64,000 bases of DNA. It comes from a virus. The notes below the pieces were generated by a model, which did not search any database, was not told the origin of the DNA, and saw only the letters and a program-made list of their open reading frames with translations. Location of the stretch: positions 72,387-136,386 of IMG/VR virus record IMGVR_UViG_3300047554_000527; one strand, given 5' to 3'. The position numbers were made by a program, and so were the translations under genes. Each line of letters opens with the position of its first letter. Positions within the stretch are counted from its first letter, which is position 1. This document shows positions 1 through 64,000 of this stretch, one piece after another.

Positions 1-20
1 ATCATACTGTAATTATAAAA

Positions 21-45
21 GAAAAGGCCGCCGAAGCAGCCTTTT
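21..45 (-). terminator. Rho-independent terminator
   Basis: A GC-rich stem with a TTCG tetraloop is flanked by A and T runs. Read on the minus strand it ends in CCTTTTCTTTTA, just after the stop of the outer-membrane protein gene. Confidence 0.85.
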
Positions 46-63
46 GATTATCTAAAGTTCAAA

Positions 64-513
64 TTAGAACTTGTACTTTAGACCGGCAGCAACAGTGTTA
101 CCGTCAAATGCCTTAACACGGTCTTGACCGTATTGGCGACGAGCATCAACTGTAAAATCAACTGCCTTACTCAATGGAACAGCGGCACCAACACCTACGG
201 TCATTGCGTAACCTTCAACTGCGGAACTGTTATGCAGATGAGCAACACCGAGCTTAGGAGTGATTGTGACTGGGCCTAGTTTGGCTGCGTCATAACCAAC
301 TGTTAGGCTCAAACGATCTTGATCGTTAGCTTCCTTAGTGAAACGGTCGAAGCCGGCTGTGACACCAACCTTACCATACTTTTGGCCAAGAGTAACTCCA
401 TAACCAGTGTTGTTTTCACCAACGTATTCACGGCTGGCATTAACGCCTACTTCTAATGCAGATGCGGCGGTAGCAGCCAAAGCGATCAAAGATGCGATTG
501 CAATTTTCTTCAT
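64..513 (-). CDS. small outer-membrane beta-barrel protein
   Basis: 149 residues. Residues 1-19 form a classic signal peptide (MKK, then a hydrophobic Ala-rich stretch ending in ASA), so export to the periplasm is expected. The rest consists of alternating polar and hydrophobic strands rich in Gly and aromatics, and the protein ends in YKF, the terminal-Phe signature of outer-membrane barrels. The size fits an eight-stranded Opa/OmpA-like barrel. It has its own sigma-70 promoter, an AAAGGAAAG ribosome site and its own terminator, so it is a single-gene unit. Phage outer-membrane proteins such as lambda Lom alter the host surface; a role in superinfection exclusion or host-surface change is inferred only. 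Confidence 0.8.
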   Translation of the reverse strand: MKKIAIASLIALAATAASALEVGVNASREYVGENNTGYGVTLGQKYGKVGVTAGFDRFTKEANDQDRLSLTVGYDAAKLGPVTITPKLGVAHLHNSSAVEGYAMTVGVGAAVPLSKAVDFTVDARRQYGQDRVKAFDGNTVAAGLKYKF

Positions 514-557
514 AATTTACTTTCCTTTTAATTTAGATGAATTTACATCATCATACT

Positions 558-587
558 ATTATATATCAGTATTTGCCATGATGTCAA
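558..587 (-). promoter_or_regulatory. sigma-70 promoter for the outer-membrane gene
   Basis: On the minus strand a perfect TTGACA (582-587) is followed after 18 bases by a perfect TATAAT (558-563), about 45 bases upstream of the start codon at 513. Confidence 0.8.
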
Positions 588-600
588 TAGATTCTGGGTA

Positions 601-624
601 AAAGAAAACCCGCCGAAGCGGGTT
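601..624 (-). terminator. Rho-independent terminator after the tmRNA
   Basis: The stem AACCCGC-TTCG-GCGGGTT runs into TTTCTTTT on the minus strand, directly after the tmRNA coding piece. It probably ends the whole permuted tmRNA transcript. Confidence 0.85.
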
Positions 625-627
625 CTG

Positions 628-788
628 AGTTTCTGTTGCGAGGTATGTCTTACCCCAGGACGCTTTTAATCAAGCGGCCAATGCGTAACTTTCGTCATTT
701 GCATTTATTTTTGATTTGCTTTTTACGACTACTCCTGTCGTGCTGTCCACTCTGTTACTCTTTGCCCTGTCGAAACCATGACTGGCCC
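628..788 (-). ncRNA. ssrA: two-piece tmRNA, coding piece (5' tRNA-like half plus tag)
   Basis: On the minus strand the piece opens with GGGCCAG (782-788), which pairs over 7 bp (one G-U) with CUGGUCC of the acceptor piece (883-889). The D-arm-like GGTTTCGACAGGG follows, then a pseudoknot-like segment, and then a resume frame (702 down to 670) reading GCA AAT GAC GAA AGT TAC GCA TTG GCC GCT TGA, i.e. tag ANDESYALAA, nearly the E. coli tag. After the tag, 653-663 (GCGTCCTGGGG) pairs with 1001-1010 (CTCCACACGC) of the other piece, forming helix 5 across the break; 743-747 (ACAGC) can pair with 935-939 (GCTGT) as part of helix 2. tmRNA rescues stalled ribosomes and tags the nascent chain for degradation. 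The 3' end is approximate. Confidence 0.93.
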
Positions 789-789
789 A

Positions 790-864
790 TCATAAAAGGA
801 CTAGAGCAAATACTACCACTACAACTACTACACCTATTGCTAGGCTACCTAAGTTGTCATCCAT
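790..864 (-). CDS. 24-residue hydrophobic peptide encoded inside the tmRNA spacer
   Basis: A complete frame lies in the 90-nt segment between the CCA end of the acceptor piece (879) and the 5' end of the coding piece (788). It has a strong Shine-Dalgarno AAAGGAG (871-877), seven bases before ATG, and its TGA ends one base before the mature coding piece. The peptide starts MDDNLGSLAIG, continues with seven valines and ends FALVLL: an acidic head plus one membrane-spanning helix, without Lys or Arg. The family is not recognised. Because the spacer is removed during tmRNA maturation, processing would release a mini-mRNA for it. Function is unknown; a small membrane effector is one guess. Confidence 0.6.
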   Translation of the reverse strand: MDDNLGSLAIGVVVVVVVFALVLL

Positions 865-878
865 GCTAATCTCCTTTA

Positions 879-1015
879 TGGTGGACCAGGCGGGAGTCGA
901 ACCCGCGTCCAGAACACTTTTCTCTTTGCTTCATACAGCAATAACTTATATTTAAACATCTTTTTTAAAAGATGTCAAATACTTTGGCAAACTTCCCAGG
1001 GCGTGTGGAGCCTTT
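879..1015 (-). ncRNA. ssrA: two-piece tmRNA, acceptor piece (T arm and CCA)
   Basis: Read on the minus strand, this piece comes before the coding piece, so the gene is circularly permuted. It holds the 3' strand of helix 5 (1001-1010), an A/T-rich hairpin (ACATC...GATGT near 957-976), part of helix 2 (935-939), the conserved GGACGC leading into a T arm (stem GCGGG/CCCGC with TTCGACT loop, 891-907), the acceptor strand CTGGTCC (883-889), discriminator A and an encoded CCA (879-881). The 5' boundary is approximate. Permuted tmRNA genes are known in alphaproteobacteria, some cyanobacteria and one betaproteobacterial lineage; the tag type here fits the last. Confidence 0.92.
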
Positions 1016-1062
1016 ACCGAGCCTTGTGTCCCTTTGCTATGCAAGATTGCCCCTGCGAAAGC

Positions 1063-1080
1063 GATGCAAAATTTTGCATC
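1063..1080 (-). repeat. 18-bp perfect palindrome upstream of the tmRNA
   Basis: GATGCAAAATTTTGCATC is its own reverse complement. It lies between the desaturase stop (1085) and the acceptor piece. In RNA it would form a hairpin; it could be a processing signal separating the desaturase mRNA from the pre-tmRNA, or a protein-binding site. No U-run follows, so a terminator is unlikely. Confidence 0.6.
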
Positions 1081-1084
1081 AAAT

Positions 1085-1837
1085 TTATTTAACTTCTGTT
1101 TTAAAAAATTTTTCTACAATACTGCCTGCAGGATCATATTCTCCTTGGTAGATAGCATGGTTATATAAGTTTGGGTACTTATGATGATTATTATGCAATC
1201 CTTCACTTAAGGAGATAATTTGAAACTGTGTGTTTGCACTAAGATCTAATGTATCATAATTTTTATAGAAAAATTTTCCAGAATTATGCGATAAAAATGT
1301 TCTAACTAAGTTAGTGTGTATCGTTGTGAAACCTACAGCAGTTAAAAGAAATAGTGTAATTCTGTAGTCTATTAACAGAGTCAATACTAAAATAAACAGC
1401 CAAATATGCAAATAATGTTTGTGAAAGAAATATACTGTTGGGTCTTTTATAAGATCATGTGGGATCCTAATTTTCTTCTTTAAGAAATATTCAACACTGT
1501 TTAAAGTAAAGAAAAAATTCTTAAAAATTCCATCTCTAGAGTTATGCGGATCTAAATCTGTATCACTGTGCTTGTGATGATGTCTATGAACAGCAACCGC
1601 ATGTATGATACTACCTTGGCCTGACAACAGGTGTGTTAGAAGTAAGAATATTTTTCTTTTCGGCCCTGTTTCAAAACTTCTATGACTTAGGTATCTGTGA
1701 TAACAAATTGCATTGCCAAAAATAGAAATTACAAAATGAAAACAAAATGCTGCCAAGATCCAAAATATACTAGCATAGACTATGCTATAAACAAGCGATG
1801 AGATTCCTAATATCCAAAACAATCTTACCGACCACAT
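1085..1837 (-). CDS. membrane fatty acid desaturase (acyl-CoA/lipid type), copy 1
   Basis: 250 residues. The three histidine boxes that bind the di-iron centre are present: HRYLSH (47-52), HRHHH (84-88) and HNNHH (215-219), set among hydrophobic membrane segments. Enzymes of this family insert a cis double bond into acyl chains in the membrane, using O2 and an electron donor. At 250 residues it is a compact version, and no cytochrome b5 domain is seen. Its ATG overlaps the stop of the dCMP deaminase by one base (TAATG), so the two are co-translated. A second, diverged desaturase lies at 19568-20314. The gene looks A/T-richer than its neighbours. Likely role: changing host membrane fluidity. 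Confidence 0.9.
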   Translation of the reverse strand: MWSVRLFWILGISSLVYSIVYASIFWILAAFCFHFVISIFGNAICYHRYLSHRSFETGPKRKIFLLLTHLLSGQGSIIHAVAVHRHHHKHSDTDLDPHNSRDGIFKNFFFTLNSVEYFLKKKIRIPHDLIKDPTVYFFHKHYLHIWLFILVLTLLIDYRITLFLLTAVGFTTIHTNLVRTFLSHNSGKFFYKNYDTLDLSANTQFQIISLSEGLHNNHHKYPNLYNHAIYQGEYDPAGSIVEKFFKTEVK

Positions 1838-2346
1838 TAAATTTTGATTACCTCTATCTTAGACTTTTCTAAAAACTTTATTCCCGCATCATCTCGATAG
1901 TTTTCACCGAACCAAACACGACGAATACCTGACTGATAAATGAGCTTGGCACACTCGATACAAGGAGCGGTAGTAACAAAAAGGTCAGCCCCAACGCCAC
2001 TGTTGTGAGACTTCGCCAATTTTGCAATAGCATTTGATTCAGCATGGAGGACCTCTGGTTTAGTTTTAAGACGGTAGCGACCAATATATGCACCATCCTC
2101 GTCAGAGGTTTCAATGAATGGATACGCTGCCTCAAGTTCGTCGTAGTGCAGATCTTCAAATTGCGGATTCCAAAACTCTTTGTCTTCGCAGTTGTTGTCC
2201 CAACCTGCTGGCATACCATTATAGCCATAGCTGATAACCGTGTCATCTTTGACAATTACTGCACCCACGTGTCTGCGCTTGGCATGACTAAGTTCTGCGG
2301 CTCGACGAGCCCAGTCCATGTATAAATCTATATATTTTTGTTTCAT
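1837..2346 (-). CDS. dCMP/deoxycytidylate deaminase
   Basis: 169 residues of the zinc-dependent cytidine/dCMP deaminase family. The zinc and proton-shuttle motif HAE is at 101-103 and PCIEC at 128-132; the N-terminal GAVIV...NGMPAG segment is also typical of dCMP deaminases. The enzyme turns dCMP into dUMP, the substrate of the ThyX encoded three genes upstream. It starts by a one-base stop/start overlap with the preceding spike/peptidase gene and ends in the same kind of overlap with the desaturase, so it belongs to one translationally coupled run. Confidence 0.95.
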   Translation of the reverse strand: MKQKYIDLYMDWARRAAELSHAKRRHVGAVIVKDDTVISYGYNGMPAGWDNNCEDKEFWNPQFEDLHYDELEAAYPFIETSDEDGAYIGRYRLKTKPEVLHAESNAIAKLAKSHNSGVGADLFVTTAPCIECAKLIYQSGIRRVWFGENYRDDAGIKFLEKSKIEVIKI

Positions 2347-3167
2347 TAGGCTACTCGCCAGATACTGTCAATGTTAGGGTTAGTTAAAGGTGTGCCGCCA
2401 GCATAGCTAATTGTAACATCACCGTCGCTAGGGTTGTTGTTCTTACCAGAAGTCGGAGTTTGGTTGCCTCCAACAAAAGTAGCCTTGCCATTGTTTAAGG
2501 TATAGATAAAATTAACGTGGCTATACTTCCAAAGAACAATATCACCGGGCTGAGCAGTAGCAGGAGTTACTTGGGTTGCGCCCCATCGATTAGGTTGTTG
2601 TTTAATGGCTTTTGCACTGGCTGTTTGAACATAGGTCTTTCCGGAGCATTTTAGCGCAAAATTAACAAAGCCCATACACCATGCGGTCTGGTCTGTGTTC
2701 CAAGGACTTCCGGAGTATCCCAATGCTTGCCATATCTTTAAAATGTTCTTATTGCTGGTGCCGCCACCTTGTCCAGACTCACGCCACATGCCTCGACCTG
2801 CTTCCTCGAGTGTAGCAGTTAGGAAAGGAATAATACCACTGGCAGTAGCTACATCAACAATACCTGTAGATGTTGTTGTATCTTCCGGAGTACCAGGATA
2901 GTTAGGTTTAACACCGTCCCGAGCAGCTTCTTTATTATAAAAGCTGTCAGGATTGCTAACGTATGCAGTTGTAGTCTCTGCGGCTGCTGTAACTTCTGCG
3001 GTGTATAGTGTCGGAGCAGAATTAATTGTGATGCCAACAAACCCTGCACTAGTACCTTCCTCTAACCATAAGGCTATCGGTACATTATTGGCATAGACAT
3101 TTGAACTGTGATAAACGTCCGCCACATGGACTACTCCATGAACTCCTGCGCCTGCTACATACGGCAT
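2346..3167 (-). CDS. PAAR-like spike protein fused to a cysteine peptidase-like (TIGR02594/CHAP type) domain
   Basis: 273 residues. The first 35 residues (a His/Val-rich stretch, then SSNVYANNVPIAL) resemble PAAR repeats that cap phage and type VI spikes. From about residue 120 the protein resembles the TIGR02594/NlpC-CHAP group: TAWCMGFVNFAL with probable catalytic Cys164, GDIVLWKYSHVNFIY with His217, and GGNQ at 233-236. The inferred role is to sit at the baseplate tip and cut peptidoglycan during entry. Upstream is AGGAGATAG, and a late-type GTAAATA octamer at about 3188-3195, which fits late expression. The substrate (amidase or endopeptidase) cannot be told. Confidence 0.75.
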   Translation of the reverse strand: MPYVAGAGVHGVVHVADVYHSSNVYANNVPIALWLEEGTSAGFVGITINSAPTLYTAEVTAAAETTTAYVSNPDSFYNKEAARDGVKPNYPGTPEDTTTSTGIVDVATASGIIPFLTATLEEAGRGMWRESGQGGGTSNKNILKIWQALGYSGSPWNTDQTAWCMGFVNFALKCSGKTYVQTASAKAIKQQPNRWGATQVTPATAQPGDIVLWKYSHVNFIYTLNNGKATFVGGNQTPTSGKNNNPSDGDVTISYAGGTPLTNPNIDSIWRVA

Positions 3168-3190
3168 AAACTATCTCCTAATAGCTATAT

Positions 3191-3478
3191 TTACGCCAAT
3201 GCAATGCCAGTTGTGCCCTGCATGTATTGATCGGCAGCGTCTTTCTTGCTAGGGCCCATTGCTAGGATATGCTGATGCTTGAGCTTAACTTCGTCCTTAT
3301 TCACAAGGAACATAAACGGAATCATGCCCAATCCCTGAGGTCCTAGTGTAACTGCTAAGGGCTTAGAAATCTTAACATGATCGGCAATGTCTTCTTCTAG
3401 ACGGGCAATAATTTCTTCACCGGTGATTAATTTGATACTGACAACATCACCTGTTGCCATTGGCTTTTCTATTAACAT
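3191..3478 (-). CDS. small Sm-like beta-barrel protein, unknown role
   Basis: 95 residues. The core GDVVSIKLITGEEIIARLEED resembles the strand pattern of Sm/LSm barrels, and small proteins of this kind occur in T4-like cyanophages. RNA binding is possible but untested; no Hfq YKH motif is seen. The ATG overlaps the stop of the preceding gene by one base; a second ATG (MATGDVV) six codons later is an alternative start. Confidence 0.65.
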   Translation of the reverse strand: MLIEKPMATGDVVSIKLITGEEIIARLEEDIADHVKISKPLAVTLGPQGLGMIPFMFLVNKDEVKLKHQHILAMGPSKKDAADQYMQGTTGIALA

Positions 3479-3873
3479 TATAATTCTCCTGATTCTGCTA
3501 GTTTCAACATTAAGCTGTAATGTTCAAATGCTTTCCTAACTGCCGGATACATATCCCGCAATTCTTTTTCTCGTTCTTTCTGTTCTAGCACTGCTTGGAA
3601 CAGATTGTAGTGTCCAGTTTGCTTTGCATTGTTGAATACCTGTTCTTCAAAATCTGCAATGCGTTCAAGCTCACTTTCTGCGATCTCAACAGTGTATAAA
3701 GGTTCTGTGTCACGAACAACATCAATATGATTTTGTATCATATCGAAGTTGCCGGGATCTCTAAAGAAGTTTAGATTGACCTTATGATAGACATGTGCTC
3801 GCTTGTTTGTATCAAGCACACGTATCCTGTGATGCTCGCAGAACTTCTTTTTGATGTCATTCTGGTTGGACAT
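3478..3873 (-). CDS. conserved phage hypothetical protein with a C-terminal RKAFEHY motif
   Basis: 131 residues from ATG at 3871-3873, giving a 17-base overlap with thyX; the longer open frame upstream only shadows thyX. The protein is charged and mainly helical, and ends with AVRKAFEHYSLMLKLAESGEL-like sequence. The same RKA-(Y/F)-EHY motif ends the protein at 4525-4995 on the other side of thyX. Function is unknown. Confidence 0.75.
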   Translation of the reverse strand: MSNQNDIKKKFCEHHRIRVLDTNKRAHVYHKVNLNFFRDPGNFDMIQNHIDVVRDTEPLYTVEIAESELERIADFEEQVFNNAKQTGHYNLFQAVLEQKEREKELRDMYPAVRKAFEHYSLMLKLAESGEL

Positions 3874-4528
3874 ACTCTGTGACCATTGGGAAGATTTCGG
3901 CAATGACATTAGCACATGCACGAGCAACTTCCATATGTTCGCGCTGTGTTCCATTACCACTACGCAACTCGATAAAATGAACCCAAGAACGTAGTGTGCC
4001 GTTCATATATAAACGACTAACTGTATTACCTTCTGGTAAGATTGCACGAGCCTGTTCTTTAGCAATACCGTTTTCAATGGCCCAGGCATAGTTTTCTTTC
4101 ACAAGATCAATAACCTGTTGCTGTCTGCGATCCCACTCAGCAATTAACTCACGGTTATCTGTAGTGACACTGTTCTGACGATTCTTTGTGTCTTGCAGTC
4201 TAGCATCGCGAACTACAAAGTCTAGATCCTTAGTAGGATCTGCATAACGCTGACTGAACTCCTGGAAGCTAAAGCTACGATGTCTTAGGATTTGGCGAGC
4301 TATGTCGCGAGTAGTTTCGATTTCTAAACAGGCACTGACCATCTCCAATGGACTCCAATGCTTGTGTTTAACTAAGTAGCGGATCAGCTTTTCGGCAGTG
4401 TCCATGTTGTACTGATTAGCTGGATTACTAACACGAGCACAGAAAGCAATAAGTTCCTGCGCATCCATTAGTCCTTCGTCGTACATAGCACGACTAGGTT
4501 TGCTAGACGAAATTAATTTAACTTTCAT
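3857..4528 (-). CDS. thyX: flavin-dependent thymidylate synthase
   Basis: 223 residues. The diagnostic ThyX motif RHR-x7-S is present (RHR at 82-84, Ser92, followed by QRY). ThyX methylates dUMP to dTMP using FAD, NADPH and methylene-tetrahydrofolate; with the dCMP deaminase and ribonucleotide reductase here it completes a dTTP supply route. The length is normal for phage ThyX. It overlaps the upstream gene by four bases (ATGA type) and the downstream gene by 17, so it is translationally coupled. Confidence 0.96.
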   Translation of the reverse strand: MKVKLISSSKPSRAMYDEGLMDAQELIAFCARVSNPANQYNMDTAEKLIRYLVKHKHWSPLEMVSACLEIETTRDIARQILRHRSFSFQEFSQRYADPTKDLDFVVRDARLQDTKNRQNSVTTDNRELIAEWDRRQQQVIDLVKENYAWAIENGIAKEQARAILPEGNTVSRLYMNGTLRSWVHFIELRSGNGTQREHMEVARACANVIAEIFPMVTEYVQPE

Positions 4529-4995
4529 TTATCTTCTTTCTTTGTTGGTAGGTCACACAAGGCTTCCATAGTCTTGTAGTGCTCATATGCTTTGCGTAGT
4601 GCTTCGAACTGTTCTAACTTTTCTGGGTTAGGTTGTAGGATGGCAAGGCGTTTGTTAATAGTTTCAATAGTTTCTTTAAAACTAACACCGCCTACTGTTA
4701 AATTTCCAGTAATTTCAGTATCTCCACTTACATGAAGTTTTTTATCGTCAGCAGTTGCAATGGCGCTAACTGTGTTAGCTGTAGAATAGGTATAGTTAGA
4801 CATATTTCCCCAAGTTCCGTTAAAACCCGCACCAGTTGATATAGTATAACTAGATCCTTGTGCGCCTATTGTAGATGTTGCCATAGAAGTCTTCATTAGG
4901 TCGTCAATCTCTTGAGCAGTAAAGCCTACATCTATTGTAAGATCGGTTGATGACCAATTATATTGATTAACTTTGAAGGTGTTGTCTGAGCTCAT
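4525..4995 (-). CDS. phage structural-type protein with beta-repeat middle and helical C-terminus
   Basis: 156 residues. Residues 1-90 are Ser/Thr/Gly-rich. Then comes LHVSGDTEITGNLTVGGVSF, a pattern common in phage fibre-like proteins, followed by a helical tail ending in LRKAYEHYKTMEAL. The start overlaps the end of the glutaredoxin gene by 29 bases. A virion or fibre-associated role is likely but not shown. It is unusual to find it between two nucleotide-metabolism genes. Confidence 0.7.
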   Translation of the reverse strand: MSSDNTFKVNQYNWSSTDLTIDVGFTAQEIDDLMKTSMATSTIGAQGSSYTISTGAGFNGTWGNMSNYTYSTANTVSAIATADDKKLHVSGDTEITGNLTVGGVSFKETIETINKRLAILQPNPEKLEQFEALRKAYEHYKTMEALCDLPTKKEDK

Positions 4996-5194
4996 TGAAT
5001 CCCCCGATTAACTGCTCGTTAATAAAGATTTGCGGCAATGTCCTTGCATTAGGAACGGCTTCTAATAGTTGTTCCTTGGTCCAAGTACCTTCTGTGATGT
5101 TGCGTTCTTCGTACTCAATACCACGGCTTTTTAATAAAGCCTTGGCTTGGTCACAGTAAGGACACATGTTTTTACTCCATACGATTGCTGTCAT
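4967..5194 (-). CDS. glutaredoxin
   Basis: 75 residues with redox motif CPYC (11-14), the TLPQIFI segment with cis-Pro, and the GGFNEL glutathione-binding loop. It resembles GrxC/NrdH-type donors and phage T4 NrdC. The likely role is to reduce the C-terminal cysteine pair of the phage NrdA (CEAC). It is the first gene after the terminator behind nrdB. Confidence 0.95.
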   Translation of the reverse strand: MTAIVWSKNMCPYCDQAKALLKSRGIEYEERNITEGTWTKEQLLEAVPNARTLPQIFINEQLIGGFNELRQHLQS

Positions 5195-5222
5195 ATAATA
5201 ATTCCTTTGTATTAGTTTAGAT

Positions 5223-5252
5223 GAAAAAAGGCCCTGAGGTCAAGGCCTTTTC
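5223..5252 (-). terminator. Rho-independent terminator after nrdB
   Basis: The stem AAAGGCC...GGCCTTT is followed by T6 on the minus strand, 15-40 bases after the nrdB stop. It separates the nrdA-erpA-iscU-nrdB unit from the glutaredoxin-thyX unit. Confidence 0.85.
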
Positions 5253-5266
5253 GTGTTTTGGCAAAA

Positions 5267-6367
5267 TTAAAGATCAGGTAACTCTTCGTATTCTACAGTG
5301 TCACTCATGACACCGATGACGTAGTTAGTGCTTTCATTTTCTTGTAGTGCAGTCTGTTTCTTATTGATATTAACGTGCTTGTTAAACCAAGGAATTGGAC
5401 TGGTCTTGGGATGTTCTTCTTGGTACTTAATTCCAATTTCTTTAAGACGAGTAAATGCTGTGTAATCAACAAAGTCTTTTAGAATCTGTGCGTTAAGTCC
5501 AATGACTACACCCTTCTTGAATAGATAATCTGCCCAGGCTTTTTCTTCTGCAATAACTTCAAGATACATTGCATAAACTTCTTGAGCACACTCTTGTTCT
5601 AGTGTTAGGAAGTCTGGGTCGTCTTTGGTAACGTTATTGATCAGCCACGCTGTCCAGTCAGCATGTAGAATTTCATCTTGTAGGATCAAGCTAATGATGT
5701 TGCCGTTACCGATATAGATTTTATTTTCTACCATTGCTAGACTTGTAGCAAAGCTCACCATAAAGCGTAGAGCCTCCAATGCGTATGATGCGTGTAATGC
5801 CATCCAGATGGCTCGCTTATGGACCATTGTATCAATCTCTTCGCCCAACTCTTTACGACAATTGAGCTGATGCAGACTCTCATAGTAACGACCAATGTTA
5901 GCAGCCATACCAACAATTTCAGTCGTATCGTGAATCTTGTTAAATTCTTCTTTAGGTACTCCATATACGTTCCTAATAATATGACTGTAGCTCTTAGAGT
6001 GAATGTTAGTTTCAAAGAAACTCCAGTTACTGACTAATGCTTCGAGTTCGGGGATCGAGATAACAGGGCTGAAAACTTGGTTAGGAGCCCTACCTTGAAT
6101 GCTATCTAGAGCAGTCTGGCGAAGTAGGTTAGAAGTAAAAATATGCTTGACCGCATCAGTGGCTTCTTTGTGATCAATTTTATCTTTGGTTAAACTAATT
6201 TCTTCTGGTACCCAGAAGAAGCCACGGGCTAGTTCTTCGTACTTTTGAATCTTAGGATACTTAACTTCCTCAAAACGCTGTACTGTTACAGGACCTTCTG
6301 GATCCAGGAACATCTTACGCTTGAGATAATTTGTTTGTTTTGATAAGTTGTATTGTGCTTTACTCAT
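5267..6367 (-). CDS. nrdB: class I ribonucleotide reductase beta subunit (radical-generating, di-metal)
   Basis: 366 residues, close to E. coli NrdB (376). Recognisable ligands are Asp88 (ALDSIQGR), Glu119 and His123 (ETNIHSKSY), the glutamate in ALEALRF, and the E-x-x-H in QDEILHADW; Tyr127 matches the radical tyrosine. The stretch between the first Glu and His is ETNIH, one residue longer than ETIH of E. coli. The acidic C-terminus (YEELPDL) is the usual docking tail for NrdA. NrdB supplies the radical for dNTP synthesis. Its ATG lies 8 bases inside iscU, so it is translationally coupled to an Fe-S scaffold gene. Confidence 0.96.
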   Translation of the reverse strand: MSKAQYNLSKQTNYLKRKMFLDPEGPVTVQRFEEVKYPKIQKYEELARGFFWVPEEISLTKDKIDHKEATDAVKHIFTSNLLRQTALDSIQGRAPNQVFSPVISIPELEALVSNWSFFETNIHSKSYSHIIRNVYGVPKEEFNKIHDTTEIVGMAANIGRYYESLHQLNCRKELGEEIDTMVHKRAIWMALHASYALEALRFMVSFATSLAMVENKIYIGNGNIISLILQDEILHADWTAWLINNVTKDDPDFLTLEQECAQEVYAMYLEVIAEEKAWADYLFKKGVVIGLNAQILKDFVDYTAFTRLKEIGIKYQEEHPKTSPIPWFNKHVNINKKQTALQENESTNYVIGVMSDTVEYEELPDL

Positions 6368-6746
6368 TTGTGTGTTTCTTTCTATAATCTTCTACTGCCG
6401 CCTTAATCGCATCTTCAGCAAGAATTGAACAGTGTATTTTAACTGGAGGTAGGGCGAGTTCTTCAGCTATTTGGGAGTTCTTAATGCTTCCTGCCTCGTC
6501 AAGAGTCTTGCCTTTAACCCACTCTGTGACAAGAGAACTTGATGCAATCGCCGATCCGCATCCATACGTCTTAAAACGGGCGTCCTCAATAATACCGGTT
6601 TCATTATTAACCTTTATCTGTAATTTCATTACGTCACCGCAGGCAGGCGCACCCACCATACCGGTGCCAATAGTTTCATCAATATCAAATTTACCAACGT
6701 TACGTGGATTTTCATAATGATCAACAACTTTGTCTGAATAGGCCAC
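6360..6746 (-). CDS. iscU: iron-sulfur cluster scaffold protein IscU
   Basis: 128 residues, co-linear with and very similar to bacterial IscU. Cluster ligands Cys36, Cys63, Cys106 and Asp38 are present, as is LPPVK (99-103), the HscA chaperone recognition motif, followed by His105-Cys106. IscU receives sulfur from IscS and iron, assembles a 2Fe-2S cluster and passes it to carriers. No iscS, hscA or hscB lies in the window, so it would have to use the host machinery. It lies between erpA (9-base gap) and nrdB (8-base overlap) in one operon. The high identity suggests recent acquisition from a proteobacterial host. Confidence 0.97.
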   Translation of the reverse strand: MAYSDKVVDHYENPRNVGKFDIDETIGTGMVGAPACGDVMKLQIKVNNETGIIEDARFKTYGCGSAIASSSLVTEWVKGKTLDEAGSIKNSQIAEELALPPVKIHCSILAEDAIKAAVEDYRKKHTNE

Positions 6747-6755
6747 GACTACTCC

Positions 6756-7085
6756 TTAAACAGAAAAACTACTTCCGCAACCACAGGTTGTCTGTGCGTT
6801 GGGATTTTGAATCTTAAAGTTTGACCCCATAAGATCCTCTGTATAATCAATAACAGCACCTTCAAGATACTGCATACTCATTGCATCAATAAGAATTTTA
6901 ACGTTTCTTTTTTCAATGAGAAAGTCGTCCTCATTTTGTTCTTCGTCAAAAGTGAATCCGTATTGAAACCCAGAACAACCACCCCCTTGAACAAAAGTCC
7001 TAAGTTTTAAATTAGGATTGTTTTCTTCAATAAGGAGGTCGCTTATCTTGTCAAGAGCAGAGTCTGTAATAATTACCTGTTCCAT
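6756..7085 (-). CDS. erpA: A-type iron-sulfur carrier ErpA
   Basis: 109 residues from ATG at 7083-7085, one base after the nrdA stop; the longer frame upstream is inside nrdA. It has [11 protein letters not shown] (Cys37) and TTCGCGSSF (Cys101, Cys103), the three cysteines of A-type carriers, and PNLKLR and NPNAQTT match ErpA better than IscA. ErpA hands clusters to target apoproteins. It sits between nrdA and iscU, which suggests that Fe-S or iron supply is made together with ribonucleotide reductase. Confidence 0.95.
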
Positions 7086-7086
7086 A

Positions 7087-9441
7087 TTATAACTTACATG
7101 CCTCACAATCGGCATCGTCATAGATAATAACATTGTCTGCGGCATTAATAGCATGACCATTAATACCATTTACTTGTGCAGTCAGTTGAGTGCTAGTCAC
7201 TCCAGACTTTGCGCCCACTTTATTAATTAGGCTGTAATAGATTGTTTTGATACCCCACTTGTAGGCTAACATTAAATTCTTAGCAACTAGTGTGCCAGGA
7301 ACCTTACCGTTCTTAAAGTGTGCAGGATTATAGAATGTGTTAGTACTTAGACTTTGATCAATGTATGCGGCTAACACAGCGGCTGTCTTGAGATAATCAA
7401 CACAGTCTAACTGATCCCACATCAATTGATAACGATTCTTTAAGCGTTTGTACTCGGGTACAACCTGTACAAACGATCCAGCCTTTGATTCCTTAACAGA
7501 AATCAATTCCATCGGCATTTCAATTCCGTTGGTGGAGTTTAACACAACTGAGCTGGACTCTACTGGAGCGACTGCCATTAGTGTAGCATTACGAATACCG
7601 TATTGCTTCATCTTAGCACGTAATGGTTCCCAATCTAGGCTAGGTGTAAAGTCTGTTAGTTCATTAACATTACTGTTACGACGCTCCCAGGGGAATACGC
7701 CCTTGCCGTAGAATGTATGCTCGCTACGCTTACATGCACCGCGTTCTTGTGCTAGTTCAACCGACATCTCAGTTAGATAAAATGCTTGATGTTCAGCCCA
7801 ACGCTTAACTTCGGCTAATGCATCTGCTTCGCCGTACTTAAGGCCGCGCTTGGCATGCCAGTAGGCTAGGTTAGTAATGCCAACACCCAATGGTTCAAAG
7901 TCTTGATTGGCTAAACGACTTTGTACGCTTAAGAAGTCTTGATAGCTCAATAGGTTACTTAGGCTGCGAACTAGCACACGACATGCTTTACGCATTTCTG
8001 CTGGGTTACGGAACGCTCCCCAATTTATTGATCCAAGAGTGCAAAGAGCAATTCTGCCCGCCTCGTCTTCAAGGCGTTGAAAAGGTCTGGTGGGCAAGAG
8101 AATTTCTTGGCAGAGATTTGATTGATATATCGGGTCAAGAGTTGTATCGAACGGGCCTTGGTTGATGACGTTGTCGATATTGACAAGGTAGATTCGTCCA
8201 GTATCCGTACGCTCTTTAAGTATGCCGTTTTTAAACAGTTCTTCGGCCGCAATAACTTTTTTCTTTTTTGTCTTGTCTTGTTCATACTGTAAGTATAGTC
8301 TCTCGAACTCACTAGAGCTACGATAGAATGCTTCATATAAGTCCGGAACTTCACTAGGATCAAATAGTGTAACATCTTCGCCGTTCTTATAACGACGCCA
8401 GAACATAGCATTGACTACAACACTGTAATCCATTTGACGGACGCGAGTTTCTTCTGTTCCTTGGTTGTTCTTTAAAACAATAAGATCTTCAAACTGAGCG
8501 TGCCAAATAGGGAATGTAACTGTACAGCTGGCATTACGAATGCCGCCCTGACTGCAACTACGCAGATCAGCAAACCATTTCTTCAAGAATGGTATTAGAC
8601 CCGTGTGCTTGATTTCTCCATTGCGAATTGGGGCGCCTAAGGGGCGAATTCTGCCTATTTCGAGACCAATACCGGCTCGTTTTGAGGCATATTTGGCCAT
8701 CATTTCGCCAGCTGCAAATATGCTATCCAAAGTATCGTCGCTACTAATGAGAACACAAGAACTAAACTGCTTTGTAGTAGTGCCGAGGCCAGCCAAGACA
8801 GGAGTAGCAAGAGTGAAATGACCAGCACTAGCGCATTCATAATATTCCTTTACCCACTTAAGGCGTGTTTCTTTAGGCTCATTGTGAAAGGCTGTAGCGG
8901 CTGCAACAGCATAACGAACCTGCGGTGTTTCGTAGATTTTGTTAGTTGCACGATTCTGCACTAGATACTTTTCGCATAGTTGTGCAATAGCGGCAAATGT
9001 GTATTGTTCGTCCTTAGCATGGTCAATGAATAGATCGATAATATTCCATTCATCCTCTGAGTACCAATCAAGTAACTCAGCACTGTACATGCCTAGTTCA
9101 ACGTTTTTCTTAATAATGGAATATAACTTAGGTGGATCGTACTCGCCATACACTTCTTTACGTAACATGCTAAGACGTTGCCTGCCTGCTACATATTGAT
9201 AATTTACATTATTAATCTCTGGGTTTTCAGTTTCGTCGATCAAATTAACCATTGCCTTAAGCAATAGTTCGTCGATTGTACTGGTTGTCATTCCGTCATG
9301 GAATTCTAATTGTGCTTTAATTTCAATCATCGATGGACTTACTCCGTCAATGCCTTGGCAACTAAATGCCACCTGTCTCTGTATCTTTGAAATGTCTAGC
9401 GGCATTCTTTGTCCGCTACGTTTAACAACTTGAATAGTCAT
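7087..9441 (-). CDS. nrdA: class I ribonucleotide reductase alpha subunit (catalytic)
   Basis: 784 residues from ATG at 9439-9441, preceded by AGGTGG; ten extra upstream codons are possible but less likely. An N-terminal ATP-cone ([19 protein letters not shown]) suggests allosteric control by ATP/dATP. Active-site landmarks are [15 protein letters not shown] (redox Cys), NLCQEI (Asn, radical Cys, Glu) and [12 protein letters not shown] (second redox Cys). It ends in CEACKL, the shuttle cysteine pair served by glutaredoxin. It reduces NDPs to dNDPs with NrdB. First gene of the nrdA-erpA-iscU-nrdB operon. Confidence 0.97.
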
Positions 9442-9503
9442 TGGCCACCTATTATTATATTTTTTGCCCAATGGGCTGTATCTTTTATCTGCGAGAATGA
9501 TAT

Positions 9504-9938
9504 TTACCTTGGCCTAGTTACTTCAATTAGATTTTCCAGGTGAAATGACTCAGGAATATCTCTAGGCACGTTTATACCATTATCTACATAGTTAATAACA
9601 AACTCGTCATCGATGAACACTAGATTGTACTGCTTGGACCTGTCTGCATCTGTATATGTTTTTATCTCGATTTTTGAGTCCTTAAACTTGGCAGTTAATT
9701 TAAGCGTCCAAGCCATCATCAGTACTTTGGTGAAATCATCATACTTATTTTCTATAAGTATTTCCCAAGGAGTGGGCCAACGTTTAGGATTGTAGGGATC
9801 TACGTTACGGTTAAATGGCACGTAAGGAGGATGATCCCAAAATGCAATTAGGTCTTCTAAGGGAGTCGGAGAGCTGTCGAGCAGATGCCGATGCTCTGCC
9901 CAGGCGGACAGCCTCTCATCTGGAGTAAGTTCAAACAT
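9504..9938 (-). CDS. conserved phage hypothetical protein
   Basis: 144 residues, no signal peptide or membrane segment, Trp/Pro-rich N-terminal half (FWDHPPYVPF...WPTPWEILIENKYDD) and a mixed alpha/beta C-terminal half. The pattern resembles conserved unnamed proteins of T4-like cyanophages. It starts at the fibre stop with a one-base overlap, so it is co-translated with the fibre gene and may be an assembly factor. Confidence 0.7.
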   Translation of the reverse strand: MFELTPDERLSAWAEHRHLLDSSPTPLEDLIAFWDHPPYVPFNRNVDPYNPKRWPTPWEILIENKYDDFTKVLMMAWTLKLTAKFKDSKIEIKTYTDADRSKQYNLVFIDDEFVINYVDNGINVPRDIPESFHLENLIEVTRPR

Positions 9939-11533
9939 TATCTATAATACGCTACTGTGTAAATCATTGTACCTGTGCCTGCGGCTACAGGATTAGTATA
10001 TTGTACTGCCAGTGTATCATAGAAATCAACAGGGCCGTGATCTAAAAAGCCCGCGGAAAATACAGTATCTCCGTCCGAACTGCCGGCGACTGCGTATGAG
10101 TCCTTATAGGAAATACCAGCCGGACCAGCAACTACACTTAGGGTTCCTTTTCTGGCAATACTTGCCTTTTCCAATGTGTAGTCAATAGTAACGCTAGTTA
10201 CTGTTGTAGCATAAGGAATTTTGAATAGAGTCTGTGTTAGTGTGCTTTCACTAATGGTTGCACGATCCATAAACTTTAATCGAACCTGTGCTGTACCTTC
10301 GATAACTTCGTATTGAGGAGTATCCAAATCAGTAGTCTGCATGTACCATAGGCGTTCAAAATTATCATTGGTAGAACTATTACCGTGGCTTAAGAACGTA
10401 ATAATTGGAGTTACCGGTTCTGCATCCCCGTCTAGGTTATTACCCACGTTGATAAAGTGATTGTTCTCGCTGGCAATTTGAATATTAGTACCAGTGGTTG
10501 CACCTGCCCAAATAGCCTGTCTTTCAATATCTTGGAAAAGGTTATCTTGAATATTGATGCGATAAGGACCAATGCCTGTAGCAGTAGTCACTGTTTCTGC
10601 AAGTGTAATCCCTTTGAACAAGTTTTTAAACTTATTTTCCTTAATAGAAATATCATTAACTTGCCAATCAGAAATGATCGGATAAGACAGATCTTCAAAC
10701 TGGCATCGCTCAATGACGACTTCTGACGTATTATATCCTAGTTCAATTGCAGAGTTTTGATTAGTTGCTGTGTTGCCAGGAACATATACACCTTGGAACT
10801 TAACATCAGAAACTTCGGCTTCGTATGCATAGTTTAAATCGATAAACGGAGTTGTTTGAATAGTTTCAATTGTAGATGTATGCTCAAGCGTCATACCCGA
10901 GATCTTGATACGTTGCGTAACACCCTTCTCTAGATCAGTATCTCCATTGATGTCTTTAGTTGCAAAAATAGTTGTGTTACCAGGGTTGATACTTCTAATG
11001 ATTGTTCTGTCAATGCCATCACCTTTCAGTGTTACATACGGAGGTAGATAAACTGTAGCAGTTGTGTAATACACACCTGCAGGAATTCTAAAAGGAACAC
11101 GACTCTTAGCTTGATCTTTATCAGAGTTAAAGTAAATCTCGTCTATAGCTTTTTGTAACTTAGCAGTAGTGTCAGTACTATCTTCGAAGCCAAAATCAAA
11201 CGCTGTAACAGCATCGTCTAGCTTTTCTTGCAGTGTTCTAACTACGGGATTGTTAGCATCCGGGCCTGTTTCAATTGCTGAAAGACCGTGTCCTCGATAG
11301 GTATAGTCTGTAGCAGTAAAGTTAGCTGTGCTGATTAGATCAAATAGACGTGCTTCAGTAAGAATCTCACTGTTACCAACAGCAGGCGCACCTTCTGCAA
11401 CACTGCCGTTACCAATGAACAAACGCTGTTCATCGACTGACCAACCCATTTCGCCACTGGCTAATTGCGGCATACCCTGCTCAGCAGTTTGCCCTCTTCT
11501 AATTTGTATTTTCGAGATCTGAATAACAGCCAT
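9938..11533 (-). CDS. tail fibre/spike with Mtd-like N-terminus and right-handed beta-helix
   Basis: 531 residues. Residues 1-65 (ISKIQIRRGQTAEQGMPQLA...GEMGWSVDEQRLFIGNG) match the short N-terminal attachment domain seen in many phage fibres (major tropism determinant-type). A hinge leads to a pectate-lyase-like beta-helix at roughly 95-420 with repeated short strands (IIRSINPGNTTIF, IKISGMTLEHTS, VVIERCQFEDLS), and a compact C-terminal beta domain. Such spikes bind or degrade host surface polysaccharide. A late-type CATAAATA lies 21 bases upstream of the start codon. Confidence 0.8.
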   Translation of the reverse strand: MAVIQISKIQIRRGQTAEQGMPQLASGEMGWSVDEQRLFIGNGSVAEGAPAVGNSEILTEARLFDLISTANFTATDYTYRGHGLSAIETGPDANNPVVRTLQEKLDDAVTAFDFGFEDSTDTTAKLQKAIDEIYFNSDKDQAKSRVPFRIPAGVYYTTATVYLPPYVTLKGDGIDRTIIRSINPGNTTIFATKDINGDTDLEKGVTQRIKISGMTLEHTSTIETIQTTPFIDLNYAYEAEVSDVKFQGVYVPGNTATNQNSAIELGYNTSEVVIERCQFEDLSYPIISDWQVNDISIKENKFKNLFKGITLAETVTTATGIGPYRINIQDNLFQDIERQAIWAGATTGTNIQIASENNHFINVGNNLDGDAEPVTPIITFLSHGNSSTNDNFERLWYMQTTDLDTPQYEVIEGTAQVRLKFMDRATISESTLTQTLFKIPYATTVTSVTIDYTLEKASIARKGTLSVVAGPAGISYKDSYAVAGSSDGDTVFSAGFLDHGPVDFYDTLAVQYTNPVAAGTGTMIYTVAYYR

Positions 11534-11554
11534 AGTAATATCCTAGTATAAGGA

Positions 11555-11562
11555 TATTTATG
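11555..11562 (-). promoter_or_regulatory. T4-type late promoter octamer CATAAATA
   Basis: On the minus strand CATAAATA lies 21 bases before the ATG of the beta-helix fibre, the spacing expected for a T4-type late promoter. Confidence 0.55.
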
Positions 11563-11564
11563 CG

Positions 11565-12263
11565 TTATTTGTGATAGTTTATGTAGTAGTCTTCGACTTT
11601 AGCTAGCCACATATCCTGGTATTTGTTAAAGTTATCAGGAGTTAGATCAAACTGTTGATACTGTAAATCACGGCTGCACATAAACACATGCCCTTCGCGA
11701 ATATCTGTACCATAGACTTCGTTATGCGCCATTATATAGGCCATTAGCTGTAGAAAGTAATCTTCAACCCATTCTGCTTTCTTGGGCTTGTTAGTCTGCT
11801 TATAATCGCAAACGCTAGGATTGCCTTTATATACTGCCACTAAGTCTGTTGTACCCGAATACAGTCCCGGAAAATACAAACTCTGTTCCATAGCCCAAAC
11901 TTCATCAACATCCTTAAGACCCTGTTCAATAATAACATTAGCCATTTTATTAGCCTGTACATGCACAAGATTGTTTCCAGGCTGGCGCTCTAATCCTGCT
12001 AAGAAACGTTCTAAGTTGTTGTGCATTGCAGTACCAATACCTGCTGCCTCTTTAGTGATCTGTGCGGCGTTTTCCTCGCCGACACGCTTGCGCCATTCTA
12101 TTAAGTGCGTTTGATCTTTAGTTGAACTAAGGATAGTAGTAACACTAGGAGTCTTTTCACCGTCAGGTGTTAGATAGACACGCTTACGAGTAACTGGATC
12201 ATTAATTTGTTGGCAGGGTTTATATTGTATTCGTTCTACAAATGGAGGGGCTGTATAATTCAT
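11565..12263 (-). CDS. PD-(D/E)XK nuclease (RecB/Cas4-like exonuclease)
   Basis: 232 residues. GIGTAMHNNLE (His81), YSGTTDLVAVY (Asp140) and CDYKQTN (Asp153-Tyr-Lys155) make up the catalytic pattern of the RecB-type PD-(D/E)XK superfamily. Similar proteins are conserved in T4-like cyanophages and may process DNA ends during recombination, repair or host DNA breakdown. It has its own sigma-70-like promoter, which fits early expression among late genes. Confidence 0.85.
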   Translation of the reverse strand: MNYTAPPFVERIQYKPCQQINDPVTRKRVYLTPDGEKTPSVTTILSSTKDQTHLIEWRKRVGEENAAQITKEAAGIGTAMHNNLERFLAGLERQPGNNLVHVQANKMANVIIEQGLKDVDEVWAMEQSLYFPGLYSGTTDLVAVYKGNPSVCDYKQTNKPKKAEWVEDYFLQLMAYIMAHNEVYGTDIREGHVFMCSRDLQYQQFDLTPDNFNKYQDMWLAKVEDYYINYHK

Positions 12264-12270
12264 AGTATTA

Positions 12271-12299
12271 ATTATACTACATTAAAATTGATAATGCAA
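12271..12299 (-). promoter_or_regulatory. sigma-70 promoter for the exonuclease
   Basis: On the minus strand TTGCAT (12294-12299), 17 bases, then a perfect TATAAT (12271-12276), eight bases before the ATG; the leader would be almost absent. Confidence 0.65.
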
Positions 12300-12311
12300 A
12301 TAAAGACTGCC

Positions 12312-12336
12312 AAAAAAAACGGCCCTTTCGAGCCGC
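12312..12336 (-). terminator. Rho-independent terminator
   Basis: CGGC-TCGAAAGG-GCCG followed by T8 on the minus strand, immediately after the stop at 12341. Confidence 0.85.
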
Positions 12337-12340
12337 TTGT

Positions 12341-12700
12341 TTATGATAATGGACTATTTAAAAATTGATTGGCTGCTTGACTGGCCATTGAATCTACTGT
12401 GTCCCCGCCGGTTGTTGGTTCCTCTTCCGAGCCATCATCCTGTTTTTCAACTTTGGTAGAAACAATAATTTCGTTTTCGTTATAGTCTCTAATGATGCCC
12501 TGTAAAGAAGGATTGCCATCAACAATCTTTTGGAGTCCTTGGAAATCAACGCTGCCATAACCCATGTTCTTCATCATGTTTGATAGTGCAGGATATGTTA
12601 GTTTGAGCGTAGCATTTTTGGCATTGCTACGCCCCATTTGATTTCTCAGGACCAATTCAAGATCGCGAGCAAAAGTATCTTCTACTTCAAATAATCTCAT
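12341..12700 (-). CDS. conserved phage protein, possible internal-head component
   Basis: 119 residues, beginning MRLFEVEDTF, a weak form of the short M(K/R)xxEFxxE leader seen in several genes here. The middle is mixed and the C-terminus acidic and disordered (KQDDGSEEEPTTGG). The start overlaps the preceding large gene by four bases. It resembles unnamed proteins of T4-like cyanophages. A role inside the head is inference from the leader and neighbours. Confidence 0.65.
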   Translation of the reverse strand: MRLFEVEDTFARDLELVLRNQMGRSNAKNATLKLTYPALSNMMKNMGYGSVDFQGLQKIVDGNPSLQGIIRDYNENEIIVSTKVEKQDDGSEEEPTTGGDTVDSMASQAANQFLNSPLS

Positions 12701-14292
12701 TTAGATAGTCTTGCAATGATGCTGTGCGCTTCGTTTAGTTTGGCTGCAAATAGTTTGCGGCTTTCACGCATTTCACGTCCGGACATTTCAGCACCGCCTG
12801 CGGCAGCATCGGCAGCACCAAACTCGTCGCCTGCTGGAATTTCTTCGTTGCCTGCGTTCATGCTATCCATACCTGCTTCCGGAGGCATCATATCACCGCC
12901 CATTGTATCCATTGGGCTAGACTCGCCTGCTAGAACTGCAACTGCATTGCTTAACTGCTCACGTGCTTGTGTTAGAGTGTTAAGAGCTGTTTCTAGTGCA
13001 GGAGCAACTGCTTGCTTGAATGTTTCTGCTTGCTCTTGACCAAAGTTAGCACGAATAGCATCTGCTAGTTCAATCATAGATTTTGTTTGATACTGGCCAA
13101 CACGAGTCATCCAGCTGGTAAAGTCATTTACCATATCAGTACCGGCAGTAATAGCTTTAGCCTTGCCTTCTTCGTCTTCAGCTAGTAGTCTGCGAATACT
13201 TTCATTAACTACTTTAACATTTTTCTTGTGTTGGCTTTCTTTCATAGGTTCTTTCTTTCCTTTACGTAGCAACTCGAAGTCTTGCTTATCGAGCTTGCCG
13301 TTATTATTTTTGTCTAGTTTCTTTTGATCTGGATCTTTGAAAGCTTCTTTAACTTTCTTTTCGCCAGCTGCCTTTTTCATAGGCTCTTTCTTGTTACCAT
13401 CTTTATCTAAATCTAGAAAATCTGGCTTAGAACCTTCTTTAACTTTAGCACTCTTCTTGGCTTTTTTAACATCACTGTCATCACCGCCGTCAGTGAATGT
13501 GCTAGACTTACGTGTATAAACTGTACCTGTGCCAGTTTCTTTCCTGTCAAACTTACCAGTAGTCTTTTCCTTTTCTGCACGAGCTTTTGCGTCTGCTACT
13601 GTTGGAAAGCCTTCTTCAACTGCTTCGTCATACTTGTCGTATTTTTTTCTAATAGGATCAAGATCCTTGCCATCTTTACCAGCTTTAGCCAATGCCTGCA
13701 TACCAGCTTTGCCATATTTTTCATGACCCTTAGCCGCACGACTCATTGTCTGCTTGTCGCCTTCTTTTACTGGATATTCTTTACCACCGACTTTAACTTT
13801 TTCGCCCTTTTGAATACCGTCAGCTTTGGCTTTGCGTACTGCGTTACCGAATGCGTTTCCTTCGGTGTTTTCACTTTCTGCAACTTTCTTGGCCTGCGCT
13901 GTAGCAATAGCATAAGCACTGCTCTTGCCTTTGCCTGTACGCTTTTCGGGATTGTCACGCTTGATAGCTTTAACAATCTCTTCTTTCTTTTTCTTTTCAG
14001 CACCGGACAACTTACGTTCCATAATAGCAATGCTTTCACCTAGCATTTCTTTAATGCGTGTGTTTAGCAATCCTACTAGCTGTTTGTTCTTTTGATAAGT
14101 CTCGTTAGTTAATAGATCGTTAAAGTTGCTTTTAGCTTCTAACTGATGTAGTTCAGTACGGATCTTGTTACGAGCGTCTTCTAGCTCTTCACGAGTGTAT
14201 CTGTTTAGATCGACTTTAACGCCGAACTTTTTGTAGAGGTTCTCATTTAACGTATGAGAACTTGCGGGTTTTGTGAAATCGGTGGTCTTCAT
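12697..14292 (-). CDS. large charged, low-complexity protein with EF-hand-like loops; probable virion/internal-head protein
   Basis: 531 residues, highly Lys/Glu/Ala-rich and largely helical or disordered. Two EF-hand-like loops are visible, DLDKDGNKKE (about residue 295) and DKNNNGKLDKQDFE (about 330), suggesting calcium binding. The C-terminal 150 residues are helical, then Met/Gly/Ala-rich, then a short helix. A TATAAATA late promoter lies 28 bases upstream. Abundance of lysine and late expression fit a DNA-associated internal protein or scaffold, but no enzyme domain is seen. Confidence 0.7.
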   Translation of the reverse strand: MKTTDFTKPASSHTLNENLYKKFGVKVDLNRYTREELEDARNKIRTELHQLEAKSNFNDLLTNETYQKNKQLVGLLNTRIKEMLGESIAIMERKLSGAEKKKKEEIVKAIKRDNPEKRTGKGKSSAYAIATAQAKKVAESENTEGNAFGNAVRKAKADGIQKGEKVKVGGKEYPVKEGDKQTMSRAAKGHEKYGKAGMQALAKAGKDGKDLDPIRKKYDKYDEAVEEGFPTVADAKARAEKEKTTGKFDRKETGTGTVYTRKSSTFTDGGDDSDVKKAKKSAKVKEGSKPDFLDLDKDGNKKEPMKKAAGEKKVKEAFKDPDQKKLDKNNNGKLDKQDFELLRKGKKEPMKESQHKKNVKVVNESIRRLLAEDEEGKAKAITAGTDMVNDFTSWMTRVGQYQTKSMIELADAIRANFGQEQAETFKQAVAPALETALNTLTQAREQLSNAVAVLAGESSPMDTMGGDMMPPEAGMDSMNAGNEEIPAGDEFGAADAAAGGAEMSGREMRESRKLFAAKLNEAHSIIARLSK

Positions 14293-14319
14293 GGTTCATT
14301 CCAAAAAAGTTATATGTGT

Positions 14320-14327
14320 TATTTATA
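14320..14327 (-). promoter_or_regulatory. T4-type late promoter TATAAATA
   Basis: Exact TATAAATA on the minus strand, 28 bases before the ATG of the large charged protein. Confidence 0.7.
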
Positions 14328-14784
14328 AGAGATTGGTTAATTTTCTAAACGTTTTCATAATGCGGTCTTTAATAGCCTGTTTATGTACCCTGGCAATTTG
14401 CCTGCGGGTATCATAAAAAACCACCTGATCTATGGTATTTTTCTTACGCTTACTAGCCTGTTGATAAAGCTCTTCTTCAAACAGTTTGAATCCGTAATCT
14501 CTATCCGCAATTATCAGCTGGCTATCTACAATCCTGCCTAGTGCTAGATCGTTAGCTACAATAGCGGCTGTTTGCGGTAAATTGATAGTATCGTAATAAA
14601 CAATGTTCTTACTAGAAACACTATAAAGTCCATTTTTATTCTTAGAAACCAAGAATTTTTCGTACTGTATAGATCCGTTAGGCTGTCTAACGGGTATAAC
14701 ATGTCCGCGGGTTTTGAAGTCAGTTAATACTTGTTTTGCAACCAGCTGAAACTGATTAAAGACTGAGTTAGGAATTTTTCTCAT
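14323..14784 (-). CDS. conserved phage hypothetical protein
   Basis: 153 residues, basic, mainly helical; YDTINLPQTAAIVANDLALGRIVD and a Lys/Arg-rich C-terminus are the main visible features. Similar small proteins occur beside structural genes in T4-like cyanophages. It overlaps the previous gene by 17 bases. The late octamer for the next gene lies in its last codons. Confidence 0.65.
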   Translation of the reverse strand: MRKIPNSVFNQFQLVAKQVLTDFKTRGHVIPVRQPNGSIQYEKFLVSKNKNGLYSVSSKNIVYYDTINLPQTAAIVANDLALGRIVDSQLIIADRDYGFKLFEEELYQQASKRKKNTIDQVVFYDTRRQIARVHKQAIKDRIMKTFRKLTNLL

Positions 14785-14974
14785 CGCATCTTTTGAAAAT
14801 ATGTTCGCTGTCTTTACTTATTTCGTAGATGCCCTTGCGTACAAGGTTTTGAGCTAGCACTTGATCACGAGGCTCTAGTCCTGTGATTCTAACTTTCCCC
14901 GGATGATCTTTGATGAAGCTGTTTTCTTCGTTAGTCAAAGGAACTTCTAGACCTAATAAATGAACGATTTTCAT
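14768..14974 (-). CDS. small conserved hypothetical protein
   Basis: 68 residues: MKIVHLLGLEVPLTNEE, then a small alpha/beta segment ending HIFKRCDEKNS. It overlaps both neighbours (4 and 17 bases), so it is part of the same coupled run. Function is unknown. Confidence 0.65.
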   Translation of the reverse strand: MKIVHLLGLEVPLTNEENSFIKDHPGKVRITGLEPRDQVLAQNLVRKGIYEISKDSEHIFKRCDEKNS

Positions 14975-15552
14975 TTTTGTAATAGATCCTTGGGATTCAG
15001 TGTTAGTTTTGGTACTCCAATGCTAGGTGCTTGACTAGTATCTAGTTCAATACCCTGTGGAGAATTCTTTGTGATTTTAATCTTACCAACGTTCGGTAAG
15101 TCGATTGTGTTGCCCGGTTTTAGTGACATGCCTAAGTCTGCAGGATTCTGTAATTGTGCAGGCTGCTGTGTTTGATCTTGCGGTTGTTGTTTATTACCTA
15201 TTGCCGCTACGGTATTTTTCATACCCAGTTGATTTGCAGCCATGTTCTTTACACCCTGCTTAGCCATTGTACCTAAACCGCTTAGGCTATCTGCTTTACC
15301 TTTAGTAAGTCCAGAAACAAACGAAGCACCAATACTCTTAGGTGCGGTTTGAGTAGTTTTAGTTCCGCCTGGGGTTGCTTGTGTAGGTGCGGCTGTACCT
15401 TGTGCAGTCTGTGTTCCTACACCTTGCTTAACAGCGTTAGGATCCTGAGGTTGTCCAATCTTAGGTTGATTGGCCTGCATTTGTTTTTCGGCTGCGGCAC
15501 GTAGTGCATCAGCAAGACTAGGACCTGTTTCTAAAAGTTCTTGTATTCTCAT
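14971..15552 (-). CDS. Gln/Pro-rich low-complexity protein with capsid-targeting-like leader
   Basis: 193 residues. It starts MRIQELLETG, similar in layout to the short leaders that send T4 internal proteins into the prohead. Residues 15-140 are low complexity (Gln, Pro, Thr, Ala). The C-terminal 50 residues look folded (NTIDLPNVGKIKITKNS...GVPKLTLNPKDLL). Overlaps the next gene by four bases. Probably a virion protein; no enzyme motif. Confidence 0.65.
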   Translation of the reverse strand: MRIQELLETGPSLADALRAAAEKQMQANQPKIGQPQDPNAVKQGVGTQTAQGTAAPTQATPGGTKTTQTAPKSIGASFVSGLTKGKADSLSGLGTMAKQGVKNMAANQLGMKNTVAAIGNKQQPQDQTQQPAQLQNPADLGMSLKPGNTIDLPNVGKIKITKNSPQGIELDTSQAPSIGVPKLTLNPKDLLQK

Positions 15553-15553
15553 A

Positions 15554-16285
15554 TCAGCAGTTCCAGCGTCTTAGGGCTTTGTTAATTGGGCTATCAGGAT
15601 CTCGTTTAGTTTTAGCACCGGCATGTGCTTTCTTCATTCCACTCATACGAGCACAGAAACTCTTACGACGTTTAGCAGCCTTGCCGCCTTTCTTTAATTT
15701 ACTAGGTTTAGTAGTAACTGCGGTCTTTAACTTACTGCCCGGATTTTCTCTACGATATGCTTTAACAGCTTTGCCGCTCATACCATCAGTCTTATCTTTA
15801 CGATTAACTTTCTGCCAATCTTCGGATAAAGAAACTAGATCTAAGTCATCAACAGATTCTAGATCTTCCCAGATAACGTCACTATCAACACCGTGTTTTT
15901 CTGCCCACGATTCGATCATAGACTCGATAATATCAAATCTTGATTCAGCAATTCTTTCTTCTTCGCTTTTCATGTAGTCCCATACAGTAACTAACATGCT
16001 CTTAGCAACAGCAATTTTTTCTTGACACCATTCAGGTAGGTTATCACCGGTGCTAATTAAATCGTCAATGCCAACAACTGCACGTTCTAGGGTTTCTAAA
16101 TTGTTGTCAGCCATACCTGCTTCGTCATCGTACTCGGGATTAAATCCGTTAAGTTCAATGCTTTCTTTAGGAACACAGTTAGGGACAGTCTTGCCGCCTT
16201 TTTTCTTAGTACCAACGGGCTTGTACCCTTTCCAACAAGGATTGTCTGTTCTTAGACTTTCGCTGATAAATTCTCTTGCTTTCAT
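15554..16285 (-). CDS. conserved T4-like phage protein with basic C-terminal domain and capsid-targeting-like leader
   Basis: 243 residues. It starts MKAREFISES, close to the T4 internal-protein leader form (M-K-x-x-x-E-F-I-x-E). An acidic helical middle (about 50-150) is followed by a very basic domain from about 165 (GMSGKAVKAYRRENPGSKL...KRRKSFCARMSGMKK...INKALRRWNC), a block recognisable from T4-like cyanophages and pelagiphages but of unknown function. The basic block could bind DNA. Overlaps the holin-like gene by four bases. Confidence 0.75.
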   Translation of the reverse strand: MKAREFISESLRTDNPCWKGYKPVGTKKKGGKTVPNCVPKESIELNGFNPEYDDEAGMADNNLETLERAVVGIDDLISTGDNLPEWCQEKIAVAKSMLVTVWDYMKSEEERIAESRFDIIESMIESWAEKHGVDSDVIWEDLESVDDLDLVSLSEDWQKVNRKDKTDGMSGKAVKAYRRENPGSKLKTAVTTKPSKLKKGGKAAKRRKSFCARMSGMKKAHAGAKTKRDPDSPINKALRRWNC

Positions 16286-16659
16286 TTTAATACCGCCGCA
16301 ATTTGATCAATGTGACCAGAAACCCATCCTAGTACTGCAACACCGCCTAAAATTGTATAGACCCACTTGCTTTTAAACTTTTCAAGTTCTTCTATTTTTG
16401 CAGTCATTACCTTATGCTGAGCTTTTTCATCTTCATGCAATTTATTAGCATGATCATAAAACTTATCTCGATTGATTCGATATTCGTCGAGCATTTGATC
16501 TAGACGTTCGTTTAGGCCGTCCCTAGTTTTGTCTAGGCAATCGTGCATTTCGGCAACATCTTTTTTTAAGTCGTCGATCTTTTCATCGATGTGTTGAACT
16601 TTAGTTTCAACTACGCTTAATCTTTCTGCTTGAGAAGCCATACGAATTACTTTTCCCAT
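16282..16659 (-). CDS. coiled-coil membrane protein, holin/XhlA-like
   Basis: 125 residues. Residues 15-95 form a long charged coiled coil (SVVETKVQHIDEKIDDLKKDV...EELEKFKSK) and are followed by one transmembrane helix (about 97-114, WVYTILGGVAVLGWVSG). This layout matches the XhlA/BhlA-type holin or lysis-accessory group, but similar membrane anchors exist in virions. An alternative start is MASQ at residue 7. No partner lysin is adjacent; the SleB-like hydrolase is far away at 44.7 kb. Confidence 0.6.
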   Translation of the reverse strand: MGKVIRMASQAERLSVVETKVQHIDEKIDDLKKDVAEMHDCLDKTRDGLNERLDQMLDEYRINRDKFYDHANKLHEDEKAQHKVMTAKIEELEKFKSKWVYTILGGVAVLGWVSGHIDQIAAVLK

Positions 16660-16660
16660 G

Positions 16661-17083
16661 TTAGTTGCCTGTTACTGTTTTAATCAGAGTGTTTTTGAAG
16701 TCTGGATCTGTGAGTTCAAAAACTGGCTTGTCTATATTTATTGATTCTGTTAAGTTTTGGATTATGGGCACTTGATCAACATCCGCTGCCAGCCCGCCTA
16801 GCGAGCCTGTAGCATCACCATAGACCATTTCTCTATCAGGTCTGAAGCGCCAGGTCCATACACGATGTTCTCCTTTGAACTTCTTACCAAACCCTAGTCC
16901 TCGAACATCTACTGTTTCTACAGAGGGTTTAAAATCATACTCAACAACACTACGCAATTCTACACACTGTAGCAGTGTTGTCCAGTTACGACATTGATCT
17001 ATCTCTTGTTGTGATCCTTGGCTGGATCGTCTTACACCTGTATCAGTAATATCGATCAATGTTTTAATTTCAATAATTTCCAT
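16661..17083 (-). CDS. conserved T4-like phage virion-associated hypothetical protein
   Basis: 140 residues, mostly beta; notable are RNWTTLLQCVELRS and GLGFGKKFKGEHRVWTWRF. Similar proteins are conserved among T4-like cyanophages without a known function. It is preceded by a canonical TATAAATA late promoter, so it is probably a structural or assembly protein. Confidence 0.7.
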   Translation of the reverse strand: MEIIEIKTLIDITDTGVRRSSQGSQQEIDQCRNWTTLLQCVELRSVVEYDFKPSVETVDVRGLGFGKKFKGEHRVWTWRFRPDREMVYGDATGSLGGLAADVDQVPIIQNLTESINIDKPVFELTDPDFKNTLIKTVTGN

Positions 17084-17105
17084 TATGTACCTACATTATT
17101 GTAGA

Positions 17106-17113
17106 TATTTATA
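17106..17113 (-). promoter_or_regulatory. T4-type late promoter TATAAATA
   Basis: Exact TATAAATA on the minus strand with the ATG 22 bases downstream, ideal for a T4-type late promoter. Confidence 0.75.
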
Positions 17114-17119
17114 GTCAAA

Positions 17120-17146
17120 AGAAAAGGGAGTAAAAACTCCCTTTGT
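17120..17146 (-). terminator. Rho-independent terminator
   Basis: AAAGGGAG-TTTTTA-CTCCCTTT followed by TCTTTT on the minus strand, just after the stop at 17163. Confidence 0.8.
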
Positions 17147-17162
17147 TGTGTTTCTTAAAGAA

Positions 17163-17546
17163 TTAAGATACGTTAGCAGCTAACATACCAGGAACAACAA
17201 CAGTAGTTGTTACACCTGTAGCAGCGTCTAAAACTGCCTTAACACGTTCAGCAACTGTAGGTGTGCTGTCTGTGTCGTATGCAGGACCTGTTGGTTGTGC
17301 TGTAGCGCCGTCAACCATTACTAGGAAACCGTTGTCAGCACGTGGGCCGATCCAGCTTGTTGTAGCGATTGTTTGTAGGGCACGGATAGCCTTTGTCCAG
17401 TTACCATCAGTGATAGCACCTGTTGTTCCATCAACGCTGTCAGCAGTACCGATGTCAGTACCAGTGATCTTTAAAAATGTTTGTTGGTAGCCACTTAGCA
17501 AGAATTCTGCTGTTACGCCACCGTGGATTCTATTAATTCCAGGCAT
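17163..17546 (-). CDS. small Thr/Ala-rich virion-type protein
   Basis: 127 residues from the ATG at 17544-17546, which follows TAAGGAGAAATAAA; the nine upstream codons are rejected because of this ribosome site. The sequence is small-residue-rich and beta-like (ITGTDIGTADSVDGTTGAITDGN) and ends VVPGMLAANVS. It has its own terminator and a 15-base hairpin (17574-17588) in its leader, which suggests strong expression as a stable mRNA. Probably a minor structural protein. Confidence 0.7.
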   Translation of the reverse strand: MPGINRIHGGVTAEFLLSGYQQTFLKITGTDIGTADSVDGTTGAITDGNWTKAIRALQTIATTSWIGPRADNGFLVMVDGATAQPTGPAYDTDSTPTVAERVKAVLDAATGVTTTVVVPGMLAANVS

Positions 17547-17573
17547 TTTATTTCTCCTTAATCTTAATGCCAA

Positions 17574-17588
17574 GCACCGCTCCGGTGC
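17574..17588 (-). promoter_or_regulatory. 5'-leader hairpin
   Basis: GCACCG-GAG-CGGTGC forms a 6-bp GC stem 28 bases before the ATG of the virion-type gene on the minus strand. No U-run follows, so it is more likely an mRNA-stabilising or processing hairpin than a terminator. Confidence 0.45.
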
Positions 17589-17613
17589 ATTGTACTTTTA
17601 TTTAGTCCAAAAT

Positions 17614-17637
17614 AAAAAAATAGCCCATTATGGGCTA
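17614..17637 (-). terminator. Rho-independent terminator
   Basis: TAGCCCATAATGGGCTA followed by T7 on the minus strand, four bases after the stop at 17641. Confidence 0.8.
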
Positions 17638-17640
17638 AAA

Positions 17641-17970
17641 TTAGTCGTCTTTGACGTCACCTTCGATCAGCTTAAGAGTCTTAGCAGTATCCTTACTGTC
17701 TCTTAACTTGCGTATTCCGCGGGTAAATTTAGCAGGATCGCCTGCTTTGATGCTGTTTAACAGCCTGCGCTCTAACTCGTATGCAGTTTCCGGGTCAAAG
17801 TTTTCCTTGAGAGATTGAATCAAATTGATAGCACTGTCAATGACATGTGCGGCTCTACTTTCGATCACAGCTTCTGTGTCTTTCTTAAGAGCAATATCGT
17901 TAAGTTCTTCTAATAGACTGCGAGTATGACGCTTCACTATGGTAAATCCTTTGTAATATTTAGCTGACAT
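17641..17970 (-). CDS. conserved phage hypothetical protein, helical
   Basis: 109 residues, charged and almost entirely helical (RSLLEELNDIALKKD...ELERRLLNSIKAGDPAKF). No motif is recognised. First minus-strand gene left of the divergent junction at 18 kb; ends at its own terminator. Confidence 0.65.
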   Translation of the reverse strand: MSAKYYKGFTIVKRHTRSLLEELNDIALKKDTEAVIESRAAHVIDSAINLIQSLKENFDPETAYELERRLLNSIKAGDPAKFTRGIRKLRDSKDTAKTLKLIEGDVKDD

Positions 17971-18005
17971 GTTAGTATAGCAAATTGTTTGGACAAATTA
18001 AACTC

Positions 18006-18043
18006 TTGTAAATTGTGCGATCGCAACATATACTACATAAATA
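18006..18043 (+). promoter_or_regulatory. stacked early and late promoters of the 18-19.5 kb plus-strand operon
   Basis: TTGTAA (18006-18011), 17 bases, TATACT (18029-18034) make a sigma-70-like promoter; directly behind it, CATAAATA (18036-18043) is a T4-type late octamer. The first ATG is at 18088 after ACACACGGAGAAC. The operon may therefore be read both early and late. Confidence 0.55.
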
Positions 18044-18087
18044 CTCAGTAGAAACCATGAGTACTACATTAACACACGGAGAACAAA

Positions 18088-18267
18088 ATGTTAAACACAA
18101 TGATCGGATACATTCAAAAGATGTACGAAGATGTCAAAAAGCCAGTAACCTATGGCACAGAATTAGAAGCATACATTGTTTCTAAAAATCCACAAAATAC
18201 CTACGATGTTGAAGCATTTGCTAGGGAATATGAATCTAAAAACAAAATGGAAGGATGGACATTATGA
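18088..18267 (+). CDS. small conserved phage/bacterial protein (DUF3563-like)
   Basis: 59 residues. The core GTELEAYIVSKNPQNTYDVEAFAREYE recalls small proteins of proteobacteria and cyanophages grouped near DUF3563. No enzyme motif or membrane segment. RBS GGAG nine bases upstream of ATG. The TGA overlaps the next ATG (ATGA). Function unknown. Confidence 0.7.
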   Translation: MLNTMIGYIQKMYEDVKKPVTYGTELEAYIVSKNPQNTYDVEAFAREYESKNKMEGWTL

Positions 18268-18353
18268 AAGCATTTTTAACAACAGTTTGGGAAGTTTTAG
18301 AAGAAATGGGCAAGGCCCGCGCTAAGAATCATACACGCTACGGTTGGTACTGA
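18264..18353 (+). CDS. 29-residue peptide gene
   Basis: MKAFLTTVWEVLEEMGKARA begins an amphipathic helix; the peptide ends with a basic, Tyr-rich tail (KNHTRYGWY). It is coupled on both sides (ATGA with the previous gene, TGATG with the next), which argues for real translation. Function unknown. Confidence 0.65.
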   Translation: MKAFLTTVWEVLEEMGKARAKNHTRYGWY

Positions 18354-18925
18354 TGCACTTAGTCTATAAGCTTCGTCCTAACGAATATTATCGTTATAGA
18401 GAACACCTACTGGCTTTAGATGAAACCAGTAGATATACTCGCTTTGGTTTTATGATCAAGGACGAAACTATTAACCAACTTTGTGACAAATTTGAAACTA
18501 ATCATCAAGAACACAAAATCTTTGTTATTGAAGATGAAGATCTAAGGGTAGTTGCAGCCGGACATATTGCATTAGAAGGCGGCGAAACTGAATTAGCATT
18601 CAGTGTTTTAAAAGAATACAGACAGCAGGGCATGGGCAGTGCGCTAATGGGTCGCACAATAGAATGGTGTCAAAATCGTAATATCAAAGGCGGATGTATG
18701 GTCTGCCTTAGTTCTAACACTGCTATCAAGAAACTGGCCAGCAAACACGGTGTTCTTATTAATGACGGTGGTGAGACGCTGGCTAACATTACTATTCCGG
18801 AATCTACACCTATAAGTGTAGCACACGAAGTAGTTGATAGTAATCTAGCTAGGTTAGACCATGTGGGTAAGATTCAAAGAAAATTCGCCAAGATGTTAAT
18901 AACCCCTTTACTATTCAAGAACTAA
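18353..18925 (+). CDS. GNAT-family N-acetyltransferase
   Basis: 190 residues from ATG 18353, overlapping the previous stop. Motif A of the GNAT fold is present (AFSVLKEYRQQGMGSALM, with the acetyl-CoA loop RQQGMG), preceded by a strand with VVAAGHIAL. Beyond the fold the C-terminus carries about 50 residues without match. The substrate is unknown; protein or small-molecule acetylation is possible. Confidence 0.85.
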   Translation: MHLVYKLRPNEYYRYREHLLALDETSRYTRFGFMIKDETINQLCDKFETNHQEHKIFVIEDEDLRVVAAGHIALEGGETELAFSVLKEYRQQGMGSALMGRTIEWCQNRNIKGGCMVCLSSNTAIKKLASKHGVLINDGGETLANITIPESTPISVAHEVVDSNLARLDHVGKIQRKFAKMLITPLLFKN

Positions 18926-18988
18926 TCTATATAATAAATATGTAGGCAGAAATACTGCAAACACAAACATACACACAAGGAGAAAAAT

Positions 18989-19213
18989 ATGTTTACACAC
19001 GAAACAATCATCGATTCTATTCAGAACGGTAAAAAGCAACTTGTCAATACATTTGTTCAAGACAAGAAATTCCAAGCAGAACTAATCAAACTTGTAGATG
19101 CTCAAACTGAATTCGCCAAGGGTTCTGTTAAGAGTTCTTTGGCTATTGCCGAAGCACTAGTTGGTCATATCAACAGCCAGTGCAAGACTATGTTCCCAGC
19201 TTATACCAAGTAA
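18989..19213 (+). CDS. small helical phasin-like protein
   Basis: 74 residues, helical; TFVQDKKFQAELIKLVDAQTEFAKGSVKSSLAIAEAL resembles the helix of phasin-type or small coat-like proteins. RBS AAGGAGAAA. A late-like AATAAATA lies about 50 bases upstream. Function unknown. Confidence 0.6.
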   Translation: MFTHETIIDSIQNGKKQLVNTFVQDKKFQAELIKLVDAQTEFAKGSVKSSLAIAEALVGHINSQCKTMFPAYTK

Positions 19214-19241
19214 TCATAACAACACACACAGGAGAAATATA

Positions 19242-19505
19242 ATGAGTGATTTAACACCAAAACTACCAGAAGTAAAATTTAATAAAAACGGATACGAAAT
19301 CCGTACAGACATCCTAGGTATGGCCAAGGATCTTGTACAAAGCGAATACAGCATGAAGTTTCACGGTTGGGAAATGAGTGCAGAGCGTGATTCAACTGGC
19401 CAGATCGTTAGTACAGTTAAGATGCCTGAATTTCCAGGTCTAGACAAAGTTCTAGAAACTGCTGAAAAGATGTACGCTTTCGTTAATACCGGAAATAAAA
19501 AATAA
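19242..19505 (+). CDS. conserved T4-like phage hypothetical protein
   Basis: 87 residues from ATG 19242 behind CACAGGAGAAAT; the longer open frame upstream overlaps the previous gene and is rejected. NKNGYEIRTDILGMAKDLVQSEYSMKFHGWE is a pattern shared with T4-like cyanophage and pelagiphage proteins of unknown role. Last gene of the plus-strand operon. Confidence 0.75.
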   Translation: MSDLTPKLPEVKFNKNGYEIRTDILGMAKDLVQSEYSMKFHGWEMSAERDSTGQIVSTVKMPEFPGLDKVLETAEKMYAFVNTGNKK

Positions 19506-19543
19506 TTATATAAGTCGGCCTAGCCAAATTATAATATAGTATA

Positions 19544-19569
19544 GAAAAAGGACCTTCGGGTCCTTTTTC
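19544..19569. terminator. bidirectional terminator
   Basis: GAAAAAGGACC-TTCG-GGTCCTTTTTC is a near-perfect palindrome with A and T tracts on both sides, between the convergent plus-strand operon and desaturase copy 2. Confidence 0.9.
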
Positions 19570-20314
19570 ATTTGCGTACTAACTTAATTAACTGCCATCC
19601 TAGATCAAACTCCCACCAACGCTTTCCAAACTGCGGATCGGATGCATGTGCATGATGATTGTTATGCCATCCTTCTCCTGATACTAGCCAACCTGTAAAG
19701 AAATTGTTAGTGCTACATTCTTTGGTATCGTGCGTCCTATAACCTATTGTATGATTTACAGTATTAATTAAACTGCCGCCATGCCACATTAACAGTGTTG
19801 GTACAAAATATGCATAGATTACTGCTATAGGATCGATTAGATATAGGACAGTAACATATACTAGGTTGGGTATCCAATAATATTTGTGCATCCAAAGATG
19901 AAACTTTGATCTTAGCAAATCCGGAATATATCTAGGACTAGGCGTTTCACACATACTTAAAAACTGAACACGGAAGAAGTTTTTGTATAGAGGACTATGT
20001 GGATCTCGTTCAGTGTCGGTAAAACGATGATGTTCTCTATGTATAGCTACCCAACCTATGCTTGACCCGTTACCTCCTAAAGATCCTACAATAGTTCCCA
20101 GGTATTCAAACCATTTAGGACTGTTAAAAGATCTATGACTCAACAGTCTGTGGTAGGTAACTGTTCCGCCAACTGTTGTGAATACAAAGTAAAGAACTAG
20201 GGCAATACCCCATTGTTGTGCTGTACCCAGGAATAAAAGAATTGCTAGTGCAATATGGGCAAGTATTTGATAAACGATTAAACTGTTTCGACTAGATGCA
20301 AACATAGTGCTCAC
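19568..20314 (-). CDS. membrane fatty acid desaturase (delta-9 type), copy 2
   Basis: 248 residues with the three His boxes HRLLSH (55-60), HREHH (92-96) and HNNHH (217-221), the last inside GEGWHNNHHAHA, as in stearoyl-CoA/acyl-CoA delta-9 desaturases. Two pairs of membrane segments flank the boxes. It is a more typical family member than copy 1 (1085-1837) and clearly not a recent duplicate of it, so the two may have different substrates. It stands alone, ending at the bidirectional terminator. Confidence 0.92.
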   Translation of the reverse strand: MSTMFASSRNSLIVYQILAHIALAILLFLGTAQQWGIALVLYFVFTTVGGTVTYHRLLSHRSFNSPKWFEYLGTIVGSLGGNGSSIGWVAIHREHHRFTDTERDPHSPLYKNFFRVQFLSMCETPSPRYIPDLLRSKFHLWMHKYYWIPNLVYVTVLYLIDPIAVIYAYFVPTLLMWHGGSLINTVNHTIGYRTHDTKECSTNNFFTGWLVSGEGWHNNHHAHASDPQFGKRWWEFDLGWQLIKLVRK

Positions 20315-20382
20315 TTTTGAGATTGTGGTAGCGAATCACTTTCTCAGCCCAGCAGCCGGGCCACACTTATAACCATAAGGTC

Positions 20383-20481
20383 CTAAGGTAGTGTGTCCTG
20401 TTCAGGAGGATAAGGAATGCCAGCCATTCCGCATCCTAATTTCGCTAACCCCTCTATGATATTATTTAATAACTCTTTCAT
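20383..20481 (-). CDS. 32-residue peptide gene, superficially AgrD-like
   Basis: The ATG overlaps the TGA of the secreted nuclease (ATGA). The peptide has an amphipathic N-terminal helix (MKELLNNIIEGLAKLG), then one cysteine, a short hydrophobic stretch and a Pro-rich acidic tail (YPPEQDTLP). That layout resembles AgrD-type cyclic-lactone precursors, but there is no AgrB peptidase in the window and the match is only in outline. Translational coupling is the best evidence that it is expressed. Confidence 0.5.
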   Translation of the reverse strand: MKELLNNIIEGLAKLGCGMAGIPYPPEQDTLP

Positions 20482-20918
20482 TGGCACCAGCTTTGTTTGG
20501 CTTCACCGTAATACTCACGAGCAAAACCGTTACGGATTAATTCGGCACGTAGGCTGACTCCGTTTAGAATGAGGTCTCCCAGGACACGGCCACCAAACTT
20601 ATCCCATCCATAGAGAGTGACTTGATGTTTTTGTGTAGTTGCAACTGCATTCTTAGTAAAGGCTGTTGCGGCCTGTCCTCTCTGATCTTCTTGAGGACAT
20701 TGGGCACGGAATCCTTTTTCGGGTGTATCAACTCCAAAGACTCGGACAGCCAATTCTGGCTTGAGCGGAGCAGGTAGAAAGGGTGCGGCGATCACAACTG
20801 TGTCTCCGTCATTTACGCGAATAATCTTTGCGTCATAGGTTACACCTTGCGGTGTTTTTTGTGCTAAAGCTGGTAAAGCTGTAGCGGCTAATAATAGGCT
20901 TAATAATAGTTTTTTCAT
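20478..20918 (-). CDS. secreted thermonuclease (staphylococcal nuclease-like)
   Basis: 146 residues from ATG 20916-20918 (RBS AAAGG). Signal peptide 1-20 (MKKLLLSLLLAATALPALAQ). SNase landmarks follow: NDGDT (36-40), RVFGVDTPE (59-67) and DKFGGR (106-111), giving the calcium-binding Asp, catalytic Glu and two Arg. It would cleave DNA or RNA in the periplasm or outside. In a phage this could destroy competing incoming DNA or digest released host DNA; this is inference. Confidence 0.9.
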   Translation of the reverse strand: MKKLLLSLLLAATALPALAQKTPQGVTYDAKIIRVNDGDTVVIAAPFLPAPLKPELAVRVFGVDTPEKGFRAQCPQEDQRGQAATAFTKNAVATTQKHQVTLYGWDKFGGRVLGDLILNGVSLRAELIRNGFAREYYGEAKQSWCQ

Positions 20919-20926
20919 AATTTCCT

Positions 20927-22549
20927 TTAATCTTCGCTCCAAGTCAAGGCAGCAATACAAGGGCTGATTGAGTTAGTGCTTTTTACAGCAATACTTAGCC
21001 AACTGCCTGGCGGTATAGTAATACGGTACTGGCTTAGATCAACGTTGATAGTCCCGTTGATGCCGCAGAAGCCTGTATATATAGGTGTATCTGAAGTGCC
21101 GTTAAATGTACCCGTTACTGTACTCTTAACTTCGTTACAACGTGGAATAGCATAGTATTCGTGTGCGGCAGAAAAGCCAGCTGGTTCAAAATACAGATAA
21201 ACTTCTACAGGGTCTGTGCTTTGTACAGATACACTTAGACTTTTAACAATGGCTTCTTTGGTGTTGAGCACATAGTTACCGTTGTTAGCGCCAGCAATAC
21301 CGTTAGTGACCACAGAATTCTTAATAGTCATCATATGATGAATAACATCTTTTACTAATCCTGTCTTACTTGTCGAAGCAGAACGTGTGAGTTCGTTTAA
21401 GAATACAGTTCCTTCGATAGCCGCATACATACTGCCGCCATATACCTGTATATCTGTAGTGTTGGTTGTATTAACAGCGTTATATGTAACTTTAAAACTT
21501 GGATTTGCAGTATGCGGAATGGTATGTTGATTTACATAATGCTCTCTATGAACATAGACTAATGTGCCAGATAGTTCGTCTTCTATAGCATAACTGATTA
21601 CACCTGCACCTAGCCAACGCATACTAACTTGATAAACATTAAGTTTAGTTGGGTCTAACAACATACCGCTAGGATTGGCATCAATTGTTCCACTGCCGTC
21701 TAACTTGTCAATGTTCCAATCTTCTTGATAAGTCCAGTTATGTGTTTGATTAACACCTGCTTGTACAACAGTAAATGTAGCAGTAGCATTACCTGTGCTG
21801 GTAAAACTAAATGCTCCGTTGGCAACTCCTACTGGCCCTAACCATAGCATAGCACCGTCTGTTTGTTGTACGAGCCAAGTTCCATAACCACCTACACGAT
21901 TAACAATTTCAGTAACTGCGTGTGCGGCTGTGCCTGCCGTTAGTGCTATAGTATAAGCAACACCGTTTAGAGTAATAGTAGCAGTCTGTCCAGCGTTAGG
22001 TGCTGTACCGATAGTCATAGTTAATATTACAGCCTTGCCGCCTGAACTGCGAACAACACCAAAGCGTGTGCCATCGAAGCCAAATCCCACACGGTTCTCT
22101 TGATTGGCAAGTCCGGCAAACTGACTGCTGCCCGCAACACCTGTAGTAAAGCCTGCGGTCAAACGACACTGAATACCTTGTCCTGGACGATAGCGAACAA
22201 ATCTTTTACTACGCAGAACACCATACCCGCCTTGACTAGTTCCCGAATGTACTTTAAACATGCCATCCACTGATCCTGCACTGGATCCTGTACCGTTAGT
22301 GTATGTTTGTATAACATCATTAGTAGTACCGTAGATACCATCTAACTGAATAACTGCGGTTGGTGAGATTGCTAACGGTTCGCCAAATGCTGTTACTTGT
22401 CCGGCAATACCCGGGCCCGATAGTTTAGCCGCAACACGAACCATTGGCTTACCGCCAAGGTCATATTCCATAGCCTTATGGAGGTTAAGCAAGTTAGGAT
22501 CGTGAGGATGATCGTAGTCGGTTGTATTCTGACGAATCTCGTTAGCCAT
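20927..22549 (-). CDS. large virion/fibre protein
   Basis: 540 residues, Gly/Thr/Ser/Asn-rich and beta-strand-rich without a signal peptide. N-terminal QNTTDYDHPHDPNLLNLHKAMEYD is helical; a middle segment (TATITLNGVAYTIALTAGTAA) resembles baseplate/fibre domains of large phages. Immediately followed by other short structural genes with gaps of 2-4 bases. Probably part of the tail fibre or baseplate; receptor unknown. Confidence 0.7.
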   Translation of the reverse strand: MANEIRQNTTDYDHPHDPNLLNLHKAMEYDLGGKPMVRVAAKLSGPGIAGQVTAFGEPLAISPTAVIQLDGIYGTTNDVIQTYTNGTGSSAGSVDGMFKVHSGTSQGGYGVLRSKRFVRYRPGQGIQCRLTAGFTTGVAGSSQFAGLANQENRVGFGFDGTRFGVVRSSGGKAVILTMTIGTAPNAGQTATITLNGVAYTIALTAGTAAHAVTEIVNRVGGYGTWLVQQTDGAMLWLGPVGVANGAFSFTSTGNATATFTVVQAGVNQTHNWTYQEDWNIDKLDGSGTIDANPSGMLLDPTKLNVYQVSMRWLGAGVISYAIEDELSGTLVYVHREHYVNQHTIPHTANPSFKVTYNAVNTTNTTDIQVYGGSMYAAIEGTVFLNELTRSASTSKTGLVKDVIHHMMTIKNSVVTNGIAGANNGNYVLNTKEAIVKSLSVSVQSTDPVEVYLYFEPAGFSAAHEYYAIPRCNEVKSTVTGTFNGTSDTPIYTGFCGINGTINVDLSQYRITIPPGSWLSIAVKSTNSISPCIAALTWSED

Positions 22550-22551
22550 TA

Positions 22552-22860
22552 TTAGTCTAAATCAACGATGCTGATAGCAGAGTTACTAGCAGATACTGCC
22601 GCAACCTTATCTCCAATTTTAAAGTTAAAGACCATGCAGGCATTTGCGGGAATCTGGAAACCTGTTGAAGTGCTAACAACTGGTGTTGCACCAAACGCTA
22701 CAAATACAGGACTTGCTCCATTAGTGATAGCAATACGTCTTGCTGTTACTGCTGTGCTAGAGCTAACTGCTCCTGCTGTTAAAGCAACTGTTTGATACTT
22801 AACTGTGTTAGTTGCTGTGCTGGCTTCGTCGATACGAAACGGTGAAAAATATTGACTCAT
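22552..22860 (-). CDS. small beta-rich virion protein
   Basis: 102 residues: SQYFSPFRIDEASTATNTVKYQTVALTAG-like opening, then alternating Ala/Val/Thr strands ending ISIVDLD. The composition is that of small decoration or fibre-associated proteins. Two bases upstream of the next large fibre gene in the same run. Confidence 0.6.
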   Translation of the reverse strand: MSQYFSPFRIDEASTATNTVKYQTVALTAGAVSSSTAVTARRIAITNGASPVFVAFGATPVVSTSTGFQIPANACMVFNFKIGDKVAAVSASNSAISIVDLD

Positions 22861-22863
22861 TGT

Positions 22864-23199
22864 TTATCCTTGATAGTTAGGGTACATACTGGGATCTTTA
22901 ACTCTTAAATCCGCAGGGTGCTTTACATTGCCTCCTGCATCTGTAGTTACTGATTCAATTCCTGCAACTACTTCAGCGGGACTGTTAGCATACTGTTGAT
23001 CACGCTCTGCGCTTAAAATATCAAAGATCTGTTTAAATCTGCGAGGACCGTCATCCAAGACCTGTCCCGGTTGTACATCAACTGCAACTACCGCTGGCTC
23101 TTGTCCAGTTACGGGCGTTACAATCTGTTGTTGCTGTTGTTTGCCGTCAATGATATCAATAAGGCAAAGTAGTTCTCTAATAATATCACTGGCTTTCAT
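22864..23199 (-). CDS. conserved phage protein, possible internal-head component
   Basis: 111 residues starting MKASDIIRELLCLIDIIDG, then a Gln-rich run (five Gln), then a helical segment (RRFKQIFDILSAERDQQY). The start resembles leaders of cyanophage proteins that begin M-K-A-x-D-I-I. Overlaps the previous gene by four bases. Function unknown. Confidence 0.6.
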   Translation of the reverse strand: MKASDIIRELLCLIDIIDGKQQQQQIVTPVTGQEPAVVAVDVQPGQVLDDGPRRFKQIFDILSAERDQQYANSPAEVVAGIESVTTDAGGNVKHPADLRVKDPSMYPNYQG

Positions 23200-23567
23200 C
23201 GGTTTATTCCTGCGAGCATTTTTAACATGCTCATGTCTATGTTTTCATCTGTAGCTTTAGGCATTTGACCACTATCCGGACTAGCCTGTGCCGAACTGAT
23301 AGTTTCGTAATCGTCCATGGTCAGCACACCCTTATCTTTGATACTGAGCATACGTTCAACTAGATTGTGTAGATCCATGTCTGTTTTTACATCTTCGCGC
23401 ACTAGTTCAAACACACGAATAAGCAAGGGCACATCTAAAGTAACTGTGTCAATTTTGTCTATATTGGCAGCACGATCAGCTTCCTTTTCTAGACGTGCTA
23501 ATAGCGCATCTTCGTAGCTGATGCTTTCTGTCACAGTCTTTTTAGTTAGAGATTTAATAAAGTCCAT
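23196..23567 (-). CDS. helical phage protein, unknown
   Basis: 123 residues from ATG 23565-23567; the 46 extra upstream codons overlap the fibre gene and are rejected. It begins MDFIKSLTKKTVTES and is charged and helical (YEDALLARLEKEADRAANIDKI, ELVREDVKTDMDLHNLVERML). Shares with neighbours the run of small virion-associated genes; no motif recognised. Confidence 0.65.
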   Translation of the reverse strand: MDFIKSLTKKTVTESISYEDALLARLEKEADRAANIDKIDTVTLDVPLLIRVFELVREDVKTDMDLHNLVERMLSIKDKGVLTMDDYETISSAQASPDSGQMPKATDENIDMSMLKMLAGINR

Positions 23568-23575
23568 GATAGTAT

Positions 23576-24754
23576 TTACATTCCTGCATCGGCTACTTCG
23601 ATAGTTTCCAAGCGAGCTACCCAACGAATCTGCTGTTCGGATGTTCCCTGTACCTGCAATAGAATGCAGCCAATATTGTTTTCTGTGGTAACACTTACCT
23701 GCCAAGTTGTAGCTGTTGTGCTTTCGACTAAGGTAGGGGTTACAACAGACACTAGATCTGTAGTAGTGTTGCCCACGCCTCTAAAGGCTGTACCTTTAAT
23801 TTCCCAAACTGCAATCTCTGGAGTGTTATCTGTATTGATTTCCTTGGCAACTATAGTACCCTTAAAATACACAAGACTTTCATCTCTTAGAGTAATTTGA
23901 TTGGTAGCAGCAATATTACCTGAGCCATCTGTTGTTAGGTCCATAGGGCTAGTTGTCTGCAGAGTATCTCCACTTAATAGATAGTAACCTGCTTGCATTT
24001 TTGCAATAGAGTTGCTAGCACCACCTGTAGCATAGTGCGGCATGATAACTGCACCGTCAATGCTTCTTGTTGAGCCATTAACACCGCCAAGGATTACGGA
24101 ATAGTCTGAATTATTTCTGTTGTTGTTTCCGCCAATAACTATACTGTGTAATCCTGAGACTTGGTTAAAGCTACCGCCAGAAATAACTGCAAAGTCTCCA
24201 CTGGCCACTTGATCTGCGGCTCCTCTAATCTTTTGCCAATCAACAGCATGTGCTCCGCGAGCATCGCCGCCGTCATCGTTAGTTATTGCGCCATCGCCCT
24301 GTGCTTTAATCACAGCATCGATATTAGTTTGTGTTCCTTGCACTAACAGGCTAACAACGGCAGTTTGACTGCTATCAACTACAGTCTTAGATTCTGCCCA
24401 GTATTGAAGTCCTTCTCTTACACTGATAACTCCGTCAGTGATAGTAATACCGTTACCTATCTTAACACCGCCTAATGTTGCTGTTGTTGCTGTCGTTAAT
24501 GGTTCTGCTGTAATAGTAATATCAACTTGTGATCCTGTGCTAGTTGCAGTAATAGCATTGCCAATAAAGTTAAGAACAGTTGTTGCAGTATTAACTATGT
24601 TACCTTCATCCTTAACAGTAAAAGGCCCGCTGCCTCCTGCAGATTGACCACTAGAACTCACATACCACTTGGTACCGTCCCAGGTATAGGTGTAACCGTT
24701 GGGTGCTACATAGGTATCACCCGGTTGTGGATTTGGTGGAAAACTTAAAGCCAT
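23576..24754 (-). CDS. tail fibre protein with a P-G-x-Y...NG-x-x-Y-x-W-DG N-terminal module
   Basis: 392 residues. The first 35 residues (FPPNPQPGDTYVAPNGYTYTWDGTKWY) form a short aromatic module found at the start of many cyanophage fibre proteins; a 66-residue protein at 30570-30770 carries the same module. A Ser/Gly linker, a Thr-rich stretch ([16 protein letters not shown]), and a short left-handed-helix-like repeat (SGGSFNQVSGLHSIVIGGNNN) follow. Probably forms part of the adsorption apparatus. Confidence 0.75.
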   Translation of the reverse strand: MALSFPPNPQPGDTYVAPNGYTYTWDGTKWYVSSSGQSAGGSGPFTVKDEGNIVNTATTVLNFIGNAITATSTGSQVDITITAEPLTTATTATLGGVKIGNGITITDGVISVREGLQYWAESKTVVDSSQTAVVSLLVQGTQTNIDAVIKAQGDGAITNDDGGDARGAHAVDWQKIRGAADQVASGDFAVISGGSFNQVSGLHSIVIGGNNNRNNSDYSVILGGVNGSTRSIDGAVIMPHYATGGASNSIAKMQAGYYLLSGDTLQTTSPMDLTTDGSGNIAATNQITLRDESLVYFKGTIVAKEINTDNTPEIAVWEIKGTAFRGVGNTTTDLVSVVTPTLVESTTATTWQVSVTTENNIGCILLQVQGTSEQQIRWVARLETIEVADAGM

Positions 24755-24781
24755 TGCTGTATCCTGTAATTATTGCTGTAT

Positions 24782-25240
24782 TTACCGTTTCTTAAAGTTA
24801 AAGGCTACGCTTATTCTAACCTGATCACTAGTATTAGTCAGAACTCTATGTTCTAATGTGCCTGGAAATACCAGCAGATCGCCCGGTTTAGGGCTCTCTG
24901 TCCAATATGAGCCACCTTGTCTAAACTCTATATCTCCCCCGGGTACCTGTACATACAGCACACCTACCCTAGCCCAACGACTATGACTATGCCAACCCGT
25001 GTGTTCGCCCTGTGTGTTGGCATTAAACCACCACGAATCTATAGGGCCTTGTTCTGCTTCTACTGCTCTATATACAGCGTCAAACCAAGGAAAAGGCTGG
25101 TCAGTGCGTGGTCTACTCTGCCAGCCTCTCGTGCCTCTATCTCTAGAATCTAGATTACGCTGTTCTAGTATGCGATCAACAAGATCATTAGGCAACGTCA
25201 AGTGCCCACTCTGGACCAGGACTGTAGGCAATATATCCAT
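24782..25240 (-). CDS. 2-oxoglutarate/Fe(II) oxygenase of the TIGR02466 / prolyl-hydroxylase-like type
   Basis: 152 residues from ATG 25238-25240, chosen to limit overlap with the upstream gene to 53 bases; ATG 25246 or a later TTG are alternatives. The iron ligands are in HTGWHSHSRW and FPGTLEHRVL, and RISVAFNF supplies the 2-oxoglutarate-binding Arg. The pattern (H-x-H..., GVLYVQVPGG, PGDLLVFPGTLEH) fits TIGR02466. It lies among fibre genes, including a collagen-like fibre 5.5 kb away, so protein or prolyl hydroxylation of fibres is a plausible idea, not shown. Confidence 0.8.
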   Translation of the reverse strand: MDILPTVLVQSGHLTLPNDLVDRILEQRNLDSRDRGTRGWQSRPRTDQPFPWFDAVYRAVEAEQGPIDSWWFNANTQGEHTGWHSHSRWARVGVLYVQVPGGDIEFRQGGSYWTESPKPGDLLVFPGTLEHRVLTNTSDQVRISVAFNFKKR

Positions 25241-26144
25241 AACCATCTGTGAATGTTTCAATGCTGCCGCCCATTGAACTAGGCTGTTCAAATGATCCGC
25301 TTGCTTCACTTAGGCTAGTTGAAGGAATGATCGAAATCAGTGTATTTTCACCTATAATATGAACCTGTGTGACCTGTCCTAGATTGCCACTGCTGGCTTC
25401 TCTCCAGAACCAACCAGGTTGTACATTGGCTAGATCTGGATAGTTGGCAGTAGTAAAGTAATAGACGTGAGGATTAACAGCATAATCTCTAACAGCAGGA
25501 ATGGCCGAAATAGGACTAAACACAGGGAACGGTGAATCACTGCTCCAGGCAATACCCCCAGATCCCCACGGTGTTCTGTTCTTACCACTAGTATCTAACA
25601 GCATAGATCCATTGTCGATGGCTCTCAATAACAACTCAGTGTCGCTAGTAGAAGCCAATGGTACGTTGGGCACAGTGAAACTGCTACTGCTAAGATTATA
25701 CATAGCGGTACCCTTGACTATTCTAAAGTTTGAAATCCATCCTTTGAATCCTGTCCCTGAGTCAGCACTGATGCCAATATATAAATCACCTGTGGTATTG
25801 GCAATGTCCCCTTCTCTGGCACCATAGACCAAACGCTGACCATCCTTGTATATGCCAAGATTTGATCCGTTGCTGACTATTGCCCAGTGTTGCCAGGTGT
25901 TGTGTGTTATCGAAGTATTTGTAAATACTGCGGTTTCACCCACCCAACCAATGTAAGTTGATTCTAAACTAAATCCCATCGCTTCTGTAGGATAACTGCC
26001 AACGGCAAATACTCTGGGATTACTATGGATTTGAGTAGCGTTGCTCTTTTGAAACCATTCTATGGTCCAAGGGAGGTACGTGCTACCTCCACCTCCACCA
26101 CCGGAGCCTGAACCTCTTGCTAGTATGATCTGTGATATAGGCAT
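25188..26144 (-). CDS. LamG/concanavalin-like fibre protein
   Basis: 318 residues. A laminin-G-like jellyroll occupies about 20-200 (WTIEWFQKSN...NTWQHWAIVSNGSNLGIYKDGQRL...GWISNFRIVKGTAMY), a carbohydrate-binding fold common in phage fibres. After a Ser/Pro linker, a second beta domain runs to the C-terminus. The poly-Gly run near residue 15 is a hinge. Probable receptor-binding part of a fibre. Confidence 0.8.
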   Translation of the reverse strand: MPISQIILARGSGSGGGGGGSTYLPWTIEWFQKSNATQIHSNPRVFAVGSYPTEAMGFSLESTYIGWVGETAVFTNTSITHNTWQHWAIVSNGSNLGIYKDGQRLVYGAREGDIANTTGDLYIGISADSGTGFKGWISNFRIVKGTAMYNLSSSSFTVPNVPLASTSDTELLLRAIDNGSMLLDTSGKNRTPWGSGGIAWSSDSPFPVFSPISAIPAVRDYAVNPHVYYFTTANYPDLANVQPGWFWREASSGNLGQVTQVHIIGENTLISIIPSTSLSEASGSFEQPSSMGGSIETFTDGYGYIAYSPGPEWALDVA

Positions 26145-26153
26145 ATGAGTTCC

Positions 26154-29100
26154 TTATTCTGGGTTAACATTACCGGAGATCACCCATTGTTCTTCTCCAA
26201 TCTTCAGTAGTGTGACCATACCATAGTTCTCTATGATATACCAACTGTTGTTACCAGTGCCTGCCAACATCACACTGATTGAGCCACCTTCTGGGCCAAT
26301 ACCGATAGTACTATTGGTAGTATTGACAACGGTAATCACAGAACCTATAGGGAATGGCACACGACTGTTGTAAGGGATCACAATGTTGTCATTGGCCTCA
26401 TTGCACAGGATATGATGTCCGCGATCTTTCAATCCCAACATATATCTCTGACCGAAATATCTGCGTTGTGGGATATCTGTTGCCGAAGTGGTCTGTTTAG
26501 AACCATCGGCAAACACAATGCTACCACCATCAGTGTCGTGAATAGTTTCAATGGTCAAGTCTGGATACCAACTATTAACATAGTAAAGGCCTGTGCCTGT
26601 TGTGACTGCTGTGCCGGTACTGATTGTAGGAGCTACTGTTAGGGCACCGGTATAACCGGTACTGGTGTCAATTATGTTGATGTTATAGTTAACATTGGCT
26701 AGTCCTGTACCGTTCCAGTTACTAGTTTCATCATTGACATCCTGATAACTGAATGAACCGTACTCGCCAGTACCTGAGCCATCTAGTGGCAAACGAACTG
26801 CTAGACCCGAGTCATAGTTGTCAGTCTCAAAATAACCAGCGAGATAGAAACTGTCATTATCTACACTAAGTCCACGAGGTGTGCCTAGCCAGGTATCATC
26901 ATTGGTAGTGGCCGATAACCAACGCTTGTAGACTGTTTCTCCACTGGCTGTCATTTGGATTACTTTTATAGCATCGTCATCGAATTCTTCGTGATATTGT
27001 TCTGCGACTACTATTAGATTACCATTAGCTGTACGAGCGATACAAGCATCGTCACCGCCTTGGGTTTTACGCTGCCACTTAACTGTGCCGGTGCTGTCTA
27101 GTTTAGTGATCACTGTGTCGCCATCGTCGTTGCTCTCGTGTACCACATAGATGTCTGTGCCGATAGTTATGACACTTTGAGCCAAACAGTCGTAGCCAAC
27201 TTCGTTGAGTTGTCGAACCCACTGTAGTGTGCCTGTGCTGTTAAACTTGAAGGCTAGGGCAAGATTTCGGAAGTTGCCTGTGTTTAATTCGCCATAGCCT
27301 CGACCCACTGCGATGATGTTGTCACTGCTGTCCACTGCTACAGCATAGATTGCGTCATCAATGTCAATGCCTGTATTGAAAGTACGCTGCCAAGTAGGAG
27401 TGACTACGAGTCCTTCCATACTCATTGGATAGGTAAGGCTCCACGAACCTGAACCACTAAAGTCAACCTGTGTGGTTGTGTCTAGTTTCCAAGTTGTGCT
27501 TTGACCAGTACCAGTGGCTTCGTGTATGTATTGGACACCCCCGCCACTGACGCTAACTCTAACAGTTAGATCATTAGCAGGACTTGTGCCGCCTAAACTT
27601 GTGCCAGGAATTACTACGATATCATTTTCGACATAGTTTGTGCCACCAGCAGTAGCATTATAGTATGTGTGACTTGCGTAGTTATTGCTGCCAAATGGAC
27701 CTTGGAATGTAAGTTCAAATCCTGAACCTACATTGTGATTAGTACCTGATATTCCGTAGGAAGTTGTTGCTCCGCCACCTAGGCTAAACGAAATGCTCAT
27801 TATAGCCGGTGATGTAACTCCGCCAGGAACTGTTGTTGTTCCTGTAAATTGACTGCTGGCGTATAAAGCGGTGGTAGTAAATGTGTATTCAGCACCTTCA
27901 GTTAATTGATTGATAGTAATAGTAAAAACTGTTCCGATTGGGGCACTTTGTATTGCTGCCAATAGTGCGCTGTTACTAAATCTACTGTCATCAACATATA
28001 TTGTGCCGCCATCGAAATACATCAATCCGCCTGAGGTATAATCACTACCGGCAATAGAACCACTGTATGATGTAGCACCGCCGGCCGCTGTGCCTGTATT
28101 ACTTACACTGGTAATAGCACCAGCATCTACAGCCTCTACTGTGATAACGCAATCGTTGGTAGGACTAGTCCCTCCGATGTCAGTGCCTAAAACTTTGATC
28201 TTGTGCCCTGGTAGATAGTTTGTGCCACCGCTAGCAATACCAGCACTATAAGTTCCATTACCATTGTTGATAATGTCAAATGTAGCACCTGTACCTTGTC
28301 GTACTGTACCAGTCAATCCTGTGTATTGTTCTAGATAAAGAATGTCCTCAAACGGGCTAATGCCTGTGCCACCAATCTGCCAATTTGTAGTTGGGATAGC
28401 AGGAAGGTCACTTCTCAATACCCGAATACTGCCTGTGGTACTGCCAGTCTGTGCTGTGACAGGTATTTCAGCACTGAAGTCACCGCGTTTTTCACCGCCT
28501 AACACATAGACGTCTTCGCTGTTCCAAGCGATATCCAGTAAAAGAACATCGTCGCTGGTGTCGCTGAATTTCACAGAGTCTAAAATACGACCAGTGTCTT
28601 GATCTAGAGTGACTAAAATACTGTAGGTATAACTGCCGTACATTTCAGCCAGGACCATAAGATTGCCCGAGGCTGGATTCATACTTAAGGCATTAACACG
28701 ACCACCATCGCCGTTGTCATCTTCTTCAATCAAGATACCCCATAGTCTATCGCCTGTAGGTGAAATCTTCATCACAAATGGTTGACTGTTGTCGTCATCA
28801 TCACCGCCAACATACAAATAGCCTTGGCTATCCACACAAGTAGCACGACCTATAATGTCATCGCTGTTATTATAACTAGTGCCAATGGCCATCAAGTAGC
28901 CCACTTGACTCTGTGTAAGTTTCACATCACCGTCGTTAGGTATAGTTAGTGTGCCGTCAGCACCAAATGTATAAGTGTAGGTCTCGCTGTTGACCAAATT
29001 GTTGGCTATGCGAGCCGCTTCGTCTGCTGTGATTGCGGAATCTTCTGCTAGAATAGTTTCAGAGAAGGTAGTAACAACCAATGAACTGTTCGTAGCCTCG

Positions 29101-30569
29101 TGTGTGACAAAACGTCCTGGCACACGGCTTTCTGTAAATGATAAGTTGCCAATGGTCAATTCTGTACCATCTGTAGGCAACTGTACCACAAAGTAATCTT
29201 GTTCATTGTCTGCGGTTTCGCTGTATTGAGCACCGTTGGGATTGTTGGTGCTAAATCCATAACCATCTACGGCAAACTTGCTGCCAAATACTGCCACAGC
29301 CTGTCCGCGATCAAAGTCGCTGGAGTCTTCGTTCAAGTTTATAACATCTACATAGCGTTGCCAAATTACAGCACCTAGAGTGTTGTAGCGAGCCACGATC
29401 TGTTTACTGGTACGAAGTATTTCTTGTAATCCTTCTGGTGCTTCCTCAAACCCGCCGTCAGTTTTGCTCTCATAGGTAGTTGAAGACAAGTAGATATCAC
29501 CTATGTCAGTAGCTGTTAATCCTACTACAAATGATCCACAGGGTCCTGGACCAATTCTGCGGGTCCACTGTACTGTACCGCTGGAGTTTAGTTTTACCAG
29601 TATAGCAGCGGATTTATCTGTATTTCCGTCAATCTGGTTAACTACATCGACTTGATAGGCACCTACGGCATAGATGTTGCCCTGTGCGTCACTAGCACAG
29701 TCACCGCCAGTCATACTGTAGCCGTCAGGTGCTTCTAGTAACTTGCTCCACACACGATCTAGATTTTGATCTAGTTTTTCAATAAACATCTTGTCTAGAT
29801 CAGATCCACTGTCATAGTAATAACCAGTGATGAATACATTTTCGTCACCGTCAACATCCATACCACTGACCACGGTGATTTCTGGACTTTCTAAGGCCAG
29901 TGTTTTCTTCACGGATACTGATCCGTCTGTACTGCTGATTTCCAAGACCAACACAGCCAGTGGAGGGCCACCGTCGGCTGCTTGGGCCACTAATGCCAAT
30001 GTTGTTGAACTCTTTTCTTCGATGAAAGCACTATAGATTGGAAGTGGTCCAACGTCATAACTCTTCTTCCACAATATGCTGCCAGTGGTGCTGAACTTGA
30101 TCACAGTGATTTCGGGATCACCATCGCTGACCGTAATGTAAGCACAATCATTGCTGTCCACGGCTAACGCTGTTGGATCAACTTGAAAGAATGACTTTTG
30201 CCAGGCCACAGCACCAGCGGCTGTGTATTTGGTAATAACTGTGACATCGTCTTGATCCTGGGCGGCTCTGGTCAATGCGTATAAGTTGCCCTCGCTGTCA
30301 TAACGCAGGCCACGAGGTTCAGTGTTGTAGCCGTCTCTACGCTGTGTAGCGATCCAATGCTCTGTACTGCCTGCTTGGACTACAACTGAACCATCGTCTG
30401 TGAGTGTATCCCCACCTGCGTGTGATAAATCAGCCCAGGCAGTTTCGCCATCACCGTATTTGATCTTGCCAGTGTCTGTTTCTAAACCTGGTTCACCCGC
30501 GGCTAAGATAGGATTTTCTGTAGTCCAGTTGGCCGCTGTGTCACGGCGTAGTTTGATTCTTGTTGTCAT
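26154..30569 (-). CDS. giant fibre/adhesin with Mtd-like N-terminus and beta-propeller (SBBP) repeats
   Basis: 1471 residues, the largest gene here. Residues 1-55 (IKLRRDTAANW...ILAAGEPGLETDTGKIKYGDG) are the same attachment module as in the beta-helix fibre. Then come many repeats of the form DSxGNxYxxG...xVxKxxxxGxxxWxR (SBBP/NHL-like beta-propeller) in two blocks, about 65-470 and 560-740 with a third near 1080-1300. Between them lie two copies of a small module (GGTNYLPGHKIKVLGTDIGG and GGTNYVENDIVVIPGTSLGG). The C-terminal 150 residues contain GSIVFADGSKQTT, a fibre-tip-type domain. Such size and repeats suggest a long, flexible adhesin on the virion. Confidence 0.8.
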   Translation of the reverse strand: MTTRIKLRRDTAANWTTENPILAAGEPGLETDTGKIKYGDGETAWADLSHAGGDTLTDDGSVVVQAGSTEHWIATQRRDGYNTEPRGLRYDSEGNLYALTRAAQDQDDVTVITKYTAAGAVAWQKSFFQVDPTALAVDSNDCAYITVSDGDPEITVIKFSTTGSILWKKSYDVGPLPIYSAFIEEKSSTTLALVAQAADGGPPLAVLVLEISSTDGSVSVKKTLALESPEITVVSGMDVDGDENVFITGYYYDSGSDLDKMFIEKLDQNLDRVWSKLLEAPDGYSMTGGDCASDAQGNIYAVGAYQVDVVNQIDGNTDKSAAILVKLNSSGTVQWTRRIGPGPCGSFVVGLTATDIGDIYLSSTTYESKTDGGFEEAPEGLQEILRTSKQIVARYNTLGAVIWQRYVDVINLNEDSSDFDRGQAVAVFGSKFAVDGYGFSTNNPNGAQYSETADNEQDYFVVQLPTDGTELTIGNLSFTESRVPGRFVTHEATNSSLVVTTFSETILAEDSAITADEAARIANNLVNSETYTYTFGADGTLTIPNDGDVKLTQSQVGYLMAIGTSYNNSDDIIGRATCVDSQGYLYVGGDDDDNSQPFVMKISPTGDRLWGILIEEDDNGDGGRVNALSMNPASGNLMVLAEMYGSYTYSILVTLDQDTGRILDSVKFSDTSDDVLLLDIAWNSEDVYVLGGEKRGDFSAEIPVTAQTGSTTGSIRVLRSDLPAIPTTNWQIGGTGISPFEDILYLEQYTGLTGTVRQGTGATFDIINNGNGTYSAGIASGGTNYLPGHKIKVLGTDIGGTSPTNDCVITVEAVDAGAITSVSNTGTAAGGATSYSGSIAGSDYTSGGLMYFDGGTIYVDDSRFSNSALLAAIQSAPIGTVFTITINQLTEGAEYTFTTTALYASSQFTGTTTVPGGVTSPAIMSISFSLGGGATTSYGISGTNHNVGSGFELTFQGPFGSNNYASHTYYNATAGGTNYVENDIVVIPGTSLGGTSPANDLTVRVSVSGGGVQYIHEATGTGQSTTWKLDTTTQVDFSGSGSWSLTYPMSMEGLVVTPTWQRTFNTGIDIDDAIYAVAVDSSDNIIAVGRGYGELNTGNFRNLALAFKFNSTGTLQWVRQLNEVGYDCLAQSVITIGTDIYVVHESNDDGDTVITKLDSTGTVKWQRKTQGGDDACIARTANGNLIVVAEQYHEEFDDDAIKVIQMTASGETVYKRWLSATTNDDTWLGTPRGLSVDNDSFYLAGYFETDNYDSGLAVRLPLDGSGTGEYGSFSYQDVNDETSNWNGTGLANVNYNINIIDTSTGYTGALTVAPTISTGTAVTTGTGLYYVNSWYPDLTIETIHDTDGGSIVFADGSKQTTSATDIPQRRYFGQRYMLGLKDRGHHILCNEANDNIVIPYNSRVPFPIGSVITVVNTTNSTIGIGPEGGSISVMLAGTGNNSWYIIENYGMVTLLKIGEEQWVISGNVNPE

Positions 30570-30770
30570 TTATTGTGCTCCGTTGCCACCGTCTAGGGTG
30601 CGATTAAAAGTTTCTGTGTCAGCGAACCCGCCAACCGCTGTGTAAAATGCTTGTCCTGCCGCTGTAGGAACAGCGTTAGACCAATGTGTGCCCTGCCAGA
30701 GGTAGGTTACACCGTTATCTGCTAGGAATTCTTGCCCTAGTGCGGGATCTGTTGGAAATGTTATTGCCAT
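30570..30770 (-). CDS. 66-residue fibre N-terminal module protein
   Basis: It carries only the aromatic module (FPTDPALGQEFLADNGVTYLWQGTHW) and a short tail (FADTETFNRTLDGGNGAQ). The same module begins the fibre at 23576-24754. It may be a free-standing adaptor or the remnant of a fibre whose distal part was exchanged. A GATAAATA octamer lies upstream at about 30786-30793. Confidence 0.7.
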   Translation of the reverse strand: MAITFPTDPALGQEFLADNGVTYLWQGTHWSNAVPTAAGQAFYTAVGGFADTETFNRTLDGGNGAQ

Positions 30771-30798
30771 TTTCTTGTCCTATTCATATTTATCGGTT

Positions 30799-33700
30799 TT
30801 ATACTGTGCCATACAATGCTACCCAACTGCCTTCAGTCGTCGAATAGATAAATTCTGCTGGCCCACTACTAACAGTAACTTGCAAGGCACTATTAACAGT
30901 TAATGTACAGTTTGTACTGATGTTAACAATAACTAATCTCTGTCCCGGTGTGCCCGCAGGCAAAATCACATTATGAGTGTCAGATCCTGAATAGCCCAAT
31001 GCTGCCGAACAATATAACAAGTTGAAGTTAAGGTCGGTAATAGTTAAGTTTGTGTTAGTACCGTTAAACTCGTATATGTATTCGCCCTGTACAACAGTTG
31101 AGCCGGTATAAGCAGTAGTTTGAACGGTTGAGTCTGGGAATGTTATTGAACCATTATTACCAAATATCCAGTCTCTGCTGTTGCCTTCTGTATTAGTTGT
31201 GCGTAGTGTTATTACTCCACCACTGCGAGCCTGTAAAGTGATTGGACCGCCACTGCCGTATGTATTAGAATAACCGCTTTCGATATTGATGTACCCGCCA
31301 CTGCCAGTACCGCTCTGTCCTGCTTGGAAGTTTAGATAACCACCTGAACCTGCGCTTTGACCACGGCCCGCACGGATCTTGATGTCACCACCGTCACCGC
31401 CTGCGTCACCACCTGGTCCTGCCCATAGGTAAACGTCGCCACCTTCACCAGTTGTTCCAGCAAAACCCGGAGCACCTTGGATGATCACACGTTCAGCATT
31501 TGGAATATCCACTGTCGATGGTGGTCCATAGATAATAGCCTGTTGTGTAGGATCACTGAACTTTACAGTCTGACCTACACCACTTGGGTTAGCATTGTCG
31601 CTGATAGGAACGGTTAGTGTTGGGAATACTGTGGTGCCGTCACCTTTGAATTCCCACTTGTGTTCAGTTGATCCTTCTGTGCGATTAAATGCAGTAATAG
31701 ATAATCCACTGACATCGGTGTCTTGCCACTCAAGACTGATCTTTGCTCGCTCTCTGTTGAAGTCAGTTTCTTCGTCTGGGTCGCCTGTGTAGATACGGAA
31801 TAGTTCTACTTCATCGTTGGTAGGAATGTTGTACCAACGCATACTGGTTGTGTCGCTACTGCCTTCGCAGTCTTTGATCCATCTACTGGTGCGTGGTAGT
31901 ATGAGGTCATCGGCTAATCGCAAAACGCCATCGCTGTCTAATGCGACTTCATGGGCACCATTGACTAATCGATCTCTTTGAGGGGCTGTAGTTAATACTG
32001 TAGCATCAGAGAATGTGATTGAATTAACATCAAGGTCAGTTTCTGGCGGTGACAGTACTGTAGGACTAGCATCAACCCACTGGTCCATGTACTTGATGTA
32101 CATACGGGCTTCTTCAGTATTAAACCAAAGGTGTCCATCGCTGGAGATTGGTGCTGTGTCACTGCGTGGAACACTCTGTGATACTTCTCCGCCTGTGTAG
32201 GCTGTTGTTTGTAAAGAACCGTCCGGGAATTCTATGCTACCGTTAGCCTTGAATAACCAAGTGCTTTGACCTAGTTCATTGTCAGCATCGTTGTCTGTTT
32301 GAATAGCAACAACTTTGTTTAGGGCTCCGCCAATGCTGATGCCTTCTTCTGTGGTGTCAATGAATCCTACTTCGCTACCATTATATTTTAAGTGTAGCAA
32401 GCCCGGGAACTCTACTGTACCATCATTCTTAAAGGTCCAGGTATTGTCATTACCGTCTGTTTGGATTCGAACTTCGCCGTTGTTAGCAGTACCTAATAGT
32501 ATTCCGCCGGCTTGATTATTCCATAGTATTAAAGAGTCGTTAGTGGCGTCAGAGTCAGTTGGTATTCCTATATAAGAAGAACCTTCTCCGTTAGGGCTAA
32601 GGTACATAGTATATCCGCCCCAACCTTCATCGTCGTCTGTAGTACCGATAAAGTTTTCGTAAATCTTAAACTTGCCTAGGTCAGCACCACCGCCGCCTTC
32701 AAACTCATACTCAACGTCATTGGCCTTGCTTCGAACAACAAACGGAATATTGACCCAGTTAGTGGCATTAAACGATTCGTTAATGTCAGATCCTACATAG
32801 GCAAACATTGAGTTGCGACGGTTAGCGTCAGCGATAGCCTGTGTCCAAGTACCCTGTACATCTACACTAATATCATCAATGTATCCATCATCGTCTAACT
32901 CATCTACAGAGTATTCAGCAGGAACATAGACGCCCGGCGGTGTTTCAAGTCCAGCACGAACGCTATAGTCGTAAGCATCAGTGACAAACGGTGTGCTACC
33001 GAATGAATATACTTGATCGTCAGTGTCTTCTACTTCGTCAGCAAATAAAGTTGTAGCACGAGTAACACCCGGCAGCACTAACTTACCTGATACAGATTCT
33101 GTAATAACACTAGAACCAACTGTGATAGATCCTGGACCTACATAGATGTGGCGAACACGCAGACTTGGGGTACCAATGTCTTGTAGAATATCTGTGTTTG
33201 GAACTAGGCTGTTAAACCCATCTACAGTCCAACCTGTTAGTCCAGTAGTATTCTGTGTAACATAGTTGATAACAAAGTTTTCTGTAGCAAGGTTAGCATC
33301 TGTAGTTGCTGTCGAGTTTGTGCTGGTACCGATTACCAGTGTGTTACTTACTGTATTAACTCTTAAAGGAACACCACCGATGTAGATAGTGCTGGTTCCA
33401 ACATACAAACTACGCCATTGCTTGTTTAAACTACCCAAGTCGTAAGTTAAATCTTGACTAGGTATAATGTGTGTTGTAACTGTGGTTAAGTCTGGCATTA
33501 AACCAGTAGCACCTTGAGGGCCAGTAGCACCTACATCACCGGCAGGGCCTTGAGCACCTGTAGCACCATCGTTACCTGTAAGGCCGGTTGCTCCGTCAAA
33601 ACCAGTAGCACCTACATTACCCTGCGGTCCAGTAGCACCAGTAGCACCATCATTACCAGTAGCACCTTGTGGTCCGGGACCACCTGCAGGTCCTACAATC

Positions 33701-35094
33701 TGGCCAATATCTTCCCATTGGCTGCTAAATGTACTCCAGAACCATAAGTTGCCAGTGTCATTGACAATCCAGCCATCGCCTGCATTACCAGTTAGCGGAA
33801 GTCCTGCTGATGTTGCTGTGCTGCCCACTAAGGTAACACTGATACCCTGCGGACCTGTTGAACCAGTTGTTCCTTGAATACCTGTTGCACCGGCATCCCC
33901 TTGAATACCTGTTGCGCCTTGAATACCTGTTGCACCCTGCAATCCAGTAGCACCCACTGGGCCAGTAGCACCTGTACTGCCTAATAAACCTGTAGCGCCG
34001 GTACTGCCCTGCAATCCAGTAGCACCCATAGGACCTGTAGCACCAGTTGCGCCTGCTCCTGTAGCACCAGTAGGACCTATAGCACCTACGTTAGGACTTG
34101 TTTCAATCCATAGTCCGCCAAAGTATGTAAAACTACGGCCAAGTTCGCTGTCCCACCATTGATCGCCTTCGACTGGATCTGCAGGAGCAACATCACCAAC
34201 AACACTTGTGATAGCACTTAGTGTTCCTGCGGTTGTTACAGCAAGGTTGTGTCCTACAATAATACCGCCTAGTGTTGCAGTTGTTGCAGTTGTCGTTGGG
34301 CCAGCAGCACCTGTAGCGCCGGCAGCACCTGTAGCACCTTCGGGTCCTGTAGCGCCTGTTGCACCTCCACCTAGTACGCTATTGCCAAAGATATCAACAA
34401 TATCTCCGTTAGCAGGTAGTTGCAGTACGCCCAGTGTGCCGAATACCCAACTGCTGGTGTTTGAAGTAAGTTTAATAGCACCTAGAGTCTCAATAGTAGA
34501 TGGATATTCTGGGGGCTGTGTTGCTGTTAGGTTAGTTGTCCATCCTGCAGGTCCTGCTTGAATAACATCGTACAACCCTAATGTAAAAGTATAGTCCGGA
34601 ATACCGTGATCTGCTTCGGTATAGGCAAACTCCATGTTATCAGTATAGCCAGGATTTTCAAACCAAGGAGTGTTATTTCCAATCTGTGTAACTACTTCAC
34701 CGTTAGGATTTACTACAAATGCTACTTCGAAATACCAAGCATCTCCTGTAAGTGTAAGTTCGCCTACAAAGTGTGCAGGATCAAGAGTTGCTGTAAATGT
34801 AGCAGGTAATAATAAAGAAGGAGTTAAAGTTCCACGAGAGTCTAATACAAAGCTCTGTGTTCCTGTTGTTAATCTATCGCTTTGTCCCGAACCGCTAGGG
34901 CCAGTAGCACCTACTGCACCAGTAGCACCTACTGCACCAGTAGCACCTACACTTCCACCACCGGTGCCGCCGCCGATAAAGTTCTTTAGATCTTCACCTG
35001 TTGCTTTTCTAGTTTGTCCATTTTGGACAACAGGAAAGACTGTTGCGTCTGTAAGGGTTGATACAGAACTGAATGAATTGAATAAGTTGCTCAT
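30799..35094 (-). CDS. giant collagen-like tail fibre
   Basis: 1431 residues. Several blocks of Gly-x-y triplets, mostly GAT/GPx/GLQ (for example [19 protein letters not shown] near residue 50, others near 255-275, 335-425 and 475-545), form collagen-like triple helices between globular beta segments. Two copies of a [17 protein letters not shown]-type module and repeated [26 protein letters not shown] linkers are visible. The C-terminal 90 residues look like a compact knob. Likely a trimeric fibre for adsorption. The Gly-x-y blocks explain the dense repeats at DNA level around 33.5-34.4 kb. Confidence 0.85.
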
Positions 35095-35152
35095 GTTTAG
35101 TGTCCAAGATTAGCGTCTAATGGTATTTAGTTTGTATTTTTATAATCCTAAT

Positions 35153-35160
35153 GTAAATAT
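35153..35160 (+). promoter_or_regulatory. late-type octamer GTAAATAT just before ATG
   Basis: GTAAATAT ends three bases before the ATG of the zinc-ribbon gene, with no Shine-Dalgarno between, so a transcript from it would be leaderless. A degenerate match only. Confidence 0.35.
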
Positions 35161-35163
35161 CTG

Positions 35164-35451
35164 ATGCTGATAGACACAAAGAAAGTTACTACTGAATATA
35201 CTAGGCCTAGCAAGAACAATAAGTCTCATACCTATACAAGGACAAAGACTCTGCTGGTATTGCAATGTGACGACTGCCAAAATACATTTGAAAGAGAGCA
35301 GGGTAAGATGTGCAAACAACGGACCAGCCCAGATTACTATCATGTCTGTCCAAACTGCGACGCAAAGAGATTTGCTCAAAAACGTGGTGCAGAACGCCGA
35401 AAAATTTGGAACTTATCCGCAGACAGCGACATAGATATTAGCAAAATATAG
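35164..35451 (+). CDS. zinc-ribbon protein
   Basis: 95 residues. A basic N-terminus with repeated Tyr-Thr-Arg is followed by CDDC...C and CPNC pairs (QCDDCQNTFEREQGKMC, HVCPNCDAKRF), a zinc-ribbon layout. The C-terminus is acidic (SADSDIDISKI). Likely nucleic-acid binding. It lies next to an HNH endonuclease on the same strand and may be related to it functionally. Confidence 0.65.
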   Translation: MLIDTKKVTTEYTRPSKNNKSHTYTRTKTLLVLQCDDCQNTFEREQGKMCKQRTSPDYYHVCPNCDAKRFAQKRGAERRKIWNLSADSDIDISKI

Positions 35452-35452
35452 G

Positions 35453-35481
35453 TTGCTTTTCTGATAAAACCATGTTATAAT
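35453..35481 (+). promoter_or_regulatory. sigma-70 promoter for the HNH gene
   Basis: TTGCTT (35453-35458), 17 bases, perfect TATAAT (35476-35481). It starts two bases after the stop of the zinc-ribbon gene. Confidence 0.65.
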
Positions 35482-35499
35482 TAACGCACATGATAACTT

Positions 35500-35507
35500 C
35501 ATAAATA
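35500..35507 (+). promoter_or_regulatory. late-type octamer CATAAATA before the HNH gene
   Basis: CATAAATA ends six bases before ATG 35514. A T4-type late transcript would begin at or next to the start codon, so it would be leaderless. Confidence 0.45.
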
Positions 35508-35513
35508 CTGATT

Positions 35514-36035
35514 ATGAGCGATGTATTACTTTTAAACTCTGACGCACAACCAGTTAGCTTACTGCCAGTGAGTATTATCTCTTGGCAAGATGCTATCAAA
35601 GCCATGGTCTTGGAAAAGGCTGTTGTTTTGAGCTGGTACGACAATTGGATTGTCCATAGCGCAAACTGGGAAACTCCTGTTCCTAGCGTTATCATGCTGA
35701 CTGAATACATGAAGCCAAAAACTTCTATTCGTTACAGCAAGCAGAACGTCTTCCTGCGTGACGGATACACCTGTCAATACTGCGGTACAGGAGTTAATAA
35801 GCGTACCGCTACTTTGGACCACGTCCTACCTACTAGCCACGGTGGTAAGACTACGTTCGAAAACACCACTACAGCTTGTGGTCCTTGTAACGCCAACAAA
35901 GGTAACAACAAGAAGATCAAGCCAAAGACAGCGCCTCACAAGCCTACCTACTGGGAACTTGTTGAAAAGCGTAGGCAAATGCCGTTTGATGTCAAGCATC
36001 CAGACTGGAAGCTATATCTAGGCATTGAAGATTAA
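35514..36035 (+). CDS. HNH endonuclease
   Basis: 173 residues. The C-terminal HNH/zinc fold is clear: LRDGYTCQYCG (Cys87, Cys90), LDHVLPTSHGG (Asp102-His103), NTTTACGPCNANKG (Asn, Cys122, Cys125). The N-terminal 70 residues (LLLNSDAQPVSLLPVSIISWQDAI) match the typical leader of bacterial and phage HNH proteins of this class. It could be a homing-type enzyme or take part in DNA packaging or host DNA breakdown. No intron is seen around it. Confidence 0.9.
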   Translation: MSDVLLLNSDAQPVSLLPVSIISWQDAIKAMVLEKAVVLSWYDNWIVHSANWETPVPSVIMLTEYMKPKTSIRYSKQNVFLRDGYTCQYCGTGVNKRTATLDHVLPTSHGGKTTFENTTTACGPCNANKGNNKKIKPKTAPHKPTYWELVEKRRQMPFDVKHPDWKLYLGIED

Positions 36036-36058
36036 AAAGCCCCGAAAGGGGCTTTTTT
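36034..36058. terminator. bidirectional terminator
   Basis: AAAAAGCCCC-GAAA-GGGGCTTTTTT lies between the convergent HNH gene and the minus-strand gene ending at 36057; its outer bases overlap that stop codon. Confidence 0.9.
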
Positions 36059-36356
36059 ATTGGCTGTATTTTAGTAAGAAAAGGGTGTATTTCTTTTCAT
36101 CTAAAATTTCATAGCCCTCTGTAATATCGCCGTTCGAATTCCTGTGCGCTCTTAGGCCGTATGTATCTTCGAGCCAGGGCCAAAATAACTGAATATCTTC
36201 TCCTTCATCGGGATCGTAATTCAACCATTCTAATTTAGCTTTACGCATACGATGCCAGTGTTCGTTGCGTTTCCTCTTGGCTTCTTGTAGGGCCTGATCT
36301 TCTCTAGCCCACATTGGGATCTCTAGATCATCCAAAGGGATTATTTGCATTGGCAT
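36057..36356 (-). CDS. hypothetical protein in the IF-1 operon
   Basis: 99 residues, basic centre (EAKRKRNEHWHRMRKAKLEW) flanked by acidic, aromatic segments (NYDPDEGEDIQLFWPWLEDTYGL). Its ATG overlaps the infA stop by one base (TAATG), so translation is coupled with IF-1. No family recognised. Confidence 0.65.
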   Translation of the reverse strand: MPMQIIPLDDLEIPMWAREDQALQEAKRKRNEHWHRMRKAKLEWLNYDPDEGEDIQLFWPWLEDTYGLRAHRNSNGDITEGYEILDEKKYTLFLLKYSQ

Positions 36357-36574
36357 TATTTGCTACGATATACAATACGACCCTTGGTTAGATCGTATGG
36401 GCTCATTTCCACTTCTACAGTATCTCCGAGTAGAATTTGGATTTTATTCTGACGCATCTTGCCCGAGATGTGTCCGAGGATAGTATGTTGGTTTTCTAAT
36501 TTAACTCTAAACATTGCATTGGGCAATACTTCCTCTACCTTGCCTCTCATGCTAATTTGGTCTTGCTTGGCCAC
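36356..36574 (-). CDS. infA: translation initiation factor IF-1
   Basis: 72 residues, exactly the length of E. coli IF-1, with the OB-fold signature in order: [68 protein letters not shown]-1 occupies the ribosomal A site during initiation and helps select initiator tRNA and mRNA. A phage copy may favour phage mRNAs; leaderless or weak-leader mRNAs, of which this phage seems to have several, are a natural target to consider. Operon with ligase and small genes behind a perfect sigma-70 promoter at 39.55 kb. Confidence 0.96.
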
Positions 36575-36576
36575 GA

Positions 36577-36822
36577 TTAAACAGTTTCTCCTTTTAGTCC
36601 TTTAAGTACCAGTTCTTTGGCTCGTTTATTTAAGCTCTCTTCTTCAGCTTTTAACATTAGACTAGCCATAGATTTAAGATACTCATCCATAGCTTCTTTG
36701 CCTTTTTCAGTAAAGTGGTTGTACTCTGAGCCGATTCTGCTGTTATAGTAATAGCGATCATTTCTTAATATTTCCATAATACCGCCGTAGAATAAATCTT
36801 TGATCGCATTCTTTTCTAGCAT
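36577..36822 (-). CDS. small helical hypothetical protein
   Basis: 81 residues from ATG 36820-36822, overlapping the previous gene by seven bases; the longer frame upstream lies inside that gene. Sequence: [21 protein letters not shown] followed by charged helices. It precedes infA by two bases, so it is in the same coupled run. Function unknown. Confidence 0.65.
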
Positions 36823-37043
36823 TTTAGGTACTCCATTGTTGCTTCGGACCCTCTCAAGTACGCGACCGGTTTTAACCAGCCGTTTGACATACAGGTTGCT
36901 AATATAGCCTTGTATTCTGGCGGGCACTGATTGGATATTTCGAATCCAGCGCGAGGTGTTAATGTATAACCAGATTTTATGTACCACAGGGAATCTCCCG
37001 GCTTAACTGTTTTAACATCATTAATTTGAAAAGTGATCTTCAT
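36816..37043 (-). CDS. small hypothetical protein
   Basis: 75 residues: KITFQINDVKTVKPGDSLWYIKSG, a compact beta-like fold, ending [10 protein letters not shown]. Four-base overlap with the previous gene and seven with the next. No family recognised. Confidence 0.6.
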   Translation of the reverse strand: MKITFQINDVKTVKPGDSLWYIKSGYTLTPRAGFEISNQCPPEYKAILATCMSNGWLKPVAYLRGSEATMEYLKC

Positions 37044-37237
37044 TCTGGTAAGGGACTAAAGCGACTTTCGAAGCTTTCTTGATAGCAACTATATTCCTTT
37101 GGAGTGCCAAAATCACTACGATAATGGATCCAGGTGTGCCCGTCTGCTTCTAAAGTATGCAGGACAACAAAGACCTTGCCGTCTCCGCCACTCCATCTGC
37201 TTCCTTCTTTAATTGTCGTTTTGTTTGTCTTGTTCAT
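37040..37237 (-). CDS. small hypothetical protein
   Basis: 65 residues from ATG 37235-37237. A beta-rich core (KEGSRWSGGDGKVFVVLHTLEADGHTWIHYR) resembles small phage proteins that start with a Trp-rich SRW motif. Overlaps its neighbours by 29 and four bases. Function unknown. Confidence 0.6.
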   Translation of the reverse strand: MNKTNKTTIKEGSRWSGGDGKVFVVLHTLEADGHTWIHYRSDFGTPKEYSCYQESFESRFSPLPE

Positions 37238-37466
37238 GTTGTTTAACCATTCTATATAGAGGCTCCATGCGCTCTTGAAACACTTCTGGGCTAGCATCAG
37301 ACACTCGACGCATATCCCAATCGTTTGGATAGTGCCTTAGAATACTGAAAGCTTCTTGTCTAACTGCCTTAGGAACACGGGGATATTTCTTATGATCGCC
37401 GGCAAGATCCTGTAAGAATCTACTAGCCCACTTTACAGCACGATATCGTTCATCAGGCAGTGTCAT
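37209..37466 (-). CDS. BPSL0761-type conserved protein
   Basis: 85 residues from ATG 37464-37466. MTLPDERYRAVKWASRFLQDLAGD...VPKAVRQEAFSILRHYPN matches the BPSL0761-like group of small proteins of Burkholderiales and their phages, of unknown function. This match adds weight to a betaproteobacterial host. Overlaps the upstream gene by 14 bases. Confidence 0.75.
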   Translation of the reverse strand: MTLPDERYRAVKWASRFLQDLAGDHKKYPRVPKAVRQEAFSILRHYPNDWDMRRVSDASPEVFQERMEPLYRMVKQHEQDKQNDN

Positions 37467-37899
37467 ATCGCTTTTTCCTTTCAGCATCGTGTTCATCACA
37501 GAGAGTCTTAACCCAACCGCCAGTGCGACTTTTACCGGGCTTGCCACATTCTTCACAGGTAGCGTCTGCCCAAAGTTCAGCCATAGTGACTAATCCGCGA
37601 ACATAATCATCGCCGCCATCATAGTAGAAACGAAGACCGCCAAACTTTTCCTTGATCTGTGCTACTACAACAGAAGGAACCTCTTCGGGGATCGCTTCGT
37701 TATATGGATTTGGCTTTTCCAGATAATGCTTGCGAGTGTTATTCTTCCACTCCACATAAGCATGGATCTGCCCGCATAGCTTTTCAAGGATAGGCCACCA
37801 GCCCTCACCTATGCAGATTCCTCCATAGGGCTGTGAGAACATCACAGGATACTTGTCCTTGAGCTTCTTCTCAAATGCTTCGTACTTTTCGATGTCCAT
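37453..37899 (-). CDS. conserved phage protein with C-terminal zinc-binding pattern
   Basis: 148 residues. The C-terminal half has KFGGLRFYYDGGDD, AELWADATCEECGKPGKSR and WVKTLCDEHD, i.e. a CxxC and a CxxxH that could bind zinc; this layout recurs in many phage hypothetical proteins. The N-terminal half is helical with Trp-rich GEGWWPILEKL. Its ATG overlaps the ligase stop by one base. Confidence 0.7.
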   Translation of the reverse strand: MDIEKYEAFEKKLKDKYPVMFSQPYGGICIGEGWWPILEKLCGQIHAYVEWKNNTRKHYLEKPNPYNEAIPEEVPSVVVAQIKEKFGGLRFYYDGGDDYVRGLVTMAELWADATCEECGKPGKSRTGGWVKTLCDEHDAERKKRYDTA

Positions 37900-39197
37900 T
37901 AGATCTTTTCTCCAGCTTTAAAGCCACGCCACAGTTTGAAGCGAGGGAATCGCATACTCCAAACGTCATCGCTGTCTTGGCTCTTGGTCAGTGCATCGCC
38001 GCGGACTTCGCCAATTTGTCCAGGAATGTCTTCTCGGCAACGCCAAATCTCATCACGATCCTCGTCAGTCCAACCACTGCCCACACTAACACGAATGAAC
38101 TTGCCATCGTCGGTGCCTTCAAACAGAACTGCACCCATACGACCTTCGTTCTTACCTGTGCCTTCTTCAACAGCAACCGCAGTTAGGCTCACTTCGATAA
38201 AAGGCTTTTGTTTGAGCCAGCTTACTGAACGCTTACATTCATAGGCTGCATCAACATCCTTAATCATAATACCTTCGTAGCCGTTGTCAATAGCATCTTT
38301 GTTGAATGCGGCAAACTGCATCTCACCAACAGCCGTGCTGAGATCAACTTCCTCTTGCGGAATGACTCCAATGTTACCAACTTTATCAAATGTAGGTTTG
38401 AACTGTTGCAAGAACTTAGTGCGGCGCTTCTGTCCGAGCACACTCTTGCCTTTCTTAAACTCACTGAGAGGCAGGATATCAAACAGCATGAGCACAGCAT
38501 CAGTGGCTTTAACATCGCTTTTACGATGCACCTGTTTCATAAGTGCTTGAAAGCTGGTGCTGATAATTTCACCGTCAAGAACAAAACTGCGCTCAAAGTC
38601 GTCGATGTGTGTTAGCAGACCGTCACTGATGTGGCTGAAGTTCTCTAGGATCTTACCATTGCGGCTGTACATCGTAACCGTACGAGCTTCGCAGTCAATG
38701 ACCGTTAGAACACGAACACCGTCGAGTTTAGGTTCGAGCAACTTCTTGCCTGCAACTTTCTTTTCGTGGTTAGCACCGTCATGAGCCAACATGCACTCAA
38801 ACAAAGGTACAGCGTTCTTTTTAATCTTGTTGATTGTCTTCTCGGAAACTCCGCAACGCAGATCCTTGATAAGGATGCGGCGGTACCAGTCATTCCATTG
38901 TTTTTGTGTGCTAGCAGACAGAGCCAGTTCGATAGCATTGCGAGCATCGTCGCCAGTGAGCTGGCGTGTGCTCAAAAGATTGCACAGCTCTTTGAAAGCA
39001 TCCCAAGGCAGACCCTGTCCATCCGGACCGCCGTGACTAGGAACCTTCTTAACGCCAAAGGTAATAAACGGGCTCAGCGCCAGTTGGAAGCCTTCGAACA
39101 ATTCAGCATTGTCTTTTTCGGCTTCAATAATAGCTTCTTTGTTCAGTCGGCTGGCGTGTTCTTCCAGGCTGCGGATTACTCGATCGCAGTTACTCAT
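37899..39197 (-). CDS. ATP-dependent DNA ligase
   Basis: 432 residues from ATG 39195-39197, overlapping the SWIM gene stop (ATGA); 16 extra upstream codons are rejected. The nucleotidyltransferase motif I KLDG has Lys157 as the AMP-accepting residue (LLEPKLDGVRVL); downstream motifs are FVLDGEI (motif III type), GYEGIMIKD (motif IV) and SWLKQKP (motif V). An OB-fold with SVGSGWTDEDRDE follows. Length and order match phage T4 gp30-type ligases. It seals nicks during replication and repair. Confidence 0.95.
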   Translation of the reverse strand: MSNCDRVIRSLEEHASRLNKEAIIEAEKDNAELFEGFQLALSPFITFGVKKVPSHGGPDGQGLPWDAFKELCNLLSTRQLTGDDARNAIELALSASTQKQWNDWYRRILIKDLRCGVSEKTINKIKKNAVPLFECMLAHDGANHEKKVAGKKLLEPKLDGVRVLTVIDCEARTVTMYSRNGKILENFSHISDGLLTHIDDFERSFVLDGEIISTSFQALMKQVHRKSDVKATDAVLMLFDILPLSEFKKGKSVLGQKRRTKFLQQFKPTFDKVGNIGVIPQEEVDLSTAVGEMQFAAFNKDAIDNGYEGIMIKDVDAAYECKRSVSWLKQKPFIEVSLTAVAVEEGTGKNEGRMGAVLFEGTDDGKFIRVSVGSGWTDEDRDEIWRCREDIPGQIGEVRGDALTKSQDSDDVWSMRFPRFKLWRGFKAGEKI

Positions 39198-39520
39198 ACC
39201 ATCTCCAAATGTTTGCAGGTTCCACGGAATTGAAAGCCCGGGCAAGTACAGGTCTTGGCCTCGGGATCTACATAATAAGTTTGACCTTTGCTGCCTTGTA
39301 CAGCAATAGTATTACTTTGTTTTTTCTCTTTGAACGGATTGGGTTTTGCAGGCACAAACTTGCGACCACGCTTGTCAAAGCCTTTGATAGGACTTTTAAA
39401 ATAGTAGGGTTTAGTTTCGCCTTGCTTGATATATGCAACTAAAGTATTACCGTCAAGCAGGTAAGTGTGGTTAGGAGCAGTAGTGCTACCCCAATCTGTA
39501 ACTTCTTTGATTGCTTCCAT
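39194..39520 (-). CDS. SWIM zinc-finger protein
   Basis: 108 residues. The C-terminus CTCPGFQFRGTCKH (91-104) fits the SWIM finger CxC-x(n)-CxH. The N-terminal half is beta-like with basic linkers (KGFDKRGRKFVPAKPN). SWIM fingers bind DNA or proteins. First gene behind the strong promoter at 39.55 kb and coupled to DNA ligase, so a role in DNA metabolism is likely. Confidence 0.85.
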   Translation of the reverse strand: MEAIKEVTDWGSTTAPNHTYLLDGNTLVAYIKQGETKPYYFKSPIKGFDKRGRKFVPAKPNPFKEKKQSNTIAVQGSKGQTYYVDPEAKTCTCPGFQFRGTCKHLEMV

Positions 39521-39550
39521 TAACGGCTTTCTGTGCTGTTCAATGTATAT

Positions 39551-39579
39551 ATTATACGGCCGTTTGGTCTAGATGTCAA
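39551..39579 (-). promoter_or_regulatory. consensus sigma-70 promoter of the SWIM-ligase-IF-1 operon
   Basis: Minus strand: TTGACA (39574-39579), 17 bases, TATAAT (39551-39556), 31 bases before the ATG. Both boxes are perfect, typical of a phage early promoter. Confidence 0.85.
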
Positions 39580-39587
39580 GACTGATT

Positions 39588-39833
39588 TTACCAAATTGCT
39601 CGAACTGCTGTGGGTTTGTCTAATGCATTGATTACAGTAACTTTACCCTCGACTTTGGTTGGAAAGGTCATTGTGTAGGTAGTTGTTAGCTTGCCTGTAT
39701 CCGTTTTCCAGTGTAGATAAATCTTACTACCTTCTTCCGGGACAAGAATAATACTGTCTTCGCCTGCATCAATCTCAAACTGACCTTTTCCAGTTAGATT
39801 AATTGTCTTGTGTTTGAGTGCTATATATTTCAT
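39588..39833 (-). CDS. small hypothetical protein
   Basis: 81 residues, almost all beta strand (KYIALKHKTINLTGKGQFEIDAG, YTMTFPTKVEGKVTVINAL). It follows the Bug gene by two bases and may be co-transcribed with it. No family recognised. Confidence 0.6.
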   Translation of the reverse strand: MKYIALKHKTINLTGKGQFEIDAGEDSIILVPEEGSKIYLHWKTDTGKLTTTYTMTFPTKVEGKVTVINALDKPTAVRAIW

Positions 39834-39835
39834 AA

Positions 39836-40750
39836 TCAGTTTATTTTGACTGCGCTGGCAAGTTTTTTCCAGTATTCAGTATGAAACTTAAAAAACTTAT
39901 CTAAGCCAGTATAGCCTACGTATTGGGGCTCGCAATAATCAACCGCATAGGCTGCACGAACTGCATCTGTTTTAGCAGCCTTGGTAAAAATTTCATAGAA
40001 CTCTTTGTGCTTAGTCGAATTAGTTTTAACAGGAACTAACAAATGATGCCCAACATTCATATCTGCAAAACTTGTATCAAAACCTTGCTTAACTAATGGC
40101 TGATATCCATTTACAACTTTATTGCCAGTAATACCTAATACAGAAACTTTACGTTCTGCTTTGGCATTTTCCTTGCTCCACTGTTCGGCTTCAGAAATAA
40201 AGCCAATATGAAAATCGGTTTGACCCGATACCATGCTTAACATGCTATCATTTGTGCTCTTGAACGGAATAATGTTTAAGTTAGGAAAACGCTTTTGCAT
40301 TTCAATTGCAGCCAAGTGTGTGGTTACACCTAAACCACTAATACCTACACTAACTGTTGCACCTGTTGGTACATCTTTCCATGTCTTGTACTTTGTTGAA
40401 GTGATAGCCATAGGAGCCATGCAATGAACATATTGTTCTTTGAATTGTGTTAGATCGTAGCTTTCATTTGGATAAACAACTGGGCGTACAAAGAACGCTG
40501 TGCTATGTGCTAGAATTGCATCATCTAACCCTAGTACTGTACGAGATGCAATAGTCCCCCCGGCACCTGGTTTGGTGTCGAACACAAAATTGTATTTGTC
40601 CTGAATTTTATTTGCTTCGTTAGCAATAGTACGATGATAGTTAGCTACACTATCCCCAGGCCCCCATGCATAAAAGATTGTGATATTTTCTCTAGCACAG
40701 ACGCTAGCAGAAATACTCAATGCGAATAATGTCAATAAAAATTTTTTCAT
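39836..40750 (-). CDS. Bug/TctC-family periplasmic solute-binding protein
   Basis: 304 residues. Signal peptide 1-19 (MKKFLLTLFALSISASVCA), then the two-lobed fold of tripartite tricarboxylate transporter receptors, with landmarks KPGAGGTIASRTVLG, VGISGLGVTTHLAAIEMQ and TDFHIGFISEAEQW. Bug proteins are greatly expanded in Burkholderiales and bind carboxylates or amides outside the cell. No TctA/TctB transporter genes are near, so it would have to work with host ones, compete with them or act as a sensor. It appears to be a host-derived auxiliary gene. Confidence 0.9.
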   Translation of the reverse strand: MKKFLLTLFALSISASVCARENITIFYAWGPGDSVANYHRTIANEANKIQDKYNFVFDTKPGAGGTIASRTVLGLDDAILAHSTAFFVRPVVYPNESYDLTQFKEQYVHCMAPMAITSTKYKTWKDVPTGATVSVGISGLGVTTHLAAIEMQKRFPNLNIIPFKSTNDSMLSMVSGQTDFHIGFISEAEQWSKENAKAERKVSVLGITGNKVVNGYQPLVKQGFDTSFADMNVGHHLLVPVKTNSTKHKEFYEIFTKAAKTDAVRAAYAVDYCEPQYVGYTGLDKFFKFHTEYWKKLASAVKIN

Positions 40751-40753
40751 ATG

Positions 40754-41206
40754 TTATTTTAACTTTTTAAACCTCAAATAAACAAGAGGGACTAGCCCAA
40801 TCTTGTCGTATGCTTTATCAATTTCTTCATTTTTTACAAAAGTCTGTGATGAAATAATGAAAACGTTTTCTTTCTTACAAATTTCTTCAAAATAAGATTG
40901 TATCATTGATCTTATTCCTTTACCTCTGAATTTTGGATTGACCCAACTAAAATATATAAACGCCATTGGATTGTCATCATATTTTAAATCAAATACAATA
41001 AATGCAATAACGTCATTACTACTTTCAAACCAAATTACACTTTGAGAATTTTTTAAGAATACTGTAGGAAATGAATTTCCAGAATCAATTAACTCGGCTG
41101 CTTCTCTAAACAACGTCGGAACAATAGGGAGGTTATAGAGAGTTTTTGAATAGCATACACTAATTTCTATACCTTCGAGAAAAATTTGATCAATAATCAT
41201 ATCCAA
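40754..41206 (-). CDS. GNAT-like acetyltransferase, copy A of a flanking pair
   Basis: 150 residues. The GNAT acetyl-CoA loop is seen in SWVNPKFRGKGIRSMIQSYF. The layout (LFREAAELIDSG, then VIWFES, then the loop) matches the protein at 43381-43836, so they are paralogues flanking a three-gene cassette. A/T-rich. Substrate unknown. Confidence 0.75.
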   Translation of the reverse strand: MDMIIDQIFLEGIEISVCYSKTLYNLPIVPTLFREAAELIDSGNSFPTVFLKNSQSVIWFESSNDVIAFIVFDLKYDDNPMAFIYFSWVNPKFRGKGIRSMIQSYFEEICKKENVFIISSQTFVKNEEIDKAYDKIGLVPLVYLRFKKLK

Positions 41207-42429
41207 TCGACTTTATAGTTTAGTAACGATGTTTTCAAAAAATCTAAAGCAACTTTGTCATGGATACTTATCATTTCAAATTGATCAGTTAAGAAGATCC
41301 TGGTTCCTGGAACTTCTTGCTTATTCAATTGACTGATGTCCTGTGTCCTAACAATATTGAACAGCGATTCTAACTTTAATTTGAAATTCTTATAATAATC
41401 ATTTTTGTCAAGGTCGTAGATATAATCACGAGCCGAGGCCTTATATGTAGGAATACTTCTTTGTATTTTTTGACCGTTGTTATTATTAACCATACTCCAC
41501 AACTGATATTCTGTTCCGTTAAACCAATTAAAGATTCTATAGATTGCTGTTTTATAATCTAGATGATCGTTGAAATATAGTGCTCCCCTAACTGAACAAT
41601 TTAGATATTTTACATTAAAAATCAACCACCAAAAAAAGTCATGAAGGCTATATACAGGAACTGATGCAGTTTGTATATTCCAATGATATTTTTCATAAAG
41701 CATTCTACCAAAGTTAGGGTTTGAATTGATCGAAAGGTGTTTGACTATTAAATCTTGATAGACACTGTAATGCACATCGCCGGAAGATATTTTGTTTTTT
41801 AACAAATTTAATCGATGCTTAACCAAAGGAGAAAGGTCGCTTATATAATAATCGTAATTGTTATAAAGTGTTAATCCCATTAGGGTTCCAAATATACAAT
41901 CTCCCTCGTCTGCTGTAATAGGAGTTAATCCCTGATGAATTAATGTGTCGTACTTTACTGTTTTAGAATCAATTACTTTAAATTTTCCGTAGATAAACTT
42001 GCTCCAAAATAACGGGTTCTCAATTACAGAATCCACGCTGGCGCAGACCACTATAGATTCTAATTCAGTTTGGTTTAGATTTTTTATAAGGGCAGATAAA
42101 ACAACTGTGCTATCTATACCTCCAGAATACATAACAACAAACTTTTCTCCTGTGTGTATTCTATTTTTTATTTCCAGTGCTCTGTTATCACATACTTCTT
42201 TAAATGACAAATTAAATTTAGAATCATATTCGGGCATCTCAAAGCCAGGTATTACTGTCTGTTTCCAGGGCAAAGACCATTCACCGTTCCTGGAAACAAA
42301 TCTACTGGGATTTACTCTTTTCGAGATGTCGATAAAAAATTTGCCAGCAGTATCACACTCGTTGTAGAGATTGTTTAGGATTTGATCTTGATGACCGTTA
42401 AAGCTCAGACTATGAAAATAAAGATTCAT
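41197..42429 (-). CDS. PP-loop ATP pyrophosphatase, asparagine-synthase-like
   Basis: 410 residues. The PP-loop SGGIDST is at 102-108 after VVMY, as in asparagine synthetase B and related amidotransferase/adenylating enzymes. The N-terminal 95 residues do not show an N-terminal Cys glutaminase. The C-terminal part is helical with many aromatics. It probably adenylates a carboxylate or amide substrate. Overlaps both neighbours (10 and four bases). A/T-rich compared with flanking genes, suggesting transfer. Confidence 0.8.
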   Translation of the reverse strand: MNLYFHSLSFNGHQDQILNNLYNECDTAGKFFIDISKRVNPSRFVSRNGEWSLPWKQTVIPGFEMPEYDSKFNLSFKEVCDNRALEIKNRIHTGEKFVVMYSGGIDSTVVLSALIKNLNQTELESIVVCASVDSVIENPLFWSKFIYGKFKVIDSKTVKYDTLIHQGLTPITADEGDCIFGTLMGLTLYNNYDYYISDLSPLVKHRLNLLKNKISSGDVHYSVYQDLIVKHLSINSNPNFGRMLYEKYHWNIQTASVPVYSLHDFFWWLIFNVKYLNCSVRGALYFNDHLDYKTAIYRIFNWFNGTEYQLWSMVNNNNGQKIQRSIPTYKASARDYIYDLDKNDYYKNFKLKLESLFNIVRTQDISQLNKQEVPGTRIFLTDQFEMISIHDKVALDFLKTSLLNYKVDWI

Positions 42430-43109
42430 ACTAGATATTCCGATAATGAACTAGGTATATCTAAATTAAATTGCGGTGATTCCTCTTGGAGAATTTTATA
42501 GAACCTGTCCTTCATCCAAACTCGATCATTTGAATGTTCATTCCATATAGATTCAATTTTGTTTCTTGCAGTATCTTTATTGTCAGAAATATAAAGTGCT
42601 TGTCGTATCTTGAAGAAAATCTGTTCAGAATCGAGCATTGTATTCAACGATATTGTTAAACTTTCTATTTCATTTTGCTGAATAACTTTCTTTAAAATAA
42701 AAGAATTATTATTAAAAATCTTTTCGATTAAAGATACAGCATGAGAGCATTGATGTACAAAGTTTGCATATTCTATTAGCTCGTTTAAATTACTATCATT
42801 ATCGTTAGTCGATAGTTCTTGTATATTTGTATGATCGATAAAACGATAAACTGGTGTTTGTCCAGATACTAGTATAGAACTATATCCTATCTTTTCTTTT
42901 GTTTTATCGATAATATGAAACTTAAGACAATTACTGTTATCTAAAGTTGAATGATTAACAGAATACACAATTGACGAAACTTTAGAGGATAACAATTCTG
43001 CAGTCTGAAATGTTACATTTAAATCGTGATTATCGACCAATATAAATCTGTCAAGACCTTTTGCATATATGGCATAACATCCTGTGTAGAATTTTTTAAA
43101 GTTAATCAT
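42426..43109 (-). CDS. hypothetical protein of the PP-loop cassette
   Basis: 227 residues, no motif, mixed alpha/beta with IYAKGLDRFILVDNHDLNV near the start. It is four-base coupled to the PP-loop gene and eight-base coupled to the DUF6356-like gene. It probably belongs to the same pathway. Confidence 0.65.
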   Translation of the reverse strand: MINFKKFYTGCYAIYAKGLDRFILVDNHDLNVTFQTAELLSSKVSSIVYSVNHSTLDNSNCLKFHIIDKTKEKIGYSSILVSGQTPVYRFIDHTNIQELSTNDNDSNLNELIEYANFVHQCSHAVSLIEKIFNNNSFILKKVIQQNEIESLTISLNTMLDSEQIFFKIRQALYISDNKDTARNKIESIWNEHSNDRVWMKDRFYKILQEESPQFNLDIPSSLSEYLV

Positions 43110-43380
43110 TTTTTCTCTTTAGAGCTTCCTCGGCCATGGCCTTTTGTAAATGAGGCCACTGTTTCATATCTTCGTAAATGTTGATTATACCACGAGCGGC
43201 ATGTTGTTTAAATTTCCAAGGAAGTACTGCATGAATGTAACTGCTAATGACATATTTTAATAATCGATTACCGTTAGAAAAACTATGCCTGAAGTGATAC
43301 CAGTAAGTCATATTACTATCTCGAAGATGTTTTTTAGACTTTTCTAGTACTGTATATTGATTGCTTGAAGGATTGTTCAT
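43102..43380 (-). CDS. DUF6356-like small protein
   Basis: 92 residues. KSKKHLRDSNMTYWYHFRHSFSNGNRLLKYVISSYIHAVLPWKFKQHA fits the DUF6356 pattern (HLR...TYW.H...S...HA.LP), found near surface or capsule genes of proteobacteria and phages. Function unknown. One hydrophobic helix may be membrane-associated. Confidence 0.75.
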   Translation of the reverse strand: MNNPSSNQYTVLEKSKKHLRDSNMTYWYHFRHSFSNGNRLLKYVISSYIHAVLPWKFKQHAARGIINIYEDMKQWPHLQKAMAEEALKRKND

Positions 43381-43836
43381 TTATAGTCTTTTGTAAAGTT
43401 TGTAATATCCAATTTTTAATCCATCCTTTTCTGCAGATTTTAATCGAATAGTATTATTCGGATGAACTGTTGCCGCTGTTACATTACAGCCTAAACGTTT
43501 AGCAATCATTTCAAAATATTTGTTCATTATTGTATGTATTCCCTGTCCTCTATGATCTTTATCGACAGATGTTAGACATACATTTAATATCTTGTACTTC
43601 AATTGGTCAGTATGATAGGCAAAAATTGCAACAATCTTTTCATCAATTTCTCCCCAAATGATACCTGTTGTTTCGTCGTCCCAGGAAGTAAAACTACTCC
43701 CATGTCCGTTTTCAATTAATTCTGCAACTTGCCTAAGATAAAAGGGAAAGGCCGGAGTAAATGCCATAGAGCTACTATGTTTGATGACCATTAGTCTGCC
43801 ATCCTTTATTATTTCTTGAGAAAGAGTTTCGATCAT
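43381..43836 (-). CDS. GNAT-like acetyltransferase, copy B of a flanking pair
   Basis: 151 residues with the GNAT loop KDHRGQGIHTIMNKYF and preceding strand NVCLTSVD. YLRQVAELIENG and IIWGEI match the corresponding parts of copy A (40754-41206). Together they enclose the PP-loop, unknown and DUF6356-like genes. Confidence 0.8.
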   Translation of the reverse strand: MIETLSQEIIKDGRLMVIKHSSSMAFTPAFPFYLRQVAELIENGHGSSFTSWDDETTGIIWGEIDEKIVAIFAYHTDQLKYKILNVCLTSVDKDHRGQGIHTIMNKYFEMIAKRLGCNVTAATVHPNNTIRLKSAEKDGLKIGYYKLYKRL

Positions 43837-43893
43837 ATTTTTTCCTGAGTTAAATATTTAACGCTCGGCTTCTAAAAGATAATTAAACTTGAA

Positions 43894-44220
43894 ATGATAA
43901 CATTCACCGAATTAGCATTGAAAAAAATAAAAACACAATTGGAAAAGCGTGGTAAGGGTGTAGGTATCCGAATTGGGGTAAAAACTACTGGTTGCTCTGG
44001 TCTGGCTTATGTGCTAGAATATGTTGATGAATATATCTACGAAACTAGTGTTATAAACTACGCCCAAAAAGACTTTGCAGTTTTGATTGATCGAAAACAC
44101 GAACCTTACCTGCAAGGCATGACTGTAGATTATATTCGTGAAGGTCTCAATGAAGGATTTAAATTTATTAATCCCAACGAACGAGATCGGTGTGGTTGTG
44201 GTGAATCATTTAGGGTATAA
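43894..44220 (+). CDS. iscA: A-type iron-sulfur carrier, IscA-like (second A-type protein)
   Basis: 108 residues with the three cysteines Cys34 (TTGCSGLAY), Cys100 and Cys102 (DRCGCGESF). It is closer to IscA than to ErpA, so the phage has two A-type carriers, the other at 6756-7085. It is followed after one base by an acyl carrier protein gene. Its partner target is not evident; a desaturase is a di-iron enzyme but not an Fe-S protein, so a direct link is not implied. Confidence 0.93.
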   Translation: MITFTELALKKIKTQLEKRGKGVGIRIGVKTTGCSGLAYVLEYVDEYIYETSVINYAQKDFAVLIDRKHEPYLQGMTVDYIREGLNEGFKFINPNERDRCGCGESFRV

Positions 44221-44221
44221 A

Positions 44222-44473
44222 ATGGAAAACATAGAAGAAAAGATTAAAGATATTATGGCTAAATCTTTCCTAATCGAACGCACTCGGTTAGAGGACGATG
44301 CCCACTTGCAAGACGACCTAGGCGTCGATAGTCTTGGCCTGTTTGAAATGGTTATCAACTTAGAAGATGAATATGGTATTGAGCTAAATGACAAAGAACT
44401 TCTAAAATTTGCCCGAGTTGGACAAGCTGTAGAAGTTCTTGCTAGATTGATTAGAGAACAGGTCAAGCCTTAA
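44222..44473 (+). CDS. acyl carrier protein
   Basis: 83 residues from ATG 44222, one base after iscA; a longer frame upstream is inside iscA. The phosphopantetheine site is LGVDSLGLFEM (Ser37), and the acidic helices DEYGIELNDKELLKF follow. ACPs carry acyl chains in fatty acid or polyketide-type synthesis. It may feed host lipid synthesis or act with the phage GNAT or PP-loop enzymes; it could also serve the desaturases. Convergent with the next gene, sharing four bases at the ends. Confidence 0.93.
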   Translation: MENIEEKIKDIMAKSFLIERTRLEDDAHLQDDLGVDSLGLFEMVINLEDEYGIELNDKELLKFARVGQAVEVLARLIREQVKP

Positions 44474-44694
44474 GGCTTACTGTCGTAGTCTTTTACACGG
44501 CCACCGTAATGTACTGATTTGGCTTTACGGCCTTTGATGTAGTTACCGTGGCCGTCCGTATGACCTTTACCCTTAGATTGATGCGGGCGTAGTCCTTGGC
44601 TTACACAGGAGTTATGATCGCTCCTGCCCAAACGTTTGGGACTACGACATACTTTAGGATCTGTTTTTTCGGATATAAATTCAAAGGCTCTCAT
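44470..44694 (-). CDS. small basic protein with capsid-targeting-like leader MRAFEFISE
   Basis: 74 residues. It opens MRAFEFISEK, the same layout as MKAREFISES at 15554-16285 and as the T4 internal-protein leader. The rest is basic, His/Gly-rich (RPHQSKGKGHTDGHGNYIKGRKAKS) and probably disordered, so it suits a DNA-binding internal head protein. Its end overlaps the ACP gene end. Confidence 0.6.
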   Translation of the reverse strand: MRAFEFISEKTDPKVCRSPKRLGRSDHNSCVSQGLRPHQSKGKGHTDGHGNYIKGRKAKSVHYGGRVKDYDSKP

Positions 44695-44702
44695 ATTTCT
44701 AT

Positions 44703-45305
44703 TTAGCGTTTTTCAACATAGAAAATATGATTACCTACTTTGGCTTCACGCTTTAAATTGTGCCAGCGTGGGTTTATCCTACTGCTGTGAAAATACAGCC
44801 ATTCGCCCATGAGAGAATGATGTAGATCGTAGCCGCCCGACAATAAGTTTCTTGCCACTTCGAGACTTTCTTGCCAGCGCTGATCGCTTTCCTTGATCCT
44901 GCGGGTAATTGCACATACCCAACTGAACTGACAGACTGCAACACGATCAACTACTGTGCGAGTTTCAACATGCTGTTCTGTCTTTTTAAAGGGACCCCAT
45001 CCTGTAACAACTTCTTTAATTGTCCTAATTTCTCTAGGACGCTCAAAAACTGTTTTCTGTTTAACAACTTCACAAACTGAGTTTGGGAAGCTAGGATGCT
45101 GTGTCCTGTTTAGAGTAACCATTCCAACGGCAATCTTGCCTTTTTCTGGTTCCCCGCCCGATTCAAAATAGATGTTACGTGCCAAACACATAAGCTCTTT
45201 TTGATCGATTTTACTGGTGCCGTTATCGTATGCAGCCGCTACGCCACTTGATAAAAACATCAGGCCTATTACTGTTGTGGCTACTGTTTTCAGTAGTTTA
45301 GACAT
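44703..45305 (-). CDS. SleB-type cell-wall hydrolase (endolysin-like)
   Basis: 200 residues from ATG 45303-45305 (RBS AAGGAGGG); the longer upstream frame is rejected. Signal peptide 1-24 (LLKTVATTVIGLMFLSSGVAAA). Hydrolase_2/SleB domain: ARNIYFESGGEPEKGKIAVGMVTLNR with the catalytic Glu, then VCQFSW and WLYFHSSRINP. The insert with EIRTIKEVVTGWG is unusual. SleB enzymes cut glycan strands of peptidoglycan; with a signal peptide it could act as an exported lysin. It has its own sigma-70 promoter. Confidence 0.9.
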   Translation of the reverse strand: MSKLLKTVATTVIGLMFLSSGVAAAYDNGTSKIDQKELMCLARNIYFESGGEPEKGKIAVGMVTLNRTQHPSFPNSVCEVVKQKTVFERPREIRTIKEVVTGWGPFKKTEQHVETRTVVDRVAVCQFSWVCAITRRIKESDQRWQESLEVARNLLSGGYDLHHSLMGEWLYFHSSRINPRWHNLKREAKVGNHIFYVEKR

Positions 45306-45339
45306 TGGTATGCCCTCCTTTTTTAAGAATGTAAGAATA

Positions 45340-45368
45340 ATTATAACACAGAAAAGAAAACCCGTCAA
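45340..45368 (-). promoter_or_regulatory. sigma-70 promoter of the SleB-like hydrolase
   Basis: Minus strand: TTGACG (45363-45368), 17 bases, TATAAT (45340-45345). The -35 box is part of the upstream terminator stem. Confidence 0.75.
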
Positions 45369-45392
45369 GATGTGGGATTTTTGACGGGTTTT
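45352..45392 (-). terminator. Rho-independent terminator
   Basis: AACCCGTCAA and TTGACGGGTT form a 10-bp stem followed by TTCTTTT on the minus strand, ending the gene that stops at 45401. It overlaps the next promoter. Confidence 0.8.
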
Positions 45393-45400
45393 GGTAAATT

Positions 45401-46084
45401 TTACACTAGTTTCTTGTTGAGAGAAAAATATCGTTGTATATAATGAGATGTAAGATCGTTAAGCATTGTCTGCTCAGCTGATCCAAAGGTCAGCCCTGTA
45501 AAATTTTCTATTTGCGACTGTACAATAGAAGGATTAAGAAACAAATTTTTAAATTCAATTTTTAATACATTTGAATCCTGAGGTATATTAACGCAAAAAA
45601 ATCCGTCTAATAATTTTTGATAAATTAATATTTTTATAAATGTTGCTTTTTCTGTTTCAGTGAGTTCAGACGGCGTAGCATCCGTATTACTGAATAAATG
45701 AGAATGATTTTGCAATATTTTTCTAAAAAATTGAGAAGAAGAAATTTCATATGCTTCGACAAAAAATGATTGATAATAAGCTCGGGCAATATGATTACAG
45801 TCTTCTAATCTATGTGTCAATACAACAATTTTACATTCAGGAAATCTCGAATTTAATTTTTGATAATCTGGAGTAAATGGTACTGAAATTACTCGATTGC
45901 CGTCAGGTATTATACAGTTTTCAAAAAAGAAATCTTTTGTTAGTTCTCCATTTAATGGTTGAGTGTAAGAAATTGAGTTGAAATCTAAAATTTCCGTACC
46001 TTGACAAACATTACTAATTAATCTACTAATGAAATTTCCGGAAGACCCGGGAGTAGCACATACAAAATAAAGATTTCTACTCAT
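45401..46084 (-). CDS. sulfotransferase-like P-loop protein
   Basis: 227 residues. The start CATPGSSGNFISRLI (9-23) resembles the phosphosulfate-binding loop of sulfotransferases; IVVLTHRLEDCNHI fits the second (3'-phosphate) region loosely. It may transfer sulfate from PAPS to a sugar or protein, but the fold call is tentative. It starts the island of modification genes and overlaps the next gene by four bases. Confidence 0.55.
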   Translation of the reverse strand: MSRNLYFVCATPGSSGNFISRLISNVCQGTEILDFNSISYTQPLNGELTKDFFFENCIIPDGNRVISVPFTPDYQKLNSRFPECKIVVLTHRLEDCNHIARAYYQSFFVEAYEISSSQFFRKILQNHSHLFSNTDATPSELTETEKATFIKILIYQKLLDGFFCVNIPQDSNVLKIEFKNLFLNPSIVQSQIENFTGLTFGSAEQTMLNDLTSHYIQRYFSLNKKLV

Positions 46085-46578
46085 GTGTTGGTTCCTTGAT
46101 ATAAAGTAAGAGAAATACCATTTTGATACATATCTGCTACTTCGCTAAAAGTTGTTGGCAAGTTAGACCATTCTTCAGTGTTTTCAACATGGTTACTTTC
46201 GATAGTAACTACTTTTTCTTCTTCTAGCGTCCAACCTAAGTCAGGAAGAAGTATATCTCGCTTAGTGGCATAGTCGTCATACGCATCATTTTTTCTCAAA
46301 TAGTTAATTAACATATCAACATCTACTGTCCCAAAAACATAATATGATACTAACGGTTCTAAAGGGTTTGAGAAAAATAGATACCCTGTACCGGCTTCAT
46401 AACTGGTAATTTCATTAATGTAGGTTTTGTAAGCTAGAGCTGCCTGAAGATAATCAATTAATTTTAAAAATTTTTCATCCTCGAGAGGTAACGCAAGAAG
46501 TGCATCTGGGGACCCCCAGCAAGTGTAGTCTGCCAAATTACTCAAATTTACTTTTCTAATAATTAAATGTAGTTGCAT
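46081..46578 (-). CDS. hypothetical protein of the modification island
   Basis: 165 residues, acidic, mixed alpha/beta (HLIIRKVNLSNLADYTCWGSPDALLALPLEDEKFLKLIDYL). No family recognised. Four-base overlap with the sulfotransferase-like gene suggests a shared task. Confidence 0.65.
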   Translation of the reverse strand: MQLHLIIRKVNLSNLADYTCWGSPDALLALPLEDEKFLKLIDYLQAALAYKTYINEITSYEAGTGYLFFSNPLEPLVSYYVFGTVDVDMLINYLRKNDAYDDYATKRDILLPDLGWTLEEEKVVTIESNHVENTEEWSNLPTTFSEVADMYQNGISLTLYQGTNT

Positions 46579-46594
46579 AGGTGTATTTACCTAA

Positions 46595-47137
46595 TTAAAT
46601 AGGGCATATTACCAGATGAATCCTAGGATCTAATCCGCCGTTATATACAAAATGATGCTTTGTAGTATCAACTTTGTAGAAATATCCATCTGCGGGCATG
46701 TGAAAACATACTGCGCCTATGTTACCCGCCCGAAACACCTGTGCCATGTATGCATTGGAGTTTGTCTGTAATACTAAATGATATCTAACAGATGTATCTG
46801 CATGTACTGTGAGTCCTGCTTTAGAAGGTAATCTCATCAGTCGAACTCTACCCAATTTAAAGTTTTCAACAACCGCTAGTTCTTGTATCTTATCTAACAA
46901 GTATTTAGGAATAGCAGAATTTATTTCTGTGAATTCGTATTCATTAGCAATGTCTTCGCCAGCTTCTCTATTGTAAAGACTACCAACACAATCTTTCCAA
47001 ATATCACCCTGTACAATTTTTCTGTGTGTGAGTCCTATTTGATTTTCGACTCCCCACGAGGTTAGTGTTAAGATGTGATCGAGATTCCGATTTACTTCAT
47101 TAAGGTCAGCAGTTAAATTAACTTTTTCGATAAACAT
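46595..47137 (-). CDS. 2OG/Fe(II) oxygenase, aspartyl/asparaginyl beta-hydroxylase-like
   Basis: 180 residues. The iron facial triad is visible as His112-x-Asp114 (LTVHADTSVRYH) and His161 or 162 (TTKHHFVYNGG); Arg172 (PRIHLVIC) binds 2-oxoglutarate. The layout (RYHLVLQTN, DPRIHLV) is that of the Asp/Asn hydroxylase group. It would hydroxylate a protein, peptide or sugar-linked substrate. Another member lies at 49034-49720. Confidence 0.85.
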   Translation of the reverse strand: MFIEKVNLTADLNEVNRNLDHILTLTSWGVENQIGLTHRKIVQGDIWKDCVGSLYNREAGEDIANEYEFTEINSAIPKYLLDKIQELAVVENFKLGRVRLMRLPSKAGLTVHADTSVRYHLVLQTNSNAYMAQVFRAGNIGAVCFHMPADGYFYKVDTTKHHFVYNGGLDPRIHLVICPI

Positions 47138-47140
47138 AAA

Positions 47141-47683
47141 TTATTTAATTCCTATTACCATGTAGCGTTTAAAACTCCAGTCAGGATACACAAATTCCTT
47201 TTCTCCCTTAAACATAATCTTAGATAATGGATATTCTTCAACAAAATCATCTAGTGTTTCGCTGTGTGTAATATGATCTTTGTGAGGCATGTTATTACCC
47301 TGAAGGACAACACTAGTTCCTTGAGGTAAAGACTCAAACCATTGCTTACTTTCAAAATGTTCAGTACTGGTGTTGATCACAAGATCGCCGTACTGTCCTT
47401 CAAAGTTATTACAGTCTTGAGTAAATGCCTTGAACTTCCAATCTTGCCAAACCCAGTTTTCGTTTATCATGTCTGCAATAGATTGACAGGCAGGATCAAT
47501 ATCTAAACTACGAATTTTATTAACTTGAAACTTACCTCTGCTTAATAATAGAAATGCAGTTAGCCCGTACCAGCCTCCATAGATATATGTTAGATTAGAT
47601 GTTAATCCCAAACGTTCTAATTCTTCACAAAGCCAAATCTTACTACCTATTTGTCCGCTGCTGAAAGCATCTTTATCAATCAT
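47141..47683 (-). CDS. methyltransferase-like protein
   Basis: 180 residues with a Rossmann-type start: TYIYGGWYGLTAFLLL (motif I region), SLDIDPACQSIAD (acidic residue after strand 2) and DLVINTSTEHF (motif IV region). The pattern of class I SAM methyltransferases is recognisable though the glycine motif is loose. Its substrate is unknown. Overlaps the next gene by eight bases. Confidence 0.65.
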   Translation of the reverse strand: MIDKDAFSSGQIGSKIWLCEELERLGLTSNLTYIYGGWYGLTAFLLLSRGKFQVNKIRSLDIDPACQSIADMINENWVWQDWKFKAFTQDCNNFEGQYGDLVINTSTEHFESKQWFESLPQGTSVVLQGNNMPHKDHITHSETLDDFVEEYPLSKIMFKGEKEFVYPDWSFKRYMVIGIK

Positions 47684-49037
47684 TTAAAAACTTTCCTTTA
47701 GGGTTGTGACCTATAACTCGCGTGTTAGGGTGTAGAAACGATATAAACTTATCATATCTAGACTGACTGCCTTTTAACCCGTATAGACCAATTAAGAAGT
47801 CAGTAGAAAATATATTAGAAATATGTAACAAACATTTACTATCGGCTATTTCGTTTAGCAGATTAAAATAATCTTGTACTAGGTCTGTTCTTATAAATTT
47901 AACAGGCGTGGATCTAAACTGGTTTAAGTAATGATTAAAGTTACCTTGATAGTATTCAACAGTTTTCTTGAACCCTTCTAAGAAACCTGCGGCCAACACT
48001 CCGTTTGTGATAATAGGAGGGTTGTCTTGTCCAAACCATTTTAAATTATTAGCATGTTCAAATGTTTCTACTAGTTCTTTAATATCGTACGATTTCGATG
48101 TATAGATATGCTTGATCCAATCTAGGCTAATTTGATTGTAGTCATAGATCAATATCTCGCCGTTACTGGTAAGAGCATTTGATTGGAATACATCTAGATA
48201 TTTGAAGCCACTAGCAGGTAGTGCAACAATCTCATATTGCCGGCCTCGATTATGAACGTGCATGTGTTCGCTATTAATTGCCCACACTTGGTGACCAACT
48301 CCTGTAATCATTTCGTTAATTAATCGCAACTGATTAAAGTTATTAACACCCGGCATAATCTTTCTATTCTTATAGGAATGATAAAAGGCAAAGCTACTGG
48401 TCTCTGGATAATAATATGTACGCTTACTTCTAATCTTCTGATTCCAATTGATTATCTCTAGGCCTGCCTTTAATGCTTTGTCTATAAAGTTCCAACCTTG
48501 TTTGCAATGAAACTGAGGCCTGCGGTTTCCAGTGTCTTTGATCCACAGAGGAGTATAGTCGTCGTGAAAGTTCTCTGCGCTACGTTCAACAACTACTATA
48601 TCATCAACAGCCGGTGCCCAACTACCGTACTTGGGCTTGTCTATATTTTTCCAATTATCAGTATTGACTAGGACAAACTGATGGTGTAACTCGTACCACT
48701 TCTCTTTCCATTCTAATATATGCGCCGCCGCAAGATAGTTGGGTGTCCTTTTAATTTCATCTACTATGTCTAACAATATTGATGAGTCGTATATCCTAAC
48801 ACCTGCTGCCATAAACAAAATATGCTTGTATTGGTCAGCATATTGTTCTAGGCCTTGATCAATACTAGGTGCATAAACAATATCGAGATTAAAACTAACT
48901 TCTTCTAACCTATGTGCATAAAATGTAGTATAGTCAGTCATTAACTCTTCTAACTGACGATGTCTCAACATGTCAGAAGGAAAGATACAGATTGCAATAT
49001 TAATATCATTAACAAAGGTACGTTCTACTACAATCAT
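47676..49037 (-). CDS. large protein of the modification island, possible glycosyltransferase-like N-terminus
   Basis: 453 residues, no signal peptide. The N-terminal 200 residues (INIAICIFPSDMLRHRQLEELM, YKHILFMAAGVRIYDSSILLDIV) look like a GT-A-type fold with an acidic loop not clearly a DxD; the C-terminal half (GFKYLDVFQSNALTSNGEILIYDYNQISLDWI) is methyltransferase-like. A two-domain enzyme is possible but not certain. Coupled to both neighbours by 4-8 base overlaps. Confidence 0.55.
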   Translation of the reverse strand: MIVVERTFVNDINIAICIFPSDMLRHRQLEELMTDYTTFYAHRLEEVSFNLDIVYAPSIDQGLEQYADQYKHILFMAAGVRIYDSSILLDIVDEIKRTPNYLAAAHILEWKEKWYELHHQFVLVNTDNWKNIDKPKYGSWAPAVDDIVVVERSAENFHDDYTPLWIKDTGNRRPQFHCKQGWNFIDKALKAGLEIINWNQKIRSKRTYYYPETSSFAFYHSYKNRKIMPGVNNFNQLRLINEMITGVGHQVWAINSEHMHVHNRGRQYEIVALPASGFKYLDVFQSNALTSNGEILIYDYNQISLDWIKHIYTSKSYDIKELVETFEHANNLKWFGQDNPPIITNGVLAAGFLEGFKKTVEYYQGNFNHYLNQFRSTPVKFIRTDLVQDYFNLLNEIADSKCLLHISNIFSTDFLIGLYGLKGSQSRYDKFISFLHPNTRVIGHNPKGKFLND

Positions 49038-49720
49038 AATTGTTTCAGTGAATCTGTTATTAATTTATACATCATAGCAGTTGGCTGGCCGTGAATGATA
49101 ATATGATGTCTATATTCATTAGATTCATTTACAACAACATGCTCTTTGCCAATATCTAGCATAAACCCTCTTCCAACTTTAAAAGGTACAGTTCCATAGT
49201 CTTTAAAAATAAATCGGCAACCTTTAGGTTGTGTCAGTGCAAAGTTTAAAGGACCAAATATCCTTCCAGGACCATCTACATGCGGCATTATATAACCACC
49301 AGGTGCAAGTTGCATTATCCTAACACGACCAAACTTACTGTATGGTAGTCCTTTAATCAAATTAACTATATACGGGCAGTACTCACACACTTCAGTCCAT
49401 CTATATGCAGAATCGTCTGTGTGCCCGTATCTATCGTAATGTTCAGTCTTATCGTAATCTAGTCCGTGTAATGTCAGGCCAGCCCAACCTTCGTGTCCAT
49501 AGCTGTTAATCTTATCCTTATCTCTATGTGGTACAAAATAGTATTGCAGTTTGTCCAATTCTTGTTTAACAGTTTCTACATCAAGGTTGCAGAACACAGG
49601 TGCCCAAGGCCAATCGCTGGTCCAGAGGTTACTAGGCAATGTTCCCGGAGTCCATGTTTTCTGCTCGTTTGATTCTATAAAACTGTTTAAAAGATTATTC
49701 ATATATTTTAATAGACTCAA
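49034..49720 (-). CDS. 2OG/Fe(II) oxygenase, aspartyl/asparaginyl beta-hydroxylase-like
   Basis: 228 residues. The triad is His147-x-Asp149 (YIMPHVDGPG) and His194 (GKEHVVVNES); Arg204 in EYRHHIIIHG binds 2-oxoglutarate. Related in layout to 46595-47137 but with a 100-residue N-terminal extension containing a Tyr/His-rich stretch. Overlaps the next gene by 26 bases. Confidence 0.85.
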   Translation of the reverse strand: MSLLKYMNNLLNSFIESNEQKTWTPGTLPSNLWTSDWPWAPVFCNLDVETVKQELDKLQYYFVPHRDKDKINSYGHEGWAGLTLHGLDYDKTEHYDRYGHTDDSAYRWTEVCEYCPYIVNLIKGLPYSKFGRVRIMQLAPGGYIMPHVDGPGRIFGPLNFALTQPKGCRFIFKDYGTVPFKVGRGFMLDIGKEHVVVNESNEYRHHIIIHGQPTAMMYKLITDSLKQL

Positions 49721-50630
49721 TAGATCTAAAGGTTGTTAGTACTTCGTGATTCCATTTCAGCTTCGATGGGTGTCTATAAGCCTTCCAATGCAATGGGTTA
49801 GGATCGTATTTTAAAAAATTACCGTCAATGATTAACTCACCTATAACCATTCTACCTAGAGACATTTCATTTAGATTATGATAAGGTATTTTCTTTTGTA
49901 ATTCGGGTGGCAGCTTTTTAACCCAGTTTTGAAAGAATGATATAGTTTGTACAGGTAAATGATCTGCATTAAAATTTAACCATGTTTCTGCTGCAAATCT
50001 CTTTTGAGGTTTAACCATGTCTCTTGCCACAACTTCAACGTCATCATCCTTAGCAACCGCAAACCAATCCTTGCCTAGGGTATTATAACCTAAATAAAGT
50101 TTCCCCCAAGACAGACCGTATTCTAAATATAGCTTGTCTTCGTCTTTAACTGGAAGGTGCAGACCGATAGGATGTATATCGTACAGGACCCCAAATCCTC
50201 CCCATGTGCCAGATTTAGTAATCATCGCATCTTCGCACATATGAATATGTTCATTTAATGCAAAAAAGTTTGTTTTTAACGTTTCTGTTAGCCTGCCTTT
50301 AAACGCCAGCTCATCCATTCTCTGACCAAATATCTCAAACTCTTCGTGCAGATAGTTTAGTTTCTGATTGTCTAACTCGTCGAACGTACTAATTTCCTTA
50401 TCGTACTCAACTGCAATTCTTGCAACAATATCTTTAATCTGTTGTGTGATTTCAGGAACGTCTAGCTCTGACCTATTGTTAAACACACTAGATATTTTAT
50501 GATCGGGGTTCTTTAAATTGGTGTTAGTAAGATCTACCCACTTATCACTCAAATGCGTAGGGTATATATTATATTTTAAAGAGTGTATCTTATCAAACTT
50601 ATCTTTAATTTTAACTTCTAATATCTTCAT
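49695..50630 (-). CDS. hypothetical protein coupled to radical SAM gene
   Basis: 311 residues. Notable are LHEEFEIFGQRMDELAF, FALNEHIHMCEDAM and YLEYGLSWGKLYLGYNTLGKDWFAVA. Proteins of this layout accompany twitch radical SAM genes in other marine or freshwater phages as far as I can recall, but no function is known. Four-base overlap with the radical SAM gene makes it a likely partner or substrate. Confidence 0.65.
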   Translation of the reverse strand: MKILEVKIKDKFDKIHSLKYNIYPTHLSDKWVDLTNTNLKNPDHKISSVFNNRSELDVPEITQQIKDIVARIAVEYDKEISTFDELDNQKLNYLHEEFEIFGQRMDELAFKGRLTETLKTNFFALNEHIHMCEDAMITKSGTWGGFGVLYDIHPIGLHLPVKDEDKLYLEYGLSWGKLYLGYNTLGKDWFAVAKDDDVEVVARDMVKPQKRFAAETWLNFNADHLPVQTISFFQNWVKKLPPELQKKIPYHNLNEMSLGRMVIGELIIDGNFLKYDPNPLHWKAYRHPSKLKWNHEVLTTFRSIESIKIYE

Positions 50631-51865
50631 AGTAGGTCTGTAAAAAACTTGCTGTTAGTATGTCTCAGTTGGTCTAACTTAACTATATATTCTTTAGTTT
50701 GGTCTAGCAAATGACTCCAGTCTTCGCTGTTCATAAAGTCTGCCATTTTCTTTAAACGTTGAATACTAGGGTTATCTGTATTAGCTGCCGCATAGTTATA
50801 GATTTTTTCAGTAATCTTGGCCTTAGTTTGTTTAGGTAGTGCCTTGGCGCAAAGATATTGTGGATAGTGTAGAATGCCTGTATGAAATATGCCGTCGAGT
50901 CTAGGCTTACTGATCTTCTTATAGTTCTGACGCAACAACCAATCGGCAAACTCAGGAAGGTAATAGATATTTAGAGCCTGAACGGTGCAGAGTATCTTAA
51001 TGTCTATGTTTGCAGGTGTTTGATCATAAAGGTGCAGGTTCCGTTCAATTGTATCCCAGTCTGCTGGATAACGAATGTAATCGTTTATTTCCTTACCGCC
51101 ATCAATGCTGATCATAACATCTACATACTTAAATTTAGTCCAAAGATCTACAACTTCCTTATCATAGATTGTGCCGTTAGTGTGGTATCGTAGTTCAATA
51201 TGTTTAGCCGCGTTTAGATCGACTAGCTTCTTTAATATGTCTTTGTGTTCTTTGATGTACAAAGGCTCACCGCCACCAAATATAATATGACGTAGGTCTT
51301 TGGCAGATTCATAAAAGTCTTTTAAGAACTCTGCATCTTTATACCATTCGAAGTTATTTGTAGAATAGCTTTCTACCTTATGCTTCCAGTCCCAACGTGC
51401 ATCTGTCTTTAGTTCTTGTTTTAGAATTGTAGCATGTTTAACCCATTTACTAGAATCAATAGGCCTGCACATTACACATTGTAGATTACAGGTATTGCCT
51501 AATCGTAGATCAAGCGTGATCCAATCTACATCTAGTGAGCCATCTGGGTTAGTTTTACTAACTAACTCTTTGATATAGTCTTCACCTAGTTTGTTTTTCC
51601 AAATGTGATTTTCTATTTGTCTATGACTGTAGATACCTACAGCTTCTTCCTTATAGCAGGACGAACAATGCTTTACCTGTCGTCCTGCTAGCATGTCTAG
51701 TCTTGCAGATTTAAAATGATCGCTATTCCATACTTCTTTTAAAGACATATTGTTTAGATTAAGACCCTTTTCGCTGTTAGAAATGCAACAGAGTAATGCA
51801 CTACCATCGGTATAGGTAGCCATGTGTGTCCAGGGCAATATGCAGAATGTTTTTGAATTACTCAT
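50627..51865 (-). CDS. radical SAM protein with N-terminal twitch-like cysteine domain, copy 1
   Basis: 412 residues. CX3CX2C is C126-NLQ-C130-VM-C133 after LDLRLGNT, binding the 4Fe-4S cluster that cleaves SAM; FGGGEPLY is the SAM-binding GGE motif. N-terminal cysteines (C8, C26, C27, C67, C70) suggest an extra cluster-binding twitch/SPASM-like module. Such enzymes modify peptides or sugars by radical chemistry. Seven-base overlap with copy 2. Confidence 0.92.
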   Translation of the reverse strand: MSNSKTFCILPWTHMATYTDGSALLCCISNSEKGLNLNNMSLKEVWNSDHFKSARLDMLAGRQVKHCSSCYKEEAVGIYSHRQIENHIWKNKLGEDYIKELVSKTNPDGSLDVDWITLDLRLGNTCNLQCVMCRPIDSSKWVKHATILKQELKTDARWDWKHKVESYSTNNFEWYKDAEFLKDFYESAKDLRHIIFGGGEPLYIKEHKDILKKLVDLNAAKHIELRYHTNGTIYDKEVVDLWTKFKYVDVMISIDGGKEINDYIRYPADWDTIERNLHLYDQTPANIDIKILCTVQALNIYYLPEFADWLLRQNYKKISKPRLDGIFHTGILHYPQYLCAKALPKQTKAKITEKIYNYAAANTDNPSIQRLKKMADFMNSEDWSHLLDQTKEYIVKLDQLRHTNSKFFTDLL

Positions 51866-53174
51866 TGATTAGGTCCGCAAGTTCAGTGCTGATTGATCTT
51901 AGACTTTGATCGCGCTCAACATCAAGACTATGAGTATAGTCTTTAAATCTACGCATTTGATCTTCCCAATCCGTAGCACGAGGTTTTTGTAGTAGGCCTA
52001 TAATGCCATTTACGCTATTAACAGTTAGTTCAGGAGTTTGGCCGGTAAAGTTTGCATCTCTATAGGCAATTAACTCGTTGGCAACTCTTGTTCTAATATC
52101 ATCGGGCAGTATAGACACAGAAAGGTGTGCAGGATGAACATTGATAAGAAAATCAACAAATATGCTTTTCTTATATTTCTTGTTTAGGTCATCTACCCAT
52201 TTAAGAGTATCGACTAGGTTAAACACATTATAAGTCTGTACTGTAGGAGTTACTCCTAAATGCACATTAGGCATTTGTGCAAGTGTTTCTACGTTTGCAC
52301 TAATCTGCGCCCAATGGCTCGGACTACGGACGTAGTCATTAACTTCTCCGACTCCGTCTATACTGGCATTGATATTAACTCTTCCAAATTGTCCAATAAG
52401 GTTTGTAAATTTCTTATTAACGTTAGTACAGTTAGTATTAAAGAATAAAGTTATGTCGCGACGACCTCGGCGAATACACTCTTCCATAAACTTAAAATTA
52501 TTTTGGATAAGTGTAGGTTCGCCGCCAGTCATATATACTTTCTTTAGACTAGGGATTAGATCAATAATCTGATCCCAAAGTACATCTCCGTCGAACCAAG
52601 GTTGCAGGTCCATGATCCTTTGATCAAATCTACCAAAACTTTTAGCCCATACAAGTTTATATTTTTCGTCTTTCTTTTCTAATTCAATATGCTCTTTCGC
52701 AATCTGACTGCTGTTAAAAGGGTTGCACATTCTACACTTAAGGTTACAGAGATTGCCTAGACGCAGATCTAAATAGGCAATACTGTAGTCTAACTCTCCT
52801 CCTGTAAGAACAGCCCGGTCAATAAGTTTGTACATTGTCTGTTCGCCTAGTCTCCCACTCCACTCAGTATTAGAGTACTGTCTATTACTGATTCTTCCAC
52901 TGCTCTCTTGTAAGTAACAGACTTTACAACCGTCTAATGCTTCTCCATTAACCATAGCAGTCCTAATGTTTTTCATTTCGGCTGAATTCCAAGCATCTTC
53001 TAGTTTGTCTTTGATTGTTATCCTGTTGCCTTCTTTGTCTAGAATTCTGTGGGTGCCTCGCTTCATCATACAACAAGGTTGAATAGTTGCATCCGTATTA
53101 ACTACCATACTAACAAAAGGTATGGCACAGAATGTAGGCATCACATCATCGATATCTTTAGTAAATTTGTTCAT
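51858..53174 (-). CDS. radical SAM protein with N-terminal twitch-like cysteine domain, copy 2
   Basis: 438 residues. CX3CX2C is C143-NLK-C147-RM-C150 after LDLRLGN, with MTGGEPTLI as the GGE motif. N-terminal C16, C34, C35, C83, C86 repeat the arrangement of copy 1. The two are tandem paralogues sharing the order of motifs but well diverged, so they probably do different steps on one substrate. Fe-S cluster demand here may be served by the phage IscU/ErpA/IscA. Confidence 0.92.
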   Translation of the reverse strand: MNKFTKDIDDVMPTFCAIPFVSMVVNTDATIQPCCMMKRGTHRILDKEGNRITIKDKLEDAWNSAEMKNIRTAMVNGEALDGCKVCYLQESSGRISNRQYSNTEWSGRLGEQTMYKLIDRAVLTGGELDYSIAYLDLRLGNLCNLKCRMCNPFNSSQIAKEHIELEKKDEKYKLVWAKSFGRFDQRIMDLQPWFDGDVLWDQIIDLIPSLKKVYMTGGEPTLIQNNFKFMEECIRRGRRDITLFFNTNCTNVNKKFTNLIGQFGRVNINASIDGVGEVNDYVRSPSHWAQISANVETLAQMPNVHLGVTPTVQTYNVFNLVDTLKWVDDLNKKYKKSIFVDFLINVHPAHLSVSILPDDIRTRVANELIAYRDANFTGQTPELTVNSVNGIIGLLQKPRATDWEDQMRRFKDYTHSLDVERDQSLRSISTELADLINE

Positions 53175-54348
53175 TAAATTTTTCTCTTAACCACTCTCTG
53201 CTGTTTATATTTTGTAGTGCAGATGCGTTTGTTTTATTTGCTAGACCGTATTCAACTCCTGCAAGTGCTCCTGCAATAGCATACTTGCCATAGAGTCTAT
53301 CTTGTCCTAGTGTAGTCCAAGCGGTGATTCTATCTTGATTCTCATCTTCTATTTGATTCTTGATAGTACCTGCTGCCAATTTAGCGCATTCTCTAAATGC
53401 ACTGCGCCATGTACTAAACTCGTCTGTGTTGAAGGAAGTAATGTTGCTGACTGTGTTCATTACTTTGAGATTGCCTAGTCCTGTGGTAAGATCAACATTC
53501 CAGGAAGTTACCCGATCTAACAGATGCTTAGGAAATAATTTGACTCCGCCATATCCGTATTCTAAATCATTGATAGGATTACGACTGCGCCATACATGCA
53601 CACAATCTCTATTAAAGATACTAGGTTGATAATTAAACGTCCATGTATCTAATAACTCTGCATCGCCATCAACTACCCAAAACATATCTGTCTGTGCTAG
53701 TTCGGCGGCAGCTTTGTGCGCTTCAAATATTCCCTTTACTCCATGAACTCTTTGAGCAAAGGGAACACGATCTAACACTCGTTGCCAGTTAGCATCTGCA
53801 TTAGATTCGTCGTAACTAATGAATATTACATCGAGCTCGCTGAGAATGTTAGGGCTAACAAATCCCATATCCTTAATACCTTGTGTATCGGCACAAGCTC
53901 GCGCCTTCTTAACCCAAATCTTATCGCCTTTGAAGTGAGTAGGATCTAGATACCATACGTGCTCTAGTCGATAGTCTTCCGGCTGTATATCCACTGTTAT
54001 CTTATTGAACAAGTGCTGCGGTAAGTCTTGGTTGTATTCTTCAATAACATCAAACTCTTTAATCTTTGAGATCTTAAAGTCGCACTCAATAACAGTCCAA
54101 CCATTAGCAGGGGACCAACTACTTTTAAACTTTTTAGCGATCCACTTGTCACCTTTGACCCACATCAGACAACGATCACTAGATTGACTAGTGTCAATGT
54201 AGTCGAGTATCCATTCATCGTATATAGGGTTAAGGATAATAAATTCGCCGCGGCCTTGCCCTAACTGATGCAGGCGCTGATCATAGCTATTAGGATCAGT
54301 ATCCCAACGAACAGATAACACACGGTCTTTTTCAATTAAAGATCCCAT
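53158..54348 (-). CDS. GT-A glycosyltransferase-like protein, copy 1
   Basis: 396 residues. About 170 N-terminal residues are unique; the C-terminal part holds VIFISYDESNADANW, RVHGVKGIFEAHKAAAELAQT, WVVDGDAEL (DGD as metal-binding acidic motif) and GYGGVKLFP. The same series occurs in the next gene, so the pair arose by duplication. Likely adds a sugar, probably with a donor nucleotide bound at the DGD motif. Seventeen-base overlap with the radical SAM gene. Confidence 0.8.
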   Translation of the reverse strand: MGSLIEKDRVLSVRWDTDPNSYDQRLHQLGQGRGEFIILNPIYDEWILDYIDTSQSSDRCLMWVKGDKWIAKKFKSSWSPANGWTVIECDFKISKIKEFDVIEEYNQDLPQHLFNKITVDIQPEDYRLEHVWYLDPTHFKGDKIWVKKARACADTQGIKDMGFVSPNILSELDVIFISYDESNADANWQRVLDRVPFAQRVHGVKGIFEAHKAAAELAQTDMFWVVDGDAELLDTWTFNYQPSIFNRDCVHVWRSRNPINDLEYGYGGVKLFPKHLLDRVTSWNVDLTTGLGNLKVMNTVSNITSFNTDEFSTWRSAFRECAKLAAGTIKNQIEDENQDRITAWTTLGQDRLYGKYAIAGALAGVEYGLANKTNASALQNINSREWLREKFNEQIY

Positions 54349-55247
54349 GTTACTTCCTTTTCAGTTAAAGCATTATGTGTCCTAGGAGGATTGACCCATA
54401 CTTCTCTAAAGAACTTACTTTGATCTGGATCTAAATCAGCAATGGGTAAATTGAGTTCTCTACGTAGGGCATCTCCATATCTTCTTGCAGTATAGATAGG
54501 ATCAAGGTCTTTATGTTCGGTGAATAGACTGTTGAGATACTCAAAGTCTCTAACCTGCACATAATCCCAGTTAGTACAGTTAGTCATATAAGCGCCAACT
54601 CTTGCACCGTAGATAGCCCATGCTCCGTTAGCGACATCGGCTCCTACACTGGCCCACATTAACAGTCTGCGATAATTACGATCACCTAACTGTTTCCTTG
54701 GATTTACAATATCCTGTTTAGATCCTCGATTGAGTGTCATCTTTACACCTTCACGAAACCCTGCACGCCATGCTTGCAATGGGCTAGCATTGTTATGTAC
54801 ATCTGAATAACAGTCTGCCATTTGTACATAGTTGTCCTGCCAACAGAAATCAACTTGCGACCCGCCCGAGCCTGCGGCCTCATGTGTGTTCATATTCAAT
54901 ACAAAATCTCTGGTCCAACATTTTAATCCGCCATTGCCATAGACTAACCCGTTAATGATATTCTTTCCGGCCCAAGACATCTGTGTGTGTTCTTTCTTGG
55001 GTAATTTGTCTGTATCAAATGACAAGTTAAAAAAACTAGGATCAACGATATTATCTGCATCAACAGTTATAAAGTGTTCAGTCTCGCTGAGACGAGCACA
55101 GGCTTTGTGTGCTGCATCGCTGCCTTCTACTCCATGTACTCTTTTAGCCCAAGGTGCTTTGTTAAGTAGGTCGGCCCAATTCTTTTCGGCATTAGGCTCG
55201 TCATAACTTAAAAATATGCAGTCTATTTCAGCTAGGTTTAACTTCAT
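54336..55247 (-). CDS. GT-A glycosyltransferase-like protein, copy 2
   Basis: 303 residues from ATG 55245-55247 (five codons earlier is possible). IFLSYDEPNAEKNW, RVHGVEGSDAAHKACARLSET, TVDADNIVDP (DAD, 63-65) and GNGGLKCW match copy 1. The rest contains a Cys/Trp-rich GGSQVDFCWQDNY segment. Acceptors are unknown: virion glycans or host surface are candidates. Confidence 0.8.
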   Translation of the reverse strand: MKLNLAEIDCIFLSYDEPNAEKNWADLLNKAPWAKRVHGVEGSDAAHKACARLSETEHFITVDADNIVDPSFFNLSFDTDKLPKKEHTQMSWAGKNIINGLVYGNGGLKCWTRDFVLNMNTHEAAGSGGSQVDFCWQDNYVQMADCYSDVHNNASPLQAWRAGFREGVKMTLNRGSKQDIVNPRKQLGDRNYRRLLMWASVGADVANGAWAIYGARVGAYMTNCTNWDYVQVRDFEYLNSLFTEHKDLDPIYTARRYGDALRRELNLPIADLDPDQSKFFREVWVNPPRTHNALTEKEVTWDL

Positions 55248-55767
55248 GTTTATATGAATCAAATAATTTGGTTGTATAGAAAGTTAGATCATCGGTGCCT
55301 GTATAATCAATATCAATTGAACCTCTTACCAAATCTGTAGGATCTAGATCACAATGCCAAATAGGTAGATAAGGATTATTCTTTTTGCAAGCAACAATGT
55401 TTAACTTTTTATGTGAATACTGGCTATCTGACTTCCACCATTCTAATGAGGATTTTATTATTGTTACTTGTACTGTTTTTGTTGCTACATCTTGAATTAC
55501 AGTTACTTCTGCTTTCTCTAAATTATTATCAAATTTAATAACTCTAGATTTTATTGACTGTGCAACAATCGCAGATTGTGTTCTTTGCTTAATGTAACAA
55601 CCGTCCGGTCTAACTATCGCATAATATCTAACAACCTTTTCTTTTCCTAAAAAGATCTGTTCAGCAATAGGAGAGTCAGTTTCAAAATAGCTGCCATCTC
55701 TTCCAGGAACGGGTTTATGAGACAGACCTAGAATATTTCCGCTGTTAGGATCATAATAGACAATCAT
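55228..55767 (-). CDS. hypothetical protein of the modification island
   Basis: 179 residues, mostly beta, starting IVYYDPNSGNILGLSHKPVPGRDGSYF. A small repeat-like fold with no membrane segment. Overlaps neighbours by 20 and four bases. No function recognised. Confidence 0.65.
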   Translation of the reverse strand: MIVYYDPNSGNILGLSHKPVPGRDGSYFETDSPIAEQIFLGKEKVVRYYAIVRPDGCYIKQRTQSAIVAQSIKSRVIKFDNNLEKAEVTVIQDVATKTVQVTIIKSSLEWWKSDSQYSHKKLNIVACKKNNPYLPIWHCDLDPTDLVRGSIDIDYTGTDDLTFYTTKLFDSYKHEVKPS

Positions 55768-56537
55768 ACAAAGTCCTTTTTTACATAATGTAAGATTCCT
55801 GTTTGAACGTAAGGTCCTAATCTAATCAAATCATCTTTATGGATTGCTATCAAATCTTCCCATTGCTCTGTTTTATTTTTCCATCCCTGTATCTGTGCTT
55901 TCATATGTGTAAATGTAGGGAAACTTTCTTTAGTAGTAACTTGATCTTCAATGCCCATTATTTCAACTGCCATTGCCATTGCAAGATCAATTGACTGAGA
56001 TTTTTGTATGTAGTCCGGAGTATAGATGTGTATCCATCTGTCCCAATTCATCACAATCTGTTTGAGTAGTTGAAAGAACTCTGCAACCATAGGAGTCTTT
56101 TTAAAGTATGTATATGCAGAATATACATTGGGCAAATTATGTGCAGTAAATGCACGTCTATATGGATTTACAGGTCCAACCCATTCACCTCTATAGGTCT
56201 GCACCTTGTTAGTTAATAGCAGTTCGTAGTTCTGCATATATTTCCACCAGTGACTAACATCCGATAAGAACAACATGTCGCTGTCTAAGATAACTGTTTC
56301 GTCATAGGGTGTAAGATTATAAAACTGCACTCGGTTTTCAATCTTCCACTTTGAATCAGGTTTTAAATCTACAGGTAAGTCGATAACACAATCGAACAGT
56401 GTAGCATCGACTTCTTGATCTGTGATAACACTTAATCTGCTAACACAAGACTGAGTTTTGCTAATACTGATTGCAAGATGTTCTGCCTGGCGTGCATATT
56501 CTGCACCTTGTGCCATTACTAGGTATCCCTGTGTCAT
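55764..56537 (-). CDS. GT8-like glycosyltransferase, copy 1
   Basis: 257 residues. PYDETVILDSDMLFLSD contains the DxD motif (DSD, 85-87) of GT-A enzymes such as GT8; SVITDQEVDA before it is a typical donor-site strand. Its neighbour (56534-57337) shares PYDETIVMDTDIVI and SLVTDQET, so they are paralogues. Probable sugar transfer to an unknown acceptor. Confidence 0.82.
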   Translation of the reverse strand: MTQGYLVMAQGAEYARQAEHLAISISKTQSCVSRLSVITDQEVDATLFDCVIDLPVDLKPDSKWKIENRVQFYNLTPYDETVILDSDMLFLSDVSHWWKYMQNYELLLTNKVQTYRGEWVGPVNPYRRAFTAHNLPNVYSAYTYFKKTPMVAEFFQLLKQIVMNWDRWIHIYTPDYIQKSQSIDLAMAMAVEIMGIEDQVTTKESFPTFTHMKAQIQGWKNKTEQWEDLIAIHKDDLIRLGPYVQTGILHYVKKDFV

Positions 56538-57337
56538 GCCAACTCCTTGTTGATCTGTTCTAATAAATCAAACTTATTAAACACATGAACATCTTGCTTG
56601 ACTTTACAAAGCCCGTTAGGTGTTAAAAACTTTACACCAGACTCAGTCATGTCAATTACCCTATCTTCAAAGTTACTGTGTAACAGATTAAAAGGAATAG
56701 TAGATGCAGGATGATTAAGAGTGTGTAGAGCAATGCTCCAAACAAAATCGTTGCGAACAGGGCCAGTAGGTAATTCATAAACATGAGATAACCAATTGTA
56801 ATGCTGTTTAACCCAACGGCAAGTTTGAAAGAATTGTTTAACAGTCTCAGTCTTTTTAAAATAAAATACAGTAGCCCAATAGAACTTAATACTACGTTCG
56901 CTAACCCATTTAAACTCAAAGTCACTGTTGCCTTGAAGATCAGTGCTAGTATCGCATACAATTAGATCTTCAGCCGACCCCCACAGTTTAGACAATGTAG
57001 AAGTTTGGATTACAATGTCAGTGTCCATTACAATAGTTTCATCATAGGGGCTTAGGTCCCATGCATCAATTCTATCTAAGTTATGAAATGTCAGTTGATT
57101 ATCAGGACTTCCGTATCGCTTAGTCTGTGTTGCTAGACTATCTTGTAGTATTATTTTATCAAAACGATCTTTCCATCTAGGGTTGGTGGCCTGCATCTGG
57201 TCACAGGTCTCTTGATCCGTGACTAAACTAGTACCTGCACCTAAATGATCGGATATCCTGGCCGCTAACCAAAAGGCCATTAGACCATAATTAACCTTTT
57301 CGTTATTGTGTGCAAATAACAGAACTCCGCGATTCAT
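56534..57337 (-). CDS. GT8-like glycosyltransferase, copy 2
   Basis: 267 residues with DTD at 105-107 in PYDETIVMDTDIVIQTS and LVTDQET near residue 40. Paralogue of the preceding gene, overlapping it by four bases. Confidence 0.82.
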   Translation of the reverse strand: MNRGVLLFAHNNEKVNYGLMAFWLAARISDHLGAGTSLVTDQETCDQMQATNPRWKDRFDKIILQDSLATQTKRYGSPDNQLTFHNLDRIDAWDLSPYDETIVMDTDIVIQTSTLSKLWGSAEDLIVCDTSTDLQGNSDFEFKWVSERSIKFYWATVFYFKKTETVKQFFQTCRWVKQHYNWLSHVYELPTGPVRNDFVWSIALHTLNHPASTIPFNLLHSNFEDRVIDMTESGVKFLTPNGLCKVKQDVHVFNKFDLLEQINKELA

Positions 57338-57672
57338 AGATCTGTTAGACTCCTAACACTGCGCTGTGTTCTAAGTTTTTGGTAAGCCTCACCGTACTGT
57401 ACAATAGCCTTATTATATGCAGACCTAGCATTATCGTAGAGTTCTGTAGGATTTGTTACTAAGATTGGAGTGCCGTTGGCATCTAAAAACCAAGATGAGG
57501 TTGAGTCAAACCCGCCAAGCCATTCCTGTGTAATTTTAAACAGTCCGCCGTTATAGGCCACAACAGTATCCGTTTCGAACTGTTCTTTTAACAGTCGTCT
57601 CTGTTGGTTAAGGGTTGATTGATATTGGGCGAAGCTGAGAGCTTCTTCAAGTTGTTGATCTAGATTTTCCAT
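57334..57672 (-). CDS. hypothetical protein, helical ends
   Basis: 112 residues. Helical at both ends (LDQQLEEALSFAQYQSTLNQQRRLLKEQF and YNKAIVQYGEAYQKLRTQ) around a small beta core (VVAYNGGLFKITQEWLGGFDS). It may be an assembly helper for the next structural gene. Four-base overlap with the GT8-like gene. Confidence 0.6.
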   Translation of the reverse strand: MENLDQQLEEALSFAQYQSTLNQQRRLLKEQFETDTVVAYNGGLFKITQEWLGGFDSTSSWFLDANGTPILVTNPTELYDNARSAYNKAIVQYGEAYQKLRTQRSVRSLTDL

Positions 57673-57716
57673 ACCCTTAATTATACTAAACTAAGGGCAG
57701 GAAAGCTAGTTATTGA

Positions 57717-58556
57717 TTACCAACCCCCACTGGAAATAGTAATAATAGATGGCGCAACGATAGCATCAGTACTGCTGTAATAGGTTATTGATGCGGCAGC
57801 ATCTGTATTCACATCTTCATCAACTGCCGGCCCAGTTCCAGTTTGATCGCCCACGTCTGCTTCACTTAAAGTAACGGTGATATCTAACTGAGTGGCACTA
57901 ACTTTGGTAATTTGAATTCGAGCATAGTTTTCAGAATATTTTGCATTAGCACCGTAGTCATAGACATCAATATTTGTACCGGCATCCCACTGAGTATTTG
58001 TATATGTTTGACTAGGGATCGCATTCAAAATGTTATCTTGCCAATCAATGTCTTTGGGTGTGCCCGTACTGTTTGAGCCGCTAACATCAACAACAAAATA
58101 GCCGCCCAGGTTAAACCAATAATTAGCAGCGTCTGCACCCGGCCATGAGAAAGTATAAATCCAGGTATGAATACCATTCCAAGGTCCTGTTAGACTTTGA
58201 GTTAAAACACTAGAAGTAATTTGCGAACTATGAACTGTAGCCTTGTTAGTTTCACAGTAATCGGCGGCGGTCTTGTAAGCATTAGCATCAGCGGCTAAAA
58301 CTAGATTACCTTCAGCAGCATCATTGATTGTGCTATCGGCACCTGTGATGTGTTTATAACATTTATTAATATCAACACGTAGGTTATCCCACTCTGCGTC
58401 ATTAATCACAGGATTGGATGCTACTTGACTGCTGGTCATTGTTTGTCCGTAGTAAGTAGATAACACACCCGCAATCGTCGATTGAATAGTGTTATAGTCC
58501 GCTTGATAAATTACATCTAACGTCGAAGTTTTTGGAAATACGCCTGCGCCTGCCAT
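57717..58556 (-). CDS. virion structural protein
   Basis: 279 residues, beta-rich, no signal peptide. N-terminal half helical (LDVIYQADYNTIQSTIAGVLSTYYGQ), C-terminal half a beta sandwich (YARIQITKVSATQLDITVTLSEAD). Similar proteins are found among structural genes of large T4-like phages. A CTAAATA-type late octamer lies close upstream (about 58575). Confidence 0.65.
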   Translation of the reverse strand: MAGAGVFPKTSTLDVIYQADYNTIQSTIAGVLSTYYGQTMTSSQVASNPVINDAEWDNLRVDINKCYKHITGADSTINDAAEGNLVLAADANAYKTAADYCETNKATVHSSQITSSVLTQSLTGPWNGIHTWIYTFSWPGADAANYWFNLGGYFVVDVSGSNSTGTPKDIDWQDNILNAIPSQTYTNTQWDAGTNIDVYDYGANAKYSENYARIQITKVSATQLDITVTLSEADVGDQTGTGPAVDEDVNTDAAASITYYSSTDAIVAPSIITISSGGW

Positions 58557-58585
58557 ATTAAATCCTAATCAAATATTACGACTAT

Positions 58586-59329
58586 TTAGCCAGTAACTAG
58601 GTCATGTCCGAATGCAAACGTACCCAAGTGATTTAATTGTCTGCTGAGTATGTCATCTACCCAGATCCTATGGCCCTTGTCCCTAACGGCCTTGCAGAAA
58701 TTAATATCTTCCCCTAGGTAGTCTTCAGCTTCCTGCATCCATGTCACAGGAAAGTAGGGCTTTTCAATAGTATCAAACACATCAATACGTGTCAGCATAC
58801 AGCCCATGCCCATGCCCTCTACTTCGATCAGCTCTTTAGTTATAGGAGTATCTTTACTATGCTTAAGATATGAATCCCAGTTACCTCCTAATTCTTTATA
58901 GGCCACAGTTTTGTAGGGTAACTGTCTAGTTGTATAGTTACCGCCAACAATGGCTTCCTTGTGGTCCAGCAGCTTATAGGCTGTATAGAACGGGAAGCTC
59001 ATATCTGAGTCCAACCATAGAATGTGGGTAGCTGCCCACGAACGTGCGGCATTTACCAGATTTTCACGCTGGGCCTGTAGTAGGGTGCTCATGTTATAAA
59101 ACACCTTGGTTTCTATACCCTTTTGCCAATTGTACTGCAACATGCTGTGCAGGTTATGGCTGAATACACTGTGCATCATTTCTCTGCAGGGTACGCATAC
59201 AGCTAGACGTATCTCAGAATCCTCTCTAGGGGGTTCAGGAGCCCGGCTAACTGGAGCTGGGCTGGATGTTGCAGAGGAGTTGGGCTGAGTAGGGACGTTC
59301 TGCTTTAGGGCCTTGTTAAGTAAGCTCAT
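58586..59329 (-). CDS. GT-A (GT2-like) glycosyltransferase
   Basis: 247 residues. A disordered Pro/Ser N-terminus (1-38) precedes LAVCVPCREMMHSVF, ILWLDSDMSFP (DSD 107-109), GGNYTTRQLPYK, GMGCMLTRIDVF and GEDINFCKAVRDKGH, the order typical of phage GT2-like enzymes. Four-base overlap with the next gene. It may glycosylate virion proteins. Confidence 0.82.
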   Translation of the reverse strand: MSLLNKALKQNVPTQPNSSATSSPAPVSRAPEPPREDSEIRLAVCVPCREMMHSVFSHNLHSMLQYNWQKGIETKVFYNMSTLLQAQRENLVNAARSWAATHILWLDSDMSFPFYTAYKLLDHKEAIVGGNYTTRQLPYKTVAYKELGGNWDSYLKHSKDTPITKELIEVEGMGMGCMLTRIDVFDTIEKPYFPVTWMQEAEDYLGEDINFCKAVRDKGHRIWVDDILSRQLNHLGTFAFGHDLVTG

Positions 59330-59835
59330 CTTGGCATGTTCTCCGGTAGAGTATAGCCCTGGGCTGTTTCTACTTCTCTAGTAATAGTGTTGATCACATT
59401 GCCAATAGTGCCCGATACTTCCACAAATCTGCGATAGTTGTCCTCACTGAGTAGTACAGCCTTGGACATGGTGTCTCGGCCAACCCTGCCCGTAGTCATG
59501 AGATCTACCACAGCTTCACGACCCAGACGTTCGACCCAGTACTGTTCTTCACCCGCTTCAAACTGCTCTAGTTGTTGGGCCAGTTCTTCGGCTGTCCATT
59601 GATCTAGCCACTGATCTACCTGTTGCTGTTCGGCAATGAGGTTACTGCGTAGGCTGTCTTCTTGTACAGGAAGACGGCTCAGTTGATCTTCTAGTGTGCG
59701 ACGTTTGCATAGCATGTCATGTACAGCCCTGGGTTGATGCTCTCCATAGGCCTCTAGTACAAAATTCTTAAATTCCCAAGCACTTTGGTATTCGCAGTGC
59801 CCATCTAGTAATTGTCTAACCTTTGCGATATCCAT
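59326..59835 (-). CDS. hypothetical helical protein
   Basis: 169 residues, Gln/Glu/Leu-rich and helical (LRSNLIAEQQQVDQWLDQWTAEELAQQLEQFEAG). C-terminus shorter helices, ends TLPENMPR. Coupled to the GT2-like gene. Function unknown. Confidence 0.65.
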   Translation of the reverse strand: MDIAKVRQLLDGHCEYQSAWEFKNFVLEAYGEHQPRAVHDMLCKRRTLEDQLSRLPVQEDSLRSNLIAEQQQVDQWLDQWTAEELAQQLEQFEAGEEQYWVERLGREAVVDLMTTGRVGRDTMSKAVLLSEDNYRRFVEVSGTIGNVINTITREVETAQGYTLPENMPR

Positions 59836-59892
59836 TGATATAACTCCTTTGGTGTATTTAACACCCTATATAACAGAAGTTACTGGTTTTGA

Positions 59893-60081
59893 TCAGTAGG
59901 TATATGGATAGTAGCGTCCCGCAAAGGAACTGCTCAATTGTACGTTACTGGCGCCGCCACCGTAGTAGGTCCAGCAGGGTGAGTATAAGCCCACTTGGGT
60001 GCCCAGGCCGTAGCTGTATAGAGCTCGAGCTACCCTACCCAGCTCAGTAGTGCTACCAGTACCTGAAAAGAAGCCTGCCAT
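59893..60081 (-). CDS. small Gly/Tyr-rich virion-type protein
   Basis: 62 residues: SGTGSTTELGRVARALYSYGLGTQVGLYSP, then YYGGGASNVQ and a Tyr-rich end. Preceded by GGAGATTAAAATAAC and, 15-25 bases further, by GGCTAAATATAG, a degenerate late octamer. Probably structural. Confidence 0.6.
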   Translation of the reverse strand: MAGFFSGTGSTTELGRVARALYSYGLGTQVGLYSPCWTYYGGGASNVQLSSSFAGRYYPYTY

Positions 60082-60109
60082 GTTATTTTAATCTCCGCTA
60101 TATTTAGCC

Positions 60110-60117
60110 TATAAATA
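60110..60117 (+). promoter_or_regulatory. T4-type late promoter TATAAATA, leaderless position
   Basis: An exact TATAAATA ends five bases before ATG 60123, so a T4-type late transcript would start at or next to the initiation codon. No Shine-Dalgarno lies in between. Confidence 0.6.
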
Positions 60118-60122
60118 TTCTC

Positions 60123-60278
60123 ATGAACACCACCGATACCCTACACATGTTACGGGCCAACTTGGCCGAGCTACAGACTGCTTATAATCAAGAGCCCAGC
60201 CCAGAATTGTTGGCCAACATATTTCAGCTACAGGTAGCAGTTCAAGAGCTAGAAGCGTCAGCAGCCTCTTCTAGTTGA
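60123..60278 (+). CDS. 51-residue helical protein
   Basis: A charged helix pair (LHMLRANLAELQTAYNQEPSP, NIFQLQVAVQELEAS), then ASAASSS. It overlaps the 3' end of the convergent HAD gene by 37 bases. A late TATAAATA directly precedes the start. No family recognised. Confidence 0.6.
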   Translation: MNTTDTLHMLRANLAELQTAYNQEPSPELLANIFQLQVAVQELEASAASSS

Positions 60279-60961
60279 GGAACATACAGCTCAGCTAAAA
60301 TCCTGCGGGTATCTTCCCACGATGTAACTGCATGTACCCTATGGGCTCGCTGGGCCAAACTCCAATCGTTACCACCCTGTTCTGTCCGGTCCCCGAAGAA
60401 CACTATGTTGTCAATACTGTCGGCAATCTGTGCTTTGTCCCAACCCCGAGGGTAAATGTCAATGCCCGTAGCCCCTGCAACAGTAGCGGATAATTCTGGG
60501 TATTCCATCTCGATCAACAGGGCCAACTTACGGCGCTCTTGATTACTTCTATCCCAAGCTTCATATAGCCCACGCTGTTCTACCCCAGCACCACGCCCTA
60601 GAGTACTGAAATTAACCAAACCCCCACGGCTTTCAATGTGCTGACCAGTCTTGATGGGCCAAGTGCTGGCGGCTAACAGACCCTTCAAATAGCCCTCTTG
60701 TTCGGGTGTAAGAGCCCAATCACGTGACTGCTCCAGCACACCCTGACGATAGAAATAGTTGCCCGCACAGTTATAAACTCCCGTGACAAACTCAGCAAGA
60801 TCCCGGCCCACTTGTTCAACAGTTTTGGGATAATCAGAACCCGTGATCAAATAGACAGGTTTATGCTCCGCCCAGGACTTAAACCACGCCTTGAATTCCG
60901 GGTCCATAAGCCCGCGACTAGGTGTCAGTGTGCCATCTACATCAAATACAAAATTATACAT
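60242..60961 (-). CDS. HAD-superfamily phosphatase, phosphomannomutase/sucrose-phosphatase-like
   Basis: 239 residues from ATG 60959-60961; the longer frame is rejected because it would fuse a hydrophobic stretch to the HAD start. Motif I FVFDVDGTLTPS (nucleophile Asp7, acid Asp9), motif II VYLITGSDY, and motif IV FFGDRTEQGGND are present, with an alpha/beta cap between. It is close in order to the eukaryotic-type phosphomannomutase and Cof-like group. Sugar-phosphate hydrolysis or isomerisation would fit with the glycosyltransferases. Confidence 0.88.
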   Translation of the reverse strand: MYNFVFDVDGTLTPSRGLMDPEFKAWFKSWAEHKPVYLITGSDYPKTVEQVGRDLAEFVTGVYNCAGNYFYRQGVLEQSRDWALTPEQEGYLKGLLAASTWPIKTGQHIESRGGLVNFSTLGRGAGVEQRGLYEAWDRSNQERRKLALLIEMEYPELSATVAGATGIDIYPRGWDKAQIADSIDNIVFFGDRTEQGGNDWSLAQRAHRVHAVTSWEDTRRILAELYVPQLEEAADASSS

Positions 60962-60990
60962 ATCAACAACTCCAATCGCATACTTATACA

Positions 60991-60998
60991 GATAAATA
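60991..60998 (+). promoter_or_regulatory. late-type octamer GATAAATA before ATG
   Basis: GATAAATA ends four bases before ATG 61003, again without room for a Shine-Dalgarno. Confidence 0.45.
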
Positions 60999-61002
60999 CC
61001 CC

Positions 61003-61200
61003 ATGCATAAAAAACAGTTAGAACAAGCCCTACTGCAATGGAGCGCAAGAGAAACGGAAAACAGCCGTTTTGCCCGCCACGATGTCTCTACCCGTCGTGC
61101 TCATCAATTGGGTCTAATCCTGGGACTGTTATCAAGTGTATGTGAGCACGACTTTTATGCGAAAAATCTAGTGTTGAAGAAGCTATGTTTAAAAGACTGA
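61003..61200 (+). CDS. 65-residue helical protein
   Basis: Starts at ATG 61003; the 27 upstream codons lack an initiation signal. Charged helix (KKQLEQALLQWSARETENSRFARHD), then LGLILGLLSSVCEHDF and a basic end. Unknown function. Confidence 0.6.
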   Translation: MHKKQLEQALLQWSARETENSRFARHDVSTRRAHQLGLILGLLSSVCEHDFYAKNLVLKKLCLKD

Positions 61201-61349
61201 TGTCCCTAATAGATCCCGAGACTAATCCCATAGCGTTCAATGTATATCACATATTATGGATATTCCTAATAGTAGCGGCCTGTTACTATCTACACTTATA
61301 CAGCTTACCTCTACTGATCATAGTAGCAGCCATATCAAGCGAATTCTAA
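61185..61349 (+). CDS. 54-residue membrane protein with two hydrophobic helices
   Basis: Starts 16 bases inside the preceding gene (RBS-like GAAGAAG). MFKRLMSLIDPETNPIAFNV is followed by ILWIFLIVAACYYLHLY and LPLLIIVAAISS, two short hydrophobic helices: holin-like or another small membrane peptide. Seven of its eight Ile codons are ATA, the codon read by the phage tRNA-Ile(CAU). Confidence 0.6.
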   Translation: MFKRLMSLIDPETNPIAFNVYHILWIFLIVAACYYLHLYSLPLLIIVAAISSEF

Positions 61350-61354
61350 ACAAC

Positions 61355-61364
61355 TGTATATACA
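61355..61364. repeat. palindrome TGTATATACA, copy 1
   Basis: Self-complementary 10-mer; copies also at 61536-61545 and 61955-61964, with half copies near 61398, 61421 and 61443. Likely a regulator-binding site. Confidence 0.55.
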
Positions 61365-61451
61365 CAAGTGTATAAGCGATGAGATTGTATAGCTCTCAGT
61401 CTGCTCACTGTATATTAAACAACTGTATAAGCAATAGCATAGTGTATATAA

Positions 61452-61466
61452 GACCCCGTTGTAAAG
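61452..61466 (+). repeat. GACCCCGTTGTAAAG element, copy 1
   Basis: This 15-mer recurs exactly at 61967-61981 and as GACCCCGTTGTA at 61777-61788; a diverged copy lies inside the gene at 62380-62390. Copies 1, 3 and 4 follow a GTGTATA or CTGTATA element by 3-7 bases. Confidence 0.6.
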
Positions 61467-61490
61467 AGTCAAGAAGCTCAAATTCTACGG

Positions 61491-61507
61491 TAAATTTACT
61501 TTGGTAT
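61491..61507. repeat. 17-bp iteron, copy 1
   Basis: TAAATTTACTTTGGTAT, repeated exactly at 61514-61530 with a 23-bp period, about two helical turns. Confidence 0.75.
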
Positions 61508-61513
61508 AGGGTC

Positions 61514-61530
61514 TAAATTTACTTTGGTAT
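61514..61530. repeat. 17-bp iteron, copy 2
   Basis: Exact copy of 61491-61507. Confidence 0.75.
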
Positions 61531-61535
61531 TATCT

Positions 61536-61545
61536 TGTATATACA
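61536..61545. repeat. palindrome TGTATATACA, copy 2
   Basis: Second exact copy of the 10-bp palindrome, six bases after the second iteron. Confidence 0.55.
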
Positions 61546-61763
61546 GTGGGGGTACCGTAAGAGGGCGGTGGGATATGGTGAAATATGGTTGGCACCATTC
61601 TAGCATAGTGTCTCATCACTGTCACCATAATTTCTACTATACACTACAGTTTTCAGCGTAGAAACAACACTTTTTGGACGATTTTCTGCCAAAAACCCAG
61701 TCAAATCCCACCGAATCACCACCGATTCTTGACGGTTTTGTCACGGTTTTGCCACACATTTGA

Positions 61764-61792
61764 TTGACAAAACCACGACCCCGTTGTATAAT
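61764..61792 (+). promoter_or_regulatory. consensus sigma-70 promoter
   Basis: TTGACA (61764-61769), 17 bases, TATAAT (61787-61792), 36 bases before ATG 61828. The GACCCCGTTGTA repeat fills the spacer and overlaps the -10 box, so a protein bound there would block or alter the promoter. Confidence 0.88.
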
Positions 61793-61827
61793 ATTGCTTA
61801 TACACTAAGTAGAGTTGAAAGGTTTAT

Positions 61828-61953
61828 ATGGGGCGCATACTAAAGAGTTTCTTCATTGGCTTCTTTGCAGTGTTCTTCTACAAGAGCTATCAGTATAAGC
61901 AGCGTGATCGTGATCGCATGTTAGCTGAGATCGCACGTAACACTAGAAAGTAA
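61828..61953 (+). CDS. 41-residue membrane-anchored peptide
   Basis: RBS GAAAGG. MGRILKSFFIGFFAVFFY is a short hydrophobic helix with a basic start, followed by a strongly charged tail (KQRDRDRMLAEIARNTRK). It is the first gene of the early unit; the palindrome TGTATATACA and a GACCCCGTTGTAAAG element follow its stop. No family recognised; small inner-membrane effectors are common here in T4-type phages. Confidence 0.7.
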   Translation: MGRILKSFFIGFFAVFFYKSYQYKQRDRDRMLAEIARNTRK

Positions 61954-61954
61954 C

Positions 61955-61964
61955 TGTATATACA
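61955..61964. repeat. palindrome TGTATATACA, copy 3
   Basis: Third exact copy, in the gap between the 41-residue gene and the GT-B-like gene. Confidence 0.55.
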
Positions 61965-61966
61965 GT

Positions 61967-61981
61967 GACCCCGTTGTAAAG
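61967..61981 (+). repeat. GACCCCGTTGTAAAG element, copy 3
   Basis: Exact 15-bp copy of 61452-61466. Its last bases AAAG are part of the ribosome site of the gene starting at 61987. Confidence 0.6.
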
Positions 61982-61986
61982 GATAT

Positions 61987-62730
61987 ATGACTAGAAGGAT
62001 AGGTATTATACAGAGTCGTGGATTGGGCGATCTGATCATTGCTCTGCCCATTGCACTGCACTATAAGGAGGCTGGATACGATGAGATTCTCTGGCCCATT
62101 TGTGAAGAGTTTATTAGCACAATGCGTAAGTGTGCTCCTTGGGTAGAATGGATCCCGTTAAAGACTACTCGTGATGGGTCGTTCTTTTACTTCCATGCAC
62201 TCAATAACTTGAAGTATAGGGACTGCGAGGACATCATATGCTTGTATCAGTTCCTAAGCAATATGCCCGAACTAAGTGATCCGGATCTGTTCCCAATATT
62301 AAAGTTCGATCAATACAAGTATGCAGTGGCGGGAGTGCCATTTAAGAACAAACAACGGTTGACTGAGTGTATAACTCGTGACCCCGTTGCAGAAGATAGG
62401 GTGTATAAGCAGGTTGTTACTGGGGACAAGTATATAGTAGTACATGATCAAGGGTCGGATGTACGTGTAGATCTAGACTGGAGTGAAGCTGAAGCTGCTG
62501 GTTATCAAGTGGTAAAGATCCGGGAAGGTGTTAGTGATAATGCATTAGACTGGCTTAAAGTACTAGAGGGCGCGGAGTCACTGTATCTAATTGATAGCTG
62601 CTACAGCAACCTAGTGGATGGCCTGGACATGCATAGGGACAAGTGGTTTATCCGCCGTAGTAAGATGGATCTAACGCCCGTACTGCTGTCAGACTGGAAC
62701 TACTTTCCGCTTGCTAGCATAGGCAAGTGA
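61987..62730 (+). CDS. GT-B/heptosyltransferase-like (GT9-type) protein
   Basis: 247 residues. IGIIQSRGLGDLIIALPIALHYKEAGYDEI at the start matches the glycine-rich first strand-helix of GT9 heptosyltransferases; later DKYIVVHDQGSDVRVD and LEGAESLYLIDSCYSNLVDGL resemble the donor-binding C-terminal lobe. It is shorter than bacterial enzymes (about 340), so it may be a reduced form. It could modify host LPS early in infection. A diverged GACCCCGTTG element lies inside. Confidence 0.65.
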   Translation: MTRRIGIIQSRGLGDLIIALPIALHYKEAGYDEILWPICEEFISTMRKCAPWVEWIPLKTTRDGSFFYFHALNNLKYRDCEDIICLYQFLSNMPELSDPDLFPILKFDQYKYAVAGVPFKNKQRLTECITRDPVAEDRVYKQVVTGDKYIVVHDQGSDVRVDLDWSEAEAAGYQVVKIREGVSDNALDWLKVLEGAESLYLIDSCYSNLVDGLDMHRDKWFIRRSKMDLTPVLLSDWNYFPLASIGK

Positions 62731-62751
62731 CTGTATAATATTAGTTGAGAG

Positions 62752-62827
62752 GGGCCTATAGCTCAGCGGTGAGAGCAGAGGACTCATAATCCTTTGGTCG
62801 TGTGTTCGAATCACACTGGGCCCACCA
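62752..62827 (+). tRNA. tRNA-Ile(CAU), AUA-decoding
   Basis: 76 bases including an encoded CCA. The acceptor stem GGGCCTA/TGGGCCC is 7 bp (one T-G), and the T arm GTGTGTTCGAATCACAC is perfect. Anticodon loop CTCATAA gives anticodon CAU (62785-62787). Loop and neighbourhood (GACTCATAATC, then TTGGTCG) are those of tRNA-Ile2, in which host TilS converts C34 to lysidine so that it reads AUA; methionine tRNAs lack this set. Confidence 0.9.
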
Positions 62828-62839
62828 ATTTAAACCCTA

Positions 62840-63079
62840 GAAGAACAGGATATATCAGCTGGGCTGACAGCAGGGGCTTGCCGCCCGAGAGCTGTAAAGA
62901 AGGCTGTGAAGTAGTTGTCATAGACCACTGTAACTGTTCAGAATCCAGGACCTAATTCGGCAAGAGGTTAGGGCTCGCGGGCTGATACCCTGCAGGAACA
63001 ACTGGATGGGGCGTGTGTGGGAGACCTGCCCAGCACACGACTGAGAAACCCTAAGACCCTTGTGGTTTTAGGGTCTTTT
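62840..63079 (+). ncRNA. candidate structured non-coding RNA with own terminator
   Basis: About 240 bases without ORF directly after the tRNA, G/C-richer than the surroundings. Stems: CAGCT/AGCTG enclosing GGGC/GCCC (62856-62894), CCTAA/TTAGG (62951-62972), GTGTG-GGG/CCC-CACAC (63013-63038), then a terminator (63053-63079). The density of stems and the absence of a gene point to a functional RNA, possibly co-transcribed with the tRNA. No known family is recognised (not 6S, RNase P or a group I intron). Confidence 0.5.
63053..63079 (+). terminator. Rho-independent terminator
   Basis: AAGACCC...GGGTCTT stem followed by TTC, two bases before the -35 box of the next promoter. Confidence 0.75.
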
Positions 63080-63080
63080 C

Positions 63081-63109
63081 TTGACGGCCGGCTCAGTTTG
63101 CGTTATAAT
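63081..63109 (+). promoter_or_regulatory. sigma-70 promoter
   Basis: TTGACG (63081-63086), 17 bases, TATAAT (63104-63109), 20 bases before ATG 63130. Confidence 0.85.
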
Positions 63110-63129
63110 ACAGTTTTAAGGGAGCTAGA

Positions 63130-63270
63130 ATGCAAGACCAATACAAACTGCAAATCGACAAAGCCTTGTTACAATTACAAGCATTAATAGACCAGGAGTT
63201 CGAGGAAAACGAAAGCATACAAAATGCTTTTAACGCACTTGCCTGCGCTCTAGACGAAGAAATGTTGTAA
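63130..63270 (+). CDS. 46-residue acidic helical protein
   Basis: RBS GGGAG. The sequence is a helix rich in Gln/Leu/Glu (KLQIDKALLQLQALIDQEFEEN) followed by IQNAFNALACALDEEML. Single-gene unit between a sigma-70 promoter and a terminator. Small acidic early proteins of phages often bind host proteins; nothing specific is recognised. Confidence 0.7.
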   Translation: MQDQYKLQIDKALLQLQALIDQEFEENESIQNAFNALACALDEEML

Positions 63271-63279
63271 AAATACAAC

Positions 63280-63303
63280 GACCCTACAGACTGTAGGGTT
63301 TTG
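63280..63303 (+). terminator. Rho-independent terminator
   Basis: CCCTACAGACTGTAGGG stem followed by TTTT, ten bases after the 46-residue gene, immediately before the next promoter. Confidence 0.85.
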
Positions 63304-63304
63304 C

Positions 63305-63333
63305 TTGACCTTGTGGTAAAACCTTGCTATAAT
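63305..63333 (+). promoter_or_regulatory. sigma-70 promoter giving a leaderless mRNA
   Basis: TTGACC (63305-63310), 17 bases, TATAAT (63328-63333). The ATG is at 63340, i.e. about where transcription should start. Confidence 0.85.
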
Positions 63334-63339
63334 ACACAC

Positions 63340-63678
63340 ATGACAGCAACAAACACACATCGTAAAAAGCGCACTGACCGCACTCATGTGGTCTATGAGC
63401 TGAACGTCATGGGCTTGACCTATGTAGGCGTTACTGCAAAGACAGAAAGCACTGCATTGAAGTCGGCAAAGACACGAGCTGCCAAGCACTTTTATCGTGC
63501 TAAGACAGAAGGCAAGAACTGGCTATTGTGCGAAGCTCTGCGTGAGCTCAACGACAAGAGCGAGATTGTTGTTCGTGTTTTGGCCGTAGTGCGTGGCAAA
63601 GCAGAAGGTCATGCGCTAGAAGTACAAATCCGCCGCGAGCTTGAGCCCGCATTGAACACTGACTGCCGAGGAGACTGA
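63340..63678 (+). CDS. GIY-YIG-like endonuclease domain protein
   Basis: 112 residues from ATG 63340; an upstream TTG in frame is rejected because the promoter lies within that stretch. The GIY-YIG layout is seen as VVYELN...TYVGVT (Tyr19, Tyr28-Val-Gly30), Arg45 in the following helix, Glu94 (HALEVQI) as metal-binding residue and Asn106 (PALNTD). The tyrosine motif is loose (VYE..., TYVG), so activity is not certain. Possibly a homing or host-DNA nuclease in the early region. Confidence 0.75.
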   Translation: MTATNTHRKKRTDRTHVVYELNVMGLTYVGVTAKTESTALKSAKTRAAKHFYRAKTEGKNWLLCEALRELNDKSEIVVRVLAVVRGKAEGHALEVQIRRELEPALNTDCRGD

Positions 63679-63679
63679 C

Positions 63680-63955
63680 ATGGTTGATAGAACACGACAT
63701 ACCGCATACGTTTGGAAAACAGATCGTCGTTGCAAGACTGGCGAGCGACTGGTATCCACTACAGTATGGGAAGGCCGGGATGCACTCACAGTGATCCGAG
63801 AAGTAGAGGCTGTTTGGCCTGCGAGCCAGTTCCGTGTTGAGGTTGTGCCTACGACCAAGTGGGTAAAGAACTTGATGACCGGGCAAATGGTTGAGATCGC
63901 ACACGACACGCCTCGTTCGTGCGATCCTAGCTCGGAACTCTACTGGTCTATGTAA
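63680..63955 (+). CDS. hypothetical early protein
   Basis: 91 residues, one base after the previous gene and behind GAGGAGAC. Two-strand/helix pattern (RHTAYVWKTDRRCKTGERLVSTTVW, ALTVIREVEAVWPASQFRVEVVPTTKWV). No family recognised; co-transcribed with the GIY-YIG-like gene. Confidence 0.7.
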   Translation: MVDRTRHTAYVWKTDRRCKTGERLVSTTVWEGRDALTVIREVEAVWPASQFRVEVVPTTKWVKNLMTGQMVEIAHDTPRSCDPSSELYWSM

Positions 63956-63981
63956 AGACCCTAAGACTTGACAGGTCTTTG
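63955..63981 (+). terminator. Rho-independent terminator overlapping a promoter
   Basis: AAAGACC...GGTCTTT stem followed by GGTTTT, starting at the stop codon of the preceding gene. The -35 box of the next promoter is in its loop. Confidence 0.65.
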
Positions 63982-63996
63982 GTTTTACCGTATAAT
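63968..63996 (+). promoter_or_regulatory. perfect consensus sigma-70 promoter
   Basis: TTGACA (63968-63973), 17 bases, TATAAT (63991-63996). It drives a gene beyond the window's right edge. Confidence 0.85.
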
Positions 63997-64000
63997 TAAG

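Follow-up and report, generated by a model that had tools for sequence, protein, structure and literature searches.

We consider it somewhat probable that the locus described here serves to glycosylate a virion protein and to tailor the resulting glycan, with the tail protein FIB (g16) as acceptor, perhaps at its residue Tyr207. The locus lies on the minus strand of the window, the 64,000-nt stretch of viral DNA that was analysed, where 17 tightly spaced, co-directional ORFs (g01 to g17) occupy positions 45401-59329. Thirteen of the 16 junctions overlap, within a range of -35 to +44 nt, which bears out the co-directional and mostly overlapping run described in the initial annotation; all genes given with coordinates below are encoded on this same strand. 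The run is composed of two modules. Module A is a core of fixed order, formed by FIB (g16), g15, the GT8 genes g14 and g13, g12, and the GT-A-like g11 and g10 (the GTx family), whereas module B is a variable tailoring set that comprises between one and eight twitch radical-SAM genes, g07, two 2OG oxygenases, g05, g04 and the sulfotransferase-like g01. Gene order is kept in contigs whose proteins are 32–90% identical to those of the window, and chance juxtaposition is therefore ruled out.

The association between FIB and the glycosyltransferases is close to invariable. FIB loci were collected with a profile led by the PA5oct protein, which comes from a phage genome without the cassette GT8s, and only contigs with at least 2.5 kb downstream were counted (n = 61). 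GT8 came next after FIB in 61/61 of these contigs, g15 was present in 60/61, and GTx was also present in all 39 contigs that extended at least 5.4 kb downstream. When GTx was used as bait, the 79 loci obtained contained g12 (77/79), GT8 (74/79), g15 (69/79) and FIB (63/79). Contig ends account for most of the core genes missing from this second scan. Among whole records, GT8 was found in 17 of 21, and every one of the 17 GT8-bearing records also had FIB. The initial annotation had envisaged a co-inherited modification island that should be sought in related phages, and whose unity would be in doubt if its genes occurred independently there. The island was located in relatives and a core could be defined, FIB-g15-GT8-GT8-g12-GTx, of which FIB-g15-GT8-GT8 are adjacent in essentially every long-enough contig. 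Co-inheritance thus holds for the core but not for the tailoring genes, which are optional, radical SAM genes being present in 44 of the 79 GTx loci. The GTx family extends to at least 596 viral contigs. A scan with g09 as a single protein reached close relatives only and profile scans were needed, while tblastn with the FIB, GTx, g05 and g07 of the window returned 0 matching records among 50,697 deposited phages, so that the cassette is largely invisible to cultured-phage work.

What kind of protein is FIB? Homology indicates that g16 (57717..58556), at the head of the cassette, is probably a virion (tail) protein. This probable role had been missed by the initial annotation. Its homolog in the cultured jumbo phage PA5oct, gp360 (E = 7e-44 and 3.8e-46 in two profile comparisons), bears the note 'ESI-MS/MS' in its GenBank entry and comes after gp357-gp359, likewise marked ESI-MS/MS and homologous to the genes found at positions -4 to -1 upstream of FIB in other phages (9.6e-33, 3e-66). 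As would be expected for a virion glycosylation system, glycosyltransferase genes are linked to a virion structural gene (61/61 FIB loci, with a PA5oct homolog marked ESI-MS/MS). Tail genes of the gp10 type precede the FIB homolog in PA5oct and FIB in most relatives; in the lineage of the window they do not adjoin FIB, and its virion role there is consequently assigned by homology only. The structural model of FIB (pLDDT 89) consists of a helical N-terminal part and a C-terminal beta domain. Foldseek against the PDB gave nothing under 0.001 for this model, all of its VIA rows had Z ≤7.7, by which no fold is established, and its BFVD matches were unnamed proteins. PDB searches with FIB, g06, g07 and g09 likewise produced no usable relative.

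The family conserves His69, Trp172 and Tyr207. The PA5oct protein keeps eight family residues (Y36, G37, H69, W126, F148, N149, G151 and G152), with Tyr207 deleted and Trp172 and Asn210 changed, and Tyr207 is present in 174 of the 175 other FIBs. It is missing from the alignment of one GT8-linked FIB (L249), and another phage (G003) has FIB and no GT8 in its 114-kb record, yet carries a tyrosine at this position. The PA5oct-type lineage is the only GT8-less FIB found: a scan with patterns from the PA5oct sequence found no GT8-less FIB, and a profile scan returned FIB loci with GT8 in every one that had enough downstream sequence. The contrast at Tyr207 hence concerns a single lineage, and structural drift could explain it. 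To regard Tyr207 as the attachment residue is speculative; glycogenin attaches glucose to a tyrosine of its own.

The enzymes that might act on FIB are encoded immediately after it. g14 (56534..57337; DTD motif at 105) and its paralog g13 (55764..56537; DSD motif at 85; phrog_1903, 1e-13) belong to GT8, and their family profile matches glycogenin in the PDB at 2e-8 over about 100 residues. The likeness to glycogenin thus includes a kept DxD; the difference is that here two short enzymes stand beside a separate candidate acceptor, and self-glucosylation is not implied by the sequence. g11 (54336..55262) represents a putative GT-A-type glycosyltransferase family without a Pfam model, in which the DxD and 60+ other residues are invariant across 12 divergent members and which had no match in Pfam, PHROG or the PDB. 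g10 (53158..54348) is a longer paralog with an extra N-terminal part (33% identity) and also carries a DxD motif. The two duplicated glycosyltransferase pairs proposed initially are accordingly g13/g14 and g10/g11, and the further GT2-like gene, g17 (58586..59329; phrog_1574, 3.5e-28), is lineage-specific, 38% identical to annotated phage glycosyltransferases and of a family so annotated in some phage records. Two smaller proteins complete the core: g12 (55228..55767), of about 180 amino acids, between GT8 and GTx, and g15 (57334..57672), of about 112 amino acids, between FIB and GT8. Searching Pfam with g15 gave scattered chance-level matches and no convincing family; our guess is a chaperone or adaptor. 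In the model that we propose, FIB would be the acceptor, possibly presented to the enzymes by g15; the two glycogenin-like GT8s would add and extend a sugar, perhaps first at the Tyr207 loop; g11 and g10 would lengthen the chain, and the tailoring module (the radical SAM proteins with g07, the 2OG oxygenases, g05, g04 and g01) would modify the sugar. The decorated tail would then face the host, or its predators, at adsorption.

The same enzymes might instead modify the host LPS or capsule against superinfection, their adjacency to tail genes reflecting late co-transcription. Late expression alone could indeed explain the linkage to tail genes, LPS core is also among the substrates of GT8 enzymes, and in the neighbourhoods of bacterial twitch radical SAM genes, mostly in Bdellovibrionota, housekeeping genes are interspersed with some for GT2 enzymes and carbamoyltransferases, in a mixed Pfam tally that favours neither a glycan nor another role. 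The nearest printed description, from the one paper in which we found such genes mentioned, also takes this direction: in pelagimyophages, a hypervariable host recognition cluster with tail fibres, GT8s and radical SAM cassettes has been read as modifying host LPS/O-antigen, with O-chain modification and avoidance of coinfection being favoured (PMC7029224). That cluster resembles ours in belonging to T4-like aquatic phages (pelagimyophages and cyanomyophages) and in combining GT8s with radical SAM cassettes; it differs in that neither a fixed FIB-g15-GT8-GT8-g12-GTx order nor a virion-protein target is described, and FIB and GT8 profiles found no match in HTVC008M and P-SSM2. Modification of the host surface is a serious rival, yet it seems to us rather unlikely, since the linkage of GT8 to one virion gene and to g15 is close to absolute and the run encodes neither a predicted membrane protein nor a flippase, polymerase or ligase. 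By crude hydropathy, no protein of the run passed the threshold for a membrane span, so the membrane flippase and membrane-anchored glycosyltransferase of a gtrABC-type O-antigen module are lacking. In addition, the genomes are of lytic type, so that altering the surface late would presumably be useful only briefly.

Glycosylation of the tail protein also has to accommodate the tailoring genes. As the initial annotation had recognised, two of them encode twitch radical SAM proteins, the paralogs g09 (51858..53174; CNLKCRMC; 3.5e-109) and g08 (50627..51865; CNLQCVMC; 1.5e-114), both members of NF033640 (N_Twi_rSAM) far above its cut-off (383 and 366 bits versus 170). The CxxxCxxC motif is kept in 292/292 full-length copies among relatives, tandem arrays reach eight copies (L041), and in other phages carbamoyltransferase and nitroreductase-like genes lie beside them. 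g07 (49695..50630; pLDDT 90.6) is modelled as a cyclophilin-like fold into which a helical bundle is inserted; its top 29 VIA rows are mostly cyclophilins or cyclophilin-like proteins (Z 7.3–10.6, the highest with rmsd 3.2 over 139 residues), Foldseek against the PDB gave no match under 0.08 and a profile search found no bacterial relatives. Its invariant residues lie mostly in the insertion (52-138), outside the cyclophilin core, and include H95, E99, N126, H130 and E133; g07 is a putative metalloprotein partner of the radical SAM enzymes. The two Asp/Asn-type 2OG-Fe(II) oxygenases proposed initially, g03 (46595..47137; 5.3e-7; HAD) and g06 (49034..49720; 4.8e-12; HVD), do belong to PF05118 (Asp_Arg_Hydrox), at 30.1 and 46.4 bits against a gathering score of 22.6. 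Two other assignments found no backing: g04 (47141..47683), a conserved small protein, is methyltransferase-like by eye only (best PDB methyltransferase match E = 0.68), and g01 (45401..46084), found in 8 contigs by gene-call clustering, is sulfotransferase-like by an N-terminal GSSGN loop only, with zero profile matches. g05 (47676..49037) is a two-part conserved protein that usually adjoins g06 and had no relative in the PDB, and g02 (46081..46578) occurs in the closest relatives only.

Could these enzymes act on protein rather than on sugar? Radical SAM and 2OG enzymes might hydroxylate or crosslink side chains of FIB or of other tail proteins, sugars being one of several marks. PF05118 enzymes are known to target Asp/Asn side chains, NF033640 lies nearest to the peptide-modifying SPASM families in NCBIfam, and the tailoring genes differ from phage to phage, as do FIB sequences. 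Nevertheless, it is GT8-GT8-g12-GTx that forms the invariant part, and radical SAM genes are missing from 35/79 loci; we regard this possibility as improbable and would expect the radical SAM enzymes to act on the glycan.

More improbable still, indeed very much so, is that the radical SAM enzymes make a secreted ribosomal peptide from a short precursor. Two such enzymes with several partner genes would suit a RiPP cluster, short ORFs adjoin some of the arrays, and g19 (59893..60081), a Gly/Ser/Tyr-rich ORF of 62 amino acids, is 90% identical in the next relative (L004). g19 is confined to about 10 close contigs, in which g17, g18 (59326..59835; phrog_1409) and g19, all lineage-specific, occur together, and it was rejected as a general precursor. 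Two further short ORFs, c13 and c27, occur in only a subset of phages each, and in the search for a conserved precursor that the initial annotation had recommended, no short ORF tracked the radical SAM genes across phages. The gene list and profile searches revealed neither a transporter nor a protease within the run. We therefore rejected a RiPP pathway, and the secreted compound that had been listed among three possible products is left without support; the decoration of fibres, listed with it, fits best, given the virion-protein neighbour and enzymes that are all soluble.

Decoration of virion proteins by phage enzymes has a precedent in mycobacteriophages, whose glycosyltransferases, according to later papers citing the work, glycosylate capsid and tail-tube subunits (Freeman et al. 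2023, cited in PMC12619734 and PMC12363180). As far as those accounts describe it, phage-encoded glycosyltransferases decorate structural proteins there as proposed here; our locus differs in having another tail protein as candidate acceptor and in the tailoring genes that it adds, radical SAM and 2OG genes among them. If our proposal is true, at least several hundred contigs of aquatic phages carry, in this near-invariant cassette, a system dedicated to coating a tail protein with sugar, for which an acceptor gene, a candidate residue and an enzyme set can be concretely named. Moreover, one of the largest groups of phage radical SAM genes, which is otherwise ascribed to host metabolism or to LPS modification, would acquire a role, and it would seem that the structures with which phages adsorb can bear chemically diversified glycans. 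The broader notion, that large T4-like aquatic phages widely carry a radical-SAM/oxygenase-tailored glycan on a tyrosine of a dedicated tail protein, diversified by swapping tandem radical SAM arrays, is one that we put forward tentatively and hold to be unlikely as a whole. The Vibrio phages KVP40 and K566, in which radical SAM scores are lower and no FIB or GT8 was detected, are also T4-like and have several clustered twitch-like radical SAM genes, and a T4-like gp23 is present in the relative G004.

The island at 45401-59329 consists of 17 ORFs, all on the minus strand, with junctions of -35 to +44 nt and overlaps at 13 of the 16. The initial annotation had described one co-directional, mostly overlapping run of genes here, an observation that is sound, and had also proposed sulfotransferase (g01) and methyltransferase (g04) labels, for which profile searches gave no support. 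Profile matches identified two N-terminal-twitch radical SAM (rSAM) enzymes (NF033640), two PF05118 oxygenases and two GT8 glycosyltransferases (g13 and g14, matching glycogenin). The paralogous g10 and g11 (GTx) belong to a family with an invariant DxD and without a match among Pfam, PHROG and PDB models; we infer that both are glycosyltransferases. Beside the island, 43381-44473 and 44703-45368 encode an acetyltransferase, an IscA/HesB-like protein, an opposite-strand acyl carrier protein (phrog_5934) and a cell-wall hydrolase, and the position of an Fe-S carrier next to two rSAM genes may not be accidental. A third rSAM gene of the same record lies outside the window (G000:C1:63319-63660, minus strand).

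The strongest and most testable feature, absent from that first account, is the fixed link between a predicted tail-protein gene (FIB, g16) and the GT8 pair. In IMG/VR profile scans, the rSAM bait had at least 565 confirmed relatives, the GTx bait at least 596 and the FIB bait at least 551; the best 80 of each were used. Within the rSAM set (best 80 of at least 565), full-length versions of the island occur in L004, which keeps the complete g19-to-g01 order at 32-90% identity, and in L008, L010, L013, L018, L091 and L093; many others are shorter. The order FIB, g15 (a partner of about 112 aa), GT8, GT8, g12 (about 180 aa), GTx recurs in the GTx set, whose 79 loci (best of at least 596) carry g12 in 77, GT8 in 74, g15 in 69, FIB in 63 and rSAM in 44, and among the FIB-bait matches listed, loci with at least 2.5 kb downstream have GT8 in 61/61 and g15 in 60/61, and those with at least 5.4 kb have GTx in 39/39 and rSAM in 27/39; these counts are not independent events, because some contigs are near-duplicates. 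FIB sequences over the set are commonly 18-30% identical. GT8 occurs in 17 of 21 whole records, all 17 with FIB; G003 has FIB without GT8 and three records have neither, and all GT8-less records may be fragments. The locus thus consists of an invariant core with an optional tailoring module, and some records, such as G012 and G013, have their rSAM genes tens of kilobases away from this core.

Directly upstream of FIB (-1), one family of tandem proteins of about 500 aa, matching phage virion and tail-fibre families, was found in 51 of 54 testable loci. Searched against eight cultured phages, the FIB profile found one homolog, gp360 of Pseudomonas phage PA5oct (7e-44). In the PA5oct record an 'ESI-MS/MS' note, taken to mean detection in virions, accompanies gp360, its neighbours gp359, gp358 (T4 gp10-like tail pin) and gp357, and the major head protein. 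Homologs of gp359/gp358 and gp357 occupy positions -1 to -4 before FIB in aquatic phages; in the window's own lineage such genes were not found upstream, and g17-g19 precede FIB there. By homology, FIB is a virion protein.

The most economical reading, and to us a reasonably probable one, is that GT8 would attach a sugar to FIB, GTx would extend it and the optional enzymes would tailor it. The main rival, that host glycans are modified instead, is the published interpretation of pelagimyophage islands, which likewise hold GT8 and radical SAM genes (PMC7029224); we regard it as less likely here but still a serious alternative: GT8 is tightly linked to one structural gene and the run is without predicted membrane proteins, both of which favour glycosylation of FIB. 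In mycobacteriophages, phage-encoded enzymes are known to glycosylate virion proteins (Freeman et al. 2023, cited in PMC12619734 and PMC12363180). A RiPP product is very improbable, as no precursor tracks the enzymes across phages.

Of 175 distinct FIB domains, 174 have a Tyr at position 207, and Trp172 and His69 are each kept in 173. Glycogenin is glucosylated on a Tyr. The PA5oct homolog keeps eight family residues and has a gap at Tyr207, Met at Trp172 and Val at Asn210, and the same GT8 profile found no GT8 in that phage; this contrast rests on one GT8-less lineage, since all 11 cultured FIB matches are 98.5-100% identical. The pattern is suggestive of Tyr207 as a candidate acceptor; in the FIB model it lies in a short turn joining two strands, and a structural reason for its conservation is possible.

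In the tailoring module, rSAM genes are arranged in tandem, up to eight in L041, and the cluster-binding motif is intact in 292 of 292 full-length copies, which argues that they are under selection as enzymes. The confidently predicted g07 model (pLDDT 90.6) shows a cyclophilin-like fold formed by residues from about 1 to 51 and 139 to 311, with most invariant residues in an inserted helical bundle; g07 lies close to the rSAM genes and so may play an accessory role. Additional genes in other phages of this family encode a carbamoyltransferase (2.5e-52), a nitroreductase-like protein and a PP-loop ATPase. One family of 38-67-aa ORFs, sharing the conserved C-terminus xDPFIY, lies near carbamoyltransferase genes (L041:12056-12169, L060:1307-1420 and six other loci). 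The nearest bacterial twitch rSAM proteins in genome contigs are mainly from Bdellovibrionota, predatory bacteria (L305, L314, L337 and others); some lie in arrays with relatives of PF05118 and g05 (a two-part protein), which points to a module exchanged between phages and bacteria or of shared source. Twitch-like clusters also occur in KVP40-type Vibrio phages (L006, Vibrio phage K566, 11702-18438; L007, KVP40, 11995-14101), where the FIB-GT8 core was not found; these phages are cultured and open to direct study.

The window covers positions 72387-136386 of a viral record of 140,615 bases, which is probably incomplete, because its gp23-like sequence is one short fragment. The nearest relative, G004 (L018; g09 identity 79-80%), encodes a T4-like major capsid protein (3.3e-95); among deposited phages, this protein is best matched by Sinorhizobium phage Phosso, Vibrio phage 2.275.O and the PA5oct group, all of them jumbo phages. 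At L183:3766-4095 (G000:C1 about 58265-58594), outside the window, a short ORF has a start resembling the N-terminal part of gp23-type major capsid proteins and ends in a tail common to several neighbouring small ORFs (..DAVxFxLKW..); it looks like a chimera. ARAGORN predicted a tmRNA gene with the tag ANDESYALAA at 579-971 of the window, on the minus strand.
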